Below are positions 1-64,000 of a stretch of 64,000 bases of DNA, piece by piece. The notes under the pieces are model-generated. The model ran no database searches. It was not told the origin of the DNA and was given only the letters and a program-made list of their open reading frames with translations. Position 1 is the stretch's first letter. Every line of letters starts with the position of its first letter. Location: assembly GCF_027587195.1 (NCBI RefSeq), contig NZ_JAPDDP010000014.1:1-64000 (forward strand), written 5' to 3'. Position numbers and translations under genes: made by a program. This DNA is from Solirubrobacter phytolaccae (GTDB lineage: Bacteria; Actinomycetota; Thermoleophilia; Solirubrobacterales; Solirubrobacteraceae).

Positions 1-2
1 CG

Positions 3-1403
3 GCCGCGCACGCCGCGCACGCCGGGCCGGTCGCGCACGCCGCGCACGCCGAGCGCGTCTCACCGCGGCGCCACGTGCTCATCGTGGGCGCGGGCCAGGC
101 GGGCGTCGCGACCGCGGAGTCGATCCTCGCGCACGGCGACGCGCAGATCACGATCGCGAGCGACGAGCGCGGCATGCCCTACGACCGGGTCGGGCTCAGC
201 GACCACCTCGCCGGGCACCGGGCCGCGACCGACCTCGACCTACACCCCAAGCGCTGGTACCGCGAGCAGGGGATCGCGCTGGTCGGCGCGGTCGTCGACG
301 TCGACACGACCTTGCGCGTCGCCACGCTCGCGGACGGCACCAAGCTGGCATACGACGCGCTCGTGTTCGCGACCGGCTCACGCGCGCTCCTGCCGCCGAT
401 CGAGGGCATCGAGCTCGCGACGCCGTTCCGCTCGCGCCACGACGTGCGCACGATCCGCGGACGCGCGAACAAAGCGCGGCGCGCGGTCGTGATCGGCGGC
501 GGGCTGCTCGGCCTGGAGGCGGCGCGGGCGATCGCCAACCGCGGGATCGCGGTCACGGTCGTCCACCTCGCCGACCGCCTGATGGAGCGCCAGCTCGACG
601 CCACCGCGGGCCGGATGCTCGAGCGCGCGCTGCGCGGCCAGGGCATCGACGTGCTGTGCTCGACCTCGACGACGCGCGTGTTCGACGGTGGCGTGGAGCT
701 CGCCGACGGCACGACCGTCGAGGCGCAGCTCGTGATCGTCGCGGCCGGCGTCGTGCCCGAGATCCTGCTCGCCGACCGGATCGGCCTGGAGACCGAGCGC
801 GGCGTGCTGGTGGACGACTCGATGCGCACGAGCGTGCCGGGCGTCTGGGCGGTCGGCGAGTGCGCCGAGCACCGCGGCGTCACCGTCGGGCTCGTCGCGC
901 CCGCGCTCGCCATGGCGCGGGCTGCCGGCGCCGACATCGCCGGCCGGCCGTCGTCCTACGTGCCCGCGCCACTCTCCACCAAGCTCAAGGTCGCGGGCAT
1001 CGACCTGTTCTGCTCGGGCGAGCTGGAGGGCGACGACGAGGTCGTCGCGCTCGACACCCGCGCGGGCCACTACCGGCGCGAGGTCTACCGCGGCGAGCAG
1101 CTCGTGGGCGAGATCGTGCTCGGCGACCCGCCCGCGGTCGACGGCGCGCCCGTCGACCCGATCGTCTGCGCGTGCCATCGCGTCACGCGCTCGGAGATCC
1201 AGGCCGGCCGCCCCGGGCTCGCCGGCACCGGGTGCGGCAGCTGCGCCGACGAGGTGCGCTCAATCCGCGACGAGGCGGCCCAGGTCGGGTTCCAGGCCGT
1301 GCAGCTCGAACGCCCGGAACCGATTGAAGTGATCATGCGTGGGCCCGTGGAAGTCCGCGGAGCCCGTGGTGATCAGCCCCAGCTCCCGCGCGAGCGCGTG
1401 TAG
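3..1403 (+). CDS. NAD(P)/FAD-dependent oxidoreductase with BFD-like [2Fe-2S] segment; 5' end possibly outside window
   Basis: Cytosolic flavoprotein resembling the N-terminal part of NirB-type nitrite reductases, expected to pass electrons from NAD(P)H via FAD to an Fe-S cluster. Seen: FAD motif LIVGAGQAG directly after a GTG at 75, a second dinucleotide motif VIGGGLLGLEAARA, the FAD-closing motif VWAVGE near residue 257, and four cysteines (CACH, CGSC) about 365-390 residues in, as in BFD-like ferredoxins. No sirohaem domain follows, so the electron acceptor is unknown. The frame is open from GTG 75 back to the window edge through an Ala/His-rich stretch, so the gene may start earlier and carry another domain; GTG 75 is the fallback start. 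The last 48 codons overlap the convergent PHP gene and look like a non-conserved tail. Confidence 0.78.
   Translation, partial: AAHAAHAGPVAHAAHAERVSPRRHVLIVGAGQAGVATAESILAHGDAQITIASDERGMPYDRVGLSDHLAGHRAATDLDLHPKRWYREQGIALVGAVVDVDTTLRVATLADGTKLAYDALVFATGSRALLPPIEGIELATPFRSRHDVRTIRGRANKARRAVVIGGGLLGLEAARAIANRGIAVTVVHLADRLMERQLDATAGRMLERALRGQGIDVLCSTSTTRVFDGGVELADGTTVEAQLVIVAAGVVPEILLADRIGLETERGVLVDDSMRTSVPGVWAVGECAEHRGVTVGLVAPALAMARAAGADIAGRPSSYVPAPLSTKLKVAGIDLFCSGELEGDDEVVALDTRAGHYRREVYRGEQLVGEIVLGDPPAVDGAPVDPIVCACHRVTRSEIQAGRPGLAGTGCGSCADEVRSIRDEAAQVGFQAVQLERPEPIEVIMRGPVEVRGARGDQPQLPRERV
4..50. repeat. Short GC-rich repeats encoding Ala-His runs
   Basis: The 9-base unit CCGCGCACG occurs as a tandem pair at about 4-21. 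A closely related pair follows at about 31-49. In the frame of the flavoprotein it reads as AAHAAHA-like sequence. It may be a flexible His-rich linker to an upstream domain outside the window, or plain low-complexity DNA upstream of GTG 75. Confidence 0.5.
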
Positions 1404-2090
1404 CTGCCGGGTCTGCGCCTCGTCGTGGGTGATGTAGAAGGCCTCGACGCCGTCGAGGCCGTAGCCCGCGAACTCGCGCAGGGCGGCCTCGGCCTCCTCG
1501 ACGTCCCAGTACGGGTGCGCCCACACGGCGAGCCCGCCGGCGGCGTGGATGACCTCGATCGCCTGCTGCACGGTCGGGCGTGAGCGGCCGACGTACGTGT
1601 CCGTGCCCGGCACCAGATAGCGCGCGAAGACCTCGTTCTTGGACAGGTTCAGGTCGTTGTCCTCGAGCAACGCGGCGGCGAGGTGGGGGCGGCCGGGCGA
1701 CTCGTGCTCGAGCCGCTCGGGGTCGATCGTGAACCCGAGCGCGCGCAGCTTGTCCGCCATCGCGAGGATGCGGCGGATGCGGTCCTGGCGGAAGTCGGCA
1801 AGCGTGGCGAGCAGCTCCGGGTCCGTGTGGTCGATCCCGTAGCCGAGGATGTGCAGGTCCTCGTGGGTGCCGTGGACCGACGAGAGCTCGACCGCCGGGA
1901 CGAGCCGCATGTCACCCGCGGCTGACAGTGCTTCTTCGACTCCGTCGACCGTGTCGTGGTCGGTGAGGGCGAACAGCGCCACGCCCGCCGCCCGGGCGCG
2001 TTTCACCACTTCTGAGGGGGATAGCGTGCCGTCTGAATGCGTCGAATGCGACTGCAGGTCGAAGGTCGGCCGGGGTTCGGTATCAGGCAT
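1260..2090 (-). CDS. PHP-domain metal-dependent phosphoesterase
   Basis: Predicted metal-dependent phosphoesterase of the PHP superfamily (TrpH/YciV type), acting on nucleotide or nucleic-acid phosphate esters; the substrate is not readable from sequence. Seen: the opening metal motif HSTHSDGT at residues about 15-22, TDHDT near 43, an HP motif (WAHPYWD) near 192 and the closing SADFHG near 245, so the His/Asp metal ligands look complete. Length, 276 aa, is normal for a stand-alone PHP protein. It converges on the flavoprotein gene and overlaps its 3' end by 144 bases. The divergent neighbour begins about 50 bases away, so the two may share an intergenic promoter region. Confidence 0.85.
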   Translation of the reverse strand: MPDTEPRPTFDLQSHSTHSDGTLSPSEVVKRARAAGVALFALTDHDTVDGVEEALSAAGDMRLVPAVELSSVHGTHEDLHILGYGIDHTDPELLATLADFRQDRIRRILAMADKLRALGFTIDPERLEHESPGRPHLAAALLEDNDLNLSKNEVFARYLVPGTDTYVGRSRPTVQQAIEVIHAAGGLAVWAHPYWDVEEAEAALREFAGYGLDGVEAFYITHDEAQTRQLHALARELGLITTGSADFHGPTHDHFNRFRAFELHGLEPDLGRLVAD

Positions 2091-2140
2091 CGGGGGAAGC
2101 CTTGCATCAACCCCATGCCCAGGAAGGGAGGCAACCCCAG

Positions 2141-2716
2141 ATGACCACGACCGCGATCATCGCGATTGTCATCGCCGCCTTGCTCATCATCGCCGTAGTG
2201 GCGTTCGCACTGCCCCGGATGCGTCGCCGCGCGCAGGTCGAAAAGCGCGAGCGCGAGCTGCAGAGCCGGCGTGACCGCGTCGCCGGCGAGCATCGAGCCG
2301 AAGCTGAACAGCGCGAACGACACGCCAGCGAGGCCGAGCAGCGAGCCCGGATCGCCCAGCGCGAGGCCGAGGCGGAGCGCGCTCAGGCCCAGCTCCACGA
2401 GGAGCGCGCCGGCCTGCACGAGCAGGGCATGGCCGACCACGAGCTCATCGACGAGAGCGAGCGCGAGAAGTTCGCCGGCACGTCCGCGGTGTCCGATCGG
2501 CACGACCGTGACGGTGACGGCGTCGACGACCGCGAAGAGGCCACGGCCGACAGCCACCGGAGCACCGACGGCGTGCTCGACAACGACTACCAGCGCGGGC
2601 GCAGCGACCAGGCGCTCGAGGACGAGCACAACCGCCCGGCGCGCTTCAACCGCGAAGGCGACGACGTCGCCGCCGAGAGCGCCTCGACCCGCGAGCGCTC
2701 CGAGCAGCGCTTCTAA
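2141..2716 (+). CDS. Membrane-anchored coiled-coil protein with a calcium-loop-like motif
   Basis: Unrecognised protein of 191 aa. The start at ATG 2141 is chosen because AGGAAGGGAGG lies just upstream; an earlier in-frame ATG at 2102 has no such site. Residues 4-25 form one hydrophobic helix followed by RMRRR, giving an N-terminal anchor with the rest in the cytoplasm. Residues about 30-105 are a highly charged Glu/Arg/Ala/Gln coiled coil. Near residue 120 is DRDGDGVDD, which matches the DxDxDG calcium-binding loop pattern. The C-terminus is acidic and probably disordered. Function is unknown; a scaffold or stress-related envelope protein would fit. It is convergent with the GGDEF/EAL gene, with no spacing between stops. 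Confidence 0.7.
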   Translation: MTTTAIIAIVIAALLIIAVVAFALPRMRRRAQVEKRERELQSRRDRVAGEHRAEAEQRERHASEAEQRARIAQREAEAERAQAQLHEERAGLHEQGMADHELIDESEREKFAGTSAVSDRHDRDGDGVDDREEATADSHRSTDGVLDNDYQRGRSDQALEDEHNRPARFNREGDDVAAESASTRERSEQRF

Positions 2717-4804
2717 CTAGGCCAGCACGCCACTCTCCAGCATCGCTCGCGCCTCCTCGGCGCTGAGCGGTGCGGAGATGTGGAAGCCCTGGGCGAACTC
2801 GCAGCCCAGCACCTTCAGGTAGTCGAGCTGCTCGCGCTTCTCGACGCCGTCCGCGATCACCTCGAGCCCGAGGTTGTGCGCGAGGCCCACGACGGCCCGC
2901 ACGATCTCGAACGCGCCCGCGTCCAACCCGATGCCGGCGACGAGCGCCCGTGAGACCTTGATCGCGTCGCCCGGGAAGCGGTGCAGGAGCCGCAGCGGGC
3001 TCGCGCCCGTCCCGAAGTCGTCGATGTGGGTGCGGACGCAGAGCTGCTCGTAGGCCTGATCCAGGACGCGGCGGGTCGCGTCGTCGGCGCGGCCGCGGCT
3101 GAGGTCGTGCTCGGAGACCTCCAGGCGCAGCGCGCGCGGGTCCAGCCCGGTGGCGCTCAGGATCTCGTCGAGCATCGCGACGAAGCCCGGTTCGCCGAGC
3201 TGGCGGGCGGACACGTTGACGCCGATCGTCAGGCCCGCGCCCTTCGGCAGCGAGCGCCACTCGGCCAGCTGCGCGGTCGCGGTCTCCAGCACCTGCCGGC
3301 CGAGCGGGATCGAGAGCCCGGTCTCGTCGGCCATCGCGAGCACTTCCGCGGGCTCGCCCGACGGCCAGCGGCAGGACGCCTCGAAGCCGACGATCCGCCC
3401 GGTCGCGGCCTGCGTGATCGGCTGGTAGACGACCTCGAGCGCGCGTTCCTCGATCGCGCGGCGCAGGTCTCCCTCCAGGTCCAGCCGGCGCATGACCTGC
3501 TTGTGCATGGCGGCGTCGAACACGGCGTGGCGGCCCTTGCCGTCGGCCTTGGCGCGGTACATGGCGACGTCGGCGTCGCGCATGACCTCCTCCGGCGCGG
3601 ACTTCGCGGTGGCGAGCGCGATCCCGATCGAGGAGTCGATGAACAGCTCGCGCCCACCGATCACGAACGGCAGCTTGAGCGACTGCAGGACGCGCTCGGC
3701 GATCACCGTCGCCTCGCGCGGGTCGGACACATCGTCGAGCAGGAGCGTGAACTCGTCGCCGCTCAGGCGGGCCACCGTGTCGTTCGGCCGCAGCGCCGCT
3801 TCCAGCCGGCGCGCGACCTTCTGCAGCAGCTCGTCGCCGCACGCGTGGCCGAGGCTGTCGTTGATGACCTTGAAACGGTCCAGGTCCAGGAACAGCACGG
3901 CCGCGCAGGTCGCGGGGTGGCGGCGCTGCGCGCGGCGGATCGACTGGTCCAGGCGGTCCAGGAACAGCACGCGGTTCGGCAGGCCCGTGAGGTTGTCGTG
4001 GAGCGCGTCGTGCTGGAGCCGGCGCTCGGACTCCCGGCGGTCGGTCGTGTCCGTGGTGGAGCCGACGACGCGCGTCGCCCGGTTGCGCTCGTCGCGGACC
4101 GCGGTGCCGCGGGCGAGCAGCCAGCGGTAGTCGCCGTCGCGGTGCTGGACGCGGTGCTCGAAGTCGAACTGGTCCTGCTTGGCGTTGCCGCCCGCGAACG
4201 CGTCCAGCGCCTGCGTGAGCGGCGCGCGGTCGTCGGGATGCACGCGGCCGAGCCACTCTCCGCGCGTCTCGCCGATCTCACACTCGCGGTACCCGAGCAT
4301 CGTCTTCCAGCGCGCGGAGTAGTGCACGCGGTCGGTCTTCAGGTCCCAGTCCCAGACGCCGTCGCCCGCGCCGCGCAGGGCCAGCGCGTGGCGCTCCTCG
4401 GAGGCCTTCAGGCGCTGCAGCGTGCGCTGGTGCATGATCGCGTAGCGGATCGCGTGCTCGAGCCGGTCGGTGCTCAGCCCGGGGACCAGCAGGAAGTCGG
4501 CGAGCCCGGCGGCCGCGGCCTGCTCGTCCGCCTCGCGGTCGGCCTCGTGCGCGAGCACGATCACGGGCGTCGTGTCGTTGACGAGCTCCATCGCCAGGTG
4601 CAGCCCGTCCGAGTTCGGCGGCGCGATGTCCCGGTCCACCAGGATCACGTCATAGCCGTGCGCGGCCACCGCGTGCTGCGCTTCGTCCCCGGTCATCACG
4701 TGGTCGATCTGCGCGTGCTTGAGCAGCGCGCGGACCGGCGCGTGGCACGCGTCATCGGTGGCGACGGCCAGGACGCGCAGCGGATCGGGGAGCGGGGCGG
4801 CCAT
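2717..4804 (-). CDS. REC-like/PAS/GGDEF/EAL c-di-GMP signalling protein with altered EAL motif
   Basis: Cytoplasmic c-di-GMP protein. Domains in order: receiver-like fold (about 8-125), PAS (135-255), GGDEF (262-425), EAL (437-690). The cyclase signature is SGDEF (348-352), a variant found in active cyclases. The EAL half is altered: EAS at 475-477 instead of EAL, and D652 where the first Glu of the EGVE motif is expected. The Asn, DD and Lys motifs (NVSARQL, DDFGTG, IKVSR) remain. Phosphodiesterase activity may be weak or lost, leaving c-di-GMP binding. The receiver lacks the usual KP lysine. It follows the response regulator by 9 bases, so the two are probably one operon and the stand-alone receiver may control it. 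Confidence 0.88.
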   Translation of the reverse strand: MAAPLPDPLRVLAVATDDACHAPVRALLKHAQIDHVMTGDEAQHAVAAHGYDVILVDRDIAPPNSDGLHLAMELVNDTTPVIVLAHEADREADEQAAAAGLADFLLVPGLSTDRLEHAIRYAIMHQRTLQRLKASEERHALALRGAGDGVWDWDLKTDRVHYSARWKTMLGYRECEIGETRGEWLGRVHPDDRAPLTQALDAFAGGNAKQDQFDFEHRVQHRDGDYRWLLARGTAVRDERNRATRVVGSTTDTTDRRESERRLQHDALHDNLTGLPNRVLFLDRLDQSIRRAQRRHPATCAAVLFLDLDRFKVINDSLGHACGDELLQKVARRLEAALRPNDTVARLSGDEFTLLLDDVSDPREATVIAERVLQSLKLPFVIGGRELFIDSSIGIALATAKSAPEEVMRDADVAMYRAKADGKGRHAVFDAAMHKQVMRRLDLEGDLRRAIEERALEVVYQPITQAATGRIVGFEASCRWPSGEPAEVLAMADETGLSIPLGRQVLETATAQLAEWRSLPKGAGLTIGVNVSARQLGEPGFVAMLDEILSATGLDPRALRLEVSEHDLSRGRADDATRRVLDQAYEQLCVRTHIDDFGTGASPLRLLHRFPGDAIKVSRALVAGIGLDAGAFEIVRAVVGLAHNLGLEVIADGVEKREQLDYLKVLGCEFAQGFHISAPLSAEEARAMLESGVLA

Positions 4805-4813
4805 GGTCGTGAG

Positions 4814-5347
4814 TTATGCCGCCTGGCCCGGCGGAAGCTCCGCCGTCTCGAGCCAGTACGCGGTGAACACCTTCATCAGGCGCACGAGCGCGAGGAACGT
4901 GACCGGCTTGACGATGTACGTGTTCGCGCCGACGTCGTACCAGGAGGCGATCTTCGCGGGGTCCTCCTCCGCGCCGAGCACCACCACCGGGATCCGCTTG
5001 GTCTTGGGGTCGTTCTTGAGCGCGGCGACCGCTTCCTTGCCGGGCGGCGTGCCCGGCAGGTCCGCGTCGACGACGATCAGGCTCGGCAGCGGCGTCACCG
5101 CACCCTCGGTCGCACCCGCCCGCTGAAGGTACGCGAGCAGCGCGTTGCCGTCGCCGACCGTGCGCATGTCCGTGACGTTGCGACCCTCGAGCAGCGCGTC
5201 CCGCGCCATCGAGCGGTAGTCCTCGGAGGCGTCGGCGAACAGCACCGTCGGGAGCGCCAGGATGCGCGAGCGCTGAAAGCGGTCGCTCAACCGCGCCCCC
5301 TGGTCGTCCCGGGGCGGAGGACCATCCGTGGCCACCGCATACGTCAC
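4814..5347 (-). CDS. Single-domain response regulator
   Basis: Stand-alone receiver protein, 177 aa, with no output domain. Seen: acidic pocket in VLFADASED, phospho-acceptor Asp in VVDADLPG, and the conserved lysine in IVKPV. It has an N-terminal extension of about 33 residues before the receiver fold. The GTG start at 5347 is supported by an AAGGAG site about 6 bases upstream; the next in-frame start has none. The downstream gene in the same direction is the PAS/GGDEF/EAL protein, so it likely relays a kinase signal to c-di-GMP metabolism. No histidine kinase gene is in the window. The 147-base gap upstream holds a CCGGGC/GCCCGG hairpin (5370-5391) in its likely 5' leader. Confidence 0.85.
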   Translation of the reverse strand: MTYAVATDGPPPRDDQGARLSDRFQRSRILALPTVLFADASEDYRSMARDALLEGRNVTDMRTVGDGNALLAYLQRAGATEGAVTPLPSLIVVDADLPGTPPGKEAVAALKNDPKTKRIPVVVLGAEEDPAKIASWYDVGANTYIVKPVTFLALVRLMKVFTAYWLETAELPPGQAA

Positions 5348-5494
5348 TTCACTCCTTCAGTCACTGGTCCCGGGCACATCCGATCGCCCGGCAAAACGCT
5401 TGTCGTGGCTCGACCTTAGGCCCCACCGGTTGCGGCGACAACGGGGGAAACCGAAGTTCGGCGTATGTACGAGATTGCCGCCCTGGACTATGGG

Positions 5495-6313
5495 TCAGGG
5501 CGCCGGCACGCCGGTTGGCGCCTTTGGACAACTCGGGTGAGCCGCATACGCCGGCGCGCACGACGTCCTGGCGCGCCATTTCTCGGTGAATTGAGCGAGG
5601 AAGACTTCGAGTGCGCGAGCCTGCGCTTCGGTGGAAAGCCGCTCCCAGGCCTGCGCCTCCTGTTGCGCCCGCGGCAGCGGCTTCCCGGGCGTCTCCTTGA
5701 TCACCTTGAAGACGTACGTGCCGTAGCGGATCGTCCGGTTCAGGGGTGCGCGGAAGATCGCTTTGAAGACCCGGTCCTCGGACGTGTTCGTGACCTCGCC
5801 GGTCTCCGCGCCGAGCGCTTTGAGCGTGGTTCCCGCGCGTACGCGGGCGAGGACCCGCTTGGCCTCGGCCCGGCTCCTGGCCCTGACGATCCGCACCGTG
5901 CGCGTCGGCTCGGTCGTGAGCGGGTTGGCGTCGACGTACGCCTTCACCTGGTCCGGCGTGACCGACTTCGCGGCCGGCTCGGTGATCTGGTTGCGGATCT
6001 CGATCAGCTCGATCGACGCGCGGGCGCGCCGGCGGAGCAGGTTCAGCGTCAGCCCGTTGCGCCTCAGGTAGCTGCTGAGCTGCTTCTTCGTGCGGCCCTC
6101 GTTGATGGACTCGTTCACGTCGGCGTCCGTGACGACGATCCCGCGCTCCCTGGCCTCGCCGCCGACCCACGTCTCTTCGACGAGCGTCTGGAACACGAGC
6201 GCCCGCTCGTTCCCGGCCTTCGTGAGCCGATCCACGTCGGCGTCCTGCACGCTGGCGCTGTATCCGGGCGCCGCCACCGTCGCGGCTACCGCGAGGACCG
6301 CGAACTTGATCAC
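5495..6313 (-). CDS. SurA/PrsA-like secreted peptidyl-prolyl isomerase (foldase)
   Basis: Predicted exported chaperone or parvulin-type foldase helping proteins fold outside the membrane. The GTG at 6313 is preferred over 6349: GGAG lies just upstream and the product then begins with a typical signal peptide (IKFAVLAVAATVAAPGYSA). The N-terminal half, with DADVDRLTKAGNERALVFQTLVEE and charged helices, resembles a SurA N domain. About residues 150-225 carry a degenerate parvulin region ending in RYGTYVFKVIKETPGKPLP. The C-terminal tail has Cys pairs (SCAPAYAAHPSC) that could form a disulfide. The isomerase active site is not clearly complete, so chaperone-only function is possible. It starts 42 bases from the divergent tRNA gene. 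Confidence 0.72.
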   Translation of the reverse strand: MIKFAVLAVAATVAAPGYSASVQDADVDRLTKAGNERALVFQTLVEETWVGGEARERGIVVTDADVNESINEGRTKKQLSSYLRRNGLTLNLLRRRARASIELIEIRNQITEPAAKSVTPDQVKAYVDANPLTTEPTRTVRIVRARSRAEAKRVLARVRAGTTLKALGAETGEVTNTSEDRVFKAIFRAPLNRTIRYGTYVFKVIKETPGKPLPRAQQEAQAWERLSTEAQARALEVFLAQFTEKWRARTSCAPAYAAHPSCPKAPTGVPAP

Positions 6314-6354
6314 GATCTCCAACGTACCCGCGGCTTCGCTACCCTGCACCTCGC

Positions 6355-6427
6355 GCCGACATAGCTCAGCTGGTAGAGCACTTCACTCGTAATGAAGGGG
6401 TCCCCGGTTCGAATCCGGGTGTCGGCT
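6355..6427 (+). tRNA. tRNA-Thr (anticodon CGT)
   Basis: Full cloverleaf by eye. The acceptor strand GCCGACA pairs with TGTCGGC, and the D stem is GCTC/GAGC. The anticodon stem CTTCA/TGAAG encloses loop CTCGTAA (anticodon CGT, reads ACG). The T stem CCCGG/CCGGG encloses TTCGAAT. The discriminator is T and no CCA is encoded. A strong terminator follows 8 bases later. Confidence 0.97.
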
Positions 6428-6435
6428 CTCTTCCC

Positions 6436-6459
6436 AAAGCCTCGCGTTTGCGAGGCTTT
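6436..6459 (+). terminator. Intrinsic terminator of tRNA-Thr
   Basis: AAAGCCTCGC and GCGAGGCTTT form a perfect 10-bp stem around the 4-base loop GTTT, followed by TCGTCGTT. Placement straight after the tRNA supports rho-independent termination. Confidence 0.85.
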
Positions 6460-6484
6460 CGTCGTTCCTGGGTAGGACCCGAGC

Positions 6485-7216
6485 GTGCTCACCGCCGTGC
6501 TCTACGGGCTGGCCGCGTCCAGCGCCCTGGTCATCGGTTCGGTCATCGGCGCGCGCTGGTCCGCGCCCAAGCGCGTCACCGGCGTCCTGCTGGCGTTCGC
6601 CAGCGGCGCGCTGATCTCGGCGCTCGCGTTCGAGCTCTTCGAGGAGGCGTTCGAGCTCGGCGGCGCCGTCCGCTCGGGGATCGGGCTCCTGGCCGGGGCC
6701 GCCGCCTTCGTCGCCCTCGACACGTGGCTGGATCGCCGCGTCGCCGGGCACAGCGGCCCCGACGAGCGCGATGTCGCGGCGTCCGGCGCCCGCGGTGGGG
6801 TCGGCTTCGCGCTGCTCGCGGCGGTGACCCTCGACGGCGTGCCCGAGAACCTCGCACTCGGGGTCTCCCTCGTCGAGGGCGCCTCCCTCACGCTGCTCGT
6901 GGCGATCTTCGCCTCCAACCTTCCCGAGTCCCTCGTCGGCGCGCAGGCGATGCGTGAGCAGGGCACGCGTGCCCGGACCGTGGTCCTCACCTGGCTCGCG
7001 TGCGCGCTGCTGCTCATGGTCGCCGTGGTGTTCGGCCGCGGCGTCGGCGCCGGCTTCAGCGACGAGGTCCTCGCCATCGCGCTCGGGTTCGCCGGCGGAG
7101 CCGTCCTGGCCTCGCTCGCCGACACGCTGATGCCCGAGGCCTTCGAGCACGGCCGGCCCCTGAACGCCTTCGCCACCGCGGCGGGCTTCTTCCTCTCGTT
7201 CGTGCTTGCCGCCTGA
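6485..7216 (+). CDS. ZIP-family divalent metal transporter-like membrane protein
   Basis: Integral membrane protein, 243 aa, about eight hydrophobic helices. It resembles the ZIP (zinc/iron permease, GufA-like) family, which carries divalent metals into the cytoplasm. Seen: TLDGVPENLALG in mid-protein and SNLPESL about 30 residues later, matching the paired ZIP signatures in which a polar residue and PE sit in adjacent helices. The usual His of the first motif (HNxPEG) is replaced by Asp, so metal preference may differ. A His- and charge-rich loop (RRVAGHSGPDERD) lies before it, as usual for the ZIP variable loop. GTG start. It is convergent with the TetR-PP2C gene 22 bases downstream. Confidence 0.75.
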   Translation: MLTAVLYGLAASSALVIGSVIGARWSAPKRVTGVLLAFASGALISALAFELFEEAFELGGAVRSGIGLLAGAAAFVALDTWLDRRVAGHSGPDERDVAASGARGGVGFALLAAVTLDGVPENLALGVSLVEGASLTLLVAIFASNLPESLVGAQAMREQGTRARTVVLTWLACALLLMVAVVFGRGVGAGFSDEVLAIALGFAGGAVLASLADTLMPEAFEHGRPLNAFATAAGFFLSFVLAA

Positions 7217-7238
7217 CCGGACCGGAACGCTTTAGGCC

Positions 7239-8672
7239 TCAGTCCGCGGCGGTGCGACCAGGCACGAGGACGACGACGGTGGCGTCGTCGGCGAGGGGGT
7301 CGTCGACGGATTCGCGGACGGCGTCTTCGATCGCTCTGAGCGTGCCCGCGGCCGACTCCGGGGGCGCTTTGGACGCGGCTTCGCGGATGCCCTGGAGTCC
7401 GAGGGTCCCGCCGTCGCGCGTGGGGCGGTTCAGCACGCCGTCCGAGAGCAGGATCAGGCGCTGTCCGATCCTGATCCGGCGGTGTTGGGCGACCGGTCGG
7501 TCCGGCATCTTCGGGTCTCCCAGCGCCGGGAGGACCCCCTCGCCGAGGACCTCGAGCTCGCCGTGCTCGGTGATGAGGATCGGTGCGTGCTCGCCGCAGG
7601 TGAGCCAGCGCAGGGTGGAGGCGGGGCCGTTCCAGCAGGCGACGGTGGCGGTGGCGTGGACGTCGTCGCGGGCGACCTCGGTGAGCACGGCGTGCATGAC
7701 CGCGACGGCATCGGCCGGGTCGGTGCTGCGCTGGCGGGCGGCGCGGAAGGCGCCCAGGGTGACGGTGCCCAGGCCGGCCGCGGTCGGGCCCCGGCCCTCG
7801 GTGTCGGCGATGCCGATCCAGGCGCAGTCGGGGTTCTCGGCGTAGTCGAACCAGTCGCCGCCGATGTCGTACCCGGGGAGGATGTTGCCGGCGATCAGCG
7901 CGCCGCCGATGCGCAGGATCCGCGGGGGGAGCAGGTGCTGCTGGATCTCCGCGGCGGGGCTGGTGGGACGCAGGCGCCGGACCGCGTCGATGTGGTCGGT
8001 GTAGGTCGCCGCCAGGGAGATGGCGGCAGCGGCTTCGGCGGCGAGGTCTCGCAGGGCGTCGTCGGTGGCGCCGATCGCCATCAGCGTCCCGATCGCGCGT
8101 CCGCGCAGGTACATCGGCGCGACGACCGCGCCGGGCAGGAGCTCGTCGATCGCGGCGCGGAGCGGGGCGACGCCTTCCCGGGGGATCTCGGGGCCCACGG
8201 CGATCGGGACCGCGATCTGGCTGGGGAAGGTGCCGGGCCCGGCCATGCGCTGCATGGTCGTGCCCTCGAGGTCGACGAGGTAGACGGCCGCGGAGGTGAC
8301 GCCCTCCAGGCGCTGGGCCTCGGCGACGATCTGCTCGCCGACCTGGAAGGGCGGCACCTTGTTGAGCACCTCGGTGATCGACAGCGGCGTCGGGGCGAGG
8401 TGGGCGAGCTCGCCGGCCGGGCGCAGGTGCTCCTCGTCGTTGGATTCGGCGTCGTCGCGGACCTGGGTCCGGACCGCGTCGACGATCTCCTCGCGCGTGG
8501 CGAAGTGGCGGTAGGCGGTGGAGCGGGCCACGCCGGCCGCGGACGCGATGTCGGCCATCTCGGCGTCCGGGTCGCGCGCGAGCAGGTCCCGGGCCGCCTC
8601 GACCAGCTTCGTGCGGTTGAGGGCACGGTCGCTGCGTTGCCGTCGCTTGCGGCCCTCCGGGTTGGTTGCCAT
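7239..8672 (-). CDS. TetR-type HTH / GAF / PP2C (SpoIIE-like) phosphatase fusion regulator
   Basis: A one-polypeptide link between DNA binding and protein dephosphorylation. Residues about 20-70 form a TetR-like N-terminal HTH (NRTKLVEAARDLL, then IASAAGVARSTAYRHFATREEI). Residues about 100-225 look like a GAF sensor domain. Residues about 245-465 are a PPM/SpoIIE phosphatase with all metal motifs: GGDWFDY, IADTEGRG, LLSDGV and DDATVVVL. Such phosphatases in actinomycetes usually act on anti-anti-sigma proteins. The TetR ligand domain is absent and seems replaced by GAF plus phosphatase. ATG 8672 is used; an ATG four codons earlier (8684) is possible. A long inverted repeat lies 50 bases upstream and could be its operator. 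Target and ligand unknown. Confidence 0.85.
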   Translation of the reverse strand: MATNPEGRKRRQRSDRALNRTKLVEAARDLLARDPDAEMADIASAAGVARSTAYRHFATREEIVDAVRTQVRDDAESNDEEHLRPAGELAHLAPTPLSITEVLNKVPPFQVGEQIVAEAQRLEGVTSAAVYLVDLEGTTMQRMAGPGTFPSQIAVPIAVGPEIPREGVAPLRAAIDELLPGAVVAPMYLRGRAIGTLMAIGATDDALRDLAAEAAAAISLAATYTDHIDAVRRLRPTSPAAEIQQHLLPPRILRIGGALIAGNILPGYDIGGDWFDYAENPDCAWIGIADTEGRGPTAAGLGTVTLGAFRAARQRSTDPADAVAVMHAVLTEVARDDVHATATVACWNGPASTLRWLTCGEHAPILITEHGELEVLGEGVLPALGDPKMPDRPVAQHRRIRIGQRLILLSDGVLNRPTRDGGTLGLQGIREAASKAPPESAAGTLRAIEDAVRESVDDPLADDATVVVLVPGRTAAD

Positions 8673-8722
8673 GCCCTGCAGCATAAGCGAGACGTCGTGT
8701 CCTATTTATTCGCGGTTCAATT

Positions 8723-8758
8723 CCGGACATGTCTCGTTTAGTGCGAGGACGTGTCCGG
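8723..8758. promoter_or_regulatory. Long inverted repeat between TetR-PP2C and channel genes (candidate operator)
   Basis: CCGGACATGTCTCG (8723-8736) faces CGAGGACGTGTCCGG (8744-8758) across TTTAGTG; the arms match except for one substitution and one extra base. A smaller GGTCC/GGACC pair follows at about 8764-8779. It sits in the divergent intergenic region, next to a TetR-type gene, where TetR operators usually lie. It has no T run, which argues against a terminator. Confidence 0.5.
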
Positions 8759-8860
8759 GGATGGTCCGGATAGTGGACCGGCCGTGGTGGCCGTCGCCTG
8801 GTGCATCGCACCGCGACGTTGCCATCGGGCCTCCGAACCCAAGTTCAAAGGAACCTCTCT

Positions 8861-9661
8861 ATGGCCCTCTTCTCCGCCGTCAAGGTCGGTGACAGCCTGC
8901 AACAGGCGCTCGACTCGTTCTTCGGCTTCCTGCCGAACCTGCTCGGGTTCCTCGTGATCCTGGTGATCGGCTACATCGTCGCTCGCGTGGTCAAGGGCAT
9001 CCTCACGACCGTCCTCGAGAAGGTCGGTCTTGACCGCGCCCTGCACTCCGGTCAGACCGGGCAGTACGTCGAGAAGCTCTCGCCGGGCGCGAGCCCGAGC
9101 CGGCTCGTCGGCTCGATCGCGTTCTGGTTCCTGTTCCTCGGCGCGATCTCGTTGGCTGTATCCGCGCTGAAGATCCCCGCGCTGACGACGTTCGTGTCGG
9201 CGATCTACGGCTACCTGCCGAACGTCATCGCCGCCGTGATCATCTTCGTCGTCGCCGGTGCGATCGCCGGCGCCGTGGCCGCGCTGGTGACCAAGACGAT
9301 GGGCGACACGCCCACGGGCAAGCTCGTGGCGTCGATCGTCCCGGTCCTGATCATGGCCATTGCGGCGTTCATGATCCTCAACCAGCTGCAGATCGCGCCC
9401 GCCATCGTGACCATCACGTACGCGGTGCTGCTCGGCTCGCTCGGGCTCGGCATGGCGCTCGCCTTCGGGCTGGGCGGCCGCGAGACCGCCGCGCTGCTCG
9501 TGTCCGGCGCCTACGACAAGGGCCAGGAGCAGAAGGGCCAGGTCAAGCGCGACGTCCAGGTCGGCAAGGACCGCGGCCGCGAGCAGGCCGAAGCCGCCAA
9601 GGACAAGCTCGACTCCAGCTCGGACCAGTCCGACGCCGCGGCCCGCCGCGCGCGTCCGTAG
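8861..9661 (+). CDS. Conserved TM-helix (mechanosensitive-channel-like) membrane protein
   Basis: Membrane protein, 266 aa, with five hydrophobic helices at about 23-45, 80-102, 120-142, 155-176 and 185-207. The pattern, including the last helix GLGMALAFGLGGRETAA, matches the conserved TM-helix repeat proteins related to MscS-type channels but without the MscS beta domain. The C-terminal 45 residues are charged, polar and cytoplasmic (KGQVKRDVQVGKDRGREQ). ATG 8861 is chosen because AAGGAA lies 8 bases upstream and the earlier in-frame ATG at 8801 would add a non-conserved leader. The following anchored protein is 36 bases downstream, probably co-transcribed. A role in osmotic or envelope-tension response is an inference from the family. 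Confidence 0.8.
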   Translation: MALFSAVKVGDSLQQALDSFFGFLPNLLGFLVILVIGYIVARVVKGILTTVLEKVGLDRALHSGQTGQYVEKLSPGASPSRLVGSIAFWFLFLGAISLAVSALKIPALTTFVSAIYGYLPNVIAAVIIFVVAGAIAGAVAALVTKTMGDTPTGKLVASIVPVLIMAIAAFMILNQLQIAPAIVTITYAVLLGSLGLGMALAFGLGGRETAALLVSGAYDKGQEQKGQVKRDVQVGKDRGREQAEAAKDKLDSSSDQSDAAARRARP

Positions 9662-9697
9662 CCGGCCAGCAACCAAGAACGGATTCGGAGACTTTCG

Positions 9698-10303
9698 ATG
9701 GCACAACCGTCAAACAACCGCCGGGCCGCAGCGGTCCCGCTCGGCGACCGCGAACCTCGCCGGGCCGGTGGCGGCTGGCTGAAGTGGCTGCTGCCGCTGC
9801 TCGCCCTCCTGCTCGTCCTCGTGCTGGTGCTCGCGATGCGCCTGGGTGGCGACGACGACGCGTCGACCAGCGGCGACCGCTCGACGGCGACCGCGGCGGC
9901 GACGGCAACGAGCGAAGCCTCCGCCGGCACGTCCGACGCCGGCGCCGCGACCCTGACCGCGGGCGACCGGCCGTTGCGCGGCGACGACGCCGAGTCGCTC
10001 ACCGCCGCGGTCGGCCAGCAGGCCGAAGGGACCGGCGCGACGGTGCTCTCCGTCGTCTCCGGCACGGGCTTCTGGGTCGGTAGTTCGGACGCCGATCGCG
10101 TGTTCGTCGAATACGGCTCGACCGTCGGCACCGACGAGAGCCAGCCCTACAAGCCCAAGGTCGGCGACGTCGTCGCGCTCAGTGGCGAAGTCCGGCCCGC
10201 TCCCGCGGACCCCGCCCAGACGCTCAAGCTCGGCGCCCCCGACGCCGAGCAGGTCAAGGCCCAAGGCGCCTACATCAACGCCCAGGACGTGCAGGCGCAG
10301 TAG
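9698..10303 (+). CDS. Membrane-anchored secreted-domain protein, function unknown
   Basis: 201 aa. A basic N-terminus (residues 1-26) precedes one strong transmembrane helix (WLKWLLPLLALLLVLVLVLAM). An Ala/Thr/Ser/Asp-rich linker follows (about 50-85), then a compact outer domain (about 90-200) with alternating beta-like stretches (GTGFWVGSSDADRVFVEYG, VGDVVALSGEVRPAP). The outer part looks like a small beta-barrel of OB-fold type, but no family is certain. It lies just after the TM-helix channel-like gene, so the two may act together at the membrane. A hairpin follows the stop. Confidence 0.72.
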   Translation: MAQPSNNRRAAAVPLGDREPRRAGGGWLKWLLPLLALLLVLVLVLAMRLGGDDDASTSGDRSTATAAATATSEASAGTSDAGAATLTAGDRPLRGDDAESLTAAVGQQAEGTGATVLSVVSGTGFWVGSSDADRVFVEYGSTVGTDESQPYKPKVGDVVALSGEVRPAPADPAQTLKLGAPDAEQVKAQGAYINAQDVQAQ

Positions 10304-10318
10304 GCCCGCACCGTCGAC

Positions 10319-10353
10319 GACCCCCGCCAACGACGTTCCGGGTGACGGGGGTC
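10319..10353 (+). terminator. Possible terminator hairpin
   Basis: GACCCCCG and CGGGGGTC form an 8-bp perfect stem with a 19-base loop, 15 bases after the anchored-protein stop. No T run follows, so it may only slow transcription. Confidence 0.4.
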
Positions 10354-10442
10354 CGTCGCGGTGGCCGGCGCGAATCTGGCACCTCGCCGGAGAAATCTCC
10401 CGTTCGTGGCGATCCCGGTCCGACCCGTCGGCGACGCGACCG

Positions 10443-10705
10443 ATGACGGGAGGCATGGAACAGGTCATTCCACGCGTCATGCGGTGGTGTTGGGTGGTGC
10501 TCGTCGGTGCGGTGCTCGTGTACGCGGTGCAGGCGGTGGTCCGGTTCGGTGGTGAGGCCACCGACGCACGGTTCGCCACCCGCCTCTATCCCGCGATCGA
10601 GGTGGCCATCGTCGCCGTGATCCTCGTGCGCGTCGTCCGGTCGCGCACCAGCGCCGATCGTTCGCCCTGCTCGCGCTCGGCTTCGCCCTCAGCCTCGCCG
10701 GCGAT
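10443..10705 (+). pseudogene. N-terminal membrane segment of the GGDEF/HD-GYP gene, out of frame with the rest
   Basis: This frame encodes two transmembrane-like helices (WCWVVLVGAVLVYAVQAVV and AIEVAIVAVILVRVV) that normally begin this type of membrane GGDEF protein. At about 10650-10670 the match moves to the frame one base earlier, where it continues as FALLALGFALSLAGD into the main gene. A single-base loss near there restores a continuous protein if repaired. This is either a sequencing error or a real disruption. Possible starts are ATG 10443 or 10455; GGGAGG at 10448 is too close to the second to be an ideal ribosome site. Confidence 0.6.
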
Positions 10706-12463
10706 GTGGCGTGGGCGCTGCTCTACGGCGACTCGGCAGCGGCGATCCCGATCCCATCGGTGGCAGACGTGTTCTACGTCGCGGCGTACGTGCCGTTCGG
10801 CGCGTCCGTCCTCCTCCTGGTGGCGGGAACCCGCACGCGCTCGGTCGGCTCCGGGTTGTGGCTCGACGGGATCGTCGTCGCCATCACGCTGATCACCGGG
10901 ATGGCGTATCTCGTCCTCCCACCCCTCCTCGCGGTATGGGCCGATACCGAGCCGGCGGCAACCTTGACGAACGCCGCGTATCCGATCGGCGATGCGGTCG
11001 TGGTCGCTGCGCTGGTGTCCTCGATCGCCCTTCGCAACTGGCGGCTGGACCTGCGCTGCGCCGTGCTCGCGCTTGCCTTCTGCGTCTTCGTCGCCAGCGA
11101 CAGCCTCTACCTCGTGCAGATCGCGGACGGGACGTACCGGCCCGCGGGCCTGCTGGATGTCGGCTGGTTGGTCGCCGGCCTCCTGGCGGCCGCGGCCGCG
11201 TGGCTGCCTGCCTCACGCGCGGGCACGGAGCTGTCCATCACCCAGCTGTCGGCCGTCGTCCCGTCGGTTGCGGGCGCCGCCGCGGTCACGCTGCTGCTCG
11301 TGGACCAGCACGGGACGGAAACCGAGTGGCTGCTCGCTCCCGTGGCCGTCATCGCGTTGCTGATCTTCGTGCGCTTCACGCTCATCTCCCACGACAACCA
11401 CCGGCTGATCGCGCACAACCGCGCCGAGGCCATCACCGACGCGCTCACCGGCCTGGCGAACCGGCGCCGGCTCATCGAGGACCTCGCCGTGCCCCACGAG
11501 CACGAGCGAACCGTGATCCTGTTCGACCTGGACGGCTTCAAGCTCTACAACGACACGTTCGGGCACCCGGCGGGGGACGTGCTGCTGCAGATCATCGGGC
11601 GCGAGCTCGCGGCCGTGGTCGGCGAGAACGGTGTGGCCTACCGACTCGGCGGCGACGAGTTCTGCGCTGTCCTGCCCCGCGGGGCCGATCCTGATGACGA
11701 CGGCCGGCGACTCGCCGCGGCGATGGCCCACCAAGGCCACGGCTTCAACGTCGGTGCTTCCTACGGCGCCACGACCATCGCCGCCGGGGCAGCGGCGTCG
11801 GAGCGCACGATCTCGGTCGCGGACGAGCGCCTGTATGTCTGCAAGAACGGTCGACGCAGCTCCGCCGACGAGCAGAGCGCCGAAGTCCTGCTCGCGGTCC
11901 TGGCCGAGCGTACCCCCGACCTCAACGATCACGCCACGACGGTCGCGGACCTCGCCCACGCCGTCGCTCGTCGTCTCGGCCTCGACGAACACCACGCGGC
12001 CCGGGTCCGCCGTGCCGCCGCGCTGCACGACATCGGCAAGATCGCCATCCCGGACGACATCCTGGCCAAGCCGCGTGGGCTCACCGAGGACGAATGGCGA
12101 CTGATGCGCCAGCACACCGTGATCGGCGAGCGGATCCTCGCGGCCGCGCCCGCACTCCGGCCCGTCGCCGAGATCGTCCGCTCCTCGCATGAGCGCTGGG
12201 ACGGACGCGGCTACCCCGACGCGCTCGCCGGCGAGGCCATCCCGCTCGGGGCACGCATCGTGTTCGCGTGCGACGCCTACGACGCCATGACCAGCTCGCG
12301 CCCGTACAACCAGCCGATGAGCGAGCAGGAGGCGATCGCCGAGCTGAGATCGTGCTCCGGCACCCAGTTCGACCCCGACGTCGTGGCCGCGCTCGTCGCC
12401 GTGCTTGGCTCCGCCGACTCGACCGGCGCGGCCGATCGCCGGACCGCTCCGGCCGCGGCCTGA
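10706..12463 (+). CDS. Membrane GGDEF / HD-GYP bifunctional c-di-GMP protein (5' part frameshifted)
   Basis: Carries both a c-di-GMP-making and a c-di-GMP-degrading domain. From the GTG at 10706: about six to seven transmembrane helices (residues 1-225, a common sensor-type membrane region with PSVADVFYVAAY), an intact GGDEF (315-319) and an HD-GYP domain with HDIGK (H441-D442) and HERWDGRGYP, so both active sites look complete. The first two helices lie upstream in another frame. If translation really begins at 10706 the protein lacks these helices and its topology would change. The following LuxR gene starts 40 bases later. Opposing activities in one protein are usually balanced by the sensor domain. 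Confidence 0.82.
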   Translation: MAWALLYGDSAAAIPIPSVADVFYVAAYVPFGASVLLLVAGTRTRSVGSGLWLDGIVVAITLITGMAYLVLPPLLAVWADTEPAATLTNAAYPIGDAVVVAALVSSIALRNWRLDLRCAVLALAFCVFVASDSLYLVQIADGTYRPAGLLDVGWLVAGLLAAAAAWLPASRAGTELSITQLSAVVPSVAGAAAVTLLLVDQHGTETEWLLAPVAVIALLIFVRFTLISHDNHRLIAHNRAEAITDALTGLANRRRLIEDLAVPHEHERTVILFDLDGFKLYNDTFGHPAGDVLLQIIGRELAAVVGENGVAYRLGGDEFCAVLPRGADPDDDGRRLAAAMAHQGHGFNVGASYGATTIAAGAAASERTISVADERLYVCKNGRRSSADEQSAEVLLAVLAERTPDLNDHATTVADLAHAVARRLGLDEHHAARVRRAAALHDIGKIAIPDDILAKPRGLTEDEWRLMRQHTVIGERILAAAPALRPVAEIVRSSHERWDGRGYPDALAGEAIPLGARIVFACDAYDAMTSSRPYNQPMSEQEAIAELRSCSGTQFDPDVVAALVAVLGSADSTGAADRRTAPAAA

Positions 12464-12492
12464 GGGTCCCGGACCGGCACCTCGCCATACTC

Positions 12493-12512
12493 GATGGCGT
12501 CGGATGGCGTCG
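12493..12512. repeat. 10-bp tandem duplication creating a second ATG
   Basis: GATGGCGTCG occurs twice back to back. Each copy carries ATGGCGTCG, but the two ATGs (12494 and 12504) are in different frames. Only 12504 opens the LuxR regulator frame. The first could act as an out-of-frame decoy start. Confidence 0.6.
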
Positions 12513-13262
12513 GAGCACGAACTGGTGATCAGCCCCACCGCGCTCTTGACCGCGCTGGCGCTGGCTGAAGAACACGGTGGCGCGCGGGCAGCGGTCCGGG
12601 CGGTCGGCCTCGAAGCGAATCCGCTCGAGGGCATGGAGGGCGTGCGCCCCGACCTCGCGCGGCAGCTGGGCGGGCTGGTCGGCGCCGACGCGACGGGCGA
12701 GGCCGCCGCGCTCGGCTTTCTCGCCGGTCGCGCCACGCACCGACTGCGGACGCTCGACGTGTCGTCGTTCCTGATGGACCAGGACCTCGTCGTCCGCGGT
12801 GCCGAAGGGCGCTCGATCATGCGACTGCCGTGGTTCGCGGCGGATCTGTTCGTGGCTCGTCAAGTTCCCGACATCACCGAGATGCCGGAGGACGTGCGGG
12901 CGACGACGGTCACGAACTACCGGGCGGCTCTGCGTGGCGAGCGCCGCACGTTCGCGTTCACGAGCTACGGGCTGCGCTACACGGTCGAGTCGGTGCCGGT
13001 GCGCGGAGAGGACGGGCACGTCCGGGCGGTGCTCGGCCTCGCGCGCCCCGCGGCGCCCGCCGCGGACGTGCCGTTGACCGCGCGCGAACGCGAGATGCTG
13101 CAGCTCGCCGCCAACGGGTTGTCGGGTCCCCAGATCGCGGCGCACCTGGTGCTCAGCCCCGGAACCGTCAAGACGCACTTCCAGAACATCTACAAGAAGT
13201 GGGGTGTGTCCGACCGTGCCGGCGCGGTTGCCCGCGCGCTCCGGCAGGGGCTGATCGACTAG
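12504..13262 (+). CDS. PAS-like / LuxR-type HTH transcriptional regulator
   Basis: 252-aa one-component regulator. Residues about 80-185 form a PAS-like sensor fold (ITEMPEDVRATTVTNY, then GLRYTVESVPVRGEDGHVRAVLGLAR). The C-terminal 65 residues are a typical LuxR/FixJ HTH (LTAREREMLQLAANGLS, QIAAHLVLSPGTVKTHFQNIY). The N-terminal 75 residues are helical and unassigned. ATG 12504 is chosen because it lies after the previous stop; the same frame continues upstream into that gene. No receiver Asp is present, so it senses a ligand or partner directly. It sits between two c-di-GMP proteins and may regulate them. Confidence 0.85.
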   Translation: MASEHELVISPTALLTALALAEEHGGARAAVRAVGLEANPLEGMEGVRPDLARQLGGLVGADATGEAAALGFLAGRATHRLRTLDVSSFLMDQDLVVRGAEGRSIMRLPWFAADLFVARQVPDITEMPEDVRATTVTNYRAALRGERRTFAFTSYGLRYTVESVPVRGEDGHVRAVLGLARPAAPAADVPLTAREREMLQLAANGLSGPQIAAHLVLSPGTVKTHFQNIYKKWGVSDRAGAVARALRQGLID

Positions 13263-13316
13263 CGGAGGCGAACTACGCCGATCGGCAGATTGTGAGCCGG
13301 TCGTGCACCCGCTGAG

Positions 13317-14909
13317 ATGGTTCCAGTGCGGGAGCGCGTACTGGTAGTGGATGACGATGCGGTCGCGCGGCGTCTCCTGGTGACCATGATGGTCGGCGAG
13401 GGGTTCACCTGTGCCGCCGCGGAGACGCTCGCGCAGGCGCGGGCCCGGACGGTCTCCTTCGACCCGGAGCTGATCCTGCTCGACGTGAACCTCGCCGGCG
13501 AGTCCGGTCTCACGCTCGCGGACGAGCTGCGGATACGCGCCGGGGGGCCCGCCGTGCTCATCGTCAGCGCCGACGACGACGCGGAGGTCGCCAAGCGCGC
13601 ACTCGACGCCGGAGCGCTCGGGTACGTGACCAAGCCGTTCACGCGCACCGACCTCACGATCGCGGTCGACGCCGCTCTCCGGCGTCGGAGTGAAAGCCAG
13701 AGCGCGATCCTCCGGCTGCGTCACGCGAACGAGGAGACCGTCCGGCGGCTTTCGAAGGCGGTCGAGTTCCGCGATCCCGAGACCGGCGCGCACATCGAGC
13801 GCATGAGTCACTACTGCGCGCTGCTGGCCACGCACTTCGACCTCGAACCCGAGCTCATACGGGTGGCGAGCGGCCTGCACGACGTCGGCAAGATCGCGAC
13901 GCCGGACTCGATCCTGCTCAAGCCCGGGCCACTGACCGTCAGCGAGCGCGCGGTGATGGAGACACACGCGCAGATCGGCTATGAGCTGCTCGAGGGCTCT
14001 GGAATCCAGCTGCTCGACCAGGCCGCGGTGATCGCCTGGTCGCACCACGAGCGCTACGACGGAACCGGCTATCCGCGTGCCCTGGCCGGCGAGGACATCC
14101 CGCTGTCCGGCCGGATCGCCGGCGTCGCGGATGTCTTCGACGCGCTCACGACCCAGCGTGTGTATCGCTCCCCGCTGTCGGTGGACCAGGCCGTAGCGGT
14201 GCTGCGCGACGAACGCGGGCGCCACTTCGATCCTGTCGTCGTCGACGCCTTCCTGAGTGACCTCGAGGCCGTCGAGGCGATCATGACCCGCTTCGGGGTC
14301 GCCGCCACGGGGCACACGGCCACGACATCCGAGCTCGTCTCACTGCAGGTCGCGGCCGCGAGCCTCGGGATCACCGTGAGCCGGCTGCGTCGGTGGGCCG
14401 ACAGCGGTCGCGTGAAGATCGTCCGCACGGCCGGCGGGCATCGCCGGTTTCCGGTGACGGAGGTACGCAGGCTCGCGAGCGAGCGCGCCACGCCACCTGC
14501 GGTGCGGCCGCTCGACCCCCCGTCCGACCCGCTGCGCGGGCTTGCGCACGTCTTGGAGCAGCACGGTCGCCGGCTCGCGGACATCGCCGCGGCGGCGCTC
14601 TACAACGGTGACCCGGAGGGCTGGTTCGGAGCTGCGCCGGCCGACCAGGACCGCACGGAATGGCTCACGGCGCTCGCTCGCGGCTGCCGCAGCGGCGACT
14701 ACGCAGAGGCCTTCCGAGCGTCCGAGGTGTTCTTGCAGCGCGCGTACCTGCGCGGCACCGGCCTCCTGGAACGACTCAGGTTCATCGAGCACCTGAGCCG
14801 CCTCGCCGTGCAGGCGCTGACGAAGCTCGGGGCCTCGGGCGACGAGATCGTCGGGACCCGCCGCCTGTTCGCCGCCCTCGGCGAGGCGCACCTCGACGAG
14901 CGCGAGTGA
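13317..14909 (+). CDS. REC / HD-GYP / MerR-type HTH fusion protein
   Basis: 530-aa protein. Receiver (about 5-125) with LVVDDD, acceptor D56 and TKPF. HD-GYP phosphodiesterase (about 140-330) with HDVGK (H188-D189) and HHERYDGTGYP, so catalytic residues are present. A MerR/excisionase-type winged HTH lies at about 341-390 (LGITVSRLRRWADSGRV, GGHRRFPVTEVRRL). A helical C-terminal domain of about 120 residues is of unknown type. A phosphorelay-controlled c-di-GMP hydrolase joined to a DNA-binding module is unusual; it could bind DNA depending on phosphorylation or c-di-GMP. It follows the LuxR gene in the same direction by 54 bases and faces a convergent YetF gene. Confidence 0.88.
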   Translation: MVPVRERVLVVDDDAVARRLLVTMMVGEGFTCAAAETLAQARARTVSFDPELILLDVNLAGESGLTLADELRIRAGGPAVLIVSADDDAEVAKRALDAGALGYVTKPFTRTDLTIAVDAALRRRSESQSAILRLRHANEETVRRLSKAVEFRDPETGAHIERMSHYCALLATHFDLEPELIRVASGLHDVGKIATPDSILLKPGPLTVSERAVMETHAQIGYELLEGSGIQLLDQAAVIAWSHHERYDGTGYPRALAGEDIPLSGRIAGVADVFDALTTQRVYRSPLSVDQAVAVLRDERGRHFDPVVVDAFLSDLEAVEAIMTRFGVAATGHTATTSELVSLQVAAASLGITVSRLRRWADSGRVKIVRTAGGHRRFPVTEVRRLASERATPPAVRPLDPPSDPLRGLAHVLEQHGRRLADIAAAALYNGDPEGWFGAAPADQDRTEWLTALARGCRSGDYAEAFRASEVFLQRAYLRGTGLLERLRFIEHLSRLAVQALTKLGASGDEIVGTRRLFAALGEAHLDERE

Positions 14910-14916
14910 CGCCGTG

Positions 14917-14956
14917 GTGGGGCAGATCCCGAAGACGATGCAGGCGGGAGCCCCAC
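14917..14956. terminator. Weak hairpin between convergent genes
   Basis: GTGGGGC (14917-14923) and GCCCCAC (14950-14956) pair as a 7-bp stem with a 26-base loop in the 63-base space between convergent stops. It could serve both directions. No T run; support is weak. Confidence 0.3.
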
Positions 14957-14972
14957 GTCCTGAAGCGTCGCG

Positions 14973-15428
14973 TCAGCGATCGTCGTCGTCCTTCGGGATG
15001 ATCGAGATCGCGCCGCTGCGCTCGAGGATCGCGTGCTTGATCTGATCCAGCCGCTCGACCCCCTCTTCCAGCCGCGCCGTCTCGAGCACGTCGTCGAGCC
15101 GGATCTTCATGTGCGTGAGACGCTCGTCGAGGACGTGGCCGTTCTCGATGAGCACCAGCGGCGCGTCCTCGAGCACGTGGCTGATGTCGGCCCAGCGGTG
15201 CGCGGCGGTGTCGCTGGCGCGGTTGATGACGACGAGCGTGACGGTGATCACCGCCGCGGTCGTCAGCGACGAGTCGTCGCCGATCAGCGCCTGTCCGACG
15301 GTCTGCGAGATCAGCAGCAGCAAGATCAGGTCGAAGATCGTGATCTGGGCGAGTCCGCGCTTGCCGCTGAGCCGGACGACGATGAGCAGCAGCAGGTAGC
15401 AACCGATCGCGCGGAACACGGGTTCCAT
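14973..15428 (-). CDS. YetF/DUF421-family membrane protein
   Basis: 151 aa. ATG 15428 is chosen because AAGGAGCC lies 5 bases upstream, although the frame is open further back. The N-terminal 75 residues hold two to three helices (AIGCYLLLLIVVRLSGKRGL, ITIFDLILLLLISQTVGQAL, AAVITVTLVVIN). The R-GKR-LAQ-T-FD pattern is typical of DUF421. The C-terminal cytoplasmic domain ends with ILERSGAISIIPKDDDD, also typical. The family's biochemical role is not settled; members are linked to spore or envelope functions in Bacillus. It is the second gene of a pair, 16 bases after the small anchored protein. Confidence 0.85.
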   Translation of the reverse strand: MEPVFRAIGCYLLLLIVVRLSGKRGLAQITIFDLILLLLISQTVGQALIGDDSSLTTAAVITVTLVVINRASDTAAHRWADISHVLEDAPLVLIENGHVLDERLTHMKIRLDDVLETARLEEGVERLDQIKHAILERSGAISIIPKDDDDR

Positions 15429-15444
15429 CCGGAGGCTCCTTCCG

Positions 15445-15939
15445 TCAGGGGTAGACGAATTGATGGACGCGGACCGGCCGTGAACCGGCAACCGTCACGG
15501 TGCCGCGGCCGGAGCCGAGGCGCTTCGGCGTCAACGTGAACGAGACGCTTGCGCCGGCCAGCGCCGTGAAGTCGAAGACGAGGCGATCGGCGTGCGCGGT
15601 GACCCGCTCCGCCGGCGGCCGGACCTCGGACACGTCGTAGCCGTCGAGGAACGCGCGGCTGACCGACACGGCCACCGGCCGGCGCGCACGCGCGACGGTG
15701 ACTTCGAGCTGTGTGTCGACCGACCGGCGGCCGAAGCGCTCGTAAGAGACCGTCGCGCCGGCGCTGCCGGCCGTCGTCTGGCTGAAGAGGCCGCCGCCGA
15801 ACAGGCCGGCGACGGCCGCGACCGGGAGCAGCGCGAGCACACGCCAGGCCAGCTTCTGAACCCGTCGGAAACGCCGTTGGAACTCCAGCGACTGGTCGAT
15901 CTGCAGGCCGTTGGTGACCGGCGGCTCGGGACCCGGCAC
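15445..15939 (-). CDS. Small membrane-anchored protein upstream of yetF-like gene, unknown function
   Basis: 164 aa. A polar, cytoplasmic N-terminus of about 30 residues precedes one hydrophobic helix (LAWRVLALLPVAAVAGLFGGGLF). An extracytoplasmic beta-rich region of about 110 residues follows (TVSYERFGRRSVDTQLEVTV and several short strands). No domain is recognised. The tight spacing to the YetF gene suggests they are expressed together and may interact at the membrane. The start is the most upstream ATG; a start nearer the helix cannot be excluded. Confidence 0.65.
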   Translation of the reverse strand: MPGPEPPVTNGLQIDQSLEFQRRFRRVQKLAWRVLALLPVAAVAGLFGGGLFSQTTAGSAGATVSYERFGRRSVDTQLEVTVARARRPVAVSVSRAFLDGYDVSEVRPPAERVTAHADRLVFDFTALAGASVSFTLTPKRLGSGRGTVTVAGSRPVRVHQFVYP

Positions 15940-15999
15940 CGGATCAGACCCCCGAGACGGTCGGACGCCGCGCTCGCCGCCGGCCGTCCCGGGCGCAGG

Positions 16000-16485
16000 T
16001 CACGCCGACGCCGGTGTGACGGCGAGTCCCCCGTCGTGGATCTTGCTGTGCGGGTCCTCCGTGTTGCCCTCTCGGACCGCCGACACGTCGGCCTTGTAGT
16101 CGCCGCGGCCCGTCGGATCGCTCAACAGCAACGAGGCCAGCTCGAACAGGCACAACCCCACGTGCGGCGCCCAGTGCCTGGTGCCCTTGCGGTATTCCCC
16201 GGTGAGGAACGGGGTGGCGGCCAGCGCGACCGCACCCAGCGCGTCGATCGCGAGATGGGCCTTGTACGGAATCACCTTGACGACGCCGAGCGGGTAGTCG
16301 GTGAGCATCGCGTAGCCCACATGCACCGCGCCGGCCACGCGGACCTGCGTCCCGGCCCTCGTGCCTTCGAGGCCCACGAGGCTGGGGAAGACCGTCATCA
16401 ACGCCGTGCCGACCGAGTAGTCCGTGGCGCCGTGCAGCGATGCGTCGATCGGTCGCGGCCAGCCGGCGCTGGTGTGCTGCGTCAC
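16000..16485 (-). CDS. Small multi-helix membrane protein, unknown function
   Basis: 161 aa, starting at a GTG that overlaps the stop of the alcohol dehydrogenase by four bases (GTGA). Three or four hydrophobic helices are visible (SVGTALMTVFPSLVG, VAGAVHVGYAMLTDY, HLAIDALGAVALAATPFL, VGLCLFELASLLL), with a polar C-terminal tail of about 40 residues. The segment DASLHGATDYSVG before the first helix is a recognisable conserved-looking patch, but I do not know its function. Translational coupling to the dehydrogenase suggests a linked role. Confidence 0.7.
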   Translation of the reverse strand: MTQHTSAGWPRPIDASLHGATDYSVGTALMTVFPSLVGLEGTRAGTQVRVAGAVHVGYAMLTDYPLGVVKVIPYKAHLAIDALGAVALAATPFLTGEYRKGTRHWAPHVGLCLFELASLLLSDPTGRGDYKADVSAVREGNTEDPHSKIHDGGLAVTPASA

Positions 16486-17660
16486 GGCTTGAGCACCACT
16501 TTCACGCACTCGTCCTGCTTGTGCTTGAACGTCTCGTAGCCGTCCGGCGCCTGTCCGAGGTCGAGCCGGTGCGTGACGATGAAGCTCGGGTCGATGTCGC
16601 CCTTGGTGATGCGCTCGTAGAGCGGCTTCATGTACCGCTGCACGTGGCACTGGCCCGTCTTGATCGTCAGGCCCTTGTTCATAAGCGCGCCCATCGGGAC
16701 CTTGTCCATCAGCCCGCCGTAGACGCCGATGATGGAGACGATGCCGCCCGGCCGGCACGCGAGGATGGCGTCGCGCAGGGCGCCGCCTCGGTCGCTCTCG
16801 GAGCGGGTCGCCTGCTTGACGCGCTCGGCGGCGTGCAGGACGCCGTGGGAATCGGTGGCCTCCATGCCGACGGCGTCGATCACCGCGTCCGGTCCTCGCC
16901 CGCCGGTCAGCACCTTCAACTGCTCGACGATGTCGGCGTCCTCGTCGAAGTTGATGGTGTCCGTGGCTCCCGCCCGGTTGCGAGCCATCTCGAGGCGATA
17001 GTCGAACTGGTCGATCGCGATCACCTGCTCGGCGCCCAGCATCACCGCGCTGGCGATGGCGAACTGGCCGACCGGGCCCGCGCCGAAGACCGCGATCGAC
17101 TCGCCACCCTGGATCTCGCAGAAGTCGGCGCCCATGAAGCCCGTGGGCAGGATGTCCGACAGGAAGAGCACCTGCTCGTCGGGAAGGCCGTCCTCGATCT
17201 TCAGCGGCCCCACGTCGGCGAAGGGCACGCGAGCGTATTCGGCCTGCCCACCCGCATAGCCGCCCGTCAGGTGTGAGTAGCCGAAGATCCCGGCCGTCGC
17301 ATGGCCGAACATCTTCTCCGCCAGCCCGGCGTTCGGGTTCGAGTTCTCGCAGACCGAGTACAGCTCGTGCCGGCAGGCCCAGCAGTTGCCGCACGCGATC
17401 GGGAACGGCACGACGACGCGGTCGCCGACACGCAGGTTCGAGACGCCGCGACCGACGTCGACGATCTCGCCCATGAACTCGTGACCGAGGATGTCGCCCT
17501 TCTCCATCGTCGGGATGTAGCCGTCGTAGAGATGCAGGTCAGACCCGCAGATCGCGGTCGACGAGATCTTCACGATCGCGTCGCGGTCGTTGAGGATCTT
17601 GGGGTCCGGGACGTTCTCCACCTGCACGGTGTTGCGTCCCGACCAGACGTTCGCCCTCAT
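16482..17660 (-). CDS. Zinc-dependent alcohol dehydrogenase (glutathione-independent formaldehyde dehydrogenase-like)
   Basis: 392-aa medium-chain dehydrogenase, cytosolic, oxidising an alcohol or aldehyde hydrate with NAD. Catalytic zinc ligands are seen in AICGSDLHLYDG and GHEFMGE. The structural zinc lobe has four cysteines at CGNCWACRHELYSVC. The NAD-binding motif is VFGAGPVGQ, near residue 190, followed by AIDQFDYR, where the Asp favours NAD over NADP. The long insert before GGIVSIIGVYGG matches the formaldehyde-dismutase/FdhA-type subgroup. It is the middle gene of a three-gene operon; both junctions are 4-base overlaps. Substrate not proven. Confidence 0.9.
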   Translation of the reverse strand: MRANVWSGRNTVQVENVPDPKILNDRDAIVKISSTAICGSDLHLYDGYIPTMEKGDILGHEFMGEIVDVGRGVSNLRVGDRVVVPFPIACGNCWACRHELYSVCENSNPNAGLAEKMFGHATAGIFGYSHLTGGYAGGQAEYARVPFADVGPLKIEDGLPDEQVLFLSDILPTGFMGADFCEIQGGESIAVFGAGPVGQFAIASAVMLGAEQVIAIDQFDYRLEMARNRAGATDTINFDEDADIVEQLKVLTGGRGPDAVIDAVGMEATDSHGVLHAAERVKQATRSESDRGGALRDAILACRPGGIVSIIGVYGGLMDKVPMGALMNKGLTIKTGQCHVQRYMKPLYERITKGDIDPSFIVTHRLDLGQAPDGYETFKHKQDECVKVVLKP

Positions 17661-18049
17661 CGCGCACCCGCCTTCGCGGCCTCGGAGTCGCTCAACGGCT
17701 GCGCGGGGCGCTGCTTGAGCTTGCGCTGCGCCTGCTCGCCTTCGGGCGATCCGTCCGAGCGAGGGATCTCGCCCGTCTCGACGCGCTGCTTGAAGTGCCG
17801 GAGATCGTCCTTGACCTTGGGCAGCGGAGCGGAGCCGATGAGCTTCTGGACGACCTCGCCGAGCTTGCCGCCCGTGGTGCCGCCCTCGAGGTCGACATGG
17901 ATCTCGGTACCCCGGTCGCCCGGAGCGGTCCTGAACGACACCGCGGCGTCCGCGTCGTCGATGTACGCCGGTCGGTACTCGTCACTGTGCCACAGGCGCT
18001 CGACTTCGTCGCGCGGCCGGTTGACGGTGATCGCGGTTCGGGAGCTCAT
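17657..18049 (-). CDS. SRPBCC-like (cyclase/dehydrase-type) protein
   Basis: 130 aa. ATG 18049 is used because GGAGG sits 7 bases upstream; the ATG two codons earlier is too close to that site. The sequence resembles the START/SRPBCC fold of small Coq10-like proteins: ITVNRPRDEVERLW at the start, RGTEIHVDLEGGTTGGKLGE in the middle and LRHFKQRVETGEIP at the end, where SRPBCC proteins carry the long closing helix. The family binds hydrophobic ligands. It leads an operon with the dehydrogenase (ATGA overlap), so it could carry or sense the dehydrogenase's substrate. Confidence 0.75.
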   Translation of the reverse strand: MSSRTAITVNRPRDEVERLWHSDEYRPAYIDDADAAVSFRTAPGDRGTEIHVDLEGGTTGGKLGEVVQKLIGSAPLPKVKDDLRHFKQRVETGEIPRSDGSPEGEQAQRKLKQRPAQPLSDSEAAKAGAR

Positions 18050-18158
18050 GCCCATACCTCCGGTTGCCGACAAGCTCTGCCTTCGTACTCGCCGCCCGCT
18101 CGCGCCGCGAAACTGGGTAGCTCGCCGCATCTTTGCCTGGGGCATACGCCTCAGAAGG

Positions 18159-20162
18159 TCATGCAGGCTCCCCCGGCTGCCCGATCTCGATCACCCCGTA
18201 GCGAAGTGCGAACAGGAGCGCCTGCAGCTGCGAGTGGACGCCGAGCTTGGCGAGGATGTTCGCGACGTGGTTGCGGTGTGTGCGGGGCGACACGTGCAGC
18301 TGAGCGGCGGCCGCGCGGTTGCCGAGCCCCTCCGCCAGCAGGTGCAGGACCTCCCGCTCGCGTGCGGTGAGGCTGTCGAGCGCGCGCCGATCGTCGAGCT
18401 CTCGCTCGCGCCGTCGCCCGGCGAGGCGCAACAGGTCGACGACCTCGGCGAGCGGCATCAGCGGCTCTCCGCAGCGCACCCGGCGGATCGCCGCGATGAC
18501 GTCCAGCAGATGGGTTTGCTCGGTGAGCACGCCCGCCGCCCCGTGCTCGACGGCGCTCGCGGCCGCCGCGCGGTCCGCTCGCGCGCTGATGATCAGCGCC
18601 TGAGCGTCAGGACTACGTCGGCGCAGGTCCGCGATCAGCTCGGCGCCGTCGCCGTCCGGGAGGAGCAGGTCGACGAGCGCGACGTCGACGTCGTCGGTCA
18701 TGGTGCGAGCCTCGGCGAGCGATCCGGCTTGCCGAACGTCACCGACGTCGGGCTCGGCCTCGAGCGCCGCGCCCATGGCCTCGCGAAGCGCGGCGTGGGC
18801 CTCGACCAGCAGCAGACGCAGGCGCTTGTCCACACCCGGCCGGTCCAGCGCCGGAACGGCAGCGCGGACCTCGTCGAGCGCGCGTTCGCCCTGCGCGCGC
18901 GCCGCGGCGGTGGCGAGCACGCTGGCAGCCGCGCGCAGAAAGTCGGCCTCGTCGGGCCCGAACCGGCGCTGACACGCAAGGACGGCAAGCGCCCCGAACG
19001 GTGTGTCGAGTCCGGGCACGCCGACGACCACCCACCCCGTGCCCTCGCGGGGCGCCGCGACGAGGCCGGTCTCGGCGGCGTCCTCGTAGAGGACCGTGTC
19101 GCCCTGCGCCATCGCCCGTGCCAGCAAGGGGCCAGCCGCCGTGGGGCCGAGCACTTGGCCGATGGCCTCTGGTGCCCGGCCCGCCGCTGCCCGCACCCGG
19201 TAGCGGTCGTCCGCCCGTTCGTGTTCGACGACGAGCGCCCGGTCGGCGCCGAGGATGCCGACGATCGCGTCGACCGCATCCGTGCGCAGATCCTGGATGT
19301 CGTCGTCGATGGCCGCTCGCCGGGCCAGGTCCGCAAGCGCGGACTGCTGCTGGGTACGCCGGTGGCGATCGGCCTCCACGAGCTTGCGCTCGGTGATCTC
19401 GTGGATGGCGACCGTGGTCTCACGTGGAGAAGGCGAGACGTGGACGTGGAACCACCGGTGCCCCAGCGGCAGCTCGAAGACGACCGTCTGCTGGTTGTGC
19501 CCCGCCGTGACCACGTGGGCCTCGACTTCCGAGCCGGCGAAACCGGGGAAGACGTCCGCGACCGCCTGACCCACGAGGTCTGCGCGAGCCAGGGATCGGC
19601 CGGTGAGGTCGTTGAGGAGCAGGACCGCGCGCGCGTTGAGGTAGGCGCAGCGCCGGTGCTCGTCGAAGACGCAGAAGGCCTCCGTCACGCCCTCGACGAC
19701 CGCCTCCGTCCGGTGCTCCGAGGCGCGGAGCCTCGCCTCCTCACGCCCCCGCTGGGTCACGTCCCGGTGAATCGCGAGGTACCCGATCAGCTCGCCGTTC
19801 GACTGGGCGCGGATGGCGCCGGCGGTGACCTCGACGTCGAAGTGGACCCCGTCCCGGCGCCGTGCCACCAGCTCGATCCGGCTGCGTCCGCGCTCGGTGA
19901 GCTCTCGCTCGAGCCGAGCGAGGGACAGGTCGCCGGGCAGGACCGCAAGCGCACGGACCGGGTGTCCCAGCACCTCCGCGGCGGAACAGCCGTACATCCG
20001 CTCGGCGCCCGGGTTCCAGCCCGTCACGGTGAACTCCCGGTCGGTCGCGACCACGGCCGCGTCGAGGATGTCGATCAGGCCCGCGAGGTACCCACGCGCG
20101 GGGTCCGCGGACCCGAGCTCGGCGGCTGGGTCGTCGGGGTCGGTCGATCCGATGCCAGGCAT
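18159..20162 (-). CDS. PAS-PAS-GAF-REC-LuxR multidomain regulator
   Basis: 667-aa cytoplasmic regulator. PAS 1 (about 25-140: ILDAAVVATDREFTVTGWN), PAS 2 (about 150-270), GAF (about 290-425), receiver-like domain (about 450-570) with acceptor-like Asp in VALVDLLLPDGDG, and C-terminal LuxR HTH (LTAREREVLHLLAEGLG). The receiver lacks the usual TKP lysine (GVLTEQ is found), so it may not be controlled by phosphorylation. No kinase domain is present. Small-molecule, light or redox input through PAS/GAF to DNA binding is the likely logic. It is 15 bases after a four-helix membrane gene in the same direction, which may supply the membrane signal. Confidence 0.87.
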   Translation of the reverse strand: MPGIGSTDPDDPAAELGSADPARGYLAGLIDILDAAVVATDREFTVTGWNPGAERMYGCSAAEVLGHPVRALAVLPGDLSLARLERELTERGRSRIELVARRRDGVHFDVEVTAGAIRAQSNGELIGYLAIHRDVTQRGREEARLRASEHRTEAVVEGVTEAFCVFDEHRRCAYLNARAVLLLNDLTGRSLARADLVGQAVADVFPGFAGSEVEAHVVTAGHNQQTVVFELPLGHRWFHVHVSPSPRETTVAIHEITERKLVEADRHRRTQQQSALADLARRAAIDDDIQDLRTDAVDAIVGILGADRALVVEHERADDRYRVRAAAGRAPEAIGQVLGPTAAGPLLARAMAQGDTVLYEDAAETGLVAAPREGTGWVVVGVPGLDTPFGALAVLACQRRFGPDEADFLRAAASVLATAAARAQGERALDEVRAAVPALDRPGVDKRLRLLLVEAHAALREAMGAALEAEPDVGDVRQAGSLAEARTMTDDVDVALVDLLLPDGDGAELIADLRRRSPDAQALIISARADRAAAASAVEHGAAGVLTEQTHLLDVIAAIRRVRCGEPLMPLAEVVDLLRLAGRRRERELDDRRALDSLTAREREVLHLLAEGLGNRAAAAQLHVSPRTHRNHVANILAKLGVHSQLQALLFALRYGVIEIGQPGEPA

Positions 20163-20177
20163 GCGAACCGCGCCGAC

Positions 20178-20774
20178 CTACCGAGGTTCCTGCGGAACGC
20201 GGGGCCGGTAGCGGCTGATCGTCTCGTGCACCTCATCGTCGTTCTCGAGCCCCGAGCCGATCGCACCGACCACGGTCGCCATCGACGCGGCGAACCACGC
20301 AGCGGCGGCGTAGTCCCCGAAGCCCGCCGGATGACCGAGGCTGGACTCCATGAACCCTTCCGGAACCACGAGCGCCATCCCGCCCAAGACGGCGACGTAG
20401 AGCACCGCATAGCTGAACAGCAACCCGAGCAGCAACGTCACCACGGTCGCGGTGTTGGCACGCTGGGTGAGCGCTGGGTCACGTGCGTGATCCGGCCGTT
20501 CCCAGAGCGAGTGCGCGACGACGAGCCAGACGCCGAGGCCGCCGACGGCGAGCAGCATGATGAGCAGCAGCCGGGCGACCGCGAGTTGATCGGCGATGCC
20601 CCAGGCGTTCGCGTTGACGACGAAGAACCCGGCGCTCGCGAGGGTCGTGACCAACACCTTCGACAAGTCGCGCACGAGGCGGTGGGGCCGATTCGCGAGC
20701 ACCATCTGGCCGATCGACAGCTCCTCGTCGGCACGGGGCGGCGCTCCGTCGGCGCGGTCAGCTCGCGCCTGCAT
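20178..20774 (-). CDS. Four-helix membrane protein of unknown function
   Basis: 198 aa. The cytoplasmic N-terminus (1-38) is followed by four hydrophobic helices (VLVTTLASAGFFVVNANAWG, LLLIMLLAVGGLGVWLVVA, VVTLLLGLLFSYAVLYVAVLGGMAL, AAAAWFAASMATVVGAIGSGL) and an acidic tail. No known family is recognised. It is the first gene of a probable operon with the PAS/GAF/LuxR regulator. It is divergent from the large LuxR ATPase gene, with about 70 bases between starts. Confidence 0.7.
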   Translation of the reverse strand: MQARADRADGAPPRADEELSIGQMVLANRPHRLVRDLSKVLVTTLASAGFFVVNANAWGIADQLAVARLLLIMLLAVGGLGVWLVVAHSLWERPDHARDPALTQRANTATVVTLLLGLLFSYAVLYVAVLGGMALVVPEGFMESSLGHPAGFGDYAAAAWFAASMATVVGAIGSGLENDDEVHETISRYRPRVPQEPR

Positions 20775-20843
20775 TCCTTGTCGCTACCCGCAAGCTGCGG
20801 TTGTCAACATCCTTGCTCGATGCCCGGAACTCGCGAGGTAGCC

Positions 20844-23594
20844 GTGCCCCTCGTCGGGCGCGACGAGGAACGGCACCTGCTCGAGTCGCTGATCGCCGCG
20901 GTCGACACGCGGGGTGAGGCGATGGTTCTCAGGGGGGAACCGGGGATCGGCAAGTCGCGGTTGCTGTCAGAGGCGGTGCGGACGGCGCAGGAGCGTGGGC
21001 TGCGGATCCTGACCACGGTCGGCGTGCAGTCGGAGGCGCACCTGCCCTATGCGGGGCTGCACCAGCTGCTGCGTCCGGTGCGCCGGCGGGTGTCGACGCT
21101 CCCGCCGTTGCAACACGCCGCGCTCGACGCGGCGTTCGGCCTCAGGGACGACGTCGAGCCCGAGCCGTTCCGCATCGCGCTGGCGGCGCTCGACCTGCTC
21201 TCCGAGGTGGCCGGGGAACGGCCCGTCCTGGTGGTCGTCGACGACGCGCAGTGGCTCGATCGGCCGACCGTGGATGTCCTCGCGTTCCTGGCCCGGCGGA
21301 TCGAGGCGGACCCGATCCTGCTGCTGGTCGCCATCCGCGACGGGTACGGCGCGGTGCTCGGCGACTTCGGCTTGCCCGAGCAGCGCCTTCAGCGGCTCGA
21401 CGAGGCCGCAGCGGCCGAGCTGCTCGACCAGTCGGCGCCGTCGCTCGCCGCACCGGTGCGGACGCGGGTCCTGCGCGAAGCGGCAGGCAACCCGCTCGCC
21501 GTCTTGGAGCTTCCGGCGGCATGGCGCACCGGTGGGCCGGAGGCGGCCGGCGCGGACACGGTGCCGCTGACGGACCGGCTGGAGCGCGCGTTCGCCGGCC
21601 GGGTGGCGGAGCTGCCGGACCTGACCCGCCGCCTGCTGCTGGTGGCCGCGTCCACGGACGACGCCGCAGTCGGGCCGATGCTCCGAGCCGGAGGGGTGAT
21701 GGCGCAGGCCGACATCGAGCTCGACGCGATCGCTCCCGCGGACGAGGCAGGGATCGTCACCGTCGACGCGCACGCGCACACGCTGGTCTTCCGGCATCCG
21801 CTGGTGCGCTCGGCCGTCCTCCAGAGCGCAAGCCTGGCGGACCGCCAGCGGGCCCATCACGCACTCGCCAGCGTGCTGGACGACGAACCCGATCGACGGG
21901 CCTGGCATCACGCGGCGTCGCTGACGGGCGAGGACGAGCAGGTCGCGGTCGAGCTCGAGCAGGCGGCGGAGCGCGCGCGGCATCGAGGGGCGCTGGCCGT
22001 CGCGGTGACCGCGCTCACCCGCGCGGCCGAGCTCGGCCGGTCGTCGGGGCGCGCCCGGCGGCTGCTGACCGCGGCGGTGCTGGCCGTGGAGCTCGGACGG
22101 TGGGATCTGGTCCGGGAGGTGCTGATCGAGGTCGAGCGGCTGCCGCTGAACGCGTTGGAGCGGGCACGCGTGATCTACGTCGAGGAGATGGGCTTCTTCT
22201 ATCCGTCTCGGGGCCACGACCGCGACGCGGTGATCCTCGAAGCCGCGGAGCACGCCCAGGCGGCGGGTGACACTGCCCTGTGGCTCGAGCTGCTCTGGCT
22301 CCTCGTGTCGCGGATGTGGTGGTTCGGGGCCGAGCCCGGGCATGCGACGCGCCGCCGGATCGGTGCGTCCCTGCGTGAGCTCGGCGGTGCCGAGGCCGAG
22401 AACCCGCTGGTCTTCGCCATCTACGCGTTCGCCGACCCGTTGGGGCACGCCGCCGCGGTCCTGGATCGCCTGCAACGGCTGGACGGCGGACGCAAGCTGG
22501 ACCCCGACGCCGCCCAGTACTTCGGCCTGTCGGCGCTCGTCGTCGGGGCGTTCGACCTGGGCAGCGATCTGCTCGCGGTCGCGGTCGACGGGTTGCGCCG
22601 GCAGGGGCGGCCGGGACGGTTGTGCCGTCCGCTGGTCAGCCGGGCGCTGATGGCCGCGCGGCTCGGTGAGGCCGACAGCGCCATCACGGCCGCCGAAGAG
22701 GGCTCACGGATCGTCGAGGAGATGCGTGAGCCGGTGTGGGCGCTCGCGGCCGCGAACGCGTCGATGGCGCTGGTGGCCGCGATGCGGGGTGAGGAGCGCG
22801 CCGCGGACGAGCTCGCGGCGCGGGCCAATGTCGTCGCGGAGGCGACGGGGGCCCGGCACGCCGTGGCGAACGCGCAGTCCGGCAGGGTGCTGGCCGCCCT
22901 CGTGGCCGGGCGGTTCGACGACGCCTACCGATACGCCGAAGGGCTGTTCGATCCCGGCGATCCCGCCTATCACCCCGTGATGTCGACGTGGGTGATCGCG
23001 GACCTCGCTGAGGCGGCGAGCCATGTGGACGAGCTCGCCGCGGCACGGCGACGCGTCGCCGAGGTCGAGGCGCGCGCAGGTGACCGGTCCGGGACGTGGG
23101 TCGCGCTGGCCCTCGCACACGCACGCGCCCTGGTCGGCGAGCCCGAGATGGCCGGCGCGCAGCTGGAGCGCGCGCTCGCGAGCGACCTGCGGCGCTGGCC
23201 GTTCCATCGCGCGCGGCTCCAGCTCGCGTACGGCCGGTGGCTGCGACGGGAGCGGCGGGTCGCCGAATCTCGCGCGGTCCTGCGCACGGCGCGCGACACG
23301 TTCGACGCCCTCGGCTGCGCGCCGTGGGGCGACCAGGCGCGCCAGGAGCTCCGCGCGTCCGGCGAGCGCAGCCGGCGCCGGGTGCCCGCGGCCCGCGACC
23401 AGCTCACCGCCCAAGAGCTGCAGATCGCGCAGTTCGCCGCGGAGGGTCTGTCCAACCGGGAGATCGGTCAGCGCCTGTACCTCTCGCACCGCACCGTCAG
23501 CACGCACCTGTACCGGATCTTCCCGAAGCTCGGCATCAGCTCGCGCGCGGAGCTCGGCGCGGCCCTGTCGCCGGTCGCGGAACCACGTACGTAG
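20844..23594 (+). CDS. Large ATP-binding LuxR-family regulator (LAL type)
   Basis: 916-aa STAND-type transcription regulator. An N-terminal ATPase begins at VPLVGRDEERHLLESL, with Walker A GEPGIGKS near residue 33 and Walker B LVVVDDAQWLD. A long helical repeat region (about 270-830) follows, and the C-terminus has a LuxR HTH (LTAQELQIAQFAAEGLSNREIG). GTG 20844 is preferred because GAGG lies 5 bases upstream; ATG 20820 is an alternative with no visible site. Such proteins activate specialised or carbohydrate genes when ATP and an inducer bind; the inducer is unknown. The nearest downstream gene in the same direction is the secreted hydrolase, a possible target. Confidence 0.9.
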   Translation: MPLVGRDEERHLLESLIAAVDTRGEAMVLRGEPGIGKSRLLSEAVRTAQERGLRILTTVGVQSEAHLPYAGLHQLLRPVRRRVSTLPPLQHAALDAAFGLRDDVEPEPFRIALAALDLLSEVAGERPVLVVVDDAQWLDRPTVDVLAFLARRIEADPILLLVAIRDGYGAVLGDFGLPEQRLQRLDEAAAAELLDQSAPSLAAPVRTRVLREAAGNPLAVLELPAAWRTGGPEAAGADTVPLTDRLERAFAGRVAELPDLTRRLLLVAASTDDAAVGPMLRAGGVMAQADIELDAIAPADEAGIVTVDAHAHTLVFRHPLVRSAVLQSASLADRQRAHHALASVLDDEPDRRAWHHAASLTGEDEQVAVELEQAAERARHRGALAVAVTALTRAAELGRSSGRARRLLTAAVLAVELGRWDLVREVLIEVERLPLNALERARVIYVEEMGFFYPSRGHDRDAVILEAAEHAQAAGDTALWLELLWLLVSRMWWFGAEPGHATRRRIGASLRELGGAEAENPLVFAIYAFADPLGHAAAVLDRLQRLDGGRKLDPDAAQYFGLSALVVGAFDLGSDLLAVAVDGLRRQGRPGRLCRPLVSRALMAARLGEADSAITAAEEGSRIVEEMREPVWALAAANASMALVAAMRGEERAADELAARANVVAEATGARHAVANAQSGRVLAALVAGRFDDAYRYAEGLFDPGDPAYHPVMSTWVIADLAEAASHVDELAAARRRVAEVEARAGDRSGTWVALALAHARALVGEPEMAGAQLERALASDLRRWPFHRARLQLAYGRWLRRERRVAESRAVLRTARDTFDALGCAPWGDQARQELRASGERSRRRVPAARDQLTAQELQIAQFAAEGLSNREIGQRLYLSHRTVSTHLYRIFPKLGISSRAELGAALSPVAEPRT

Positions 23595-23755
23595 CCGGTC
23601 TGAAGTGCCGTCAACTGACGTATGCGACGGCGAGCGCGCCGTGCCAGATTCAGGAGCGATGACACGGCCAGCGCGCCGCACTGGCACCGCCTCCCCGGCC
23701 TGACCGTCGTCCCGTTCCACACCGCCGGTCTCGGCCGGCTCTTCGAAAGGCACTG

Positions 23756-24580
23756 ATGTCGCTCCTCCCCTCGTCCCGCGTCGTCGGGACCGTCCTCGCC
23801 TTCGCGGCTGCGTCGGCGACGCTCTTCGCCGCGTCCGCGGCGCAGGCCGCCCCCACGGCCAAGCCCTCCAAGCCGACCGTCGTGCTCGTGCACGGCGCCT
23901 GGGCCGACGGCTCGAGCTGGGCCGGCGTCACGCGCGCGCTCCAGGCCGACGGCTACACCGTGACCGCGCCGCCCAACCCGCTGCGCGGCCTCCAGGCCGA
24001 CGCCGCCTACCTCGCGAGCTACCTCAAGACCGTCAAGGGCCCGATCGTGCTCGCCGGCCACTCCTACGGCGGAGCCGTGATCACCGAGGCGGCGACCGGC
24101 AACCCGAACGTCAAGGCGCTCGTCTTCGTCGACGCGTTCATCCCGGACACGGGCGACAGCGTGCTCTCGCTGCTCACGCCCAAGGACGGGCCTGCCCCCG
24201 ACCCGAACGCGTTGTTCGACGCCGTGCCCTTCCCGGGCGCGCCCGAGGGTGTCGTGGACTGGTACTTCAAGCCGGCGGCGTTCCCGAGCGCGCTGGCGAA
24301 CGACCTGCCCAAGCGCGAGGCGGCGGTGCTGGCCGCGGCCCAGCGACCGATCGCCGTCAACGCGTTCGTCGAGAAGACCGGCACGCCCGCCTGGAAGACG
24401 ATCCCGTCCTGGGCCGTGATCGGCACGGAGGACCACATCCTCCCGGTGGCGCTGCAGACGTTCATGGCCACCCGCGCCAAGGCGCACATCACCAAGGTCA
24501 AGGCGTCCCACCTGTCGCTGATCTCGCAGCCGGCCGCCGTGGCCAAGGTGATCCGCACGGCCGCTCACGCCAAGCGCTGA
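23756..24580 (+). CDS. Secreted alpha/beta hydrolase
   Basis: 274 aa with a clear signal peptide (residues 1-32, cleavage near AAQAAP). Alpha/beta-hydrolase fold: VVLVHGAWADGSSW oxyanion loop, nucleophile elbow GHSYGG (Ser about 104), acid in the VIGTEDHI segment and catalytic His in KASHLSL near the end. It resembles the EstC/salicylate-esterase-like group of soil bacteria, often acting on small esters. ATG 23756 is preceded by GAAAGG. The 160-base space upstream holds a small CGTCA-AC-TGACG palindrome (23609-23620) that may be an operator. No terminator is evident before the next gene, 43 bases on. Confidence 0.85.
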   Translation: MSLLPSSRVVGTVLAFAAASATLFAASAAQAAPTAKPSKPTVVLVHGAWADGSSWAGVTRALQADGYTVTAPPNPLRGLQADAAYLASYLKTVKGPIVLAGHSYGGAVITEAATGNPNVKALVFVDAFIPDTGDSVLSLLTPKDGPAPDPNALFDAVPFPGAPEGVVDWYFKPAAFPSALANDLPKREAAVLAAAQRPIAVNAFVEKTGTPAWKTIPSWAVIGTEDHILPVALQTFMATRAKAHITKVKASHLSLISQPAAVAKVIRTAAHAKR

Positions 24581-24599
24581 AAAGACTGGTAGTTGCGCG

Positions 24600-24642
24600 G
24601 AGCACGAACTATATTGTTTAGCTATGCAACTAGTTCGTGCTC
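24600..24642. promoter_or_regulatory. Nested palindromes over promoter and start codon of the Cfa-like gene
   Basis: GAGCACGAACTA (24600-24611) and TAGTTCGTGCTC (24631-24642) are a perfect 12-bp inverted repeat. Centred within it is TTGTTTAGCTATGCAA (24614-24629), which fits the MarR-type operator pattern TTGnnTAGCTAnnCAA and covers ATG 24624. A TATATT box at 24610-24615 would place transcription start at or near the ATG, giving a leaderless message. A third pair, TAGTTGC/GCAACTA (24590-24596 and 24626-24632), overlaps. The layout suggests tight repression at the start site by a dimeric regulator. Confidence 0.65.
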
Positions 24643-25982
24643 AGCGCCCGGAGATCGCCAGTGCGGTCCGGCGCACGCTGGCGGGCGTGAACCTCCCGGC
24701 TCTTCCCGTCACGCTGCGCTTTTGGGATGGCAGCGTGCTCGAGGGCGGTGCGCCTGTCGTTGAAGTTCGCGGTCCCGAAGCGATCGCGTATGTCCTGCGG
24801 TCCCCGAACCAGATCGGGCTCGCCCGGGCGTGGGTGACGGGTGCGGTCGACGTGCCCGACGACCGCGATCTGGAGGCGATCCTGTCGCTGCGCGGGTCGT
24901 TCCGGATCGACCTGTCGAAGCTGGACATCGCGCGGCTGGGCGCCGCCGCGGTCCGCATCGCCGGCCCGGCACTCCTGCGCCGCGCGCCCGTCCCCGCCAT
25001 CGAGGCGCCGCGCGCCGGTCGGCTCCATTCGCTCACGCGTGACAAGGCCGCCATCCAGCATCACTACGACGTGTCCAACCGGTTCTACGAGCTCGTGCTC
25101 GGGCCGAGCATGGTCTACTCGTGCGCGTACTTCGCGTACCCCGGGGAGTCGCTCGAGGCGGCGCAGGCGCGCAAGCTGGACCGCATCTGCCGCAAGCTGC
25201 GCCTCGCCCCAGGTGAGCGGCTGCTCGACATCGGCTGCGGCTGGGGTTCGCTGCTCATCCACGCGGCTCGCGAGTACGGCGTGCACGGGGTCGGGGTGAC
25301 GCTCAGCGAGGCGCAGGCCGCGCTGGCGCGGGAACGCGTCGCGAAGGCCGGGCTGAGCGACCGGATCGAGATTCGCGTGCAGGACTACCGCGAGATCACC
25401 GACGGGCCGTTCGACAAGGTCTCGAGCGTCGGCATGTACGAGCACGTCGGCCGGGGTGAGCTCGAGCACTACACGGCGGCGGTGCACGAGCTGCTCGCTC
25501 CCGGCGGGCTGTTCCTCAACCACGGGATCGCGCGACTGCACTCCGACCCGCCCGCGGCGGACACGTTCATCTACCGCTATGTCTTCCCGGACGGCGAGCT
25601 GTCGCCGGTCACGGACGTGATGACGGCGATGGAGGGGTCGGGGTTCGAGGTCCGCGACGTCGAGTCGCTGCGCGAGCACTACCCGCTCACGCTGCGCCGC
25701 TGGGTGGCGAACCTGGCCGCCAACCGGGACGCCGCCACCGCGGAGGTCGGCGAGCAGCGAGCACGGGTGTGGCGGCTGTACATGCTCGGCTCGGCGCTGG
25801 GCTTCGAGGAGGGCGACGTGACCGTCTACCAGGTGCTGTCTGCCCGCGACGGCGCGCCGCACGGGCTACCGCTGCAGCGGGTGGAAGCGCTGCGCGCGCC
25901 GGCGTGCGAGCGCACCGTCCGCACCCGCGAACGGCGGGGCGGGGAGGTGCCGGCGCACACCAACGGCGTGCCGCATCGCTAG
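24624..25982 (+). CDS. Cyclopropane-fatty-acyl-phospholipid synthase-like SAM methyltransferase
   Basis: 452-aa enzyme that adds a methylene or methyl group from S-adenosylmethionine to unsaturated acyl chains of membrane phospholipids. Seen: an N-terminal lipid-binding-like domain (about 1-125), then HHYDVSNRFYELVLGPSMVYSC, the hallmark of Cfa/mycolic methyltransferases, the SAM site LLDIGCGWGS near 200, and SSVGMYEHVG near 270. The C-terminal tail of about 40 residues is Arg-rich and variable. ATG 24624 has no ribosome site and lies inside a palindrome, suggesting leaderless translation; GTG 24687 is a possible later start. Promoter structure implies repressor control. Confidence 0.88.
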   Translation: MQLVRAQRPEIASAVRRTLAGVNLPALPVTLRFWDGSVLEGGAPVVEVRGPEAIAYVLRSPNQIGLARAWVTGAVDVPDDRDLEAILSLRGSFRIDLSKLDIARLGAAAVRIAGPALLRRAPVPAIEAPRAGRLHSLTRDKAAIQHHYDVSNRFYELVLGPSMVYSCAYFAYPGESLEAAQARKLDRICRKLRLAPGERLLDIGCGWGSLLIHAAREYGVHGVGVTLSEAQAALARERVAKAGLSDRIEIRVQDYREITDGPFDKVSSVGMYEHVGRGELEHYTAAVHELLAPGGLFLNHGIARLHSDPPAADTFIYRYVFPDGELSPVTDVMTAMEGSGFEVRDVESLREHYPLTLRRWVANLAANRDAATAEVGEQRARVWRLYMLGSALGFEEGDVTVYQVLSARDGAPHGLPLQRVEALRAPACERTVRTRERRGGEVPAHTNGVPHR

Positions 25983-25983
25983 C

Positions 25984-26259
25984 TCAGGGCCGGAGGGCGT
26001 CGATCCGCCGCTGGCGCTCCGCGTCGTGAGCGGCGATCGTCTGCCGGATCTGCTGAGAGATCCGCTCGGAGTGGTCCGCGCTCTGCCGGAGCGGGGAGCG
26101 AGGTCGGACGCGCAACGCGCGTAGGCCGATGAGCTCGGACAGGTCGGTGACCGGCTCGAGCTCGCTCCCGCACCCGGGGCACAGGAACCCCGCGCTCTCG
26201 GCGGCCGGGACGTCGCGCCAGACACGCGACCGGCAGCGGAGGCACTTGGAGTGGGACAT
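25984..26259 (-). CDS. Small zinc-ribbon protein
   Basis: 91 aa. Two cysteine knuckles, CLRC near residue 6 and CPGC near 27, form a probable zinc ribbon, with a charged helical tail (SERISQQIRQTIAAHDAERQRRI). Function unknown; such proteins often bind nucleic acid or serve as adaptors. It is convergent with the Cfa-like gene with one base between stops. The start codon lies two bases after a strong hairpin. Confidence 0.65.
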   Translation of the reverse strand: MSHSKCLRCRSRVWRDVPAAESAGFLCPGCGSELEPVTDLSELIGLRALRVRPRSPLRQSADHSERISQQIRQTIAAHDAERQRRIDALRP

Positions 26260-26261
26260 CA

Positions 26262-26282
26262 GACGCGCCGGAGAGGCGCGTC
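26262..26282 (-). promoter_or_regulatory. Hairpin abutting the start of the zinc-ribbon gene
   Basis: GACGCGCC and GGCGCGTC form a perfect 8-bp stem with a 5-base loop, ending two bases before the ATG at 26259. It has no T run on this strand. It may end transcription from the upstream DUF1905 gene or limit ribosome access. Confidence 0.45.
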
Positions 26283-26393
26283 GTTTCGGTCAAGCATGGG
26301 TGCTCCTGACTGAGCTCCTTCAGAGTGACCTGCGACGCAGCGGGCGAAGGGGCGGTGCCTGAGCGCTCTGTGAGCATAGACCTCGTGGCTGCG

Positions 26394-26666
26394 TCAACCG
26401 ATCCGCTCGTCGATGACGACGTGGACGGTCGCACCCGCCTCCTTGCCGATCGCCTTGCGCAGCGCCGCGCGGACCGGCAGGCGGTGGGTGCCGTCGCCCT
26501 GCGCCATCAGCGCGCCGTCGAACGGCTCCCCGTCGATCGAGCCGCGGATCTTGACGAGGCCGCGCGTGCCGAAGAGCTCCTGCACGTCGTCGAGCACGAC
26601 GCAGGTCCAGGCGCCGGGGTTGTCGCCCTTGCACAGCTCGGCGTCGAACGACTTCACCGGCGGCAT
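26394..26666 (-). CDS. DUF1905-family protein
   Basis: 90 aa, small beta-rich protein. The pattern matches DUF1905: aromatic WTCVVLDD near the start, VKIRGSIDGEPFDGALMAQGDGTHRLPV in the middle, and ALRKAIGKEAGATVHVVIDE at the end. The biochemical role of the family is unknown. It starts 3 bases after the alpha/beta hydrolase stop, so the two form an operon. Confidence 0.8.
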   Translation of the reverse strand: MPPVKSFDAELCKGDNPGAWTCVVLDDVQELFGTRGLVKIRGSIDGEPFDGALMAQGDGTHRLPVRAALRKAIGKEAGATVHVVIDERIG

Positions 26667-26669
26667 CGG

Positions 26670-27467
26670 CTAAGCATCCAGGAACGGGAGCACGGTGGCC
26701 AGCACGAGGTCCGTGCGCGCGAGGCCGTTGAAGTGGGTCGTGCCGGGGAAGACGGCGAGCTGGGACTCGGGGACGCCGTCGAAGTCGCCGTTGACGTCGC
26801 CGCCGCGCAGGCGCAGGAACTTCGCGGCGTGCTCGATCGTGACCATGTCGCAGTCGCCGATCGTGATCAGGGTGGGCGCGGAGACGCCGCGGATCTGGTC
26901 GTCGGTCCAGTCGGGCGTGTGCTGCATGATCCCGCCGAGCTTGTCGAGCAGCGTCTGCAGGTGCTCGTGGTCGGGGTGCGGCGACTTGGCCAGGTAGGCG
27001 GCCTCCATCGGCGTGCCGGCGATCATCTCGACCTTCATCTCCATCACGACCTCCGTGTTCCCCCCGCGGTCGCCGTCACGCGAGAACGACGTGGAGGAGA
27101 CCACGAGCTTGCGCACGAGCTCCGGATGCTGGACGCCGAGCTCGACGGCCACGGCGCCGCCGACGCTGAAGCCGAACACGTCGACCTTCGCCACGTGCAA
27201 ATGGGCGAGCACGGCGACGACATCCTCGGCAAGCGCCGCGATGCTCAGCGGCCGGTCGATGTCGTTGGTGCGCCCGTGCGCCTGGAAGTCGAGCGCGATC
27301 ACACGCCGATCGGCGGACAGCGCCGGCAGCAGCGCGCCGAACTGCTGGTCGATGTCGAACAGCCCGCCGTGCAGGACCAGCAGCGGCGTGCCGCCCTCGC
27401 CGTGCAGCTCGTAGTACACGTTCAGGTCGCCGACGGGGACGTAACCGGTCTCGTTCGCAGTGCTCAT
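26670..27467 (-). CDS. Cytosolic alpha/beta hydrolase
   Basis: 265 aa from ATG 27467 (a GTG two codons earlier is possible). No signal peptide. The fold is clear: LLVLHGGLFD oxyanion loop, ALDFQAHGRT, nucleophile motif FGFSVGGAVA (Ser about 102), and a catalytic His in FPGTTHFNGL near residue 245. It resembles the broad group of epoxide-hydrolase/esterase-like enzymes such as PcaD relatives; substrate unknown. It is followed closely by DUF1905 and is divergent from the ECF sigma gene, with 71 bases between starts. Confidence 0.85.
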   Translation of the reverse strand: MSTANETGYVPVGDLNVYYELHGEGGTPLLVLHGGLFDIDQQFGALLPALSADRRVIALDFQAHGRTNDIDRPLSIAALAEDVVAVLAHLHVAKVDVFGFSVGGAVAVELGVQHPELVRKLVVSSTSFSRDGDRGGNTEVVMEMKVEMIAGTPMEAAYLAKSPHPDHEHLQTLLDKLGGIMQHTPDWTDDQIRGVSAPTLITIGDCDMVTIEHAAKFLRLRGGDVNGDFDGVPESQLAVFPGTTHFNGLARTDLVLATVLPFLDA

Positions 27468-27538
27468 GTCCACCCAGACGAACCGGCGGCCGGAAACTCA
27501 TCGTCACAAATCCGAGAGCGCTCGTAAGTACGGGCGAG

Positions 27539-28066
27539 ATGCGGACCGACACCGAGCTGCTGCAGGGAGACGCGCGCGCCTACGCGGCGTTCTACCGACG
27601 GCACGAAGACGCCGTGCTCGGGTTCCACCTCAAGCGCGTCGGATCGGCGGAGCTCGCGGCGGACCTCACCGCCGAGACGTTCGCACGAGCGCTGGAAGGG
27701 CGCCGGCGGTTCGACCCCAGACGCGGAAACGCGGGCGCGTGGCTGTTCGGGATCGCGCGCAACGTGCTCAGCCGCAGCCTGGAACGCGGGCGGGTGGAGA
27801 ACGAGGTCCGGCAACGGCTCGCGATGCAACCGCTCGAGCTGGACGACCACGCGATCGCGCGCATCGACGAGCTCAGTGACGAAGCGGCCCAGCAGGCCTT
27901 GGACGAGCTGCCGGAGGACCAGGCGCGGGCGGTGCGCGGTCGCGTGATCGACGAATACGGCTACGACGAGCTCGCCGAGCAGCTCGCATGCTCCGAGAGC
28001 GTCGTGCGCCAGCGGGTCAGCCGTGGCCTGCGCGCGCTGCGCGCCGAACTGGGGACGGACGAATGA
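27539..28066 (+). CDS. ECF-type RNA polymerase sigma factor
   Basis: 175 aa. The sigma-2 region (about 12-80) includes DLTAETFARALEG and the motif GNAGAWLFGIARNVL. The sigma-4 region (about 115-170) has LDELPEDQARAVRGRVIDEYGYDELAEQL and the HTH CSESVVRQRVSRGLRALR. It directs RNA polymerase to a stress or envelope regulon. The next gene overlaps by 4 bases (ATGA) and encodes its likely membrane partner. GGAAAC (27492-27497) upstream resembles an ECF -35 element and hints at self-regulation, but no well-spaced -10 is evident. Confidence 0.9.
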   Translation: MRTDTELLQGDARAYAAFYRRHEDAVLGFHLKRVGSAELAADLTAETFARALEGRRRFDPRRGNAGAWLFGIARNVLSRSLERGRVENEVRQRLAMQPLELDDHAIARIDELSDEAAQQALDELPEDQARAVRGRVIDEYGYDELAEQLACSESVVRQRVSRGLRALRAELGTDE

Positions 28067-28896
28067 CGCGACTGCCCGAACTGGAGCGCGAGCTGCAGCG
28101 CGCGGCGGAGGCCCTGGAGCGCCGGCGCCGTCCCTGGTGGCGGATCTCGCTGCTCGGCGGGGGCGCGACGTTCGCGCTCGCGGCGACCGCGTTCGCAGCG
28201 GCCGAGCTGCTGCTGCCGGAAGGCGACCCCGTCCCGAAGGCCCCGCCGGAGCAACGGGCCTCCCTGCCCGACATGGACCCCGGGACGACGCGGCTCACGA
28301 GCCTGCGCGCCGAGGATCCCGGTGGCGGGCTGCCCTGGGGGCTTTCGGTCACGCGCGACAAGGCGGGGAACATCTTCTGCGCGCAGGTCGGTCGTGTGCA
28401 GGACGGGAAGCTCGGCGTCATCGGGCGCGACGGCACGTTCAAGGACGACGGGCGCTTCCACCCGCTCAGCCCCGACGCGAACCAGAGCGGCGTCTGCGGC
28501 GGGAGCCCGCCCGGCGGCGACCTCAGGCTCAGCCACAACGGACCGCCGATCCCCGCGAGCGGCTTCACCGGCAGCTTCCTCAGCCCGGCCGGCGGGTGCC
28601 GCGAGCACGTCGCCAACCCCAAGGCGACGATGTCCCCACAGACCCGCCGCAAGCTCCGCAACGTGCCGGTGTGCAAGGCGAGCAGCCTGCGCGTCGTCAA
28701 GTACGGATTCGCCGGCCGGGGCGCCGTCGAGATCGAGTACGGCGGCGTCCGCATCAAGGCCGACCCGGAGGAGAGCGGCGCCTACCTGTTCGTCCTCAAG
28801 CCCCGCAAGGGCCGTCGGCTGACCCTGAACGTCAAGTACGACGACGGCACGGTCTGCCGCGAGCGATCGGTGATGGACATCGAACCCTGTCCGTAG
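28063..28896 (+). CDS. Membrane-anchored partner of the ECF sigma factor (putative anti-sigma/sensor)
   Basis: 277 aa. A short cytoplasmic N-terminus of about 25 residues (LPELERELQRAAEALERRRR) precedes one transmembrane helix (ISLLGGGATFALAATAFAAAELLL) and an outer domain of about 220 residues. The outer domain has several cysteines (FCAQVG, GVCGG, GGCREHV, PVCKAS, TVCRERS, EPCP) that could make disulfides. The classical zinc-binding anti-sigma motif (HxxxCxxC) is absent, so anti-sigma function is inferred from the overlapping start with the sigma gene only. It may sense redox or envelope state. Confidence 0.75.
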   Translation: MTRLPELERELQRAAEALERRRRPWWRISLLGGGATFALAATAFAAAELLLPEGDPVPKAPPEQRASLPDMDPGTTRLTSLRAEDPGGGLPWGLSVTRDKAGNIFCAQVGRVQDGKLGVIGRDGTFKDDGRFHPLSPDANQSGVCGGSPPGGDLRLSHNGPPIPASGFTGSFLSPAGGCREHVANPKATMSPQTRRKLRNVPVCKASSLRVVKYGFAGRGAVEIEYGGVRIKADPEESGAYLFVLKPRKGRRLTLNVKYDDGTVCRERSVMDIEPCP

Positions 28897-28906
28897 GCTG
28901 CCGGGC

Positions 28907-29200
28907 GTGGATCACCTGACCTGGCTCGGCTGGTGGCGCGACGGGGGCCGGGCCGCGCTCGAAGCCCAGCTGCTCGCCCATTGGGACCCGCTCGACGTCC
29001 GCGACGACCCGGCGCGCCACGCCGAGTACGCGCGCACGGCGATGCGGCTCGCGGGCCGGCTCCGCAACGGCGCCGGCGCCGGCCACCTCGCCGACGTGCT
29101 CGCCGCAGCGAACCGCGAGCTCGGCGTCCGCGTCAACGAACGCCAGCTCTGGGCCGTCGCGACCGAGATCGAGGGCTGGTACCGGCGCGAGGGGCCTTAG
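28907..29200 (+). CDS. Small conserved-looking hypothetical protein
   Basis: 97 aa from a GTG. It is rich in Trp, Arg and Ala (LTWLGWWRDGGRAALEAQLLAHWDP, then a helical VNERQLWAVATEIEGWYRREG). No signal peptide or membrane helix. Family not recognised. It follows the sigma/anti-sigma pair by 10 bases, so it may be the third gene of that operon. Its stop overlaps the convergent ROK gene by four bases. Confidence 0.6.
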   Translation: MDHLTWLGWWRDGGRAALEAQLLAHWDPLDVRDDPARHAEYARTAMRLAGRLRNGAGAGHLADVLAAANRELGVRVNERQLWAVATEIEGWYRREGP

Positions 29201-30363
29201 GCGGCGATCCCCCGCTCGATCACGCGGTCCACGGCCTCGGGCGAGAGGATGTGCTCGATCACCATGATCCCGATGCCGACCACGCCCGCGCGGTCGCCCA
29301 GGCGGGACGGGACGATCCGCAGGTCGCCCGTGGCCAGCGGCAGCGAGCGCTGGAAGATGACCTCGCGCACGCCCGCGAGCAGCTGCTGATGGGCGTCGGC
29401 GATGTCGCCGCCGATCACGATCGCGCCCGGGTTGAAGAAGTTCACGGCGCCCGCGAGGACCTCGCCCAGGCAGCGGCCCGCGTCGCGAACGGCCTGGATG
29501 GCCTGCGGCTCGCCCGCGCGCACGAGCGTGACGACGTCACGCGAGGACGAGGCGTCGAAGCCGAGGTCGCTCAGCTTCGCCGCCAGCGCGCGTCCGCCCG
29601 CGACCGCTTCGAGGCAGCCGATGTTGCCGCAGCGGCAGATCACGTCGTCGTGGCCGGCCAGCCGGACGTGGCCGATGTCGCCCGCGGCACCCTGGGCGCC
29701 GCGGTGGATGCGACGGCCGGCGACGATGCCGCAGCCGATGCCGGTGCCGATCTTCACGTAGAGCAGGTGCTCGTGCTCGCGCCAGTGGGTCCAGTGCTCG
29801 CCGAGCGCCATCGTGTTGACGTCGTTGTCGACCAGCACCGGGCCGTCGAAGTCCTTGGCGAACCAGCTCGGGATCGAGAAGCTGTCCCAGCCCGGCATGA
29901 TCGGCGGGGCGACGGGCTCGCCGCGCGAGAACGCGACCGGGCCGGGCACGCCGACGCCGATGCCGCGCACGTCCGCCGGGGTGCGGTCCACCTGCGCCAG
30001 CAGCGCGACGAAGTGCTGCTTGACCGTCGACAGGACCTGCTCCGGCCCTTCGGCGATGTCCATGTCGAACGTCATCTCGACGAGCTGCGTGCCCGCCAGG
30101 TCCGACACGACGAGGCGGGAGTGGGTGGCGCCGAGGTCGGCGACCAGGACCACGCCCGCGCCCTGGTTGAACATCAGCACGGTCGGCGGCCGCCCGCCGG
30201 TGGAGGCGCTCGCGTGCGCCTCGTACACGAGCTCGTGCTCGCGCAGCGCGTCCAGGCGCTGCGCCACGGTCGACCGCGCGAGCCCCGTCTGCTTGACCAG
30301 ATCGGCTCGTGTCACGGCGTCGCCGTTCCTGATGAGCCGCAGCAGCGTCCCTGCTCCCGTCAC
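29197..30363 (-). CDS. ROK-family transcriptional repressor (NagC/XylR type), copy 1
   Basis: 388 aa. N-terminal winged HTH (about 10-65: NGDAVTRADLVKQTGLARSTVAQRLDAL), then a ROK sugar-binding domain. Seen: VDNDVN with the sugar-contacting Asp, KIGTGIGCGI, and the zinc motif CRCGNIGCLE. It likely senses a sugar or sugar derivative and represses transport/catabolism genes; the divergent sugar ABC operon 2.8 kb away is the obvious target. GTG start with GGAAGGAA upstream. Shares about the whole length with copies 2 and 3. A CTGGTTAACT box lies 36 bases upstream. Confidence 0.9.
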   Translation of the reverse strand: MTGAGTLLRLIRNGDAVTRADLVKQTGLARSTVAQRLDALREHELVYEAHASASTGGRPPTVLMFNQGAGVVLVADLGATHSRLVVSDLAGTQLVEMTFDMDIAEGPEQVLSTVKQHFVALLAQVDRTPADVRGIGVGVPGPVAFSRGEPVAPPIMPGWDSFSIPSWFAKDFDGPVLVDNDVNTMALGEHWTHWREHEHLLYVKIGTGIGCGIVAGRRIHRGAQGAAGDIGHVRLAGHDDVICRCGNIGCLEAVAGGRALAAKLSDLGFDASSSRDVVTLVRAGEPQAIQAVRDAGRCLGEVLAGAVNFFNPGAIVIGGDIADAHQQLLAGVREVIFQRSLPLATGDLRIVPSRLGDRAGVVGIGIMVIEHILSPEAVDRVIERGIAA

Positions 30364-30398
30364 GACTTCCTTCCGTTCAGACCCTGCGCCATGCCTTC

Positions 30399-30408
30399 AG
30401 TTAACCAG
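30399..30408 (-). promoter_or_regulatory. GTTAAC box upstream of ROK copy 1
   Basis: CTGGTTAACT (read on the minus strand) is found upstream of all three ROK genes in this window. Its GTTAAC core is palindromic. The spacing to the start is 36 bases here. Also shared with copy 3 further upstream is GGACCrAAGTTT (plus strand 30436-30447). Likely an autoregulatory or common-promoter element. Confidence 0.5.
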
Positions 30409-30503
30409 GGAGTCCCCCGACTTACCTAAGGATTTGGACCAAAGTTTCACATGATTGGACAGAAGGTCGAACCGCTTTTCTCATCATCTGGACGAAGTGA
30501 GCG

Positions 30504-31733
30504 TTAGACGGCGGACCACTGCCGACCGCGGGGCAGCCCCGCATCCGCCTGGACGATCCGGTCGACGACCGCGGGGTCGAGCACGTGCTCGATCACCATG
30601 ATCGCCGCGCCGACCACGCCCGCGCGGTCGCCGAGCTGCGAATGCCCGAGCCGCAGGTCGCGCGTCGCCATCGGCAGAGAACGGCCGAAGGACATCTCGC
30701 GCATGCCCGCGAGGAGCTGCTGGTGCACCTCGGACAGGTCGCCGCCGATGATCACGGCGCCGGGGTTGAAGAAGTTGATGCACTCGGCCAGCACCTCGCC
30801 GATCGCCCGGCCGGCGTCACGCACGGCCTGCGCGGCCTCGGGCTCGCCCTCGCGCACGAGCCGGACGACGTCACGCGCGGTCGTCGCCTCGAGCCCCGCC
30901 TTCGCGAGCCGGGCGGCCAGCGCGCGGCCGCCGGCCACGGCCTCCAGGCAGCCCATGTTGCCGCAGCGGCAGATCACGTCGGTGTGGCCCGCGAGCCGCA
31001 CGTGCCCGATGTCCCCCGCCGCGCCCTGGGCGCCGCGGTGGATGCGGTTGCCGGAGATGATCCCGCAGCCGATGCCCGTGCCGACCTTGACGTAGAGCAG
31101 GTGCTCGCAGTGGCGCCAGTGCGTCCAGTGCTCCCCGAGGGCCATGATGTTCACGTCGTTGTCGACGAGCACCGGCACGTCGTAGTGCTTGGCGAACCAG
31201 TCCGGGATCGAGAACCCGTCCCAGCCGGGCATCATCGGGGGTGCGACGGCCTCGCCGCGCGAGAAGGCGACGGGCGCGGGAATCCCGACGCCGATGCCGC
31301 GCACGTCCTCACCGGCCCGGCCGGCCTCGGCCAGCAGCTCGGTGAAGCGCTCGTTGACCCAGAACAGGATCTGCTCCGGCAGCCGGGCGATGTCCATGTC
31401 GTAGGCGCGCTCGGCCAGCGGCGCACCCGACAGGTCGGTCACCGAGAGCCGCGCGTGCGTCGCCCCCAGCGCGGCGACCAGCACCACGCCCGCAGCCCGG
31501 TTGAAGGCGAGCACGGTCGGCGGACGACCGCCCGTGGACGCGCTGCCGCCCGCCTCGTAGACCAGCCGGTGAGCCATCAACGCCTCCACGCGCTGGGCCA
31601 CGGTCGATCGGGCGAGACCTGTCCGACGTGCGATGTCGGCGCGTGTGACCGCCTCTCCGTCCCGGATCAGCCCCAGCACACGGCCGGCTCCCACCGGCGC
31701 GCCGAGGCTTTGACTCTCTCCTGCGGTCAACAT
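30504..31733 (-). CDS. ROK-family transcriptional repressor, copy 2
   Basis: 409 aa, closest in sequence to copy 1. HTH (about 25-75: DGEAVTRADIARRTGLARSTVAQRVEAL), intact VDNDVN, KVGTGIGCGI and CRCGNMGCLE motifs, so sugar and zinc sites look complete. It has a 20-residue C-terminal extension (GLPRGRQWSAV end). ATG 31733; CTGGTTAACT lies just 8 bases upstream, so repression of its own promoter is plausible. Recent tandem duplication with copy 1 is likely. Confidence 0.9.
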   Translation of the reverse strand: MLTAGESQSLGAPVGAGRVLGLIRDGEAVTRADIARRTGLARSTVAQRVEALMAHRLVYEAGGSASTGGRPPTVLAFNRAAGVVLVAALGATHARLSVTDLSGAPLAERAYDMDIARLPEQILFWVNERFTELLAEAGRAGEDVRGIGVGIPAPVAFSRGEAVAPPMMPGWDGFSIPDWFAKHYDVPVLVDNDVNIMALGEHWTHWRHCEHLLYVKVGTGIGCGIISGNRIHRGAQGAAGDIGHVRLAGHTDVICRCGNMGCLEAVAGGRALAARLAKAGLEATTARDVVRLVREGEPEAAQAVRDAGRAIGEVLAECINFFNPGAVIIGGDLSEVHQQLLAGMREMSFGRSLPMATRDLRLGHSQLGDRAGVVGAAIMVIEHVLDPAVVDRIVQADAGLPRGRQWSAV

Positions 31734-31740
31734 GAGCGCG

Positions 31741-31750
31741 AGTTAACCAG
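31741..31750 (-). promoter_or_regulatory. GTTAAC box upstream of ROK copy 2
   Basis: Same 10-base CTGGTTAACT as before the other two ROK genes, here 7 bases before the start codon, where a bound protein would block translation initiation or a promoter. Confidence 0.5.
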
Positions 31751-31878
31751 AGACGCAACACGAAATCGACACAACTCACGAACGTATCGGGTCTAAGCGG
31801 GCTTGATCACGAACTTAAACGCCGGTCTTTTGCGTGGCGAAAGGGGAAAGTGACAGGTTTCAGCGCTGACAAACCGCT

Positions 31879-32991
31879 TCAGACACCGTTGTCGCGCCGT
31901 TGCACGACGCGGTCCACGTACGCCTCGGCGAGCACGTGCTCGATCGCCATCACGGCCGCGCCGGTCGTGCCCGCGTCCTCCCCGAGCCGCGTCGGGCTCA
32001 CGACGAGATCGCGCGTGGCCATCGGCAGCGAACGGGCGAAGGCGGTCTCGCGCAGACCGGCGAGCAGGTGCTGGGAGGCGACGGCGAGCTCGCCGCCGAG
32101 CACGATCGCCCCGGGGTTGTAGAAGTTGATGCACGCGGCGAGCACCTCGCCGACCGCCCGGCCGGCGCTGCGTACGGCGCGCGCGGCGTCGGCCGATCCG
32201 GAGCGGGCCAGCGCGGCGACGTCCGCCGGAGAGGAGGCCTCGAGCCCGGCGGCGCGCAGCTGCTCGGCGAGCGCGCGTCCACCGACGACCGCCTCCAGGC
32301 AGCCCGTGTTCCCGCACGCGCACGGCACGTGCGCGTGACCGGGGACGCCGATGTGCCCGAGCCCGCCGGCCGTCCCGCGCGCGCCCTGGTGCACGCGGCC
32401 GCCTGAGACGATGCCGCACTCGATCGTGGTTCCGACCGACACGTAGAGCAGGTGGTCGACGGCACGCCAGTGCGTCCACTGCTCCGCGAGCGCGCGCAGG
32501 TTCACGTGCCGGTCGACGAGCACCGGCGCGTCGTGGAGGTGCGGCAGCGCGTCGCGCAGGTCCTGCTCGCACTCGCTGTCGACACCGATCCCCACGGCCC
32601 ACACCCGCTGCGCCGGGACCTGCGCGTGCTCGAGCGTGGCCTGGAGATATGTCCGAACGGCCGCGGGGTCGATCATTGCGCTCTCATAGGTGCGCTCGAA
32701 CACCGGCGTGGCGCCGAGGTTGCACACGACGACCTGGCAAAAGTTCGGCCGAAGGGTCGCCGCGAGCACCACGCCCGCTGTAGGGTTGAACTCGAGCGTG
32801 GCCGGAGGGCGGCCACCGGTCGATGGGCCGTCGGCCTCGTTGACGAGGCCGAGCGTCACCAGCGAGTGGACGCGCTCAGCCAGCGTGGAGCGCGAAAGCC
32901 CGGTGCGGAGCGTGAGCTGGCTTCGTGTCGTGGCGCGCTCGGCGCGGATCAGCCGCAACACGGCGCCCGCGCCCGCAGGGGCCTCGAACAT
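31879..32991 (-). CDS. ROK-family transcriptional regulator, copy 3, with altered sugar site
   Basis: 370 aa from ATG 32991; the frame is open upstream but ATG 32991 aligns with the other copies. HTH present (TTRSQLTLRTGLSRSTLAERV). Zinc motif kept (CACGNTGCLE). The sugar-contact motif VDNDVN is VDRHVN here, and the adjoining GVPGPVAF segment of the other copies is replaced by a distinct acidic stretch. It may bind a different ligand or none. It is divergent from the sugar cassette, with 135 bases between starts, so it is the best-placed regulator of that operon. Confidence 0.87.
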   Translation of the reverse strand: MFEAPAGAGAVLRLIRAERATTRSQLTLRTGLSRSTLAERVHSLVTLGLVNEADGPSTGGRPPATLEFNPTAGVVLAATLRPNFCQVVVCNLGATPVFERTYESAMIDPAAVRTYLQATLEHAQVPAQRVWAVGIGVDSECEQDLRDALPHLHDAPVLVDRHVNLRALAEQWTHWRAVDHLLYVSVGTTIECGIVSGGRVHQGARGTAGGLGHIGVPGHAHVPCACGNTGCLEAVVGGRALAEQLRAAGLEASSPADVAALARSGSADAARAVRSAGRAVGEVLAACINFYNPGAIVLGGELAVASQHLLAGLRETAFARSLPMATRDLVVSPTRLGEDAGTTGAAVMAIEHVLAEAYVDRVVQRRDNGV

Positions 32992-32997
32992 GCCGCG

Positions 32998-33007
32998 AGT
33001 TAACCAG
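32998..33007 (-). promoter_or_regulatory. GTTAAC box upstream of ROK copy 3
   Basis: CTGGTTAACT again, 6 bases before the ROK copy 3 start and in the shared intergenic region with the sugar operon. The related GGACCGAAGTTT element lies at 33023-33034. Confidence 0.5.
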
Positions 33008-33074
33008 ACTTGCGTCGGACCCGGACCGAAGTTTGGACGTTGGGTTCGGATTAAGTTGCGTTGTACGCCAGAAA

Positions 33075-33118
33075 CAAGCATGCTTTTGCTTGACATCTGG
33101 GCTAAGCAGAATTAGCGT
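33075..33118 (+). promoter_or_regulatory. Candidate promoter/operator of the sugar cassette
   Basis: CAAGCA (33075-33080) and TGCTTG (33087-33092) form an inverted repeat, with the palindrome AAGCATGCTT inside. TTGACA at 33090-33095 is a good -35 match; a convincing -10 is not seen (TTAGCG at 33112 is the best). The repeat overlaps the -35, as expected for an operator. Confidence 0.4.
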
Positions 33119-33126
33119 CCGCGCTC

Positions 33127-34233
33127 ATGTCTGGAGGAGAGGTTCGCGTCGCCATTGCGGGGACGGGATTCATCGGTGCTGTCCACGCTCGGTCGGCGCG
33201 GCTCGCGGGTGCGCGCTTGGTCGGCGTCGCCGCGTCCTCGCCCGAGAGCAGTGTCCGCGCCGCGGCCGCGCTCGGCGCCGAGCGGGCGTTCGCGTCCGCG
33301 GAGGAGCTGGTCGAGGCGCCTGATGTGGACGTCGTCCACATCTGCACGCCCAACCATCTGCACAGGCCGTTGGCGGAAGCGGCGCTGGCCGCCGGCAAGC
33401 ACGTGATCTGCGAGAAGCCGCTGGCGGTCGACGACCGCGGTGCCGAGGAGATGCTCGAAGCGGCGACCGCCGCCGGGCGCGTCACCGCGGTCCCGTTCGT
33501 CTACCGCTATTACCCCACCGTGCGCGAGGCGCGCGAGCGCATCCGCACGGGAGCGTCCGGTCCGGTCCGCCTGATCCACGGCGGCTACCTGCAGGACTGG
33601 CTGCTGCGCCCGGAGGACGACAACTGGCGCGTGGACGAGCAGCTCGGCGGCGCGTCACGCGCGTTCGCCGACATCGGCTCGCACTGGTGCGACCTCGCGG
33701 AGTTCGTCACGGGGCACCGGATCACGCGCGTGAGCGCGCGCACCTACCTCTCGATCCCGGCCCGGGTGACCGAGGACGCGGTGATCCTGCAGTTCGAGAC
33801 CGACCAGGGCGCCGTCGGCAGCGCCGTTATCAGCCAGATCTCGGCCGGGCGCAAGAACCAGCTCACGCTCGAGATCGACGCCGCCGAGGAAGCGCTCGCC
33901 TTCAACCAGGAAGAGCCGGAGACGCTCTGGCTCGGCCACCGCGAGAGCGTCACGCTGCTCAAGCGCGACCCCGCCGCGCTGTCCGCGCCCGCCGCGCGCC
34001 TGGTGACCGTCCCCGCGGGCCACCCGCAGGGCTACAACGACTGCTTCGACGCCTTCGTCGCCGACGCCTACGCCGCCGCGACGACGGGCGAGGCCCCCGA
34101 CGGGCTGCCGGACTTCCGGGATGGACTCCGCGCGGCCCGGATCACCGCGGCCGTGCTGGCGTCCGCCGAGACCGAGACCTGGGTCGACGTGCCGAGCGCG
34201 GCGGCCTTGACCGCGGAGACCGCTGATGTCTGA
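33127..34233 (+). CDS. Gfo/Idh/MocA-family oxidoreductase
   Basis: 368-aa cytosolic NAD(P)-dependent sugar or inositol dehydrogenase-like enzyme. Rossmann motif VAIAGTGFIGAVHA at the start and the family signature CEKPLAVDDRG near residue 97. The C-terminal half carries the substrate domain with FADIGSHWCDLAEF, where the His is a usual catalytic residue. ATG 33127 is used; no clear ribosome site lies upstream. It leads the cassette and overlaps the ABC ATPase by 8 bases. Together with the epimerase it suggests oxidation and rearrangement of the imported sugar. Substrate unknown. Confidence 0.88.
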   Translation: MSGGEVRVAIAGTGFIGAVHARSARLAGARLVGVAASSPESSVRAAAALGAERAFASAEELVEAPDVDVVHICTPNHLHRPLAEAALAAGKHVICEKPLAVDDRGAEEMLEAATAAGRVTAVPFVYRYYPTVREARERIRTGASGPVRLIHGGYLQDWLLRPEDDNWRVDEQLGGASRAFADIGSHWCDLAEFVTGHRITRVSARTYLSIPARVTEDAVILQFETDQGAVGSAVISQISAGRKNQLTLEIDAAEEALAFNQEEPETLWLGHRESVTLLKRDPAALSAPAARLVTVPAGHPQGYNDCFDAFVADAYAAATTGEAPDGLPDFRDGLRAARITAAVLASAETETWVDVPSAAALTAETADV

Positions 34234-35728
34234 ACAAACGCTCCTCCAGATGGAGGGCATCCGCAAGTCGTTCGTCGGCGTGGAGGTGCTCCACGGCGTC
34301 GACCTCGACCTGCGGGCCGGGGAGATCCACGCGATCGTGGGTGAGAACGGCGCCGGCAAGTCCACCCTGATGAAGACGCTCGCGGGCGTCCACGCGCCCG
34401 ACGAGGGCACGATCCGGATCGACGGCCAGGAGGTGAGCTTCCACCACCCGGCCGCGGCCCAGGCCGCGGGCGTCGGCATCGTCTACCAGGAGTTCAACCT
34501 CCTGCCGGACCGCAACGTCGCGGAGAACATCTTCATCGGCCGTGAGCCGGTCAGGGCCGGCATCGTCGACCGCCGCAAGATGGAGCGCGAGACCGCCGCG
34601 CTGCTCGAGGAGGTCGGCGAGGCCAGCTTCGGGCCGCGCACCCCGGTGCGCTGGCTGTCGGTCGCGCAGCAGCAGGTGGTGGAGATCGTCAAGGCCCGCT
34701 CGCTCAACGCGCGCATCCTCGTGCTCGACGAGCCGACCGCGGCGCTGGCCGAGGGCGAGGTCGAGCTGCTGTTCACGCTCGTGCGCCGGCTCCAGGAGCT
34801 CGGCGTCGGCGTCCTCTACATCTCCCACCGCCTGCGCGAGGTGTTCGCGCTCTCGGACCGGATCACGGTCATCAAGGACGGCGGCGTCGTCAAGACGCTC
34901 AACACGGCCGAGACCAACCAGCGCGAGCTCGTGAACCTGATGGTCGGCCGCGAGCTCGACGGGTACTTCCCGGAGCGCGGCGCCAAGGACGACCTCGGCG
35001 ACGTGCGCCTGAAGGTCTCCGGCCTCTCCACGGCGCTCCTGCGGGACGTCTCGTTCGAGGTACGCGCGGGTGAGATCGTCGGTCTCGCCGGGCTGCAGGG
35101 CTCGGGCCGGACGGAGATCGCGCGCGCGGTGTTCGGCGCCGACCCGATCGCCGACGGAACGGTGGAGATCGACGGCAAGGCCAAGCGCTTCAAGCATCCG
35201 CGCCAGGCAGTCAAGGCCGGTCTCGGGTTCATCACCGAGGACCGCAAGGCCGAGGGACTCGCGCTCGCGCAGTCGATCTCGGACAACATGCTGCTCGCCG
35301 TCCGGACGGTCATGCCCTCGCGCAAGCGGCGCTCGACGCCCGGCCTGATGACGGTGAAGGAGCTCGCGGAGGTGACCGAGCTGCGGGCCCGCGGCCCCGA
35401 GCAGGAAGTGCGCTTCCTGTCGGGCGGCAACCAGCAGAAGGTCGTCCTCTCCAAGTGGCTGGAGACCCAGCCCGGGATCCTCATCTTCGACGAGCCGACG
35501 CGCGGCATCGACGTCGGCGCCAAGGCCGGCATCCACGACCTGATCCGCAAGCTCGCGAAGGACGGCGTGGCCGTGTTGATGATCTCGTCCGAGCTGCCGG
35601 AGCTGATCGGCATGAGCGACCGCATCCTCGTGATGCACGAGGGCGTGCTCGCGGGCGAGCTGCCCGGCGGCGCGAGCGAGCCGCAGATCATGGAACTTGC
35701 GACCGGCTCCGCTGAGGTGGCGGCATGA
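34226..35728 (+). CDS. Sugar ABC transporter ATP-binding protein (RbsA/MglA-like)
   Basis: 500 aa with two fused ATPase domains that power uptake of a monosaccharide across the membrane. First half: Walker A GENGAGKST near residue 38, signature LSVAQQQ, Walker B ILVLDEPTAAL. Second half: degenerate Walker A GLQGSGRTE, signature LSGGNQQK and ILIFDEPTRGID. This asymmetry is normal for the RbsA/MglA/XylG class. Overlaps with genes on both sides show a compact operon. ATG 34226. Confidence 0.95.
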   Translation: MSEQTLLQMEGIRKSFVGVEVLHGVDLDLRAGEIHAIVGENGAGKSTLMKTLAGVHAPDEGTIRIDGQEVSFHHPAAAQAAGVGIVYQEFNLLPDRNVAENIFIGREPVRAGIVDRRKMERETAALLEEVGEASFGPRTPVRWLSVAQQQVVEIVKARSLNARILVLDEPTAALAEGEVELLFTLVRRLQELGVGVLYISHRLREVFALSDRITVIKDGGVVKTLNTAETNQRELVNLMVGRELDGYFPERGAKDDLGDVRLKVSGLSTALLRDVSFEVRAGEIVGLAGLQGSGRTEIARAVFGADPIADGTVEIDGKAKRFKHPRQAVKAGLGFITEDRKAEGLALAQSISDNMLLAVRTVMPSRKRRSTPGLMTVKELAEVTELRARGPEQEVRFLSGGNQQKVVLSKWLETQPGILIFDEPTRGIDVGAKAGIHDLIRKLAKDGVAVLMISSELPELIGMSDRILVMHEGVLAGELPGGASEPQIMELATGSAEVAA

Positions 35729-36756
35729 CCGTGGTTGATCCTTCTGAGTCGAGCCCGGGCACGCGCGCGGCCGCGCGCAAGGAGCGCGTGGCCGGGTGGC
35801 GCGTCGGCGTGCTGGCCTCGCCGGCGGCGCCCGTCTACGGCGCGCTGATCGGCATCATCGTCCTCGCCTGGATCGTCGTCACCATCGACGGCGGCGAGTT
35901 CCTGACGACGGGCAACATCGTCAACATGCTGCAGCGCTCGGTCGCGCTCGGCATCGTCTCGCTCGGCCAGACGGTCGTGATCCTGCTCGGGTCGCTGGAC
36001 CTGTCGGTCGCGGCGCTCATCTCGCTCTCGTCGCTCGTGACCGCGCAGCAGATGGACGGCCAGCCGGGCAACGTCATCCCGGCGATCCTGATCGTCCTCG
36101 CGATGGGTGCCGGCGTCGGCCTCGCCAACGGCCTGATCATCACCAAGCTGCGCGTGAACGCGTTCATCGCGACGCTCGGCATGGCGCTGATCCTCGGCGG
36201 CATCATCGAGAACGGCTGGAGCGGCCCGCAGGGCGGCGTCACGGACGCGTTCTCCCAGGACCTCGGCTACACGCGGTTCGGCGTCATCCCGATGTCGTTC
36301 ATCCTGTTCGCCGTCGTCGCGGTGGTGATCTGGTTCATCCTGCGCAGCACCCGCTTCGGCTACCGCGTCTACGCGGTCGGCGGTTCCGAGGACGTCTCCA
36401 AGCTCTCGGGCCTGCGCACGCACCGCACGATCATCGGCGCGCACATCGTGTGCTCGCTGACCGCGGTGATCACCGGCATCTTCCTGGCCTCGCGCCTGAA
36501 GGCCGGCACGCCGACCGTCGGGCTCGACGGCGGCTACGACCTCGAGTCGATCGCGGCCGTGGTGCTCGGCGGCACGGCCCTCACCGGCGGTCGCGGCGGC
36601 GTCATCGGCACGATCGGCGGCGTCTTCATCCTCGCCGTGCTCGACAACGTCTTCAACCAGCTCGAGTTCAACTCGTTCGTCAGGGATGTCGTCCGAGGCA
36701 TCGTCATCATCGCCGCCGTCGCCATCTACGCGCGGCGCCAGGAGAAGAAGGCATGA
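35725..36756 (+). CDS. Sugar ABC transporter permease 1 (RbsC-like)
   Basis: 343-aa integral membrane permease of the BPD_transp_2 family, about ten helices. Seen: FLTTGNIVNMLQRSVALGIVSLGQTVVILLGSLDLSVAALISLSS region and the conserved GLRTHRTIIGAHIVCSLTAV and GGTALTGGRGG segments that contact the ATPase. A cytoplasmic N-terminus of about 30 charged residues precedes the first helix. Starts with a 4-base overlap (ATGA) with the ATPase gene. Confidence 0.93.
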   Translation: MTVVDPSESSPGTRAAARKERVAGWRVGVLASPAAPVYGALIGIIVLAWIVVTIDGGEFLTTGNIVNMLQRSVALGIVSLGQTVVILLGSLDLSVAALISLSSLVTAQQMDGQPGNVIPAILIVLAMGAGVGLANGLIITKLRVNAFIATLGMALILGGIIENGWSGPQGGVTDAFSQDLGYTRFGVIPMSFILFAVVAVVIWFILRSTRFGYRVYAVGGSEDVSKLSGLRTHRTIIGAHIVCSLTAVITGIFLASRLKAGTPTVGLDGGYDLESIAAVVLGGTALTGGRGGVIGTIGGVFILAVLDNVFNQLEFNSFVRDVVRGIVIIAAVAIYARRQEKKA

Positions 36757-37763
36757 GCACCGAGAACGTCGCCGCCTCCGGCTTCGGCGCGGATGAGCAG
36801 GATCGTGGCCGCCGCTTCCTGAGCGCGCTGGCCAGCACCGGGACGATCTTCATCCTGCTGCTGATCCTCTGGGTCTGGATCACGATCCTGAACCCGACGT
36901 TCGCCGAGCCCGGCCCGTTCCTGGCCTACCTGAAGCGCTCCGCGCCGCTGGTCATCCTCGCGGCCGGCGCGTACTTCGTGCTCGTCAGCGGCAACTTCGA
37001 CCTCTCGGTCGGCTCGCTGGTGACCGTGATGGTGGTCGTCGCGGCGCGGCTGATCGAAGGCGAGCCGAGCCGCACGTGGCCCGTGATCCTGCTGCTGCTG
37101 GTGATCGGCGCCGTGGTCGGGTTCGCCAACGGGTTCATCTCGACGATCTTGCGCGTGCCCTCGTTCATCACGACGTTGGGGATGTTGCTCATCCTCAACG
37201 GGGCCGTGTTCTGGTGGACAGGCGGCGCGCCGCGCGGCGCGCTGTCCGACAACTTCCGCTCGATCGGGCGTCAGGGGATCGAGGGGATCCCGTGGATCGA
37301 GCAGCTGCCGTGGTCGGTGCTGTTGATGTTCGCGATCGGTGCCGCATCGGTGTTGCTGATGCGGGCCGACTTCGGACGACAGCTCATCGCCACGGGTGAC
37401 AACGAACGAGCCGCCCGCCTGTCGGGCGTGCGCGTGGACCGCGTGCGGATCCTGGCCTTCGTCCTCTCGGGCGTCCTGGCTGCCGTCGCGGGCATTCTGC
37501 TCGGAGGCTTCGGCGGGGTTTCGGCCCAGGTCGGCAAGGGCCTCGAGTTCGACGCGATCACCGCCTGCGTGCTGGGCGGGGTCGTGCTCGGGGGCGGCCG
37601 TGGATCGGTCGTCGCCGCGATGGCCGGTGCTCTCACCCTCGAGGCGCTGTTCACGTGGCTCAACCTGCAGGGCATTTCCGGCGCGCTCGAGGACACCGTC
37701 CAGGGCGTGATCATCATCGGCGCCGTCGGCTTTGCCGCCTACCGGCTCCGGGGCGCCCGATGA
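36753..37763 (+). CDS. Sugar ABC transporter permease 2 (RbsC-like)
   Basis: 336 aa. ATG 36753 overlaps the first permease stop by four bases. Same family as permease 1 but divergent: SGNFDLSVGSLVTVMVVVAARLIEG and LGGVVLGGGRGSVVAAMAG are the matching signatures. Two different permease genes with one fused ATPase suggest a heterodimeric channel. It is followed by the binding protein, with 32 bases between. Confidence 0.93.
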   Translation: MSTENVAASGFGADEQDRGRRFLSALASTGTIFILLLILWVWITILNPTFAEPGPFLAYLKRSAPLVILAAGAYFVLVSGNFDLSVGSLVTVMVVVAARLIEGEPSRTWPVILLLLVIGAVVGFANGFISTILRVPSFITTLGMLLILNGAVFWWTGGAPRGALSDNFRSIGRQGIEGIPWIEQLPWSVLLMFAIGAASVLLMRADFGRQLIATGDNERAARLSGVRVDRVRILAFVLSGVLAAVAGILLGGFGGVSAQVGKGLEFDAITACVLGGVVLGGGRGSVVAAMAGALTLEALFTWLNLQGISGALEDTVQGVIIIGAVGFAAYRLRGAR

Positions 37764-37795
37764 AGCAGATGCACAATCAACGAGGAGGAACAGGG

Positions 37796-39025
37796 ATGAT
37801 CTGGAGGAGACTGGCGGGCCCCGCGGCCCTGCTGGCGTGTTGCGCGACGATTGCCGCTTGCGGCAGCACGGATGACCCGGGCAGCGAGACGACCGGTGAC
37901 GCGACTCCGGTCGCCACGGCGACCGAAGGCCCGAAGACGGACCTGGGCGAGAACTCCGAGTTCTTCGTCCAGGCGGACTACGACAAGCAGCTCGCGCAGC
38001 GCTCGGCCACGCCTGAGGGCCCGGCCGACAAGCCGTGGGAGCAGATGATCGAGCCCGGCGAGATGGTCGACACGACCGAGTTCAAGGCCAAGAAGGCCGA
38101 CAACTGGAACGTGTGCTTCTCGAACGCCGCGAACGACAACCCGTGGCGCCAGAACGGTGGCATCACGATGAAGGCCGAGGCCGACAACACGCCGGAGATC
38201 GGCAAGTTCACGGTCGTCGACGCCGAGGCGAAGGACGACAAGCAGATCTCCGACATCGAGGCGATGGTCTCCGGTGGCAAGTGCGACGCGATCATCATCG
38301 CGCCGAACACCACCGCGACCCTGACCCCGGCCGTCGAGAAGGCCTGCGAGTCCAAGATCCCGGTCATCGTGTTCGACCGTGGTGTCACGACCGACTGCCC
38401 GGTCACGTTCATCCACCCGATCGGCGGCTACGCCTTCGGTGCTGACGCGGCCGAGTTCCTGCGTGACAACGTCAAGGAAGGCGGGAAGATCCTCGCCCTC
38501 CGCATCCTGCCGGGCGTGGACGTCCTCGAAACCCGCTGGTCGGGCGCCAAGGGCATCTTCGAAGAGGCCGGCCTGAACGTCGTCGGCGTCGAGTTCACCG
38601 ACGGTGACGCGGCCAAGACGAAGTCGATCGTGTCCGACTACCTGCAGCGCGAGGGCACCCTCGACGGTGTCTGGATGGACGCCGGCGCGACCGCCGTCGC
38701 CATGACGGAGGCCTTCGAGGACGCCGGCCAGGAGATCCCGTTCGTCACCGGCGAGGATCAGAACGACTTCCTGACCAAGTGGAAGGAAGACGGCCTGAAG
38801 GCGATCGCCCCGACGTACTCCAACTACCAGTGGCGTACGGCGATCATCGCCACCACCAAGATCCTGAAGGGCGAAGAGGTCCCGAAGGAGTGGATCCTCC
38901 CGCAGCCGAAGATCACGCAGGAGAACCTGGACCAGTACGTCAAGCCGGACATGCCGCCGCTGTACTACGCGCTGTGCGGTTGCGAGGACCTGCCGGGCTT
39001 CCCGCAGAAGTGGGGCGGCAAGTAG
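37796..39025 (+). CDS. Sugar-binding lipoprotein of the ABC transporter
   Basis: 409 aa. ATG 37796 has AGGAGGAA about 9 bases upstream; an ATG at 37760 is also in frame but has none. Lipoprotein signal with lipobox TIAAC (Cys about 22). About 80 residues of acidic, low-complexity linker and an unusual helical segment precede the periplasmic-binding core, which starts near NWNVCFSNAANDNPWRQ. The core is of the ribose/galactose type (substrate-binding protein class 4): VDAEAKDDKQISDIEAM, IIIAPNTTATL, VIVFDRGV. Four Cys near both ends of the core may make a disulfide. Catches the sugar for the two permeases. Confidence 0.9.
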   Translation: MIWRRLAGPAALLACCATIAACGSTDDPGSETTGDATPVATATEGPKTDLGENSEFFVQADYDKQLAQRSATPEGPADKPWEQMIEPGEMVDTTEFKAKKADNWNVCFSNAANDNPWRQNGGITMKAEADNTPEIGKFTVVDAEAKDDKQISDIEAMVSGGKCDAIIIAPNTTATLTPAVEKACESKIPVIVFDRGVTTDCPVTFIHPIGGYAFGADAAEFLRDNVKEGGKILALRILPGVDVLETRWSGAKGIFEEAGLNVVGVEFTDGDAAKTKSIVSDYLQREGTLDGVWMDAGATAVAMTEAFEDAGQEIPFVTGEDQNDFLTKWKEDGLKAIAPTYSNYQWRTAIIATTKILKGEEVPKEWILPQPKITQENLDQYVKPDMPPLYYALCGCEDLPGFPQKWGGK

Positions 39026-39029
39026 CACT

Positions 39030-39890
39030 ATGAAGTTGGGCGCCAACACATGGATCTGGGCCAGCCCGCTCACCGATGAGCGGCTGACCCAGCTCGCGCC
39101 GCGGGTGCGCGATATGGGGTTCGACGTCGTCGAGCTCCCGATCGAGCAGCTAGGGGACTGGAGTCCTGAGCACGCTGCGGAGGTCCTGGCCGAGCACGGG
39201 CTGGGTGCCTCGATCGCAGTCGCGATGGCTCCGGGGCGTGAGTTGTGTGGCGCTGACGCGGAAACGGTCGCGACGACCCAGGCCTTCCTTCGGGACTGCC
39301 TGGACGTCGCGGCCACGGTTGGGGCCGGCGCGATCGCCGGCCCCATCTACACCTCGACCGGCCGGACCTGGCGGATCGGGGCCGACGAGCGCGCTTCGCT
39401 GTACGCGGAGCTGCGCGAGAACTTGAAGCCCGCTGCGGACCACGCGGGCGAAGTGGGCGTGAAGATCGGCATCGAGCCGCTCGTGCGCTACGAGACGTCG
39501 TTGATCAACACGGTCGAGCAGGCCCTCGAGGCCATCGATCCGTTGCCGACGTCCGTGGGCCTACTGCTCGACACCTACCACGCCAACGTGGAAGAGAAGG
39601 ACTTCGCCGGCTCGTTCATCCTGGGCGGCCCGCGGCTCGTGCACGTGCACGCGTCCGCGAACGACCGCGGCGCGCCGGGTGCCGACCACATCGACTGGGT
39701 CGGGTTCCGCGACGCCGTGATCTCGACCGGCTACGACGGCCCCGTCGTGATCGAGTCCTTCACGGCCGAGAACGAGACCATCGCCACGGCGGCGTCCGTC
39801 TGGCGGCCACTGGCGTCTTCGCAGGACGCCATCGCGGTGGAGGGCCTCGAGTTCCTCCGCTCGCTGTTCGCTGAAGTCCCCGCGGCCTGA
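39030..39890 (+). CDS. Sugar phosphate isomerase/epimerase (ketose 3-epimerase-like)
   Basis: 286-aa TIM-barrel enzyme of the xylose-isomerase-like/AP-endonuclease 2 family. Metal ligands match D-psicose/tagatose 3-epimerases: E149 (KIGIEPL), D181 (LLLDTYH), H207 (HVHASANDRGAPG) and E242 (VVIESF). This suggests C-3 epimerisation of a ketose, feeding the oxidoreductase at the head of the operon or vice versa. Starts 5 bases after the binding-protein stop. A strong terminator follows 13 bases after the stop. Confidence 0.87.
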   Translation: MKLGANTWIWASPLTDERLTQLAPRVRDMGFDVVELPIEQLGDWSPEHAAEVLAEHGLGASIAVAMAPGRELCGADAETVATTQAFLRDCLDVAATVGAGAIAGPIYTSTGRTWRIGADERASLYAELRENLKPAADHAGEVGVKIGIEPLVRYETSLINTVEQALEAIDPLPTSVGLLLDTYHANVEEKDFAGSFILGGPRLVHVHASANDRGAPGADHIDWVGFRDAVISTGYDGPVVIESFTAENETIATAASVWRPLASSQDAIAVEGLEFLRSLFAEVPAA

Positions 39891-39902
39891 ACCTGACTGA
39901 GT

Positions 39903-39935
39903 GTCGGTCGAGCGGGCGCTGAGCCCGCTCCCGAC
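39903..39935. terminator. Bidirectional terminator between sugar cassette and copper operon
   Basis: GAGCGGGC and GCCCGCTC form an 8-bp stem around GCTGA. It is extended by GTCGG/CCGAC beyond a 2-base bulge. It lies between convergent stops, so it can end both transcripts. No clear T run. Confidence 0.7.
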
Positions 39936-39955
39936 CTACTCGTCAGTCGCGACGA

Positions 39956-40675
39956 TCAGCGGACAGTTACTCGCGCGCGCGAGGGGCTGCCCGACGCGGC
40001 GTTGCCCGCGAGGTCCTTCGCGCTGACCTGCACGCCGTAGGTCCCGGCGCGCAAACCGGACACCGTCACGGAGCCCGTGCCCCGATCGACCTCGACCGTG
40101 CGCGTCTTGACAACTCGCCCGCCGCGCGTGAGGCGCACCGCGACCTTGCCGTCCTCGGACAGGCGGAAGCGGACGCGCACGCCGCGCCGCACGCGCGACA
40201 CGTTCACGCGGTCCAGCTTCGGGGCGACGGTGTCGCGGAGCTCGTAGACGGCGAGCGGCGGCGTGTCGTTCGCGTACGGCTGCTCGCTCAGGGGCGGCGG
40301 GGGTGGCGGCGGAGCGGGGTTGCCGCTCTCGTCGGTGACCTTGACGACGCCGGTCATCGTTCCCGCGTGGAGCTGGCAGACGTACGCGTAGTTACCGGCG
40401 GCCGTGAACGTCTGGGAGACGGACGGGCCGGCGATGGCGAACGGCGAGTCGATCGACCAGTTGGTCGAGCTCGACTTGACGTTGTGCATCAGCGTCGTGC
40501 CGGCGAAGGACCAGGTGACCTTCTCGCCCACCTTGACGGAGACCTCGGGGGACGACCAGCGGTTGTTGATGACGTCGTCGACGGCCTGGATGGTCACGTC
40601 GGCGGACGCGGTGGCGGGAAGGGCGAGCGCGGCGGCCAGGAGCGCGGCGGCCGTGAACGGGACGACGACGCGCAT
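39956..40675 (-). CDS. Secreted cupredoxin-domain protein (third gene of copper operon)
   Basis: 239 aa from ATG 40675, with a signal peptide (residues 1-22, ends ATASA). Plastocyanin-like domain (about 23-125) with a complete type-1 copper set: His in LMHNV, then Cys, His and Met in YVCQLHAGTM (C-x2-H-x3-M). A Pro-rich linker follows (PPPPPPPP), then a C-terminal beta-sandwich of about 90 residues (RVRFRLSEDGKVAVRL) that is also found in the first cupredoxin of this operon. A mobile electron carrier for the multicopper oxidase is likely. Start overlaps the oxidase stop by one base (TGATG). Confidence 0.88.
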   Translation of the reverse strand: MRVVVPFTAAALLAAALALPATASADVTIQAVDDVINNRWSSPEVSVKVGEKVTWSFAGTTLMHNVKSSSTNWSIDSPFAIAGPSVSQTFTAAGNYAYVCQLHAGTMTGVVKVTDESGNPAPPPPPPPLSEQPYANDTPPLAVYELRDTVAPKLDRVNVSRVRRGVRVRFRLSEDGKVAVRLTRGGRVVKTRTVEVDRGTGSVTVSGLRAGTYGVQVSAKDLAGNAASGSPSRARVTVR

Positions 40676-42147
40676 CACACGATCTCCATCTGCAGCATCA
40701 TGGCCTTGTCGGCGTGCTCGAGCGCGTGGCAGTGGAACACGTACTTGCCGGCGTACGGCGCGAACCACGCGAGCACCGTCACGGTCTCGTTGGGGAGCAC
40801 GCCGACGGTGTCCTTCCAGCCGAGCTTGTCGGCAAGCTCGACGGGCCCGCTGGAGCGGTCCATCATCCGGAACAGGAACCCGTGCAGGTGCATCGGGTGC
40901 ACCCGGTTGGAGTTGTTCACGAACGTCCAGACCTCGGTGCTGCCTCGGCGCGGGCGCACGTCGATCCGGTTCGGGTCGAAGCTCAGGCCGTTGATCTGCC
41001 AGGCGGCGGTGCCGAGGGCGAGGTTCCAGGTGCGGCGCGCGTTGGGCGCCGGCAGCGGCTCCGCGTCACGCAGGCGCGTCGGGACCCGGAACTCCTCGCT
41101 CACACGCCCGCCGGTGATGTCGAAGCGCATGATCGGCACCGTGCCGCCTTCGCCGTCCTCGTTGTAGAGCGTGATCTCCTCGCCGGGCCCGTACTGGGAG
41201 AAGTCGATCACGAAGTCGGTGCGCTCCGCCGGGTGCAGCGGCACCCGCGCGCGAGGGACCGGGCGCGTCAGGAGCCCGCCGTCGCCGGCGATCTGCAGCA
41301 GCGGACGGCCCTTGCCCAGCCGCAGCGCGTAGGAGCGCGCGTTGGAGGCGTTCAGGAAGCGCAGCCGGTAGCGCCGGCGCTGCACCGCCATGCGCGGGGA
41401 GACCGCGCCGTTGACCAGGATCGTGTCGCCGCGGAAGCCGATGTCGACGTTCTCGGCGTAGCGGAACGAGCCGTCCTTGTTGAAGGCGTGATCGGCGATC
41501 ACGATCGGCACGTCGAACTCGCCCTGCGGCAGCCCGAGCTCGGCCTCCAGCTCATCCTCGAGCAGGTACATCGAGACGAGCCCGTAGTAGAGCGTCTTCG
41601 ACGTGCGGCCGTGCGCGTGGTCGTGGTACCAGAGCGTCGCCGCGTCCTGATCGTTGGGGTAGTGGTAGTCGAAGGAGCCGCCCGCCGGGATGATGTCCAT
41701 CGGGTGCCCGTCGTGCTCGGCCGGCACGTAGCCGCCGTGCAGATGCACGTTGGTCTCGAACGGCAGCGCGTTCGTCTGGCGGACCACGACCTCGCGACCC
41801 TTGCGCGCGCGGATGATCGGCCCCGGGTAGACGCCGTCGTAGCCGTAGATCGGGGTCTGGAACCCGGGCAGGACCTCGGCGAGCCCTTCGCGCACGGTCA
41901 GCGCGTACGTGTCGCGCGTGCGCGTGGAGCTGACCGGCACCAGCTCGGGGATGCGCGGCAGGTCGCGCTGGAAGGGCGCGAACGGCGACTTGGCCTGCGA
42001 GCGGATCGCCGCGGACGTCACCGTCGCCTTGCGCGGGCGGAGCGCGTCCGGCGCGGCGACCGTGCACAGCAGCGCGATCGAGCCGAAGCCGTTGCGCATG
42101 AAGTCCCGACGCGAAGACCCTGCGTCGGCGGGCGGGCGGACGCTCAT
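40675..42147 (-). CDS. Multicopper oxidase (CotA/bilirubin-oxidase-like), Tat-exported
   Basis: 490 aa. Tat signal SRRDFMRNGF. Three cupredoxin-like domains with all four copper motifs: HLHGG (135-139), WYHDHAHG (173-180), HPMHLHGF near 420 and FHCHALEHADKAM (471-482 plus M483). These give the type-1 site C473, H478, M483 and the trinuclear centre. It couples oxidation of a small donor or a cupredoxin to reduction of oxygen to water, outside the membrane. The start directly follows the preceding gene's stop. Flanking cupredoxins on either side suggest protein electron donors. Not a nitrite reductase: the three-domain laccase pattern is complete. Confidence 0.93.
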   Translation of the reverse strand: MSVRPPADAGSSRRDFMRNGFGSIALLCTVAAPDALRPRKATVTSAAIRSQAKSPFAPFQRDLPRIPELVPVSSTRTRDTYALTVREGLAEVLPGFQTPIYGYDGVYPGPIIRARKGREVVVRQTNALPFETNVHLHGGYVPAEHDGHPMDIIPAGGSFDYHYPNDQDAATLWYHDHAHGRTSKTLYYGLVSMYLLEDELEAELGLPQGEFDVPIVIADHAFNKDGSFRYAENVDIGFRGDTILVNGAVSPRMAVQRRRYRLRFLNASNARSYALRLGKGRPLLQIAGDGGLLTRPVPRARVPLHPAERTDFVIDFSQYGPGEEITLYNEDGEGGTVPIMRFDITGGRVSEEFRVPTRLRDAEPLPAPNARRTWNLALGTAAWQINGLSFDPNRIDVRPRRGSTEVWTFVNNSNRVHPMHLHGFLFRMMDRSSGPVELADKLGWKDTVGVLPNETVTVLAWFAPYAGKYVFHCHALEHADKAMMLQMEIV

Positions 42148-43008
42148 CTAGCGCACCTTCAAGGTCTTGATGGTCGCCAGGCCCTTGTTGCCCATCGCGT
42201 CGACGGGCCGCAGGGTGACCGTGTAGGTGCCCTTCTTCCGCAGCGCGTTGGTGCGCAGGACGAGCGCGCGCGTGCCGGTCGGCACCTGGAGGGTGGCCGC
42301 CGTCACGGGCTGCGCCGCGCCCTTGCGGGTGACGACCGCGGAGAGCGTGGACTGCTCGGAGAGCCAGAACCGCAGCTGCAGCCCGGCCGTGACGCGCTTG
42401 GCGCTCACGCTCTGCAGGCGCGGCGCCTCGCTGTCCTTCGGCGCGCCTTTGCCCGGGGCGGGCGTCGTCAGGTGATCGTCCGGCGTGGGCGTGGCGCCCG
42501 GGGGGATCGTGGCCGCGAACGTCGGCGTGGCCGTGGCGGTCTCGGTCGGCGTCGCGCTGGGCGTGGACGTCGGCGTCTCCACCTGCTTGCCCTCGACGAT
42601 GACCTTGCCGGTCATGGACGGGTGCGCGCCGCAGACGAACGTGTACTCACCCGCGACGCCGAACGTGAACTCCTGCACGCCGCCCACCTGGAGGGTCGGC
42701 TTGTGCTTGGTCCACGCGTCGTTGGCGGGCGTCGCCGTCTTGCCCTCCGCGTTGTGGTAGCTGCCGTTCGCGGCGGCGAAGTTCCAGGTGACCTTCTCAC
42801 CCGTCTGGATCGTCACGGTCGGCGACTCCGGGCACGGGCCCGTGGTCTGCAGCGAGAAGCACGGGGTCGCCCCGTTCTCCACCGAGTAGATCGTCACGCT
42901 CTCGCGAGCCCCCGCGACGCCGACGCCGGCCGCGATGCCGACAGCGGCCAGCGCGGCCGTGGCCGCAAGCACTCCTGACCGGCGCAACCGGCTGTTTTCG
43001 GTCCTCAT
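42148..43008 (-). CDS. Secreted cupredoxin-domain protein (first gene of copper operon)
   Basis: 286 aa from ATG 43008, with GAGGAG 7 bases upstream. Signal peptide (1-40, AGVGVAGARES). Cupredoxin domain (about 40-150) with type-1 copper ligands: His in SYHNAEG, then Cys, His and Met in FVCGAHPSM (C-x2-H-x2-M). A Thr/Pro-rich linker (about 155-195) joins a beta-sandwich (QLRFWLSEQSTL) similar to that of the third gene. Likely electron carrier to the oxidase. A possible metal-regulator box lies 30 bases upstream of the start. Confidence 0.88.
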   Translation of the reverse strand: MRTENSRLRRSGVLAATAALAAVGIAAGVGVAGARESVTIYSVENGATPCFSLQTTGPCPESPTVTIQTGEKVTWNFAAANGSYHNAEGKTATPANDAWTKHKPTLQVGGVQEFTFGVAGEYTFVCGAHPSMTGKVIVEGKQVETPTSTPSATPTETATATPTFAATIPPGATPTPDDHLTTPAPGKGAPKDSEAPRLQSVSAKRVTAGLQLRFWLSEQSTLSAVVTRKGAAQPVTAATLQVPTGTRALVLRTNALRKKGTYTVTLRPVDAMGNKGLATIKTLKVR

Positions 43009-43036
43009 CCCTGTTCTCCTCAAACCCGGCGGCGTC

Positions 43037-43054
43037 GCCTAACCAGGCTTAGGC
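43037..43054 (-). promoter_or_regulatory. Candidate DtxR/IdeR-like box before the copper operon
   Basis: GCCTAA-CCAGGC-TTAGGC: the palindrome CCTAAsCwGGsTTAGG resembles the TTAGG/CCTAA half-sites of DtxR-family metalloregulators, though the arrangement is not the canonical one. It is 29 bases upstream of the first cupredoxin start. No regulator gene is adjacent. Confidence 0.35.
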
Positions 43055-43184
43055 CGACACGCGGCGGAAGCTACCACGGTTCTGGCGCGCAAGCGAGGAA
43101 ACAGTCTTGCCTTGGACAAAAGTGGGAGGGGCATTGTTCAGAAGTCGTTGTCATTGCGTTCGCTGCTTGCTAGCTTCGCTCCCC

Positions 43185-43577
43185 GTGAGGACGAGGTGGT
43201 TGCTTGCCCTCGTGGTCGTGATCGTGCTGGCTGTCGCCGGCATCGCCATCGCGGCCCGAGGCGGCGAGGAGGAGAAGACGACCAAGGGCACCAACCTGAG
43301 CGCGCTCAGGTGCCCGCTCGAGCCGACCGGCAAGACCGGCGCGGGTGGACAGCCCGAGCTCAGGCCCGCCAAGGGCGCGTTCGACACGTCCGTGCTGATC
43401 GGCATGCGGCTCGCGGAAGCCCGCGAGAAGGCCGGCCAGGGCGGCTGCGACATCGTCGTGTCCGTGCAGGACGGCGCCGGGCAGCCCGTCCCGATCGACA
43501 TCAACCCGAAGTTGATCTACGTCTACACGGAGAAGGGCCGCATCACCCGGATCGAAGGCGTCGGCGGCGGCATCTAA
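43185..43577 (+). CDS. Small membrane-anchored protein with I78-inhibitor-like domain
   Basis: 130 aa from GTG 43185; the longer upstream reading lacks support. One N-terminal helix (WLLALVVVIVLAVAGIAIAA) anchors an outer domain. The domain, with LIGMRLAEAREKA, GCDIVVSV and PIDINPKLIYVYTEKGRITRIEGVG, resembles peptidase inhibitor I78 folds (short helix, then beta strands ending in a G-I-V-like motif), but the match is by eye. It ends 3 bases before the MMPL exporter, so they are one operon; it may be an accessory of that exporter. Confidence 0.6.
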   Translation: MRTRWLLALVVVIVLAVAGIAIAARGGEEEKTTKGTNLSALRCPLEPTGKTGAGGQPELRPAKGAFDTSVLIGMRLAEAREKAGQGGCDIVVSVQDGAGQPVPIDINPKLIYVYTEKGRITRIEGVGGGI

Positions 43578-43580
43578 GGG

Positions 43581-45701
43581 ATGCCGCGTTGGGCCGTAAT
43601 CGGCCTCTGGCTGCTGTTCGCCGCTGCGATGGCGCCGCTCCAGGGGCCGCTCCAGACCCGGGCGGCCGACGAGAGCGACACGTTCCTGGCCCGCGGTTCG
43701 GAGTCCGCCGAGGCCAAGCGGGTGATCGAGGAGCGGTTCCGCGCGGGCAACGAGAGCGCGGCAGTGATCGCGTACTTCCGCGACGGTGGGATCACCTCCG
43801 ACGACCGCCTGCGGATCACCGACGACATGACGCGGATCTGCGCCGCGGCGACGATCCCGACGCTCAAGCTGGTCGGCTCGCCGTACGGGCTGGCGTGCGG
43901 TGACCAGGACCCGCTGGACCTGAGCCCGGGCGGCCCGGGCCTGCTGACCTCGCCGGACGGCAGCGTCGCGCTGGCGTCCGCGCTGATGACCGACGACAGC
44001 ACGCCGGTCGCGGAGGCCGCGGTCAGCACGATCCGCGCGATCGTCCCGCCCCCGGAGGGCGACGAGACCGGGCTGAAGGCGTGGGTGACGGGCGAGGTCG
44101 GCTTCGAGGCCGACCGCAGCGAGGCGGTCAAGACGATCGACGAGACGCTGCTGCTGGTGACCTGCACGGTGCTCGTCCTGCTGCTGTTGGCGATCTACCG
44201 CTCCCCGCTGATGGCGCTCGTGCCGATCTTCGTCGTCGGGATCGCGTACGTGGTCGCGGGCGGGCTGACCTACCTGCTCGTCCGGGCGGGCGTGACCACC
44301 GTGAGCGGCCAGTCGACGGCGATCCTGATCGTGCTGATGTTCGGCGCGGGCACGGACTACTGCCTGCTGCTCGTCGCGCGCTTCCGCGACGAGCTCCGGC
44401 GCACCGCCGACGTCGACGCCGCGATCACGAACGCGAGCCGCCGCACAACCCCCGCGATCCTGTCGGCGGGCGCGATCGTGATCGCCGCGATGCTGGTGCT
44501 CGCCGTCGCCGACTTCAACGCCACGCGCGAGATGGGCCCGATCCTCGCGCTCGGGATCGCGGTCATGGTGGTGGCCGGGCTGACGTTGTTGCCCGCCCTG
44601 CTCGGCGTGCTCGGCCGGCGCGCCTTCTGGCCCGCCGTGCCCCACGTCGAGGCCGATCCGCACCCGGTCGCCCCGCTCTGGCGGCGCGTCGGACAGCTGG
44701 TCGAGCGCCACCCCGCGGCCACCGCCGTCGCGGTCACGCTCGTGCTCGTCGCCGGGGCGCTCGGGAACCTCGGCGGCCGCGAGCCGCTCGACTTCTCGGA
44801 GGCGTTCCGCACCCCGCCCCAGTCCGTCGGCGGCGAGCAGATCATCAGCGAGCGGTTCATCCCCGGCCGCGCCGCGCCCGTCGAGGTCGTCATGGACTAC
44901 GCCGACGGCGAGGCCGTGATCTCGCGCCTGACCACCGGGCTGACGACGCCGGTCCAGGAGATGTACCTGTTCGCCGGCTCGATCCCGCCGCGGGAGGGCC
45001 AGGAGTCCGAGCTCGCGCTGGCGCAGGCGTACCTGAAGATGGACCCGTTCTCGGACGCGGCCACGGACTCGGTGCCCGGCCTGCGCAAGGCCGCCCGCGA
45101 GGCGGCGGGCGGTCGGCGCGTGCTGCTGGGCGGCGAGGTGCCCGAGGCCTACGACACGCGCGAGGCGCTCAAGCGCGACAACCGGATCATCGTGCCGCTC
45201 GGGCTGCTGCTGATCCTGGTCATCCTGGCCGTGCTGCTGCGCGCCGTGGTCATGCCGCTGTACGTGATGGCGACCGTGATCCTGTCCTTCGGCTTCGCGC
45301 TCGGCGTCAGCTCGCTGCTGTTCGCGCACGTGATGGACCAACCCGCGAGCGACCAGACGCTCGAGCAGTTCGCGTTCATCTTCCTGGTCGCCCTCGGGGT
45401 CGACTACAACGTCTTCCTGCTCGCCCGCATCCGCGAGGAGCGCGCCGGCGCGGACTCCACGCGCGCGGCCGTGGTCACCGCCCTCGAGCGCACGGGCGGC
45501 GTGATCACGAGCGCCGGCCTGGTGCTGGCCGCGACCTTCAGCGTGCTGATGGCCCTCCCGCTCGAGTCGCTGTTCCAGGTCGGGTTCGTGGTCGCCCTGG
45601 GCCTGCTCGTCGACACGTTCCTGGTGCGGGCCCTGCTCGTGCCCTCCGTCGCCGTTCTGTTGGGCGAGCGCAATTGGTGGCCCAGGACCGCCGGCACTTA
45701 G
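43581..45701 (+). CDS. MMPL-family RND exporter
   Basis: 706-aa membrane transporter with about 11-12 helices in two repeats, each with a large outer loop domain. Seen: the MMPL-type core FGAGTDYCLLLVARFRDEL with ARRTTPAIL-like following segment in repeat 1, and VDYNVFLLARIREE followed by ERTGGVITSAG in repeat 2. It uses the proton gradient to export lipids or hydrophobic compounds. AAGGG precedes ATG 43581. It may export something that works with the giant secreted proteins downstream, but this is speculation. Confidence 0.9.
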   Translation: MPRWAVIGLWLLFAAAMAPLQGPLQTRAADESDTFLARGSESAEAKRVIEERFRAGNESAAVIAYFRDGGITSDDRLRITDDMTRICAAATIPTLKLVGSPYGLACGDQDPLDLSPGGPGLLTSPDGSVALASALMTDDSTPVAEAAVSTIRAIVPPPEGDETGLKAWVTGEVGFEADRSEAVKTIDETLLLVTCTVLVLLLLAIYRSPLMALVPIFVVGIAYVVAGGLTYLLVRAGVTTVSGQSTAILIVLMFGAGTDYCLLLVARFRDELRRTADVDAAITNASRRTTPAILSAGAIVIAAMLVLAVADFNATREMGPILALGIAVMVVAGLTLLPALLGVLGRRAFWPAVPHVEADPHPVAPLWRRVGQLVERHPAATAVAVTLVLVAGALGNLGGREPLDFSEAFRTPPQSVGGEQIISERFIPGRAAPVEVVMDYADGEAVISRLTTGLTTPVQEMYLFAGSIPPREGQESELALAQAYLKMDPFSDAATDSVPGLRKAAREAAGGRRVLLGGEVPEAYDTREALKRDNRIIVPLGLLLILVILAVLLRAVVMPLYVMATVILSFGFALGVSSLLFAHVMDQPASDQTLEQFAFIFLVALGVDYNVFLLARIREERAGADSTRAAVVTALERTGGVITSAGLVLAATFSVLMALPLESLFQVGFVVALGLLVDTFLVRALLVPSVAVLLGERNWWPRTAGT

Positions 45702-45723
45702 GTATCAAGTGGAGCAAAAGGTC

Positions 45724-45753
45724 TTGACACCGAAGATTGAAGTGGAGTAGCTT
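45724..45753 (+). promoter_or_regulatory. Promoter of the first giant protein gene
   Basis: TTGACA (45724-45729), an 18-base spacer, and TAGCTT (45748-45753). The consensus -35 and plausible -10 predict a leader of about 110 bases ending in AGGAGGAG, 8 bases before ATG 45870. Confidence 0.6.
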
Positions 45754-45869
45754 CGCCGCCAGGTATGTGCCGAACTCCGTGAGAGACCGGCACACAGGCG
45801 TCCATATAGCCAGCGATATGTCCGGGGGAGAGAGGGAATCTGGGCCCCGGGCGAGGAGGAGTTTCAGGG

Positions 45870-48800
45870 ATGGTCAATCGTGGTCCCTTCGGCATGCCCG
45901 TACGGCGTGTCGCATTGCTGTGCGCGGCACTCGCGACTGTGTTCGCGATGCTCGTCCCGGCACTCGCCAGTGCGCAGGACACCAAGCGCGTGCTGGTCTA
46001 CACCGGCACCACCGGCTTCCGTCATACGGACGCGATCAACAACGGTCGTCCCGTGGTCGTCTCCGCCATCCAGGCGGCCGGCTACACCGTCGACTGGGAG
46101 GACTGCACCAACAACGGCGGCGGCGCGACGAACTGCGACAACGCTGACAAGAACCCGCGCATCTTCACCGACGCGAACCTCGCGCGCTACGACGCGGTCG
46201 TTCTATTGAACTCCTCGGCCGGGCCTCCCGGCCCGTTGTGGAGCGACGCCCAGAAGGCGTCGATCATCAAGTACGTCCAGAACGGCGGCGGCATCGCGGC
46301 CGTCCACAACGCCTCGGACATGGGCACCACCGCCGAGACGTGGAACTGGTGGGACGGCAACAACGGTAACTCCGTCATCGGCGCCACGATGGCCGGCCAC
46401 GCTGCCACCAGCACCACGAACATCGGCCAGATCCAGGTTGCCGACCACAACCACCTCTCCTCCAAGGACCTCCCGGACCAGTACGGGTTCGGCGACGAGC
46501 ACTACAACTTCCGCCGCAACGTCCGCGGCACGCACCACGTGCTCGCGACGATCGACGAGCGCACCTACACGCCGGGCGGCAACGCCATGGGCCAGGACCA
46601 CCCGATCACGTGGTGCAAGCTCTACGACGGCGACAACATCAACGACAACACGGGCACGCCGAAGTCCTACACGGACGGCCGCACGTGGGTCACGTCGATG
46701 GGCCACTTCGGGTCGCAGTACACCGAGAACGGCGGCAACAACAACCTGATCAAGACGATCGTCGGCGGCGTCCGCTGGGCCGCCGGTGAAGGCCGCAAGT
46801 CCGACTGCTCGGGCACCGTGTGGTCCTCCTACACGCGTGAGGTCGTCGTCGCCGACGCCAACAACCCGATCGGCATCGACGTCGCGAAGGACGGCAAGAT
46901 CTACTGGTCGGAGATCGGCAACCCGATCTCGCTCGAGTCCACGGGCTACATCAAGATGTACGACCCGACGAAGCCGGCCGGCAACAAGACCACGGTCGCC
47001 TCGATCCTGACCCGCGCCGACCACGGCAACTCGGAGGACGGCGTCCTCGGCATGAGCCTGCAGCCGGGCTTCGACCTGACCGACCCGACCAAGCGCAACC
47101 TCTTCGTCTACTACTCGCCGCGCAACGCCGCGTGGCCGATGTCCGGCAGCCAGCAGGTCGTCGGGTACAACCAGATCAGCCGCTTCACGCTGACCGCCGA
47201 CGGCACCGCTGCCGTCCCGGGCTCCGAGCGCGTGATCCTGCGCGTCCCCAAGGCCAAGATCTCCGGCTCGCCCGCCGGTTGCGCCGGCTGCCCGAGCACC
47301 GACGGCCCCGGCCACGTGGGCGGCGCCGGCCTCGACTTCGACTCCGCCGGCAACCTGTACCTCGGCGTCGGTGACGACGTCGCGCCGGGCGGCGGCGGCC
47401 ACAACAACTACGCGCCGATGGACTTCCGCGCCAAGGAGCGCTGGGACGCGCGCAAGACCTCCCAGAACTCGGCGGACCTCCGCGGCAAGATCCTGCGCAT
47501 CACCCCGAAGCTGGGTGACATCCCCGCCGACGCGGAGCCTGTCGTCGACTCGACGTACGCGATCCCCACCGGCAACCTCTTCCCGGTCGGCACCGCGAAG
47601 ACCCGTCCCGAGATCTACGCGATGGGCTTCCGCCAGCCGTTCACCGTGCACACCGACCCGGCGAACCCGGGCACCGTGGGCATGGGCGAGTACTGCCACG
47701 ACAACTCCGCCAACGGCGCCAACCGCTCCCCGGCCGGCACCTGCGAGTGGAACCTCGTGAGCAAGGCCGGCAACCACGGCTGGCCGTTCTGCGTCGGCAA
47801 CAACTCCACCGCGAACACCATGTTCAAGTGGAACTACGCCACCAACGCGACGACGGGCCAGCAGTACGACTGCAACGCCACGAGCCTGCCGTCCGACATC
47901 CGCTACGCGCCGGCGGGCCAGACCGCGGTCGAGCCGACCTTCGACGGCCTCGACACGCTGCCCGGCCCGGTCGAGAAGGCCACGATCTGGAAGAAGTACT
48001 CGGGCGCCGCGGACGGCCAGAGCGCCGCCGACTTCGGCAACCTCGACGCCGGCGGCATGCAGCCGATCACCGGCCCGATCTACCGCTACCCCGAGGGCAC
48101 GGCCGGCCAGGGCGCGTTCCCGCGCTACTACGACGGCTCCTGGCTGATCAACAACCGCGGCGCCGACAACGGCTTCTGGAAGGAAGTCAAGCTCCGCAAG
48201 GACAACAACCAGATGCTGCGCGTCAGCGACTGGCTCCCGTACAACGGCGGCGTCAACCCGTCGGGCGCGAACTCCAGCCTCGTGATCGGCACGCAGTTCG
48301 GTGACGACGGCAACCTGTACATGGCCCGCTACTCCGTCGGCTGCTGCCGTGCGCAGACCAACGCGAGCCAGCAGAACCAGATCGTGAAGATCTCGTTCAA
48401 CGTCCAGGACGAGTGCATCACGGACACCAACGCGCCGAACACGTCGGCCGACGTGACCGGCCAGGCCTACCCGGACACGCCCAACACCTACGTCAACACG
48501 GCCAAGGTCAAGCTCGCCGCCACCGACTCGGGCTGCGCCGGGGTCAAGGGCATCGAGTACCGCCAGCAAGGGTCCACGGAGTGGTTGCCCTACTCGGCTG
48601 AGCTCACCTTCGAAGAGGGCAAGACCTACAACCTCGAGTACCGCGCGACCGACCGCAAGGACAACGTGTCCGCGGTCAAGACCAGCACGTTCACGATCCT
48701 CAAGATCAACGACACGACGGCGCCGGCCACCTCGGCCGCGACGACCGGCAACAAGGACCAGCGCGACTACTTCGTCGGTTCCGCCACGTTCACCGTGACG

Positions 48801-51800
48801 GCGACCGACAGCGAGGTCGGCGGCTCCGGCGTGCAGACCGTCGAGTACCGCGTCAACGGCGGCGCCTGGACCCCGTACCTGAACCCCGTCGCGTTCAACA
48901 CGGCCGGCAACTACACGGTCGACTACCGCGCCACGGACAAGGTCAACAACACGTCCGCGGTCAAGTCGGCCACGTTCCGGATCCTCGCGGGCGCGGGCTG
49001 CACGCAGGCCAAGTCCGACGAGTTCGACGGCACCGCCCTCGGCTCGCAGTGGCAGCGCCACACGCGCAACGGCGGCTCGCCGGCGAGCGCCTTCACGTTC
49101 TCGAACGGCCAGCTGCACATGCCGACGGCCGACTTCGAGCTCGACGCCGCCGCGGCGGCCACGTCCGTCGGCCCGGTGAACTTCATCGGCCAGGACCTGA
49201 ACTCGCTGGGCACCGCCTGGAACGTCGAGACCGAGTTCACGGTCAAGTACACGGGCGGCTGGCAGAACACGGGCCTGATCGTGTGGAACGGAGACAACAA
49301 CTTCTTCCGCGCCTCGATCACGCACAGCCTCTCGGGTGGCGAGATCTACACCGAGCTGTCCAAGGACAACCCGTCGACCACCGAGGGCGCTCGCTCGCAG
49401 GCCGGTGGCAACGTCACAATCGCGCCCAACAAGAACGACGCGATCACCATCCGCATGCGGATGGAGCGCGTCAACGGCGCGAACACCGTCAACGCGCAGT
49501 ACCGCGTCATGGCCCCGGCGGCGATCGCCTCCGCCAACTGGGTCAACTTCGGCAACGTCTCCGGCTTCCTGGACCTGAACCCGTCGTCCGGCGCTCGCCG
49601 TGACGCCGCCGGGTCCCGGATCGGCATCATCACGCAGTCCAACTTCCCGGGCACCACGGGCAACAACCCCTACACGGGCACCCCGGGCACGGTCGACGTG
49701 AACTACTTCCGGGTCACCCCGGACCCGATGTCCTGCGAGACGGTCGCGCCGGCCACGACGGCGACGCTGGACCCCGCGGCCCCGACCACGGGCGACACGT
49801 ACGACCGCGCGGTGAAGGTCAACTTCTCCGCCACCGACACCGGCACGAACGCCGCCGGCGTCGAGAAGACCGAGTACCGGATCACCACCAACGGCGTCGC
49901 CGGTGAGTGGACCACGAAGAGCAACTCGGCCAACGAGAGCCCGTTCGTGAACCAGATCACGGTCTCGAGCAACGGCACGAACCTCGTCGAGTTCCGCTCG
50001 ACGGACAAGGCCGCCAACACGGAGGAGACCAAGTCGGTCACCTTCAAGCTCAACCTGCCGGTCTGCGACCGCTCGGATGAGTTCGACGGCACGGAGATCC
50101 TGCCGCGCTGGCTCCGTCACACGCGCAACGGCGGCACGCCCACCACGGGCCCGCTCGCGCCGACGGTCTCCGGCGGCCAGCTCCACCTGCCGACGAACGA
50201 CCTCGAGATCGACGCCGCCGACGTGAACACGTCGGTCGGCCCGATCAACTTCCTGGGTCAGGACCTGGCGTCGCTCGGCAACAACTGGACGGTGGAGACG
50301 CAGTTCACCGCTCAGTACCGCGGCGGCTGGCAGAACATCGGCCTGGTGGTGTGGAACGGGGACAACAACTTCATCCGCTCCACGCTGTCGCACAGCCTCA
50401 GCTCCAGCGCCATCTACGTCGAGAGCTCCAAGGACAACCCGACGACGACCGAGGGCTCGCGGGCCACGGCCGGCAGCAACCGCAACATCCTGGCCACGAA
50501 CACCGGCCCGGTGACGATCAAGATGCGGTACCGGCGCGTGGACGGCGCCAACACCCTGCAGGCGCACTACCAGGTCATCGCGCCCGCCGCGGCGGCCAAC
50601 GCCGACTGGGTCGCGTTCCCGGGTGCGGCGACCTTCTGGGACCTGAACCCGTCCAGCGGTGCCCGCCGTGACGCGGCCGGCTCCCGCATCGGCCTGATCG
50701 CGCAGGACAACTGGCCCGCCGGCGGTACGTTCCCGTCGAACGGCAACCCGGCGATCGCGCACGTCGACTACTTCCGCGTCACCCCGGACAACTGCCCGGT
50801 GGGCGCGGACACCACGGCCCCGACGACGACCGCCACGGCGGCCCCGACGGCGCCGAACGGCACGGCCGGCTGGTACACGTCGGACGTCAACGTGACCCTC
50901 GCGGGCAACGACGGCGCCAACGGCTCCGGCGTGGACCGCATCGAGTACAAGGTCAACGGCGGCGCGTTCGCCACCTACACCGCGCCGATCGCGCTGACGA
51001 CGACCGGCACGCACACGATCGAGTACCGCTCGATCGACAAGAACAACAACGTCGAGGCCACCAAGACGACGACCGTCAAGGTCGACAAGGCGGCCCCGAC
51101 GTCGACGGCGACCCTCGAGCCGGCCACCGGCCCGTACACGGGCACCGTCACGCTGACGCTCGCCGCGACCGACCAGGCCGCGGGCTCGGGCGTGTCCAAG
51201 CTCGAGTTCCAGGTCAACACGGCCAGCCCGTTCGGCGCCCTGGGCGCGGCGAAGGTCGCGAACGCGGCGCTCGCCTGGGAGACCTACGACCCGGCGAACA
51301 AGCCGAAGTTCACGGCTCCGGGCGTGTACTCCGTCGACTACCGCGCGACGGACGCGGCCGGCAACGTGGAGGCCGCCAAGGCGGTGACCTTCACGATCAC
51401 CGCGCCGAACAACGACAAGACCGCTCCGATCACCACGGAGACGCTCGACCCGGCCGCGCCGGGTGCCGGCAAGACCTACTCCGGCCCCGTCAAGGTCAAG
51501 TTCTCGGCCAACGATCCCACTCCGGGCGGCCCGGCGGCCAAGACCGTCGAGGTCGAGGCCAGCGGCGACCGCTGGACGCCCGCGGCCGTGGCGCTGAACA
51601 CCAACGACAAGATCCAGTGGAACTTCTCCGCTGAGAACGCCGTGTTCCCGCACGACGTGTGGGTCAACGCCCCCAACGCCGCGACCCAGGCCAGCCCGAC
51701 GCAGGTCACGCAGTTCCCGGTCTCCCCGGGCGGCGCGTCGGTGTCGAAGACGTTCGATCAGAACGGCACGTGGACCTTCATCTGCAAGATCCACTCCTTC

Positions 51801-53558
51801 TACACGGCCGCCACGGACAAGTGGGAAGGCATGGTCGGCACGGCCACCGTCACGGCCGCGCCGTCCGGCGAGGCGCCGTCGAAGGTCGACTTCACCGAGT
51901 ACCGCGTGAAGACCGGCGCGACCCAGGGTGACTGGGTCAAGGCCACGAACACGGCCGGGGCCAACCCGTTCGCGTCCGAGGTCACCGTCGAGGCCGAGGG
52001 CCAGCACACGGTCGAGTTCCGCTCGACCGACAAGGCCGGCAACGTGGAGGCCACCAAGTCGGTCGCGTTCGGCATCGACATCCCCGATCCGGGCTTCCCG
52101 ATCATCGAGGCGTTCGCCGATCCGGCCAGCGGCCAGGCTCCGCTGCTCACCCGCTTCACCGCTTCGGGCTATGACCCCGACGGTGGCACGCTGAGCTACA
52201 AGTGGGAGTTCGTGGACGGCAGCGTCATCGGGCGCGCCGCGACGCGGACCTACACCAAGCCGGGCACGTACACGGCGAAGGTCACGGCCACGGACGACGA
52301 GGGCGACTCGACCTCCAAGGAGGTCACGGTCACCGTGACGGCGCCGGGCGTGCAGCCCCCGACCGTCGAGCTCGGGTCCAACGTCACGGGCGGCGCGGCG
52401 GCGCTGAGCGTCAAGTTCACCGCCACCGGCAACGACCCCGACGGTGAGGAGGAAGACCTCCTCTACGCGTGGGACTTCGGCGACGGCTCGATGGGCTCGT
52501 TCGAGCAGAACCCGACGCACACGTACGTGGCGAAGGGCACCTACACCGCCAAGGTGACGGTGAGCGACGGCAGCGGCGCGACCGCGTCCAAGACGGTGGT
52601 CATCACCGTCACGGACACCCCGGGCAACGCCGCTCCGGTGATCGACGGCATCGGCAAGCTCAGCCCGCACGGGAACCCGATGCAGCTGCAGCTCACGGTG
52701 CAGGCGCACGATCCCGAGAACGACAAGCTCACGTTCACGTGGGACTTCGACGATCAGACGAGCGCCACGGGCGCCGACGTGACGCACACCTGGACGACCG
52801 CCGGCACGTACAACGTGAAGGTGACCGCGTCCGACGGCAAGGGCGGCACGGCGACGCGCACGGAGACGGTGACGGTGTCGCCGGCGGCCAACGTGCTGCC
52901 GACGGTGACCATCGCCGCGGACCCGACCCAGGGCTCGGCGCCGCTGCCGGTCCAGTTCTCGGCCAACCCCGACGACCCGGACGGCGACAGGCGCAACCTG
53001 CTCTACGTCTGGGCGTTCGGCGACGGCTCTTTCTCGGCCGAGCAGAACCCGCTGCACACCTACACGCTTCCGGGCGTGCACACCGCGACGCTGACGGTCA
53101 CCGACGCGCGCGGCGGCAAGACCACCAAGTCGGTCCAGATCACGGTCTCCTCGGTCCAGGGCGGTCCCGCCCCGGCGCCGAAGGGCCCGGACGCGGCCCC
53201 GACTCAGGCGCCGTGGTTCGGCGTCAGCGAGCCGGTCAAGACCTCGGTCGCCGGATTCGCCAAGAGCGGCCTGTCGGTCAAGGTCACCGCTACGGAGGCC
53301 ATGACCGGCTCCGCCAAGCTCGTCGTCTCGAGCAAGGTCGCCAAGGCCCTCGGCCTGAAGTCGACCACGCTCGCCACCGCGTCCGTGAAGTTCACGAGCG
53401 CCGGCAGCAAGACGGTGAAGTTCAAGGTCAGCAAGACCGTCAAGAAGGCCCTCGCGAAGGCCAAGGGGTCCGTGAAGGTCACGCTCGCGGTGAGCCTCAA
53501 GGCTCAGGGTGAGTCCGCGAAGAGCTCGACGCGGAGCGTCACGCTCACGCGCCGATAG
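45870..53558 (+). CDS. Giant secreted protein A: ThuA / sugar dehydrogenase-like propeller / Ig-like / ConA-like / nested cupredoxin / PKD
   Basis: 2562 aa. Order: signal peptide (1-36), ThuA-like domain (40-305), glucose/sorbosone-dehydrogenase-like beta-propeller (330-845), two OmpL47-type Ig-like repeats (853-1040), concanavalin-like module (1044-1285), Ig-like repeat (1291-1395), second concanavalin-like module (1401-1645), two Ig-like repeats (1647-1850), one Ig-like repeat interrupted by a cupredoxin (1890-1998) and resuming at 2005, four PKD domains (2075-2430) and a C-terminal module (2432-2562). Copper ligands H1928, C1972, H1975, M1988 are complete. It probably binds and oxidises a polysaccharide or sugar outside the cell. 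No sorting signal or C-terminal anchor. Strong ribosome site; own promoter and terminator. Confidence 0.92.
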   Translation: MVNRGPFGMPVRRVALLCAALATVFAMLVPALASAQDTKRVLVYTGTTGFRHTDAINNGRPVVVSAIQAAGYTVDWEDCTNNGGGATNCDNADKNPRIFTDANLARYDAVVLLNSSAGPPGPLWSDAQKASIIKYVQNGGGIAAVHNASDMGTTAETWNWWDGNNGNSVIGATMAGHAATSTTNIGQIQVADHNHLSSKDLPDQYGFGDEHYNFRRNVRGTHHVLATIDERTYTPGGNAMGQDHPITWCKLYDGDNINDNTGTPKSYTDGRTWVTSMGHFGSQYTENGGNNNLIKTIVGGVRWAAGEGRKSDCSGTVWSSYTREVVVADANNPIGIDVAKDGKIYWSEIGNPISLESTGYIKMYDPTKPAGNKTTVASILTRADHGNSEDGVLGMSLQPGFDLTDPTKRNLFVYYSPRNAAWPMSGSQQVVGYNQISRFTLTADGTAAVPGSERVILRVPKAKISGSPAGCAGCPSTDGPGHVGGAGLDFDSAGNLYLGVGDDVAPGGGGHNNYAPMDFRAKERWDARKTSQNSADLRGKILRITPKLGDIPADAEPVVDSTYAIPTGNLFPVGTAKTRPEIYAMGFRQPFTVHTDPANPGTVGMGEYCHDNSANGANRSPAGTCEWNLVSKAGNHGWPFCVGNNSTANTMFKWNYATNATTGQQYDCNATSLPSDIRYAPAGQTAVEPTFDGLDTLPGPVEKATIWKKYSGAADGQSAADFGNLDAGGMQPITGPIYRYPEGTAGQGAFPRYYDGSWLINNRGADNGFWKEVKLRKDNNQMLRVSDWLPYNGGVNPSGANSSLVIGTQFGDDGNLYMARYSVGCCRAQTNASQQNQIVKISFNVQDECITDTNAPNTSADVTGQAYPDTPNTYVNTAKVKLAATDSGCAGVKGIEYRQQGSTEWLPYSAELTFEEGKTYNLEYRATDRKDNVSAVKTSTFTILKINDTTAPATSAATTGNKDQRDYFVGSATFTVTATDSEVGGSGVQTVEYRVNGGAWTPYLNPVAFNTAGNYTVDYRATDKVNNTSAVKSATFRILAGAGCTQAKSDEFDGTALGSQWQRHTRNGGSPASAFTFSNGQLHMPTADFELDAAAAATSVGPVNFIGQDLNSLGTAWNVETEFTVKYTGGWQNTGLIVWNGDNNFFRASITHSLSGGEIYTELSKDNPSTTEGARSQAGGNVTIAPNKNDAITIRMRMERVNGANTVNAQYRVMAPAAIASANWVNFGNVSGFLDLNPSSGARRDAAGSRIGIITQSNFPGTTGNNPYTGTPGTVDVNYFRVTPDPMSCETVAPATTATLDPAAPTTGDTYDRAVKVNFSATDTGTNAAGVEKTEYRITTNGVAGEWTTKSNSANESPFVNQITVSSNGTNLVEFRSTDKAANTEETKSVTFKLNLPVCDRSDEFDGTEILPRWLRHTRNGGTPTTGPLAPTVSGGQLHLPTNDLEIDAADVNTSVGPINFLGQDLASLGNNWTVETQFTAQYRGGWQNIGLVVWNGDNNFIRSTLSHSLSSSAIYVESSKDNPTTTEGSRATAGSNRNILATNTGPVTIKMRYRRVDGANTLQAHYQVIAPAAAANADWVAFPGAATFWDLNPSSGARRDAAGSRIGLIAQDNWPAGGTFPSNGNPAIAHVDYFRVTPDNCPVGADTTAPTTTATAAPTAPNGTAGWYTSDVNVTLAGNDGANGSGVDRIEYKVNGGAFATYTAPIALTTTGTHTIEYRSIDKNNNVEATKTTTVKVDKAAPTSTATLEPATGPYTGTVTLTLAATDQAAGSGVSKLEFQVNTASPFGALGAAKVANAALAWETYDPANKPKFTAPGVYSVDYRATDAAGNVEAAKAVTFTITAPNNDKTAPITTETLDPAAPGAGKTYSGPVKVKFSANDPTPGGPAAKTVEVEASGDRWTPAAVALNTNDKIQWNFSAENAVFPHDVWVNAPNAATQASPTQVTQFPVSPGGASVSKTFDQNGTWTFICKIHSFYTAATDKWEGMVGTATVTAAPSGEAPSKVDFTEYRVKTGATQGDWVKATNTAGANPFASEVTVEAEGQHTVEFRSTDKAGNVEATKSVAFGIDIPDPGFPIIEAFADPASGQAPLLTRFTASGYDPDGGTLSYKWEFVDGSVIGRAATRTYTKPGTYTAKVTATDDEGDSTSKEVTVTVTAPGVQPPTVELGSNVTGGAAALSVKFTATGNDPDGEEEDLLYAWDFGDGSMGSFEQNPTHTYVAKGTYTAKVTVSDGSGATASKTVVITVTDTPGNAAPVIDGIGKLSPHGNPMQLQLTVQAHDPENDKLTFTWDFDDQTSATGADVTHTWTTAGTYNVKVTASDGKGGTATRTETVTVSPAANVLPTVTIAADPTQGSAPLPVQFSANPDDPDGDRRNLLYVWAFGDGSFSAEQNPLHTYTLPGVHTATLTVTDARGGKTTKSVQITVSSVQGGPAPAPKGPDAAPTQAPWFGVSEPVKTSVAGFAKSGLSVKVTATEAMTGSAKLVVSSKVAKALGLKSTTLATASVKFTSAGSKTVKFKVSKTVKKALAKAKGSVKVTLAVSLKAQGESAKSSTRSVTLTRR

Positions 53559-53573
53559 GCACAGGCAGGGAAA

Positions 53574-53602
53574 GGCGGCCGCCCCTGGTCAGGGCGGCCG
53601 CC
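53574..53602 (+). terminator. Intrinsic terminator after giant gene A
   Basis: GGCGGCCGCCC and GGGCGGCCGCC form a perfect 11-bp stem around CTGGTCA, followed by TTCG. The same loop and stem core recur after giant gene B. Confidence 0.8.
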
Positions 53603-53693
53603 TTCGCGTGTTGGAGAGAGACCAAGCAATCGCGCTTGGCGCCGACGAAGTCGGCTGCCGCGTTCGATTGCCGGCATCAACAAGGGGAGAGGG

Positions 53694-56600
53694 ATGGCAC
53701 GGAAGTGGGTTGGTCTGGCTGTCGCGTTGGTGCTGCTCGGGGCGTTGGCCCCGGCCGCCGCGTCGGCGCAAACAGAGTCGGCGAAGGTCCTCATCTACTC
53801 GGGGACGACGGGCTACCGGCACGCGGGGACGAGTGAGGCGATCCAGCCCGCGGTGGTGGAGCTGATCCAGGCCAAGCTGCAGGCCGCCGGCATCGCCAGT
53901 GACTACCGGACGTGCAACGGGCACGGCACCGGCACGGGCACGATTCCAGGCTGCCGGAACACGACGGTCGGCAACCCCGCGATCTTCACCGGCGCGAACC
54001 TCGCCCAGTACGACGCGATCTTCTTCTGGCAGGCGTCTTCGCTGAACCGCGGCGACACGACCAGCCCGCAGCTGTTCAACACCGCCGAGCAGACCGCGAT
54101 CGAGGCGTTCGCGCGCGCCGGCGGCGGCATCGCGGCGATGCACGCCTCGGTCACGATGGGCGCCGGCGCGGTGACGTGGCCGTGGTGGGACGGCCCGGGC
54201 GACAGCGCGATCGGTGCGCTGATGCCGGGCCACTCCGCCACCGACGCCAACAACCTCGCGACGGTCGAGGTCTCCGACCGCCATCACCCGTCGACGAAGG
54301 ACCTCCCCGACAGCTACCGCTTCGGCGACGAGCACTACACGTTCTCCTCCAACGTGCGCGGCACGCACCACGTGCTGATGACGCTCGACGAGGAGAGCTA
54401 CACCGTCGGCAGCGGCGTGACCCGGATGGGCGCCGACCACCCGATCGCCTGGTGCCGGATCTACGAGGGCGCGCGCATCTGGAGCTCGAGCCTCGGGCAC
54501 TTCTCCGCCGCCTACCTCGAGAACGGTGGCGACAACAACCTGATCAAGCACCTGGTCGGCGGCGTGCGCTACGTCGCGGGCACGGCGGGCAAGGACTCCG
54601 ACTGCGGCGCCACGGTGTGGACGAACTTCTCGCGCACCGTCCTCGCGGACGACCTGCGCGGCGCGATCGGCATGGACATCGCGCGCGACGGCAAGATCTA
54701 CTGGACCGAGATCGGCAACCAGGCGCTGAACTCCGAGGGCCGGCTGCGCCTGTACAACCCGGAGACGAAGGCGACGAGCACGCTGCTCACGCTGCAGACG
54801 CGCGCCGACCACGAGTCCTCCAACGACGGCGTGCTCGGCATGGCGCTGGACCCGAACTTCGCCACCAACCGGCAGCTGTACATCTACTACTCGCCGCGCA
54901 TCGACCCGGGCTGCAACAGCTGCCTCGTGGTCGGCCACAACCTGATCAGCCGCTTCACGCTGAACGCCGCCGGCACGGCGGTCGTGACCGGGTCCGAGGT
55001 GGAGATCCTGCGCGTGCCGAAGGTCAAGGTCGGCAACGACAACCGCGACGGCGTCGCCGGGCAGAACACCTACGGCACGCACGTCGGCGGCGGCACGCTG
55101 AGCTTCGACTCGCAGGGCAACCTCTACATCGGCACCGGCGACGACGCCGATCCGTTCGGCCAGGGCGGCAACGGCTACGCGCCGATGGACCAGCGCTACC
55201 CCGAGCGCTACGACGCGCGCAACACGTCGGCGAACACGAACGACCTGCGCGGCAAGGTCCTGCGCATCCGCCCGAAGCCCGAGGGCGGCTACGACATCCC
55301 GGCCGGCAACATGTTCCCGGTCGGCACCGCGAAGACGAAGCCCGAGATCTACGCGATGGGCTTCCGCAACCCGTTCACCGTGCAGGCCGACCCGGCGCAT
55401 CCGGGCACGGTCGTCGTCGGCGACTACGGTCCGGACGCGGCGACCAACTCGACGACGCGCGGCCCCGCCGGCATCATCGAGTGGAACCGCGTCACCAAGC
55501 CGGGCTTCTACGGCTGGCCGCTGTGCGCGGGTGACAACTCCGCGGCGAACTCCTACTTCCGCTACACGTTCCCGAGCGGCCCGTCCGGCGCGCGCTACGA
55601 CTGCGCCGGCGCGACCGTCCCGAACGACTCGCCGAACAACAGCGGGTTGACCGACCTCCCCGGCCCGGCCGTCGGCGCGGACGTCTGGCACAAGCGCACG
55701 GGCGACCACCCGGCGCGGTTCGCGATCCCGACCCGCTCGAGCCCGCAGGAGTCGATCACGGGCCCGATCTACAAGTTCGACGCGGCGAACCCGTCGGACA
55801 CGAAGTGGCCCGCGTACTACGACGGCGCCTGGTTCATCCTCGACCGCGCGCAGAACTGGTGGCGCGAGGCGCGCGTGAAGGACGACGGCTCGAGCCTGCT
55901 GCGCGTGAACGGCCTGTTCGGCTCGACCCAGTTCGGCGGGCCCAGCCACTCGTACCCGATCCCGGTCAAGTTCGGGCCCGACGGCTCGCTCTACGTGGCC
56001 ACGTGGGATCACGACTGCTGCCGCGCGCAGCTCCCGGCCAGCGCGCCGGGCCGGCTGATGCGGATCGACTTCATCGGCGATCAGGTGGACACCACCGCGC
56101 CGGTGGTCACGCCCGCGGTGACGGGCGCGCAGAACCCGAGCGGCGCGTACCTCGGGCGCGCGACGCTCGCGCTCGCCGCGACCGACAGCTCCGGCGTCTC
56201 GCGCGTGGAGTACTCGCTCGACGGGACGGAGTGGACGCGCTACACCGACCCGGTCGCGTTCACCCAGCGCGGCACGTTCACGGTCCGCTTCCGCGCGACC
56301 GACCAGGCCGGCAACACGTCCGAGGTCCAGCAGTCGACGTTCACCGTCGTGGCCGGCGCGAGCTGCCTGCCCGCGCGCTCGGACGAGTTCGCCGGCACGT
56401 TGGACACGACGCGCTGGAGCTATCGCCACCCGACGACGCCCACGGGCACGCGTGCCCCGAGCGTGAGCGGCGGGAGCCTCGTGCTGCCGCTCGGCGCCTA
56501 CTCGCTGGACCTCACGCGTACCGGCCCGTCCGCGATCCTCGGCCAGCCGCTGCCCGACGGCGACTTCGAGGTCGTCACCAAGATCACGGCGCCCGGGCTG

Positions 56601-59600
56601 GGCGGCGACAACGGCGGCCAGGGCAGCACGTACGCCCAGGTCGGCCTGAAGATCTTCCAGACCAACGACAACTGGATCAAGGTCGCGCATACGCGCAACG
56701 CCGACGGCAACCCGACCGGCACGGTGGGCACGTACTTCGAGATCACCACCGAGTCGGCCGGGACGCGCGTGCTCGGCGCCCGCCAGGGCCTCGGCACGGG
56801 CAACCTGCCGACGTGGTGGATGCGCATCACGCGTCAGGGCAGCGTCGTCCGCGGCGCGTACTCGCTGACCGACCCCGACGGCGGGGGCGGTGGCGCGAGC
56901 TGGGTCGAGATGGGCGTCAACGCCAACCTCGACACGCTGCTGCCGACGAGCGCCGGTCCGCGTTACCTCTCGCTCTACGGTGGCAACGGGTCGAGCTCGG
57001 CGAGCTTCGACTACGTGCGCTTGACCCCGGACGTGCCGACGGACCAGTCGGCGCCGGTGAGCACCCACACGGTCTCCGCAGCCGACGGCGCCGCGGGCTG
57101 GCACCGCACCCCGGTCGACGTCTCCGTGAGCGCCGCCGACGACGGCGAGTGCGTCTCGGGCGTCGACAAGACCGAGTACCGGGTCGGCGCGGGCGCGTTC
57201 GCGACCTACACGGCGCCGATCAACCTGACGCAGGACGGCACGCACGTCGTCGAGTACCGCTCGGTCGACAAGGCCGGCAACGCCGAGACGGCGAAGGCGG
57301 TCACGGTCAAGCTCGACGCCACCGCGCCGGCCACGACCGCGACGACGAACCCGTCGGGCGCCGGTCCGCACCCCGGCCCGGTCACGCTGACGCTGGACGC
57401 CGCGGACGCGACGTCGGGCGTGGCGCTCACCGAGTACCGCGTCAACAACGGCGGCGCGTTCGCCGGCGCGGCCGCCGCGCGGCTCGCGGCGCCGGCGGAG
57501 TGGCAGGTGTACAGCGCGGCGAGCAAGCCGGCGTTCAGCGCGACCGGCACGTACGTCATCGAGTACCGCTCCAAGGATGCCGCCGGCAACGAGGAGGCGC
57601 CGAAGACGCTGTCGTTCACGGTCGGCACCCCGACCGGCGACGCGACCGCCCCGGTCACCAGCGCCACGCTGGACCCGGCGCAGCCCGGCCCCGGCCGCAC
57701 GTACCCGGGCCCGGTCACGGTGAAGTTCTCCGCGCTCGACGCGGCGCCGGCGAGCAACGTCGACGTCAACGCGAACGGCACGGTGTGGACGCCGTCGGCG
57801 GTCAACCTGAGCGCGGGCGACACGGTCACCTGGCGCTTCGGCGCCACGGCGGGCTCCGCGCACGACGTGTGGCTGGTCCCGCCGGGCGGCAACCCGAGCC
57901 CGACGGGCCCGGACCTGCTCAAGCTCTCGGAGATCGTGTTCCCGGGCGGCGAGCCCGTCTCGCGCGCGCTCACGCAGACCGGCACGTACACGTTCGTGTG
58001 CCGCCTGCACGCCGCGTTCAGCGGCGGCGCGTGGACCGGCATGGTCGGCACCGCGGCGGTGGCCACGGGCGCCGGCAGCGGCGTCGACTTCACCGAGTCC
58101 CGGGTCGACGGCGGCACGTGGGCGAAGGCCACGAACACGGCGGGCGCGAGCCCGTTCGCGTCGCAGCTGGCGGTCACCGCCGAGGGCGACCACAACGTCG
58201 AGTTCCGCTCGACCGACAAGGCGGGCAACGTCGAGGCCACCAAGTCCGTGGCCTTCGCGATCAAGGCGCCGGCGCCGGGCTTCCCGGTGATCGAGGCGTT
58301 CGCCGACCCGGCGACGGGCGCGGCGCCGCTGCCGGTGCGCTACTCGGCCTCGGGCTATGACCCCGACGACGGCACCCTCACCTACAAGTGGGCGTTCGCC
58401 GACGGCGTCGTGTTCGGGAAGACCGCCTCGCGCACGTACACCAAGCCCGGCACCTACACCGCGACCGTCACGGCCACCGACGACGAGGGCGACACCACCG
58501 AGCGCGAGGTCACGGTCACGGTGACCGGGCCGGGCGTGCTCCCGCCGACCGTCGAGGCGAGCTCGAACGTGACGGGCGGCGCCGCGCGGCTGAGCGTGGC
58601 GTTCACGGCGGCCGGCGCCGATCCGGACGGCGATCCCGCCCGGCTCACGTACGCGTGGGACTTCGGTGACGGGGCCACGTCGTTCGAGCAGAACCCGACG
58701 CACGTCTACGGCACGCCGGGCGTCTACGGCGCCAAGGTCACGGTCACCGACCCGGGCGGCGCCACGGCGACCAAGACGGTGACGATCACGGTCCTCGACG
58801 CGCCCGGCAACGGCGCGCCGACGATCGAGGACGCGGCCAGCGTGCCCGGGCCGAGCGGCGACCCGCTCCAGGTGCGCTTCACCGCGCACGCTACCGACCC
58901 GGACGGCGACCGGATCACGTACGAGTGGGACTTCGACGACGGCTCCGAGAAGGGCGCCGGCCCGGACGTCCTGCACGCGTACCCGCGGCCCGGGACCTAC
59001 GACGCGAAGGTGCGCGTGTTCGACGGCCTCGGCGCCGCGACCACGCGGACCGTCAAGGTCACGGTCGGCGGCGCGGCCAACGTCCCGCCGGCGGTCACGC
59101 TCGCGGCCGACCCGGTCCGCGGCACGGCACCGCTGCCGGTCACGTTCAGCTCGCGGATCGAGGACGCGGACGGGGACGTCAAGAACGCCCTGACGGTCTG
59201 GGCGTTCGGCGACGGCGGCTTCGCGGCCGGCGAGACCGCGGTCCACACGTACACGACGCCCGGCGTCCACACGGCGACGCTGACGGTGACCGACGAGCGC
59301 GGCGGCAAGACCACCAAGTCGGTCCAGATCACGGTCTCGGCCGCCCTGCCGAGCTCGCCGTCGGCGCCCAAGTACGCGGACGTCGCGCCCGCGCAGGCGC
59401 CGTGGTTCGGCGTCAGCGAGCCGGTGAAGACGTCGGTCAGCGGCTTCGCCAAGCGCGGGCTCACGGTCCGGGTCACGTGCACGGAGGCGATGACCGGCTC
59501 CGCGCAGCTGACCGTCTCGAGCAAGGTCGCCAAGGCCCTGGGCCTGAAGAAGACCACGCTCGTGAGCGCGCCCGTGCGGTGCGCGGCCGGCGCCAAGGCC

Positions 59601-59744
59601 GTGACGCTGAAGCCCTCGGCCGCGGTCAAGCGGGCGCTGGGCAAGGCGAAGGGCGCCGTGAAGGTCACGCTGGGCGTCTCGCTGCGGGCACGGGGTGAGG
59701 CGACCCAACGGTCGTCGCGCACCGTGACGTTCACGCGCGGATAG
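53694..59744 (+). CDS. Giant secreted protein B: paralogue of A with one ConA-like module
   Basis: 2016 aa. ATG 53694 with AAGGGGAG just upstream. Order: signal peptide (1-24, ASA-QT), ThuA-like (28-300), sugar-dehydrogenase-like propeller (320-790), Ig-like repeat (about 800-890), one concanavalin-like module (about 893-1115), Ig-like repeats, an Ig-like repeat interrupted by a cupredoxin (about 1355-1460), four PKD domains (about 1523-1885) and the same C-terminal module. Copper ligands H1390, C1436, H1439, M1450 are complete; the His-to-Met loop is longer than in plastocyanin. Compared with A it lacks one ConA-like module and has fewer Ig-like repeats. A tandem duplication followed by domain loss or gain explains the pair. 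Confidence 0.92.
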   Translation: MARKWVGLAVALVLLGALAPAAASAQTESAKVLIYSGTTGYRHAGTSEAIQPAVVELIQAKLQAAGIASDYRTCNGHGTGTGTIPGCRNTTVGNPAIFTGANLAQYDAIFFWQASSLNRGDTTSPQLFNTAEQTAIEAFARAGGGIAAMHASVTMGAGAVTWPWWDGPGDSAIGALMPGHSATDANNLATVEVSDRHHPSTKDLPDSYRFGDEHYTFSSNVRGTHHVLMTLDEESYTVGSGVTRMGADHPIAWCRIYEGARIWSSSLGHFSAAYLENGGDNNLIKHLVGGVRYVAGTAGKDSDCGATVWTNFSRTVLADDLRGAIGMDIARDGKIYWTEIGNQALNSEGRLRLYNPETKATSTLLTLQTRADHESSNDGVLGMALDPNFATNRQLYIYYSPRIDPGCNSCLVVGHNLISRFTLNAAGTAVVTGSEVEILRVPKVKVGNDNRDGVAGQNTYGTHVGGGTLSFDSQGNLYIGTGDDADPFGQGGNGYAPMDQRYPERYDARNTSANTNDLRGKVLRIRPKPEGGYDIPAGNMFPVGTAKTKPEIYAMGFRNPFTVQADPAHPGTVVVGDYGPDAATNSTTRGPAGIIEWNRVTKPGFYGWPLCAGDNSAANSYFRYTFPSGPSGARYDCAGATVPNDSPNNSGLTDLPGPAVGADVWHKRTGDHPARFAIPTRSSPQESITGPIYKFDAANPSDTKWPAYYDGAWFILDRAQNWWREARVKDDGSSLLRVNGLFGSTQFGGPSHSYPIPVKFGPDGSLYVATWDHDCCRAQLPASAPGRLMRIDFIGDQVDTTAPVVTPAVTGAQNPSGAYLGRATLALAATDSSGVSRVEYSLDGTEWTRYTDPVAFTQRGTFTVRFRATDQAGNTSEVQQSTFTVVAGASCLPARSDEFAGTLDTTRWSYRHPTTPTGTRAPSVSGGSLVLPLGAYSLDLTRTGPSAILGQPLPDGDFEVVTKITAPGLGGDNGGQGSTYAQVGLKIFQTNDNWIKVAHTRNADGNPTGTVGTYFEITTESAGTRVLGARQGLGTGNLPTWWMRITRQGSVVRGAYSLTDPDGGGGGASWVEMGVNANLDTLLPTSAGPRYLSLYGGNGSSSASFDYVRLTPDVPTDQSAPVSTHTVSAADGAAGWHRTPVDVSVSAADDGECVSGVDKTEYRVGAGAFATYTAPINLTQDGTHVVEYRSVDKAGNAETAKAVTVKLDATAPATTATTNPSGAGPHPGPVTLTLDAADATSGVALTEYRVNNGGAFAGAAAARLAAPAEWQVYSAASKPAFSATGTYVIEYRSKDAAGNEEAPKTLSFTVGTPTGDATAPVTSATLDPAQPGPGRTYPGPVTVKFSALDAAPASNVDVNANGTVWTPSAVNLSAGDTVTWRFGATAGSAHDVWLVPPGGNPSPTGPDLLKLSEIVFPGGEPVSRALTQTGTYTFVCRLHAAFSGGAWTGMVGTAAVATGAGSGVDFTESRVDGGTWAKATNTAGASPFASQLAVTAEGDHNVEFRSTDKAGNVEATKSVAFAIKAPAPGFPVIEAFADPATGAAPLPVRYSASGYDPDDGTLTYKWAFADGVVFGKTASRTYTKPGTYTATVTATDDEGDTTEREVTVTVTGPGVLPPTVEASSNVTGGAARLSVAFTAAGADPDGDPARLTYAWDFGDGATSFEQNPTHVYGTPGVYGAKVTVTDPGGATATKTVTITVLDAPGNGAPTIEDAASVPGPSGDPLQVRFTAHATDPDGDRITYEWDFDDGSEKGAGPDVLHAYPRPGTYDAKVRVFDGLGAATTRTVKVTVGGAANVPPAVTLAADPVRGTAPLPVTFSSRIEDADGDVKNALTVWAFGDGGFAAGETAVHTYTTPGVHTATLTVTDERGGKTTKSVQITVSAALPSSPSAPKYADVAPAQAPWFGVSEPVKTSVSGFAKRGLTVRVTCTEAMTGSAQLTVSSKVAKALGLKKTTLVSAPVRCAAGAKAVTLKPSAAVKRALGKAKGAVKVTLGVSLRARGEATQRSSRTVTFTRG

Positions 59745-59770
59745 CCGACCCGAGGCACGCCGGGTCCCGA

Positions 59771-59806
59771 GCGGCCGCCCCTGGTCAGGGCGGCCGCTTT
59801 GCTTGT
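59771..59806 (+). terminator. Intrinsic terminator after giant gene B
   Basis: GCGGCCGCCC and GGGCGGCCGC pair as a 10-bp stem around CTGGTCA, followed by TTTGCTTGT. It shares stem core and loop with the terminator of gene A, so it was duplicated with the gene. Confidence 0.85.
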
Positions 59807-59838
59807 CACAGGTGCTGTTGCCAGACGGGATGCGGCGG

Positions 59839-60723
59839 CTACGGCGAGCCTGGCGAATGCGTAGGGCTTCGCCTGGCGGTCTCGATCTCGGAGATGAACT
59901 GGCGCAGGTCGTCAGCGGCGATGCTGACGTCGTCCGTGTAGAAGGCGATGTCGGCGGCCATGGCGGCGAACCCGGTTGGCCAGGAGAGGTGCACGGTGAC
60001 CTGAGGCGGCCAGATGTGCTTGTCTCGCAGCTCGAAGATCTCGATGCACGCTTCACGGACCGCAAACCAACCGCCATCCTCGATGAGCTCTCTGAGGAGC
60101 TGAAGATCGATCAGGTCGCGGAAGCGGTCGTTCTCACGGCCGTCGGTGTAGATCTCTGTGCAGGCGTGGATCTTCTGGGCGATCTGGTAGCGCACAGACA
60201 CACACGCGATTCGCTCGGGGCCCTCGATCTGCACAGGGTCAAGTGGGCGCGCGGCGACGCGGTCGATCTCTTGGCCGGCCTGCCCTTCGGCGGGCGCTAC
60301 TTCGAGCTGCACGGTGCCCCATGGCTTGCCCTTATAGGAGAGTTTGATGTCCATGCGCATCGCGTGGGTGTCGCGAATGGGCTCGGGTTCTGTTCGCTGA
60401 AGCTGAAAGCCGCCCCAGTCCTCGGCGAGCGCGCGATCAAGCGCGTCTAGCATGCCTTCAGCGCGGTCGCGGAACGCTGCGTCGTAGTCCTTGGACGCGC
60501 GTGCATTGACTCCCAGCCGTAGCTCCATCGCAGCGCCGCCCTTGAGCGTGAACAGCGGTTCGCCGTCCTCGTCGCGTACCCGGTCCAGTACAGCGCTGAT
60601 GATGTGGGTATTGACCCAGCGCTGGTAGCGGCCGGCGGGCAGGCTGGCCTCGGCCGCCGCGACGTTGGCCAGTCGCTGCAGGTGAGAGAGGTTTCCCGGC
60701 GGTTTGCGGGGCTTGGCGCTCAC
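59839..60723 (-). CDS. abiEii: AbiEii-type nucleotidyltransferase toxin
   Basis: 294-aa toxin of a type IV toxin-antitoxin/abortive-infection pair. Nucleotidyltransferase motifs: LKGGAAMELRLG, ASKDYDAAF (metal-binding DxD-like), KLSYKGKPWGTVQLEV and QIAQKIHACTE, with DLIDL later. In characterised AbiE systems the toxin is a nucleotidyltransferase acting on RNA substrates and halting growth. Starts with a 4-base overlap (ATGA) with the antitoxin stop, as usual. Base composition is slightly less GC-rich than the neighbours (by eye), consistent with transfer. Confidence 0.88.
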   Translation of the reverse strand: MSAKPRKPPGNLSHLQRLANVAAAEASLPAGRYQRWVNTHIISAVLDRVRDEDGEPLFTLKGGAAMELRLGVNARASKDYDAAFRDRAEGMLDALDRALAEDWGGFQLQRTEPEPIRDTHAMRMDIKLSYKGKPWGTVQLEVAPAEGQAGQEIDRVAARPLDPVQIEGPERIACVSVRYQIAQKIHACTEIYTDGRENDRFRDLIDLQLLRELIEDGGWFAVREACIEIFELRDKHIWPPQVTVHLSWPTGFAAMAADIAFYTDDVSIAADDLRQFISEIETARRSPTHSPGSP

Positions 60724-61319
60724 CCGTCGACCGCCGACGGGGCATCGGCGTTGCGCTGCGCTCGAAGCTCGACAGCCTGCCCGATAGTGAGTCTGCCGGT
60801 ACGGCGGGCGGTGTCAATCGCCTGCTCAAGCAGGTTCCATCCGACGTGCTGTTCGATGCCTCCGAGGATGGCACGGCGGACTGTCACGATCGGAAGGCCT
60901 TGATGCCAGGTCATGTCCTGTGCTGGTAGCTCCTCGCGATGCACGCGCAACACGTCTGGTGGCGTACGGGTCGTGCGGAACTTTCGCGGAACGGTGATAT
61001 CGATGTGGCTGGGATTGATGTCGCAGAGCGCGTGGAGATCCAGCGCGGTGGCGTGGCTGAGCACACCTCGAACCTCAAGTGGCCACAACGTCGCTTCCGT
61101 GTACTGGTCGAGCGGGCTGGCCGGAATGTCCCGGAACCGGAAGACGCCGCGGCTGACGTGCATCAGGGTTCCGCGCTCCTTCATCTTCGGCAGACGGTCT
61201 GGGTGTACACCCAGATCCTCCGCGTCGCGCGTCGTGATGTAACCGAACTGCTCGGCAGCGAGCTCACGCAAAAGGGTGTAGAGCTGTCCTGGCATCGACG
61301 AGCGCGATTTTAAGGTCAT
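60720..61319 (-). CDS. abiEi: AbiEi-type antitoxin and autorepressor
   Basis: 199 aa. N-terminal winged HTH (FGYITTRDAEDLGVHPDRLPKMKERG) followed by the AbiEi C-terminal antitoxin domain (GVLSHATALDLHALCDINPSHIDITVP). It neutralises the toxin without direct binding in studied cases and represses its own promoter. ATG 61319 lies within one half of an operator palindrome; ATG 61295 is a possible later start. Two operator copies lie upstream. Confidence 0.88.
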   Translation of the reverse strand: MTLKSRSSMPGQLYTLLRELAAEQFGYITTRDAEDLGVHPDRLPKMKERGTLMHVSRGVFRFRDIPASPLDQYTEATLWPLEVRGVLSHATALDLHALCDINPSHIDITVPRKFRTTRTPPDVLRVHREELPAQDMTWHQGLPIVTVRRAILGGIEQHVGWNLLEQAIDTARRTGRLTIGQAVELRAQRNADAPSAVDG

Positions 61320-61405
61320 TTCGACCTAGAACTCGCAGCGCCCACAATACCGCGCGATTCGCAATCTTGCGCGACTTCTAGGTCATTGCGACCTAGAAGT
61401 CGCAG
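61304..61405. promoter_or_regulatory. Paired operator palindromes of the abiE promoter
   Basis: GCGACTTCTAGGTC (61371-61384) and GACCTAGAAGTCGC (61390-61403) are a perfect 14-bp inverted repeat with a 5-base centre. A second, imperfect copy (61304-61317 and 61323-61336) covers the antitoxin start. The 25-base units at 61314-61338 and 61381-61405 match at 23 positions. A TATTGT box (minus strand, 61344-61349) lies between. Characterised AbiEi proteins bind two such inverted repeats cooperatively. Confidence 0.85.
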
Positions 61406-61472
61406 TTTGATACTGACTGGACGGCGGCGGCATGCTTGCGCGCTGTCCTCCAAACCCGTTACGCTCCGTCGT

Positions 61473-61486
61473 GGCAAACGCTTTCC
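61473..61486. promoter_or_regulatory. LacI-family-like operator before the second sugar operon
   Basis: GGCAAACGCTTTCC matches the palindrome GGAAAGCGCTTTCC at 12 of 14 positions on its other strand, with the central CG typical of LacI/CcpA operators. It lies 12 bases before the GTG start. No LacI gene is in the window. Confidence 0.5.
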
Positions 61487-61498
61487 GTGAGGAGACCA

Positions 61499-62650
61499 GT
61501 GGGACAGCGCGTCGTCGGAATCATCATGAACGGGGTCACCGGCCGGATGGGGATGAACCAACATCTCATCCGCTCGATCCTCGCCATCCGCGAGCAGGGC
61601 GGCCTGCCGATCGGCGGCGGGGACGTCATCTGGCCCGAGCCGCTGCTCGTCGGCCGCAGCGAGGGCAAGCTCGCCGCGCTGGCGGCGCAACACGGGCTCG
61701 AGCGCTGGTCGACGGACCTCGGCGCGGCGCTGGCCGATCCCGCATACGAGGTCTACTTCGACGCGCAGCTGACGTCCGCGCGGCCGCCGGCGGTCGAGCA
61801 GGCGATCGCGGCGGGCAAGCACATCTACTGCGAGAAGCCGGTCACGCCGGACGTCGAGACCGCGCTCGCGCTCGGACGGGCCGCGCGCGCCGCGGGCGTG
61901 AAGGCCGGCGTCGTCCAGGACAAGCTCTTCCTGCCCGGGCTGCTGAAGCTCCGCCGGCTCGTCGAGTCGGGGTACTTCGGCCGGATCATCGCCGCGCGCG
62001 GGGAGTTCGGCTACTGGGTCTATCCCGGCCCGGACCCGGTGCCGCAGCGCCCGTCGTGGAACTACCGCCGCGAGGACGGCGGCGGGATCATCAGCGACAT
62101 GTTCGCCCACTGGCGCTACGTGCTCGACAACGTGTTCGGGCCCGTGCGCTCCGTGCTGGCGACCGGCGCGACGCACATCCCGACGCGCATCGGCGAGGAC
62201 GGGCAGCCCTACGAGGCGACGGCCGAGGACGCGGCGTACGCGATCTTCGAGTTCGATGGTGGGCTCGTCGTGCAGATGAACTCGTCCTGGTGCGTGCGCG
62301 TGAACCGCGACGAGCTGTTCGAGCTGCAGGTCGACGGCACCGAGGGCAGCGCCGTGGCGGGCCTGCGCGGGTGCAAGGTCCAGCCCGCGATTGCGACGCC
62401 CAAGTCGGTCTGGAACCCCGACCTGCCCGACCCCGTCGCCCACCGCGAGGCGTGGCTGGAGGTGCCCGCCACCGAGCCGCCCGAGAACGGCTTCAAGCTC
62501 CAATGGGAGGCGTTCCTGCGCCACGTCGTGCTCGACGAGCCGTTCCCGTGGGACTTCGTGGAGGGCGCGCGCGGCGTGCAGCTCTACGAGCTGGCGGAGC
62601 AGTCGTGGCGCGAGCGGCGGTGGATCGACGTGCCGGAGCTGACGTTGTGA
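61499..62650 (+). CDS. Gfo/Idh/MocA-family oxidoreductase (second sugar operon)
   Basis: 383 aa from GTG 61499, which has GAGGAG 4 bases upstream; the frame is open earlier. Rossmann start VVGIIMNGVTGRMGMNQHLIRSI, family signature YCEKPVTPD, and a C-terminal domain with ISDMFAHWRYVLDNVFG carrying the usual His. NAD(P)-dependent oxidation or reduction of a sugar-like ring. It overlaps the DUF993 gene by four bases. It is only distantly similar to the oxidoreductase at 33127, so the two serve different substrates. Confidence 0.87.
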   Translation: MGQRVVGIIMNGVTGRMGMNQHLIRSILAIREQGGLPIGGGDVIWPEPLLVGRSEGKLAALAAQHGLERWSTDLGAALADPAYEVYFDAQLTSARPPAVEQAIAAGKHIYCEKPVTPDVETALALGRAARAAGVKAGVVQDKLFLPGLLKLRRLVESGYFGRIIAARGEFGYWVYPGPDPVPQRPSWNYRREDGGGIISDMFAHWRYVLDNVFGPVRSVLATGATHIPTRIGEDGQPYEATAEDAAYAIFEFDGGLVVQMNSSWCVRVNRDELFELQVDGTEGSAVAGLRGCKVQPAIATPKSVWNPDLPDPVAHREAWLEVPATEPPENGFKLQWEAFLRHVVLDEPFPWDFVEGARGVQLYELAEQSWRERRWIDVPELTL

Positions 62651-63780
62651 AGTTGCCGCGCGCGGACGGCTCGCTGGCGGAGTACACGCCGACGCTGCGC
62701 GAGCCGCTGCCGGTGTACGGAACGGAGCCGCGCTCGCGCGTGTGCTTCGCCGCCGCGCACGTGGTCGCCGACCCCCTGGCCGACGGCGACCCGACCGGCC
62801 CGGCGCGGCTGGACTGGGAGGCCACGCTGGCCTTCCGGCGGCACCTGTGGGCGCACGGGCTGCGCGTCGCCGAGGCGATGGACACGGCACAGCGCGGCAT
62901 GGGGCTGGACTGGGCGGCGACGCAGGAGCTGATCCGGCGGTCGGTCGCCGAGGCCGTGGCCGTCGGCGGCAAGCTCGCGTGCGGCGCGGGCACGGACCAG
63001 CTGAGCGGCCCGGCGACGCTGGCGCAGGTGCGCGCGGCCTACGAGGAGCAGCTCGCGTTCATCGAGGGCGAGGGCGCGCCGGTGATCCTGATGGCCTCGC
63101 GCGCGCTCGCGGCGGCGGCCGAAGGCCCCGACGACTATCGCTCCGTCTACGGGCACCTGCTCGCGCAGGCCTCGTCGCCGGTGATCCTGCACTGGCTCGG
63201 GGACATGTTCGACCCGCTGCTGGCCGGCTACTGGGGCTCGCGCGATCTGGGCGAGGCCGCGGACGTCGTGCTCGACATCATCGCGGCGCACACCGACAAG
63301 GTCGACGGGATCAAGGTCTCGCTGCTGGACGCGGACAAGGAGATCGCGCTGCGCGAGCGCCTGCCGGACGGCGTGCGCATGTACACCGGCGACGACTTCA
63401 ACTACCCGTCGCTGATCAAGAGCGGCAGCGACGCCCTGCTCGGCATCTTCGACGCGATCGCCCCGGTGGCCGCCGCGGCGATGCACGCGCTCGACGACGG
63501 CGACGAGGCGCGCTACGACGCGTTGCTCGCGCCGACCGTCCCGCTCTCGCGCCACATCTTCAAAACGCCCACGCCCTACTACAAGACCGGCGTCGTCTTC
63601 CTCGCCTACCTCAACGGCCACCAGGACCACTTCCGGATGGTGGGCGGGCTCGAGAGCGGGCGCTCCGTCGTGCACCTGTCCGAGCTGTTCGTGCTCGCCG
63701 ACGAGGCCGGCCTGCTGCGTGAGCCGGACCTCGCGACCGCACGCATGGAGCTGGTGCTGGAGCTCGCGGGCGTGTCATGA
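62647..63780 (+). CDS. DUF993-family (dihydrodipicolinate-synthase-like aldolase superfamily) protein
   Basis: 377 aa from a GTG overlapping the previous stop (GTGA). TIM-barrel of the DapA/aldolase type by its layout: RMYTGDDFNYPSLIKSGSDALLGIF near residue 250, with DGIKVSLLDAD before it, where the Lys is a candidate Schiff-base lysine. Family DUF993 is often beside Gfo/Idh and epimerase genes in actinomycetes, suggesting a retro-aldol step in an uncharacterised sugar pathway. Its stop overlaps the next gene by four bases. Confidence 0.82.
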   Translation: MKLPRADGSLAEYTPTLREPLPVYGTEPRSRVCFAAAHVVADPLADGDPTGPARLDWEATLAFRRHLWAHGLRVAEAMDTAQRGMGLDWAATQELIRRSVAEAVAVGGKLACGAGTDQLSGPATLAQVRAAYEEQLAFIEGEGAPVILMASRALAAAAEGPDDYRSVYGHLLAQASSPVILHWLGDMFDPLLAGYWGSRDLGEAADVVLDIIAAHTDKVDGIKVSLLDADKEIALRERLPDGVRMYTGDDFNYPSLIKSGSDALLGIFDAIAPVAAAAMHALDDGDEARYDALLAPTVPLSRHIFKTPTPYYKTGVVFLAYLNGHQDHFRMVGGLESGRSVVHLSELFVLADEAGLLREPDLATARMELVLELAGVS

Positions 63781-64000
63781 CGGGGCGGCTGTCGTTCAAC
63801 TCGATGACCGCCGACCGCTGGTCGCTGGCCGAGGTGATCGACGCCTGCGCCGAGCACGGCATCGGGTGGATCGGGCCGTGGCGGCACAAGCTCGCCGAGC
63901 TCGGCGTGGAGGAGGCGCGGCGGCGGATCGACGCGGCCGGGCTGAAGGTCTCCAGCCTCTGCCGCGGCGGCTTCTTCGCGGCGGAAGGCGCCGACGAGGA
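63777..64000 (+). CDS. Sugar phosphate isomerase/epimerase, 5' part only (cut by window end)
   Basis: ATG 63777 overlaps the DUF993 stop (ATGA). The visible 74 residues begin TGRLSFNSMTADRW and continue with LAEVIDACAEHGIGWIGPWR and ARRRIDAAGLKVSSLCRGGFF, the first two beta-alpha units of a xylose-isomerase-like TIM barrel. The metal ligands lie beyond the window. Third gene of the operon. Confidence 0.82.
   Translation, partial: MTGRLSFNSMTADRWSLAEVIDACAEHGIGWIGPWRHKLAELGVEEARRRIDAAGLKVSSLCRGGFFAAEGADE

What the first reader, a model, noticed from the sequence alone, without database searches (positions are those of the whole stretch)
45870..59744. Two tandem giant secreted proteins joining ThuA, a sugar-dehydrogenase-like propeller and a type-1 copper domain
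Seen: both proteins carry the same order of ThuA, glucose/sorbosone-dehydrogenase-like propeller, Ig-like and concanavalin-like modules, a cupredoxin with complete His-Cys-His-Met ligands, four PKD domains and a shared C-terminal module. Known: the propeller family oxidises sugars with PQQ, and cupredoxins carry single electrons. Inference: one molecule may bind a polysaccharide, oxidise its sugars and pass electrons out through copper. I know of no characterised protein with this architecture.
Basis: partly seen in the sequence, partly recalled or inferred. Interest (0 to 1): 0.82.

Follow-up and report, generated by a model that had tools for sequence, protein, structure and literature searches.

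The report
Giant secreted proteins with embedded copper domain
A soil bacterium (Solirubrobacter) encodes two huge secreted proteins that combine sugar-binding parts, a propeller related to sugar-oxidising enzymes and a plastocyanin-like copper domain built into an immunoglobulin-like domain, next to genes for copper proteins and an oxygen-reducing copper enzyme, which suggests an unstudied way to oxidise sugars outside the cell, although the usual cofactor-binding residues are partly missing.

Summary
The architecture is real. Both ORFs (2562 and 2016 aa) carry signal peptide, ThuA, GSDH-type propeller, OmpL47-type Ig domains, concanavalin-like modules, a type-1 copper cupredoxin with invariant His-Cys-His-Met, four PKD domains and a common C-terminal module. 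The cupredoxin is inserted inside an Ig domain (AlphaFold pLDDT 95; best PDB matches plastocyanins). Every cupredoxin-in-Ig unit found lies in a ThuA-GSDH protein, in Solirubrobacter and one MAG of the same order. In this genome separate cupredoxin genes and three of five multicopper oxidases also cluster with ThuA-GSDH genes; a cupredoxin-multicopper oxidase-cupredoxin operon lies just upstream. The functional claim is only partly supported. The propeller fold is closest to PQQ aldose dehydrogenases, and the catalytic His and Arg228 equivalents are kept, but the equivalents of Lys377, Arg406 and Arg408 are absent, and neither this genome nor three architecture-bearing relatives has PqqC above cut-off. 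Best reading: a secreted, carbohydrate-binding oxidoreductase with a built-in copper electron relay feeding small cupredoxins and a multicopper oxidase. The relay is inferred, and PQQ as cofactor is doubtful. It works like fungal AA12-AA8-CBM1 pyranose dehydrogenase, but is not a member of that family.

The parts
45870..53558 (+). Giant protein A (P0001), 2562 aa: signal peptide, ThuA, GSDH-type propeller, Ig, concanavalin-like x2, Ig with inserted cupredoxin, PKD x4, C-terminal module
45984..46793 (+). ThuA domain of A (aa 39-308)
   Evidence: (E 2.5e-38)
46800..48410 (+). GSDH-type six-bladed propeller of A (aa 311-847); keeps His482 and Arg588, has Gln589 and Ser620-Pro621
48996..49724 (+). 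Concanavalin-like module 1 of A (aa 1043-1285; Pfam GH43_C2)
50064..50789 (+). Concanavalin-like module 2 of A (aa 1399-1640)
51411..52088 (+). Ig (OmpL47-type) domain of A that holds the cupredoxin (aa 1848-2073)
   Evidence: by alignment to the modelled domain of B
51528..51851 (+). Inserted type-1 copper cupredoxin of A (aa 1887-1994; ligands H1928, C1972, H1975, M1988)
52098..53147 (+). Four PKD domains of A (aa 2077-2426)
53190..53546 (+). C-terminal module of A (aa 2441-2559)
53694..59744 (+). Giant protein B (P0002), 2016 aa: same order with one concanavalin-like module
53781..54587 (+). ThuA domain of B (aa 30-298)
   Evidence: 4jqs, Z 21.6
54597..56084 (+). GSDH-type propeller of B (aa 302-797); keeps His463, Arg558, Asn559, Gly590-Pro591; Lys377/Arg406/Arg408 equivalents are Ala719, Tyr754, Ile756
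56361..57032 (+). Concanavalin-like module of B (aa 890-1113)
57636..58274 (+). Ig domain of B that holds the cupredoxin (aa 1315-1527)
57756..58061 (+). Inserted type-1 copper cupredoxin of B (aa 1355-1456; ligands H1390, C1436, H1439, M1450)
58284..59336 (+). Four PKD domains of B (aa 1531-1881)
59379..59732 (+). C-terminal module of B (aa 1896-2013)
42148..43023 (-). Separate secreted cupredoxin, first gene of the cupredoxin-MCO-cupredoxin operon
40675..42147 (-). Multicopper oxidase with HxHG, HxH, HPxHxHG and HCHxxxH motifs; proposed terminal oxidase
39956..40768 (-). Separate secreted cupredoxin, third gene of that operon (listed ORF starts upstream of the likely start)
43581..45701 (+). 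MMPL-family transporter directly upstream of A, kept in synteny
33127..39890 (+). Sugar uptake and handling genes: Gfo/Idh/MocA, sugar ABC transporter, substrate-binding protein, xylose-isomerase-like TIM barrel, kept in synteny
61436..63780 (+). Gfo/Idh/MocA oxidoreductase and DUF993 protein, kept in synteny downstream of B

Best explanation
The two proteins are secreted, polysaccharide-associated oxidoreductases with a built-in electron relay. ThuA and the concanavalin-like modules hold a glycan (ThuA-like folds serve as carbohydrate-binding domains in other proteins). The GSDH-type propeller oxidises the sugar at the pocket built around the conserved His and Arg. Electrons pass to the type-1 copper centre carried in the Ig arm, then to small secreted cupredoxins and the neighbouring multicopper oxidase, which reduces O2. 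Released oxidised sugars are taken up by the adjacent sugar ABC transporter and processed by Gfo/Idh/MocA and TIM-barrel enzymes. Shown: domains, folds, copper ligands, gene association. Inferred: catalysis, cofactor, electron path, substrate.
For: Propeller model matches PQQ aldose dehydrogenases best (3a9g Z 37.6, 2ism 37.3, PQQ-bound 3das 34.6). His144 and Arg228 equivalents are kept in both proteins, Asn229 and Gly247-Pro248 in B. Cupredoxin ligands are invariant in 23 sequences; model pLDDT 95.1; plastocyanin matches. The cupredoxin-in-Ig unit was found only in ThuA-GSDH proteins. In the genome, 11 of 17 Copper-bind genes are fused to or within 6 kb of one of 18 ThuA-GSDH genes (expected about 0.7; binomial 4e-12, or 2e-7 for non-fused ones; the 6-kb limit was set after seeing the data). 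Three of five multicopper oxidases sit at such loci, each next to cupredoxin genes. A paralogue 64-69% identical to A over ThuA-GSDH has its cupredoxin as a separate gene 18 bp downstream. Paralogues carry CBM6. Working precedent: AA12 propeller + cytochrome b + CBM1 (PMC6881789). From general knowledge: quinoproteins donate electrons to cupredoxins in the methylamine dehydrogenase-amicyanin and quinohaemoprotein alcohol dehydrogenase-azurin pairs.
Against: Equivalents of Lys377, Arg406 and Arg408, which bind or line PQQ in sGDH, are absent; AA12 also lacks Lys377 but keeps an Arg (Arg621) shared with the bacterial enzymes. No PqqC in this genome or above cut-off in three architecture-bearing relatives, while 7 of 246 phylum genomes have it. 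Propeller and cupredoxin are separated by about 560-1050 residues of Ig and concanavalin modules, so close approach is unproven. One same-genus genome keeps both giant proteins without the cupredoxin-MCO-cupredoxin operon at this place. The same propeller fold is non-enzymatic in Hedgehog-interacting protein (Z 28.5).
Confidence: 0.42

Rival explanations
1. Non-redox surface glycan-binding protein. The propeller has lost PQQ and works as a binding platform (as in Hedgehog-interacting protein), ThuA and concanavalin-like modules bind polysaccharide, and the cupredoxin holds copper for another reason, such as storage, delivery to the neighbouring multicopper oxidase or stability.
For: Half of the PQQ site is missing; no PqqC; HHIP shares the fold; a paralogue in the genome has lost the catalytic His and Arg (L001:10522-12075); ThuA-like domains in Agd3 and in the levan-binding SGBP are carbohydrate-binding.
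Against: The His/Arg pair is kept in nearly all of the family and the propeller is under purifying selection; full type-1 copper ligands, including the axial Met, are typical of electron transfer rather than storage (general knowledge).
Confidence: 0.3
2. Classical PQQ-dependent sugar dehydrogenase that uses PQQ scavenged from the soil, with new residues replacing the missing anchors.
For: AA12 shows that anchors can be replaced (Lys377 is absent there). His144, Arg228, Asn229 and Gly247-Pro248 equivalents are kept in B. From general knowledge, some bacteria without PQQ synthesis use external PQQ.
Against: Hydrophobic residues (Tyr/Leu and Ile) stand at the two Arg positions in both proteins; A has also changed Asn229 to Gln and Gly247 to Ser; no PqqC.
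Confidence: 0.15
3. Part of a 3-keto-glycoside pathway: the protein oxidises C3 of bound sugars outside the cell and the cytoplasmic Gfo/Idh/MocA and TIM-barrel enzymes finish the work.
For: Sugar ABC transporter, two Gfo/Idh/MocA genes, a TIM-barrel gene and DUF993 flank the proteins in conserved synteny. Extracytoplasmic 3-keto-disaccharide steps with DUF1080 hydrolases are proposed in Caulobacter (PMC9007349). ThuA was named from trehalose use (Pfam name).
Against: No DUF1080 domain in the two proteins or in four paralogues scanned; flanking Gfo/Idh/MocA genes serve many sugar pathways.
Confidence: 0.1

Closest known systems
Coprinopsis cinerea pyranose dehydrogenase CcPDH (CAZy AA12-AA8-CBM1; PMC6881789)
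   Same: Secreted six-bladed GSDH-type propeller joined to a built-in electron carrier and a carbohydrate-binding module
   Different: The carrier is cytochrome b, not type-1 copper; fungal; keeps PQQ ligands (e.g. Arg621) that are absent here; no ThuA, Ig, PKD or cupredoxin
Bacterial PQQ aldose sugar dehydrogenases (3a9g, 2ism, 3das, 2g8s) and sGDH (1c9u, 1cru)
   Same: Propeller fold (Z 37.6 to 28.6), catalytic His and Arg228 equivalents
   Different: Single-domain enzymes; sGDH has Lys377, Arg406 and Arg408, and 2ism keeps the RxR motif; here these are absent and the propeller is one part of a giant protein
ThuA-GSDH-PKD multidomain proteins of Actinomycetota
   Same: Same ThuA-propeller core with PKD, concanavalin-like and often CBM6 modules; 23 of 296 phylum genomes match the ThuA-GSDH profile, some over ThuA or the propeller alone
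   Different: No cupredoxin seen in the parts sampled of members outside the order; typical members have CCH before the catalytic His, which the window pair lacks
Plastocyanin (1byo, 1bxu, 1pcs)
   Same: Fold and His-Cys-His-Met ligands with C-x2-H spacing
   Different: Here a domain inserted in an Ig domain of a giant protein; longer His-to-Met loop (10 and 12 residues between, against 4)
Hedgehog-interacting protein propeller (7pgn, 3ho4)
   Same: Same propeller fold in a non-enzymatic binding protein
   Different: Animal signalling protein; no ThuA or copper domain

Membership tests
GSDH / PQQ-dependent sugar dehydrogenase | Six-bladed propeller of the GSDH fold | tested here: met
   Pfam GSDH over cut-off in both; model of B Z 37.6 with 3a9g over 338 residues, rmsd 2.6
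GSDH / PQQ-dependent sugar dehydrogenase | Catalytic His144 and Arg228 (sGDH numbering) | tested here: met
   H463/R558 in B and H482/R588 in A
GSDH / PQQ-dependent sugar dehydrogenase | PQQ-site basic residues Lys377, Arg406, Arg408 | tested here: not met
   Ala719, Tyr754, Ile756 in B; Gly764, Leu804, Ile806 in A, by profile alignment and motif spacing
GSDH / PQQ-dependent sugar dehydrogenase | NCBIfam TIGR03606 score over its cut-off | tested here: not met
   B 44.6 bits against 434.55; A no hit
GSDH / PQQ-dependent sugar dehydrogenase | PQQ and Ca bound; sugar oxidation | not testable with these tools
   Needs protein
Type-1 copper cupredoxin (plastocyanin/azurin family) | Cupredoxin fold | tested here: met
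   pLDDT 95.1, plastocyanin top matches, TM to target about 0.72
Type-1 copper cupredoxin (plastocyanin/azurin family) | His-Cys-His-Met ligands | tested here: met
   Invariant in 23 sequences; positions; geometry not measured
Type-1 copper cupredoxin (plastocyanin/azurin family) | Bound copper with blue absorption | not testable with these tools
   Needs protein
ThuA family (PF06283) | Profile score and fold | tested here: met
   132.9 and 124.3 bits, cut-off 33.4; 4jqs Z 21.6
AA12-AA8-CBM1 pyranose dehydrogenase (CcPDH) | Cytochrome b (AA8) carrier domain | tested here: not met
   No such Pfam domain in either protein; the carrier-type domain is a cupredoxin
ThuA/propeller proteins fused to c-type cytochrome | CxxCH haem motif | tested here: not met
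   No CxxCH in ORFs over 600 aa of the 20 own-genome ThuA loci; none seen in the two window protein sequences

The most novel reading that the evidence does not exclude
A bacterial extracellular copper-linked glycan oxidation system: glycan-bound propeller enzymes with an Ig-embedded blue-copper relay pass electrons through small cupredoxins to a multicopper oxidase and O2, using a cofactor or site other than canonical PQQ in the GSDH pocket.
Probability: 0.2. Interest if true: 0.85.

Novelty: new variant of a known kind. Interest (0 to 1): 0.6.

Why it matters
Fungi use secreted sugar dehydrogenases with a built-in haem carrier to drive extracellular oxidative breakdown of plant material. A bacterial counterpart that uses blue copper, in soil actinobacteria and repeated several times in one genome, would be a new solution to the same problem. 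It would also give a first testable role to the large, uncharacterised ThuA-GSDH protein group, whose PQQ dependence is assumed from annotation but which here lacks key anchors.

Tried and rejected
(1) Viral contigs searched with the cupredoxin region: no relative. (2) c-type cytochrome fusion as the electron exit: no CxxCH in ORFs over 600 aa of the 20 own-genome ThuA loci. (3) DUF1080 (3-keto-disaccharide hydrolase) as the identity of the concanavalin-like modules: not found; they match GH43_C2 and DUF1349. (4) A multicopper oxidase-cupredoxin fusion at L001 suggested by the 767-aa ORF: the N-terminal part is another reading frame over the MCO gene, and the cupredoxin has its own start. (5) dN/dS above 1 in the PKD region against G157: an artefact, since the G157 proteins lack the PKD repeats and end in a different domain. 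(7) Literature searches gave no characterised protein of this architecture; the library is open-access only.
Full report
What is there. The window lies in a Solirubrobacter-type genome (7.7 Mb, 169 contigs, 99% complete; the genus is named by the relatives found). Two ORFs, A (45870-53558, 2562 aa) and B (53694-59744, 2016 aa), start with signal peptides ending in A-x-A and share one architecture. The order is ThuA, GSDH-type propeller, OmpL47-type Ig, concanavalin-like module (two in A, one in B), Ig domains, Ig with inserted cupredoxin, four PKD domains, C-terminal module. They are 44-50% identical over the shared parts. Orthologues of each, mostly 68-88% identical, occur in other Solirubrobacter species, so the duplication is older than those species.

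The copper domain. Pfam sees the cupredoxin only weakly, but the structure prediction of P0002 1315-1528 is confident (mean pLDDT 95.1) and shows cupredoxin strands between two halves of one Ig domain. The best PDB matches are plastocyanins (TM to target about 0.72). The four ligands are invariant in 23 related sequences. The His-to-Met loop is longer than in plastocyanin. The domain is therefore a type-1 copper candidate nested in an Ig domain.

The propeller. The ThuA-propeller model of B has pLDDT 82.4 and pTM 0.84. It fits PQQ aldose dehydrogenases best (Z 37.6 to 3a9g, 34.6 to PQQ-bound 3das), ahead of Hedgehog-interacting protein (28.5) and AA12 (26.2). The profile alignment to sGDH places His463 (A: His482) at the catalytic His144, Arg558 (A: Arg588) at Arg228, Asn559 (A: Gln589) at Asn229, and Gly590-Pro591 (A: Ser620-Pro621) at Gly247-Pro248, which bind the active-site calcium (general knowledge of sGDH). 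At Lys377, Arg406 and Arg408 stand Ala, Tyr, Ile in B and Gly, Leu, Ile in A. Among 52 ThuA-GSDH propellers compared, an Arg at the 406 position occurs in 8 and at the 408 position in 2; in none of the 8 was a fused cupredoxin seen, though several of those sequences were sampled only in part. Fungal AA12 also lacks Lys377 and still binds PQQ, but it keeps an Arg shared with the bacterial enzymes (PMC6881789). PQQ is thus possible but not supported. The genome has no PqqC; the same search finds it over cut-off in 7 of 246 genomes of the phylum, and not above cut-off in the three relatives with this architecture. PqqE matches stay far below cut-off.

Association with copper proteins. The cupredoxin-in-Ig unit was found only in ThuA-GSDH proteins: several Solirubrobacter species and one MAG of the same order; 4 of 299 genomes of the class carry it. 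The genome has 26 ThuA matches, 18 genes with both ThuA and GSDH and 17 genes over the Copper-bind cut-off; 11 of these are fused to or within 6 kb of a ThuA-GSDH gene. The 6-kb limit was chosen after seeing the data, so the binomial value (4e-12; 2e-7 without fusions) is a guide. Three of five multicopper oxidases lie at such loci on contigs C55, C147 and C96, each with cupredoxin genes on both sides. One paralogue (L011) that is 64-69% identical to A over ThuA-GSDH has its cupredoxin as a separate gene 18 bp downstream. Fused and separate forms of the same pair suggest that the two work together.

Neighbourhood. In the window the order is Gfo/Idh/MocA, sugar ABC transporter, TIM barrel, cupredoxin-MCO-cupredoxin (opposite strand), MmpL, A, B, AbiE pair, Gfo/Idh/MocA, DUF993. 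Most of this order is kept in S. deserti, and parts of it in the S. pratensis and S. soli loci; G157 keeps A and B but not the copper operon at this place.

How it may work. See best explanation. The fold, copper ligands and gene association are shown by computation. Sugar oxidation, cofactor, electron transfer and substrate are inferred. ThuA-like domains act in carbohydrate binding in Agd3 and in the levan-binding SGBP (PMC7229062, PMC7618045), and CBM6 occurs in four paralogues; both favour glycan binding.

Comparison and novelty. In working plan it is closest to CcPDH (AA12-AA8-CBM1): propeller, built-in carrier, carbohydrate-binding module. It is not a member, since the carrier is copper and PQQ anchors are missing. 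As a GSDH-fold protein it is a member by fold; as a PQQ dehydrogenase a tested defining feature is not met. I found no characterised protein with this architecture in the open-access library. I rate it a new variant of a known kind.

Limits. Only open-access papers could be searched. Association counts come from one genome; relatives were checked at selected loci only. The alignment at the Arg406/Arg408 positions is by sequence profile and motif spacing, not by measured structure superposition. dN/dS values come from a simple pairwise count in a very GC-rich genome and are rough.

Noticed in passing
window 59839-61319 (-): AbiEii nucleotidyltransferase toxin and AbiEi-type antitoxin gene pair between B and the Gfo/Idh/MocA gene; in S. 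taibaiensis (L045) and G157 these two neighbours are directly adjacent, so the pair looks inserted.
   Followed up: partly
P0002 aa 460-466 and 774-778; P0001 aa 479-485 and 823-828: Typical ThuA-GSDH propellers have a vicinal Cys pair before the catalytic His (CCH). The window clade lacks it and instead has a Cys pair (CCR) near the last blade; in the propellers compared the two patterns exclude each other.
   Followed up: partly
L001:10522-12075 (+) and L041:9991-13065 (+): ThuA-GSDH paralogue next to a giant cupredoxin-bearing one, in which the catalytic His is Arg; in L001 the Arg228-Asn229 pair is changed too: a probably inactive partner kept in two genomes.
   Followed up: partly
L001:12195-14531 (+), L041:12369-14846 (+): Secreted proteins with three cupredoxin-like domains; in both copies the first domain lacks the Cys-His loop ligands.
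   Followed up: no
L035+L036 (G157), A and B orthologues: The four PKD domains and C-terminal module are replaced by a different C-terminal domain, which resembles the end of the separate cupredoxin of L011; the core ThuA-propeller-cupredoxin is kept.
   Followed up: partly
own genome: 26 ThuA and 41 GSDH matches in one genome, many in ORFs over 1400 aa: a large expansion of giant secreted carbohydrate-related proteins.
   Followed up: partly
window 29197-33096 (-): Three ROK-family-like transcriptional regulator genes in a row, upstream of the sugar ABC transporter (by sequence appearance, not scanned).
   Followed up: no
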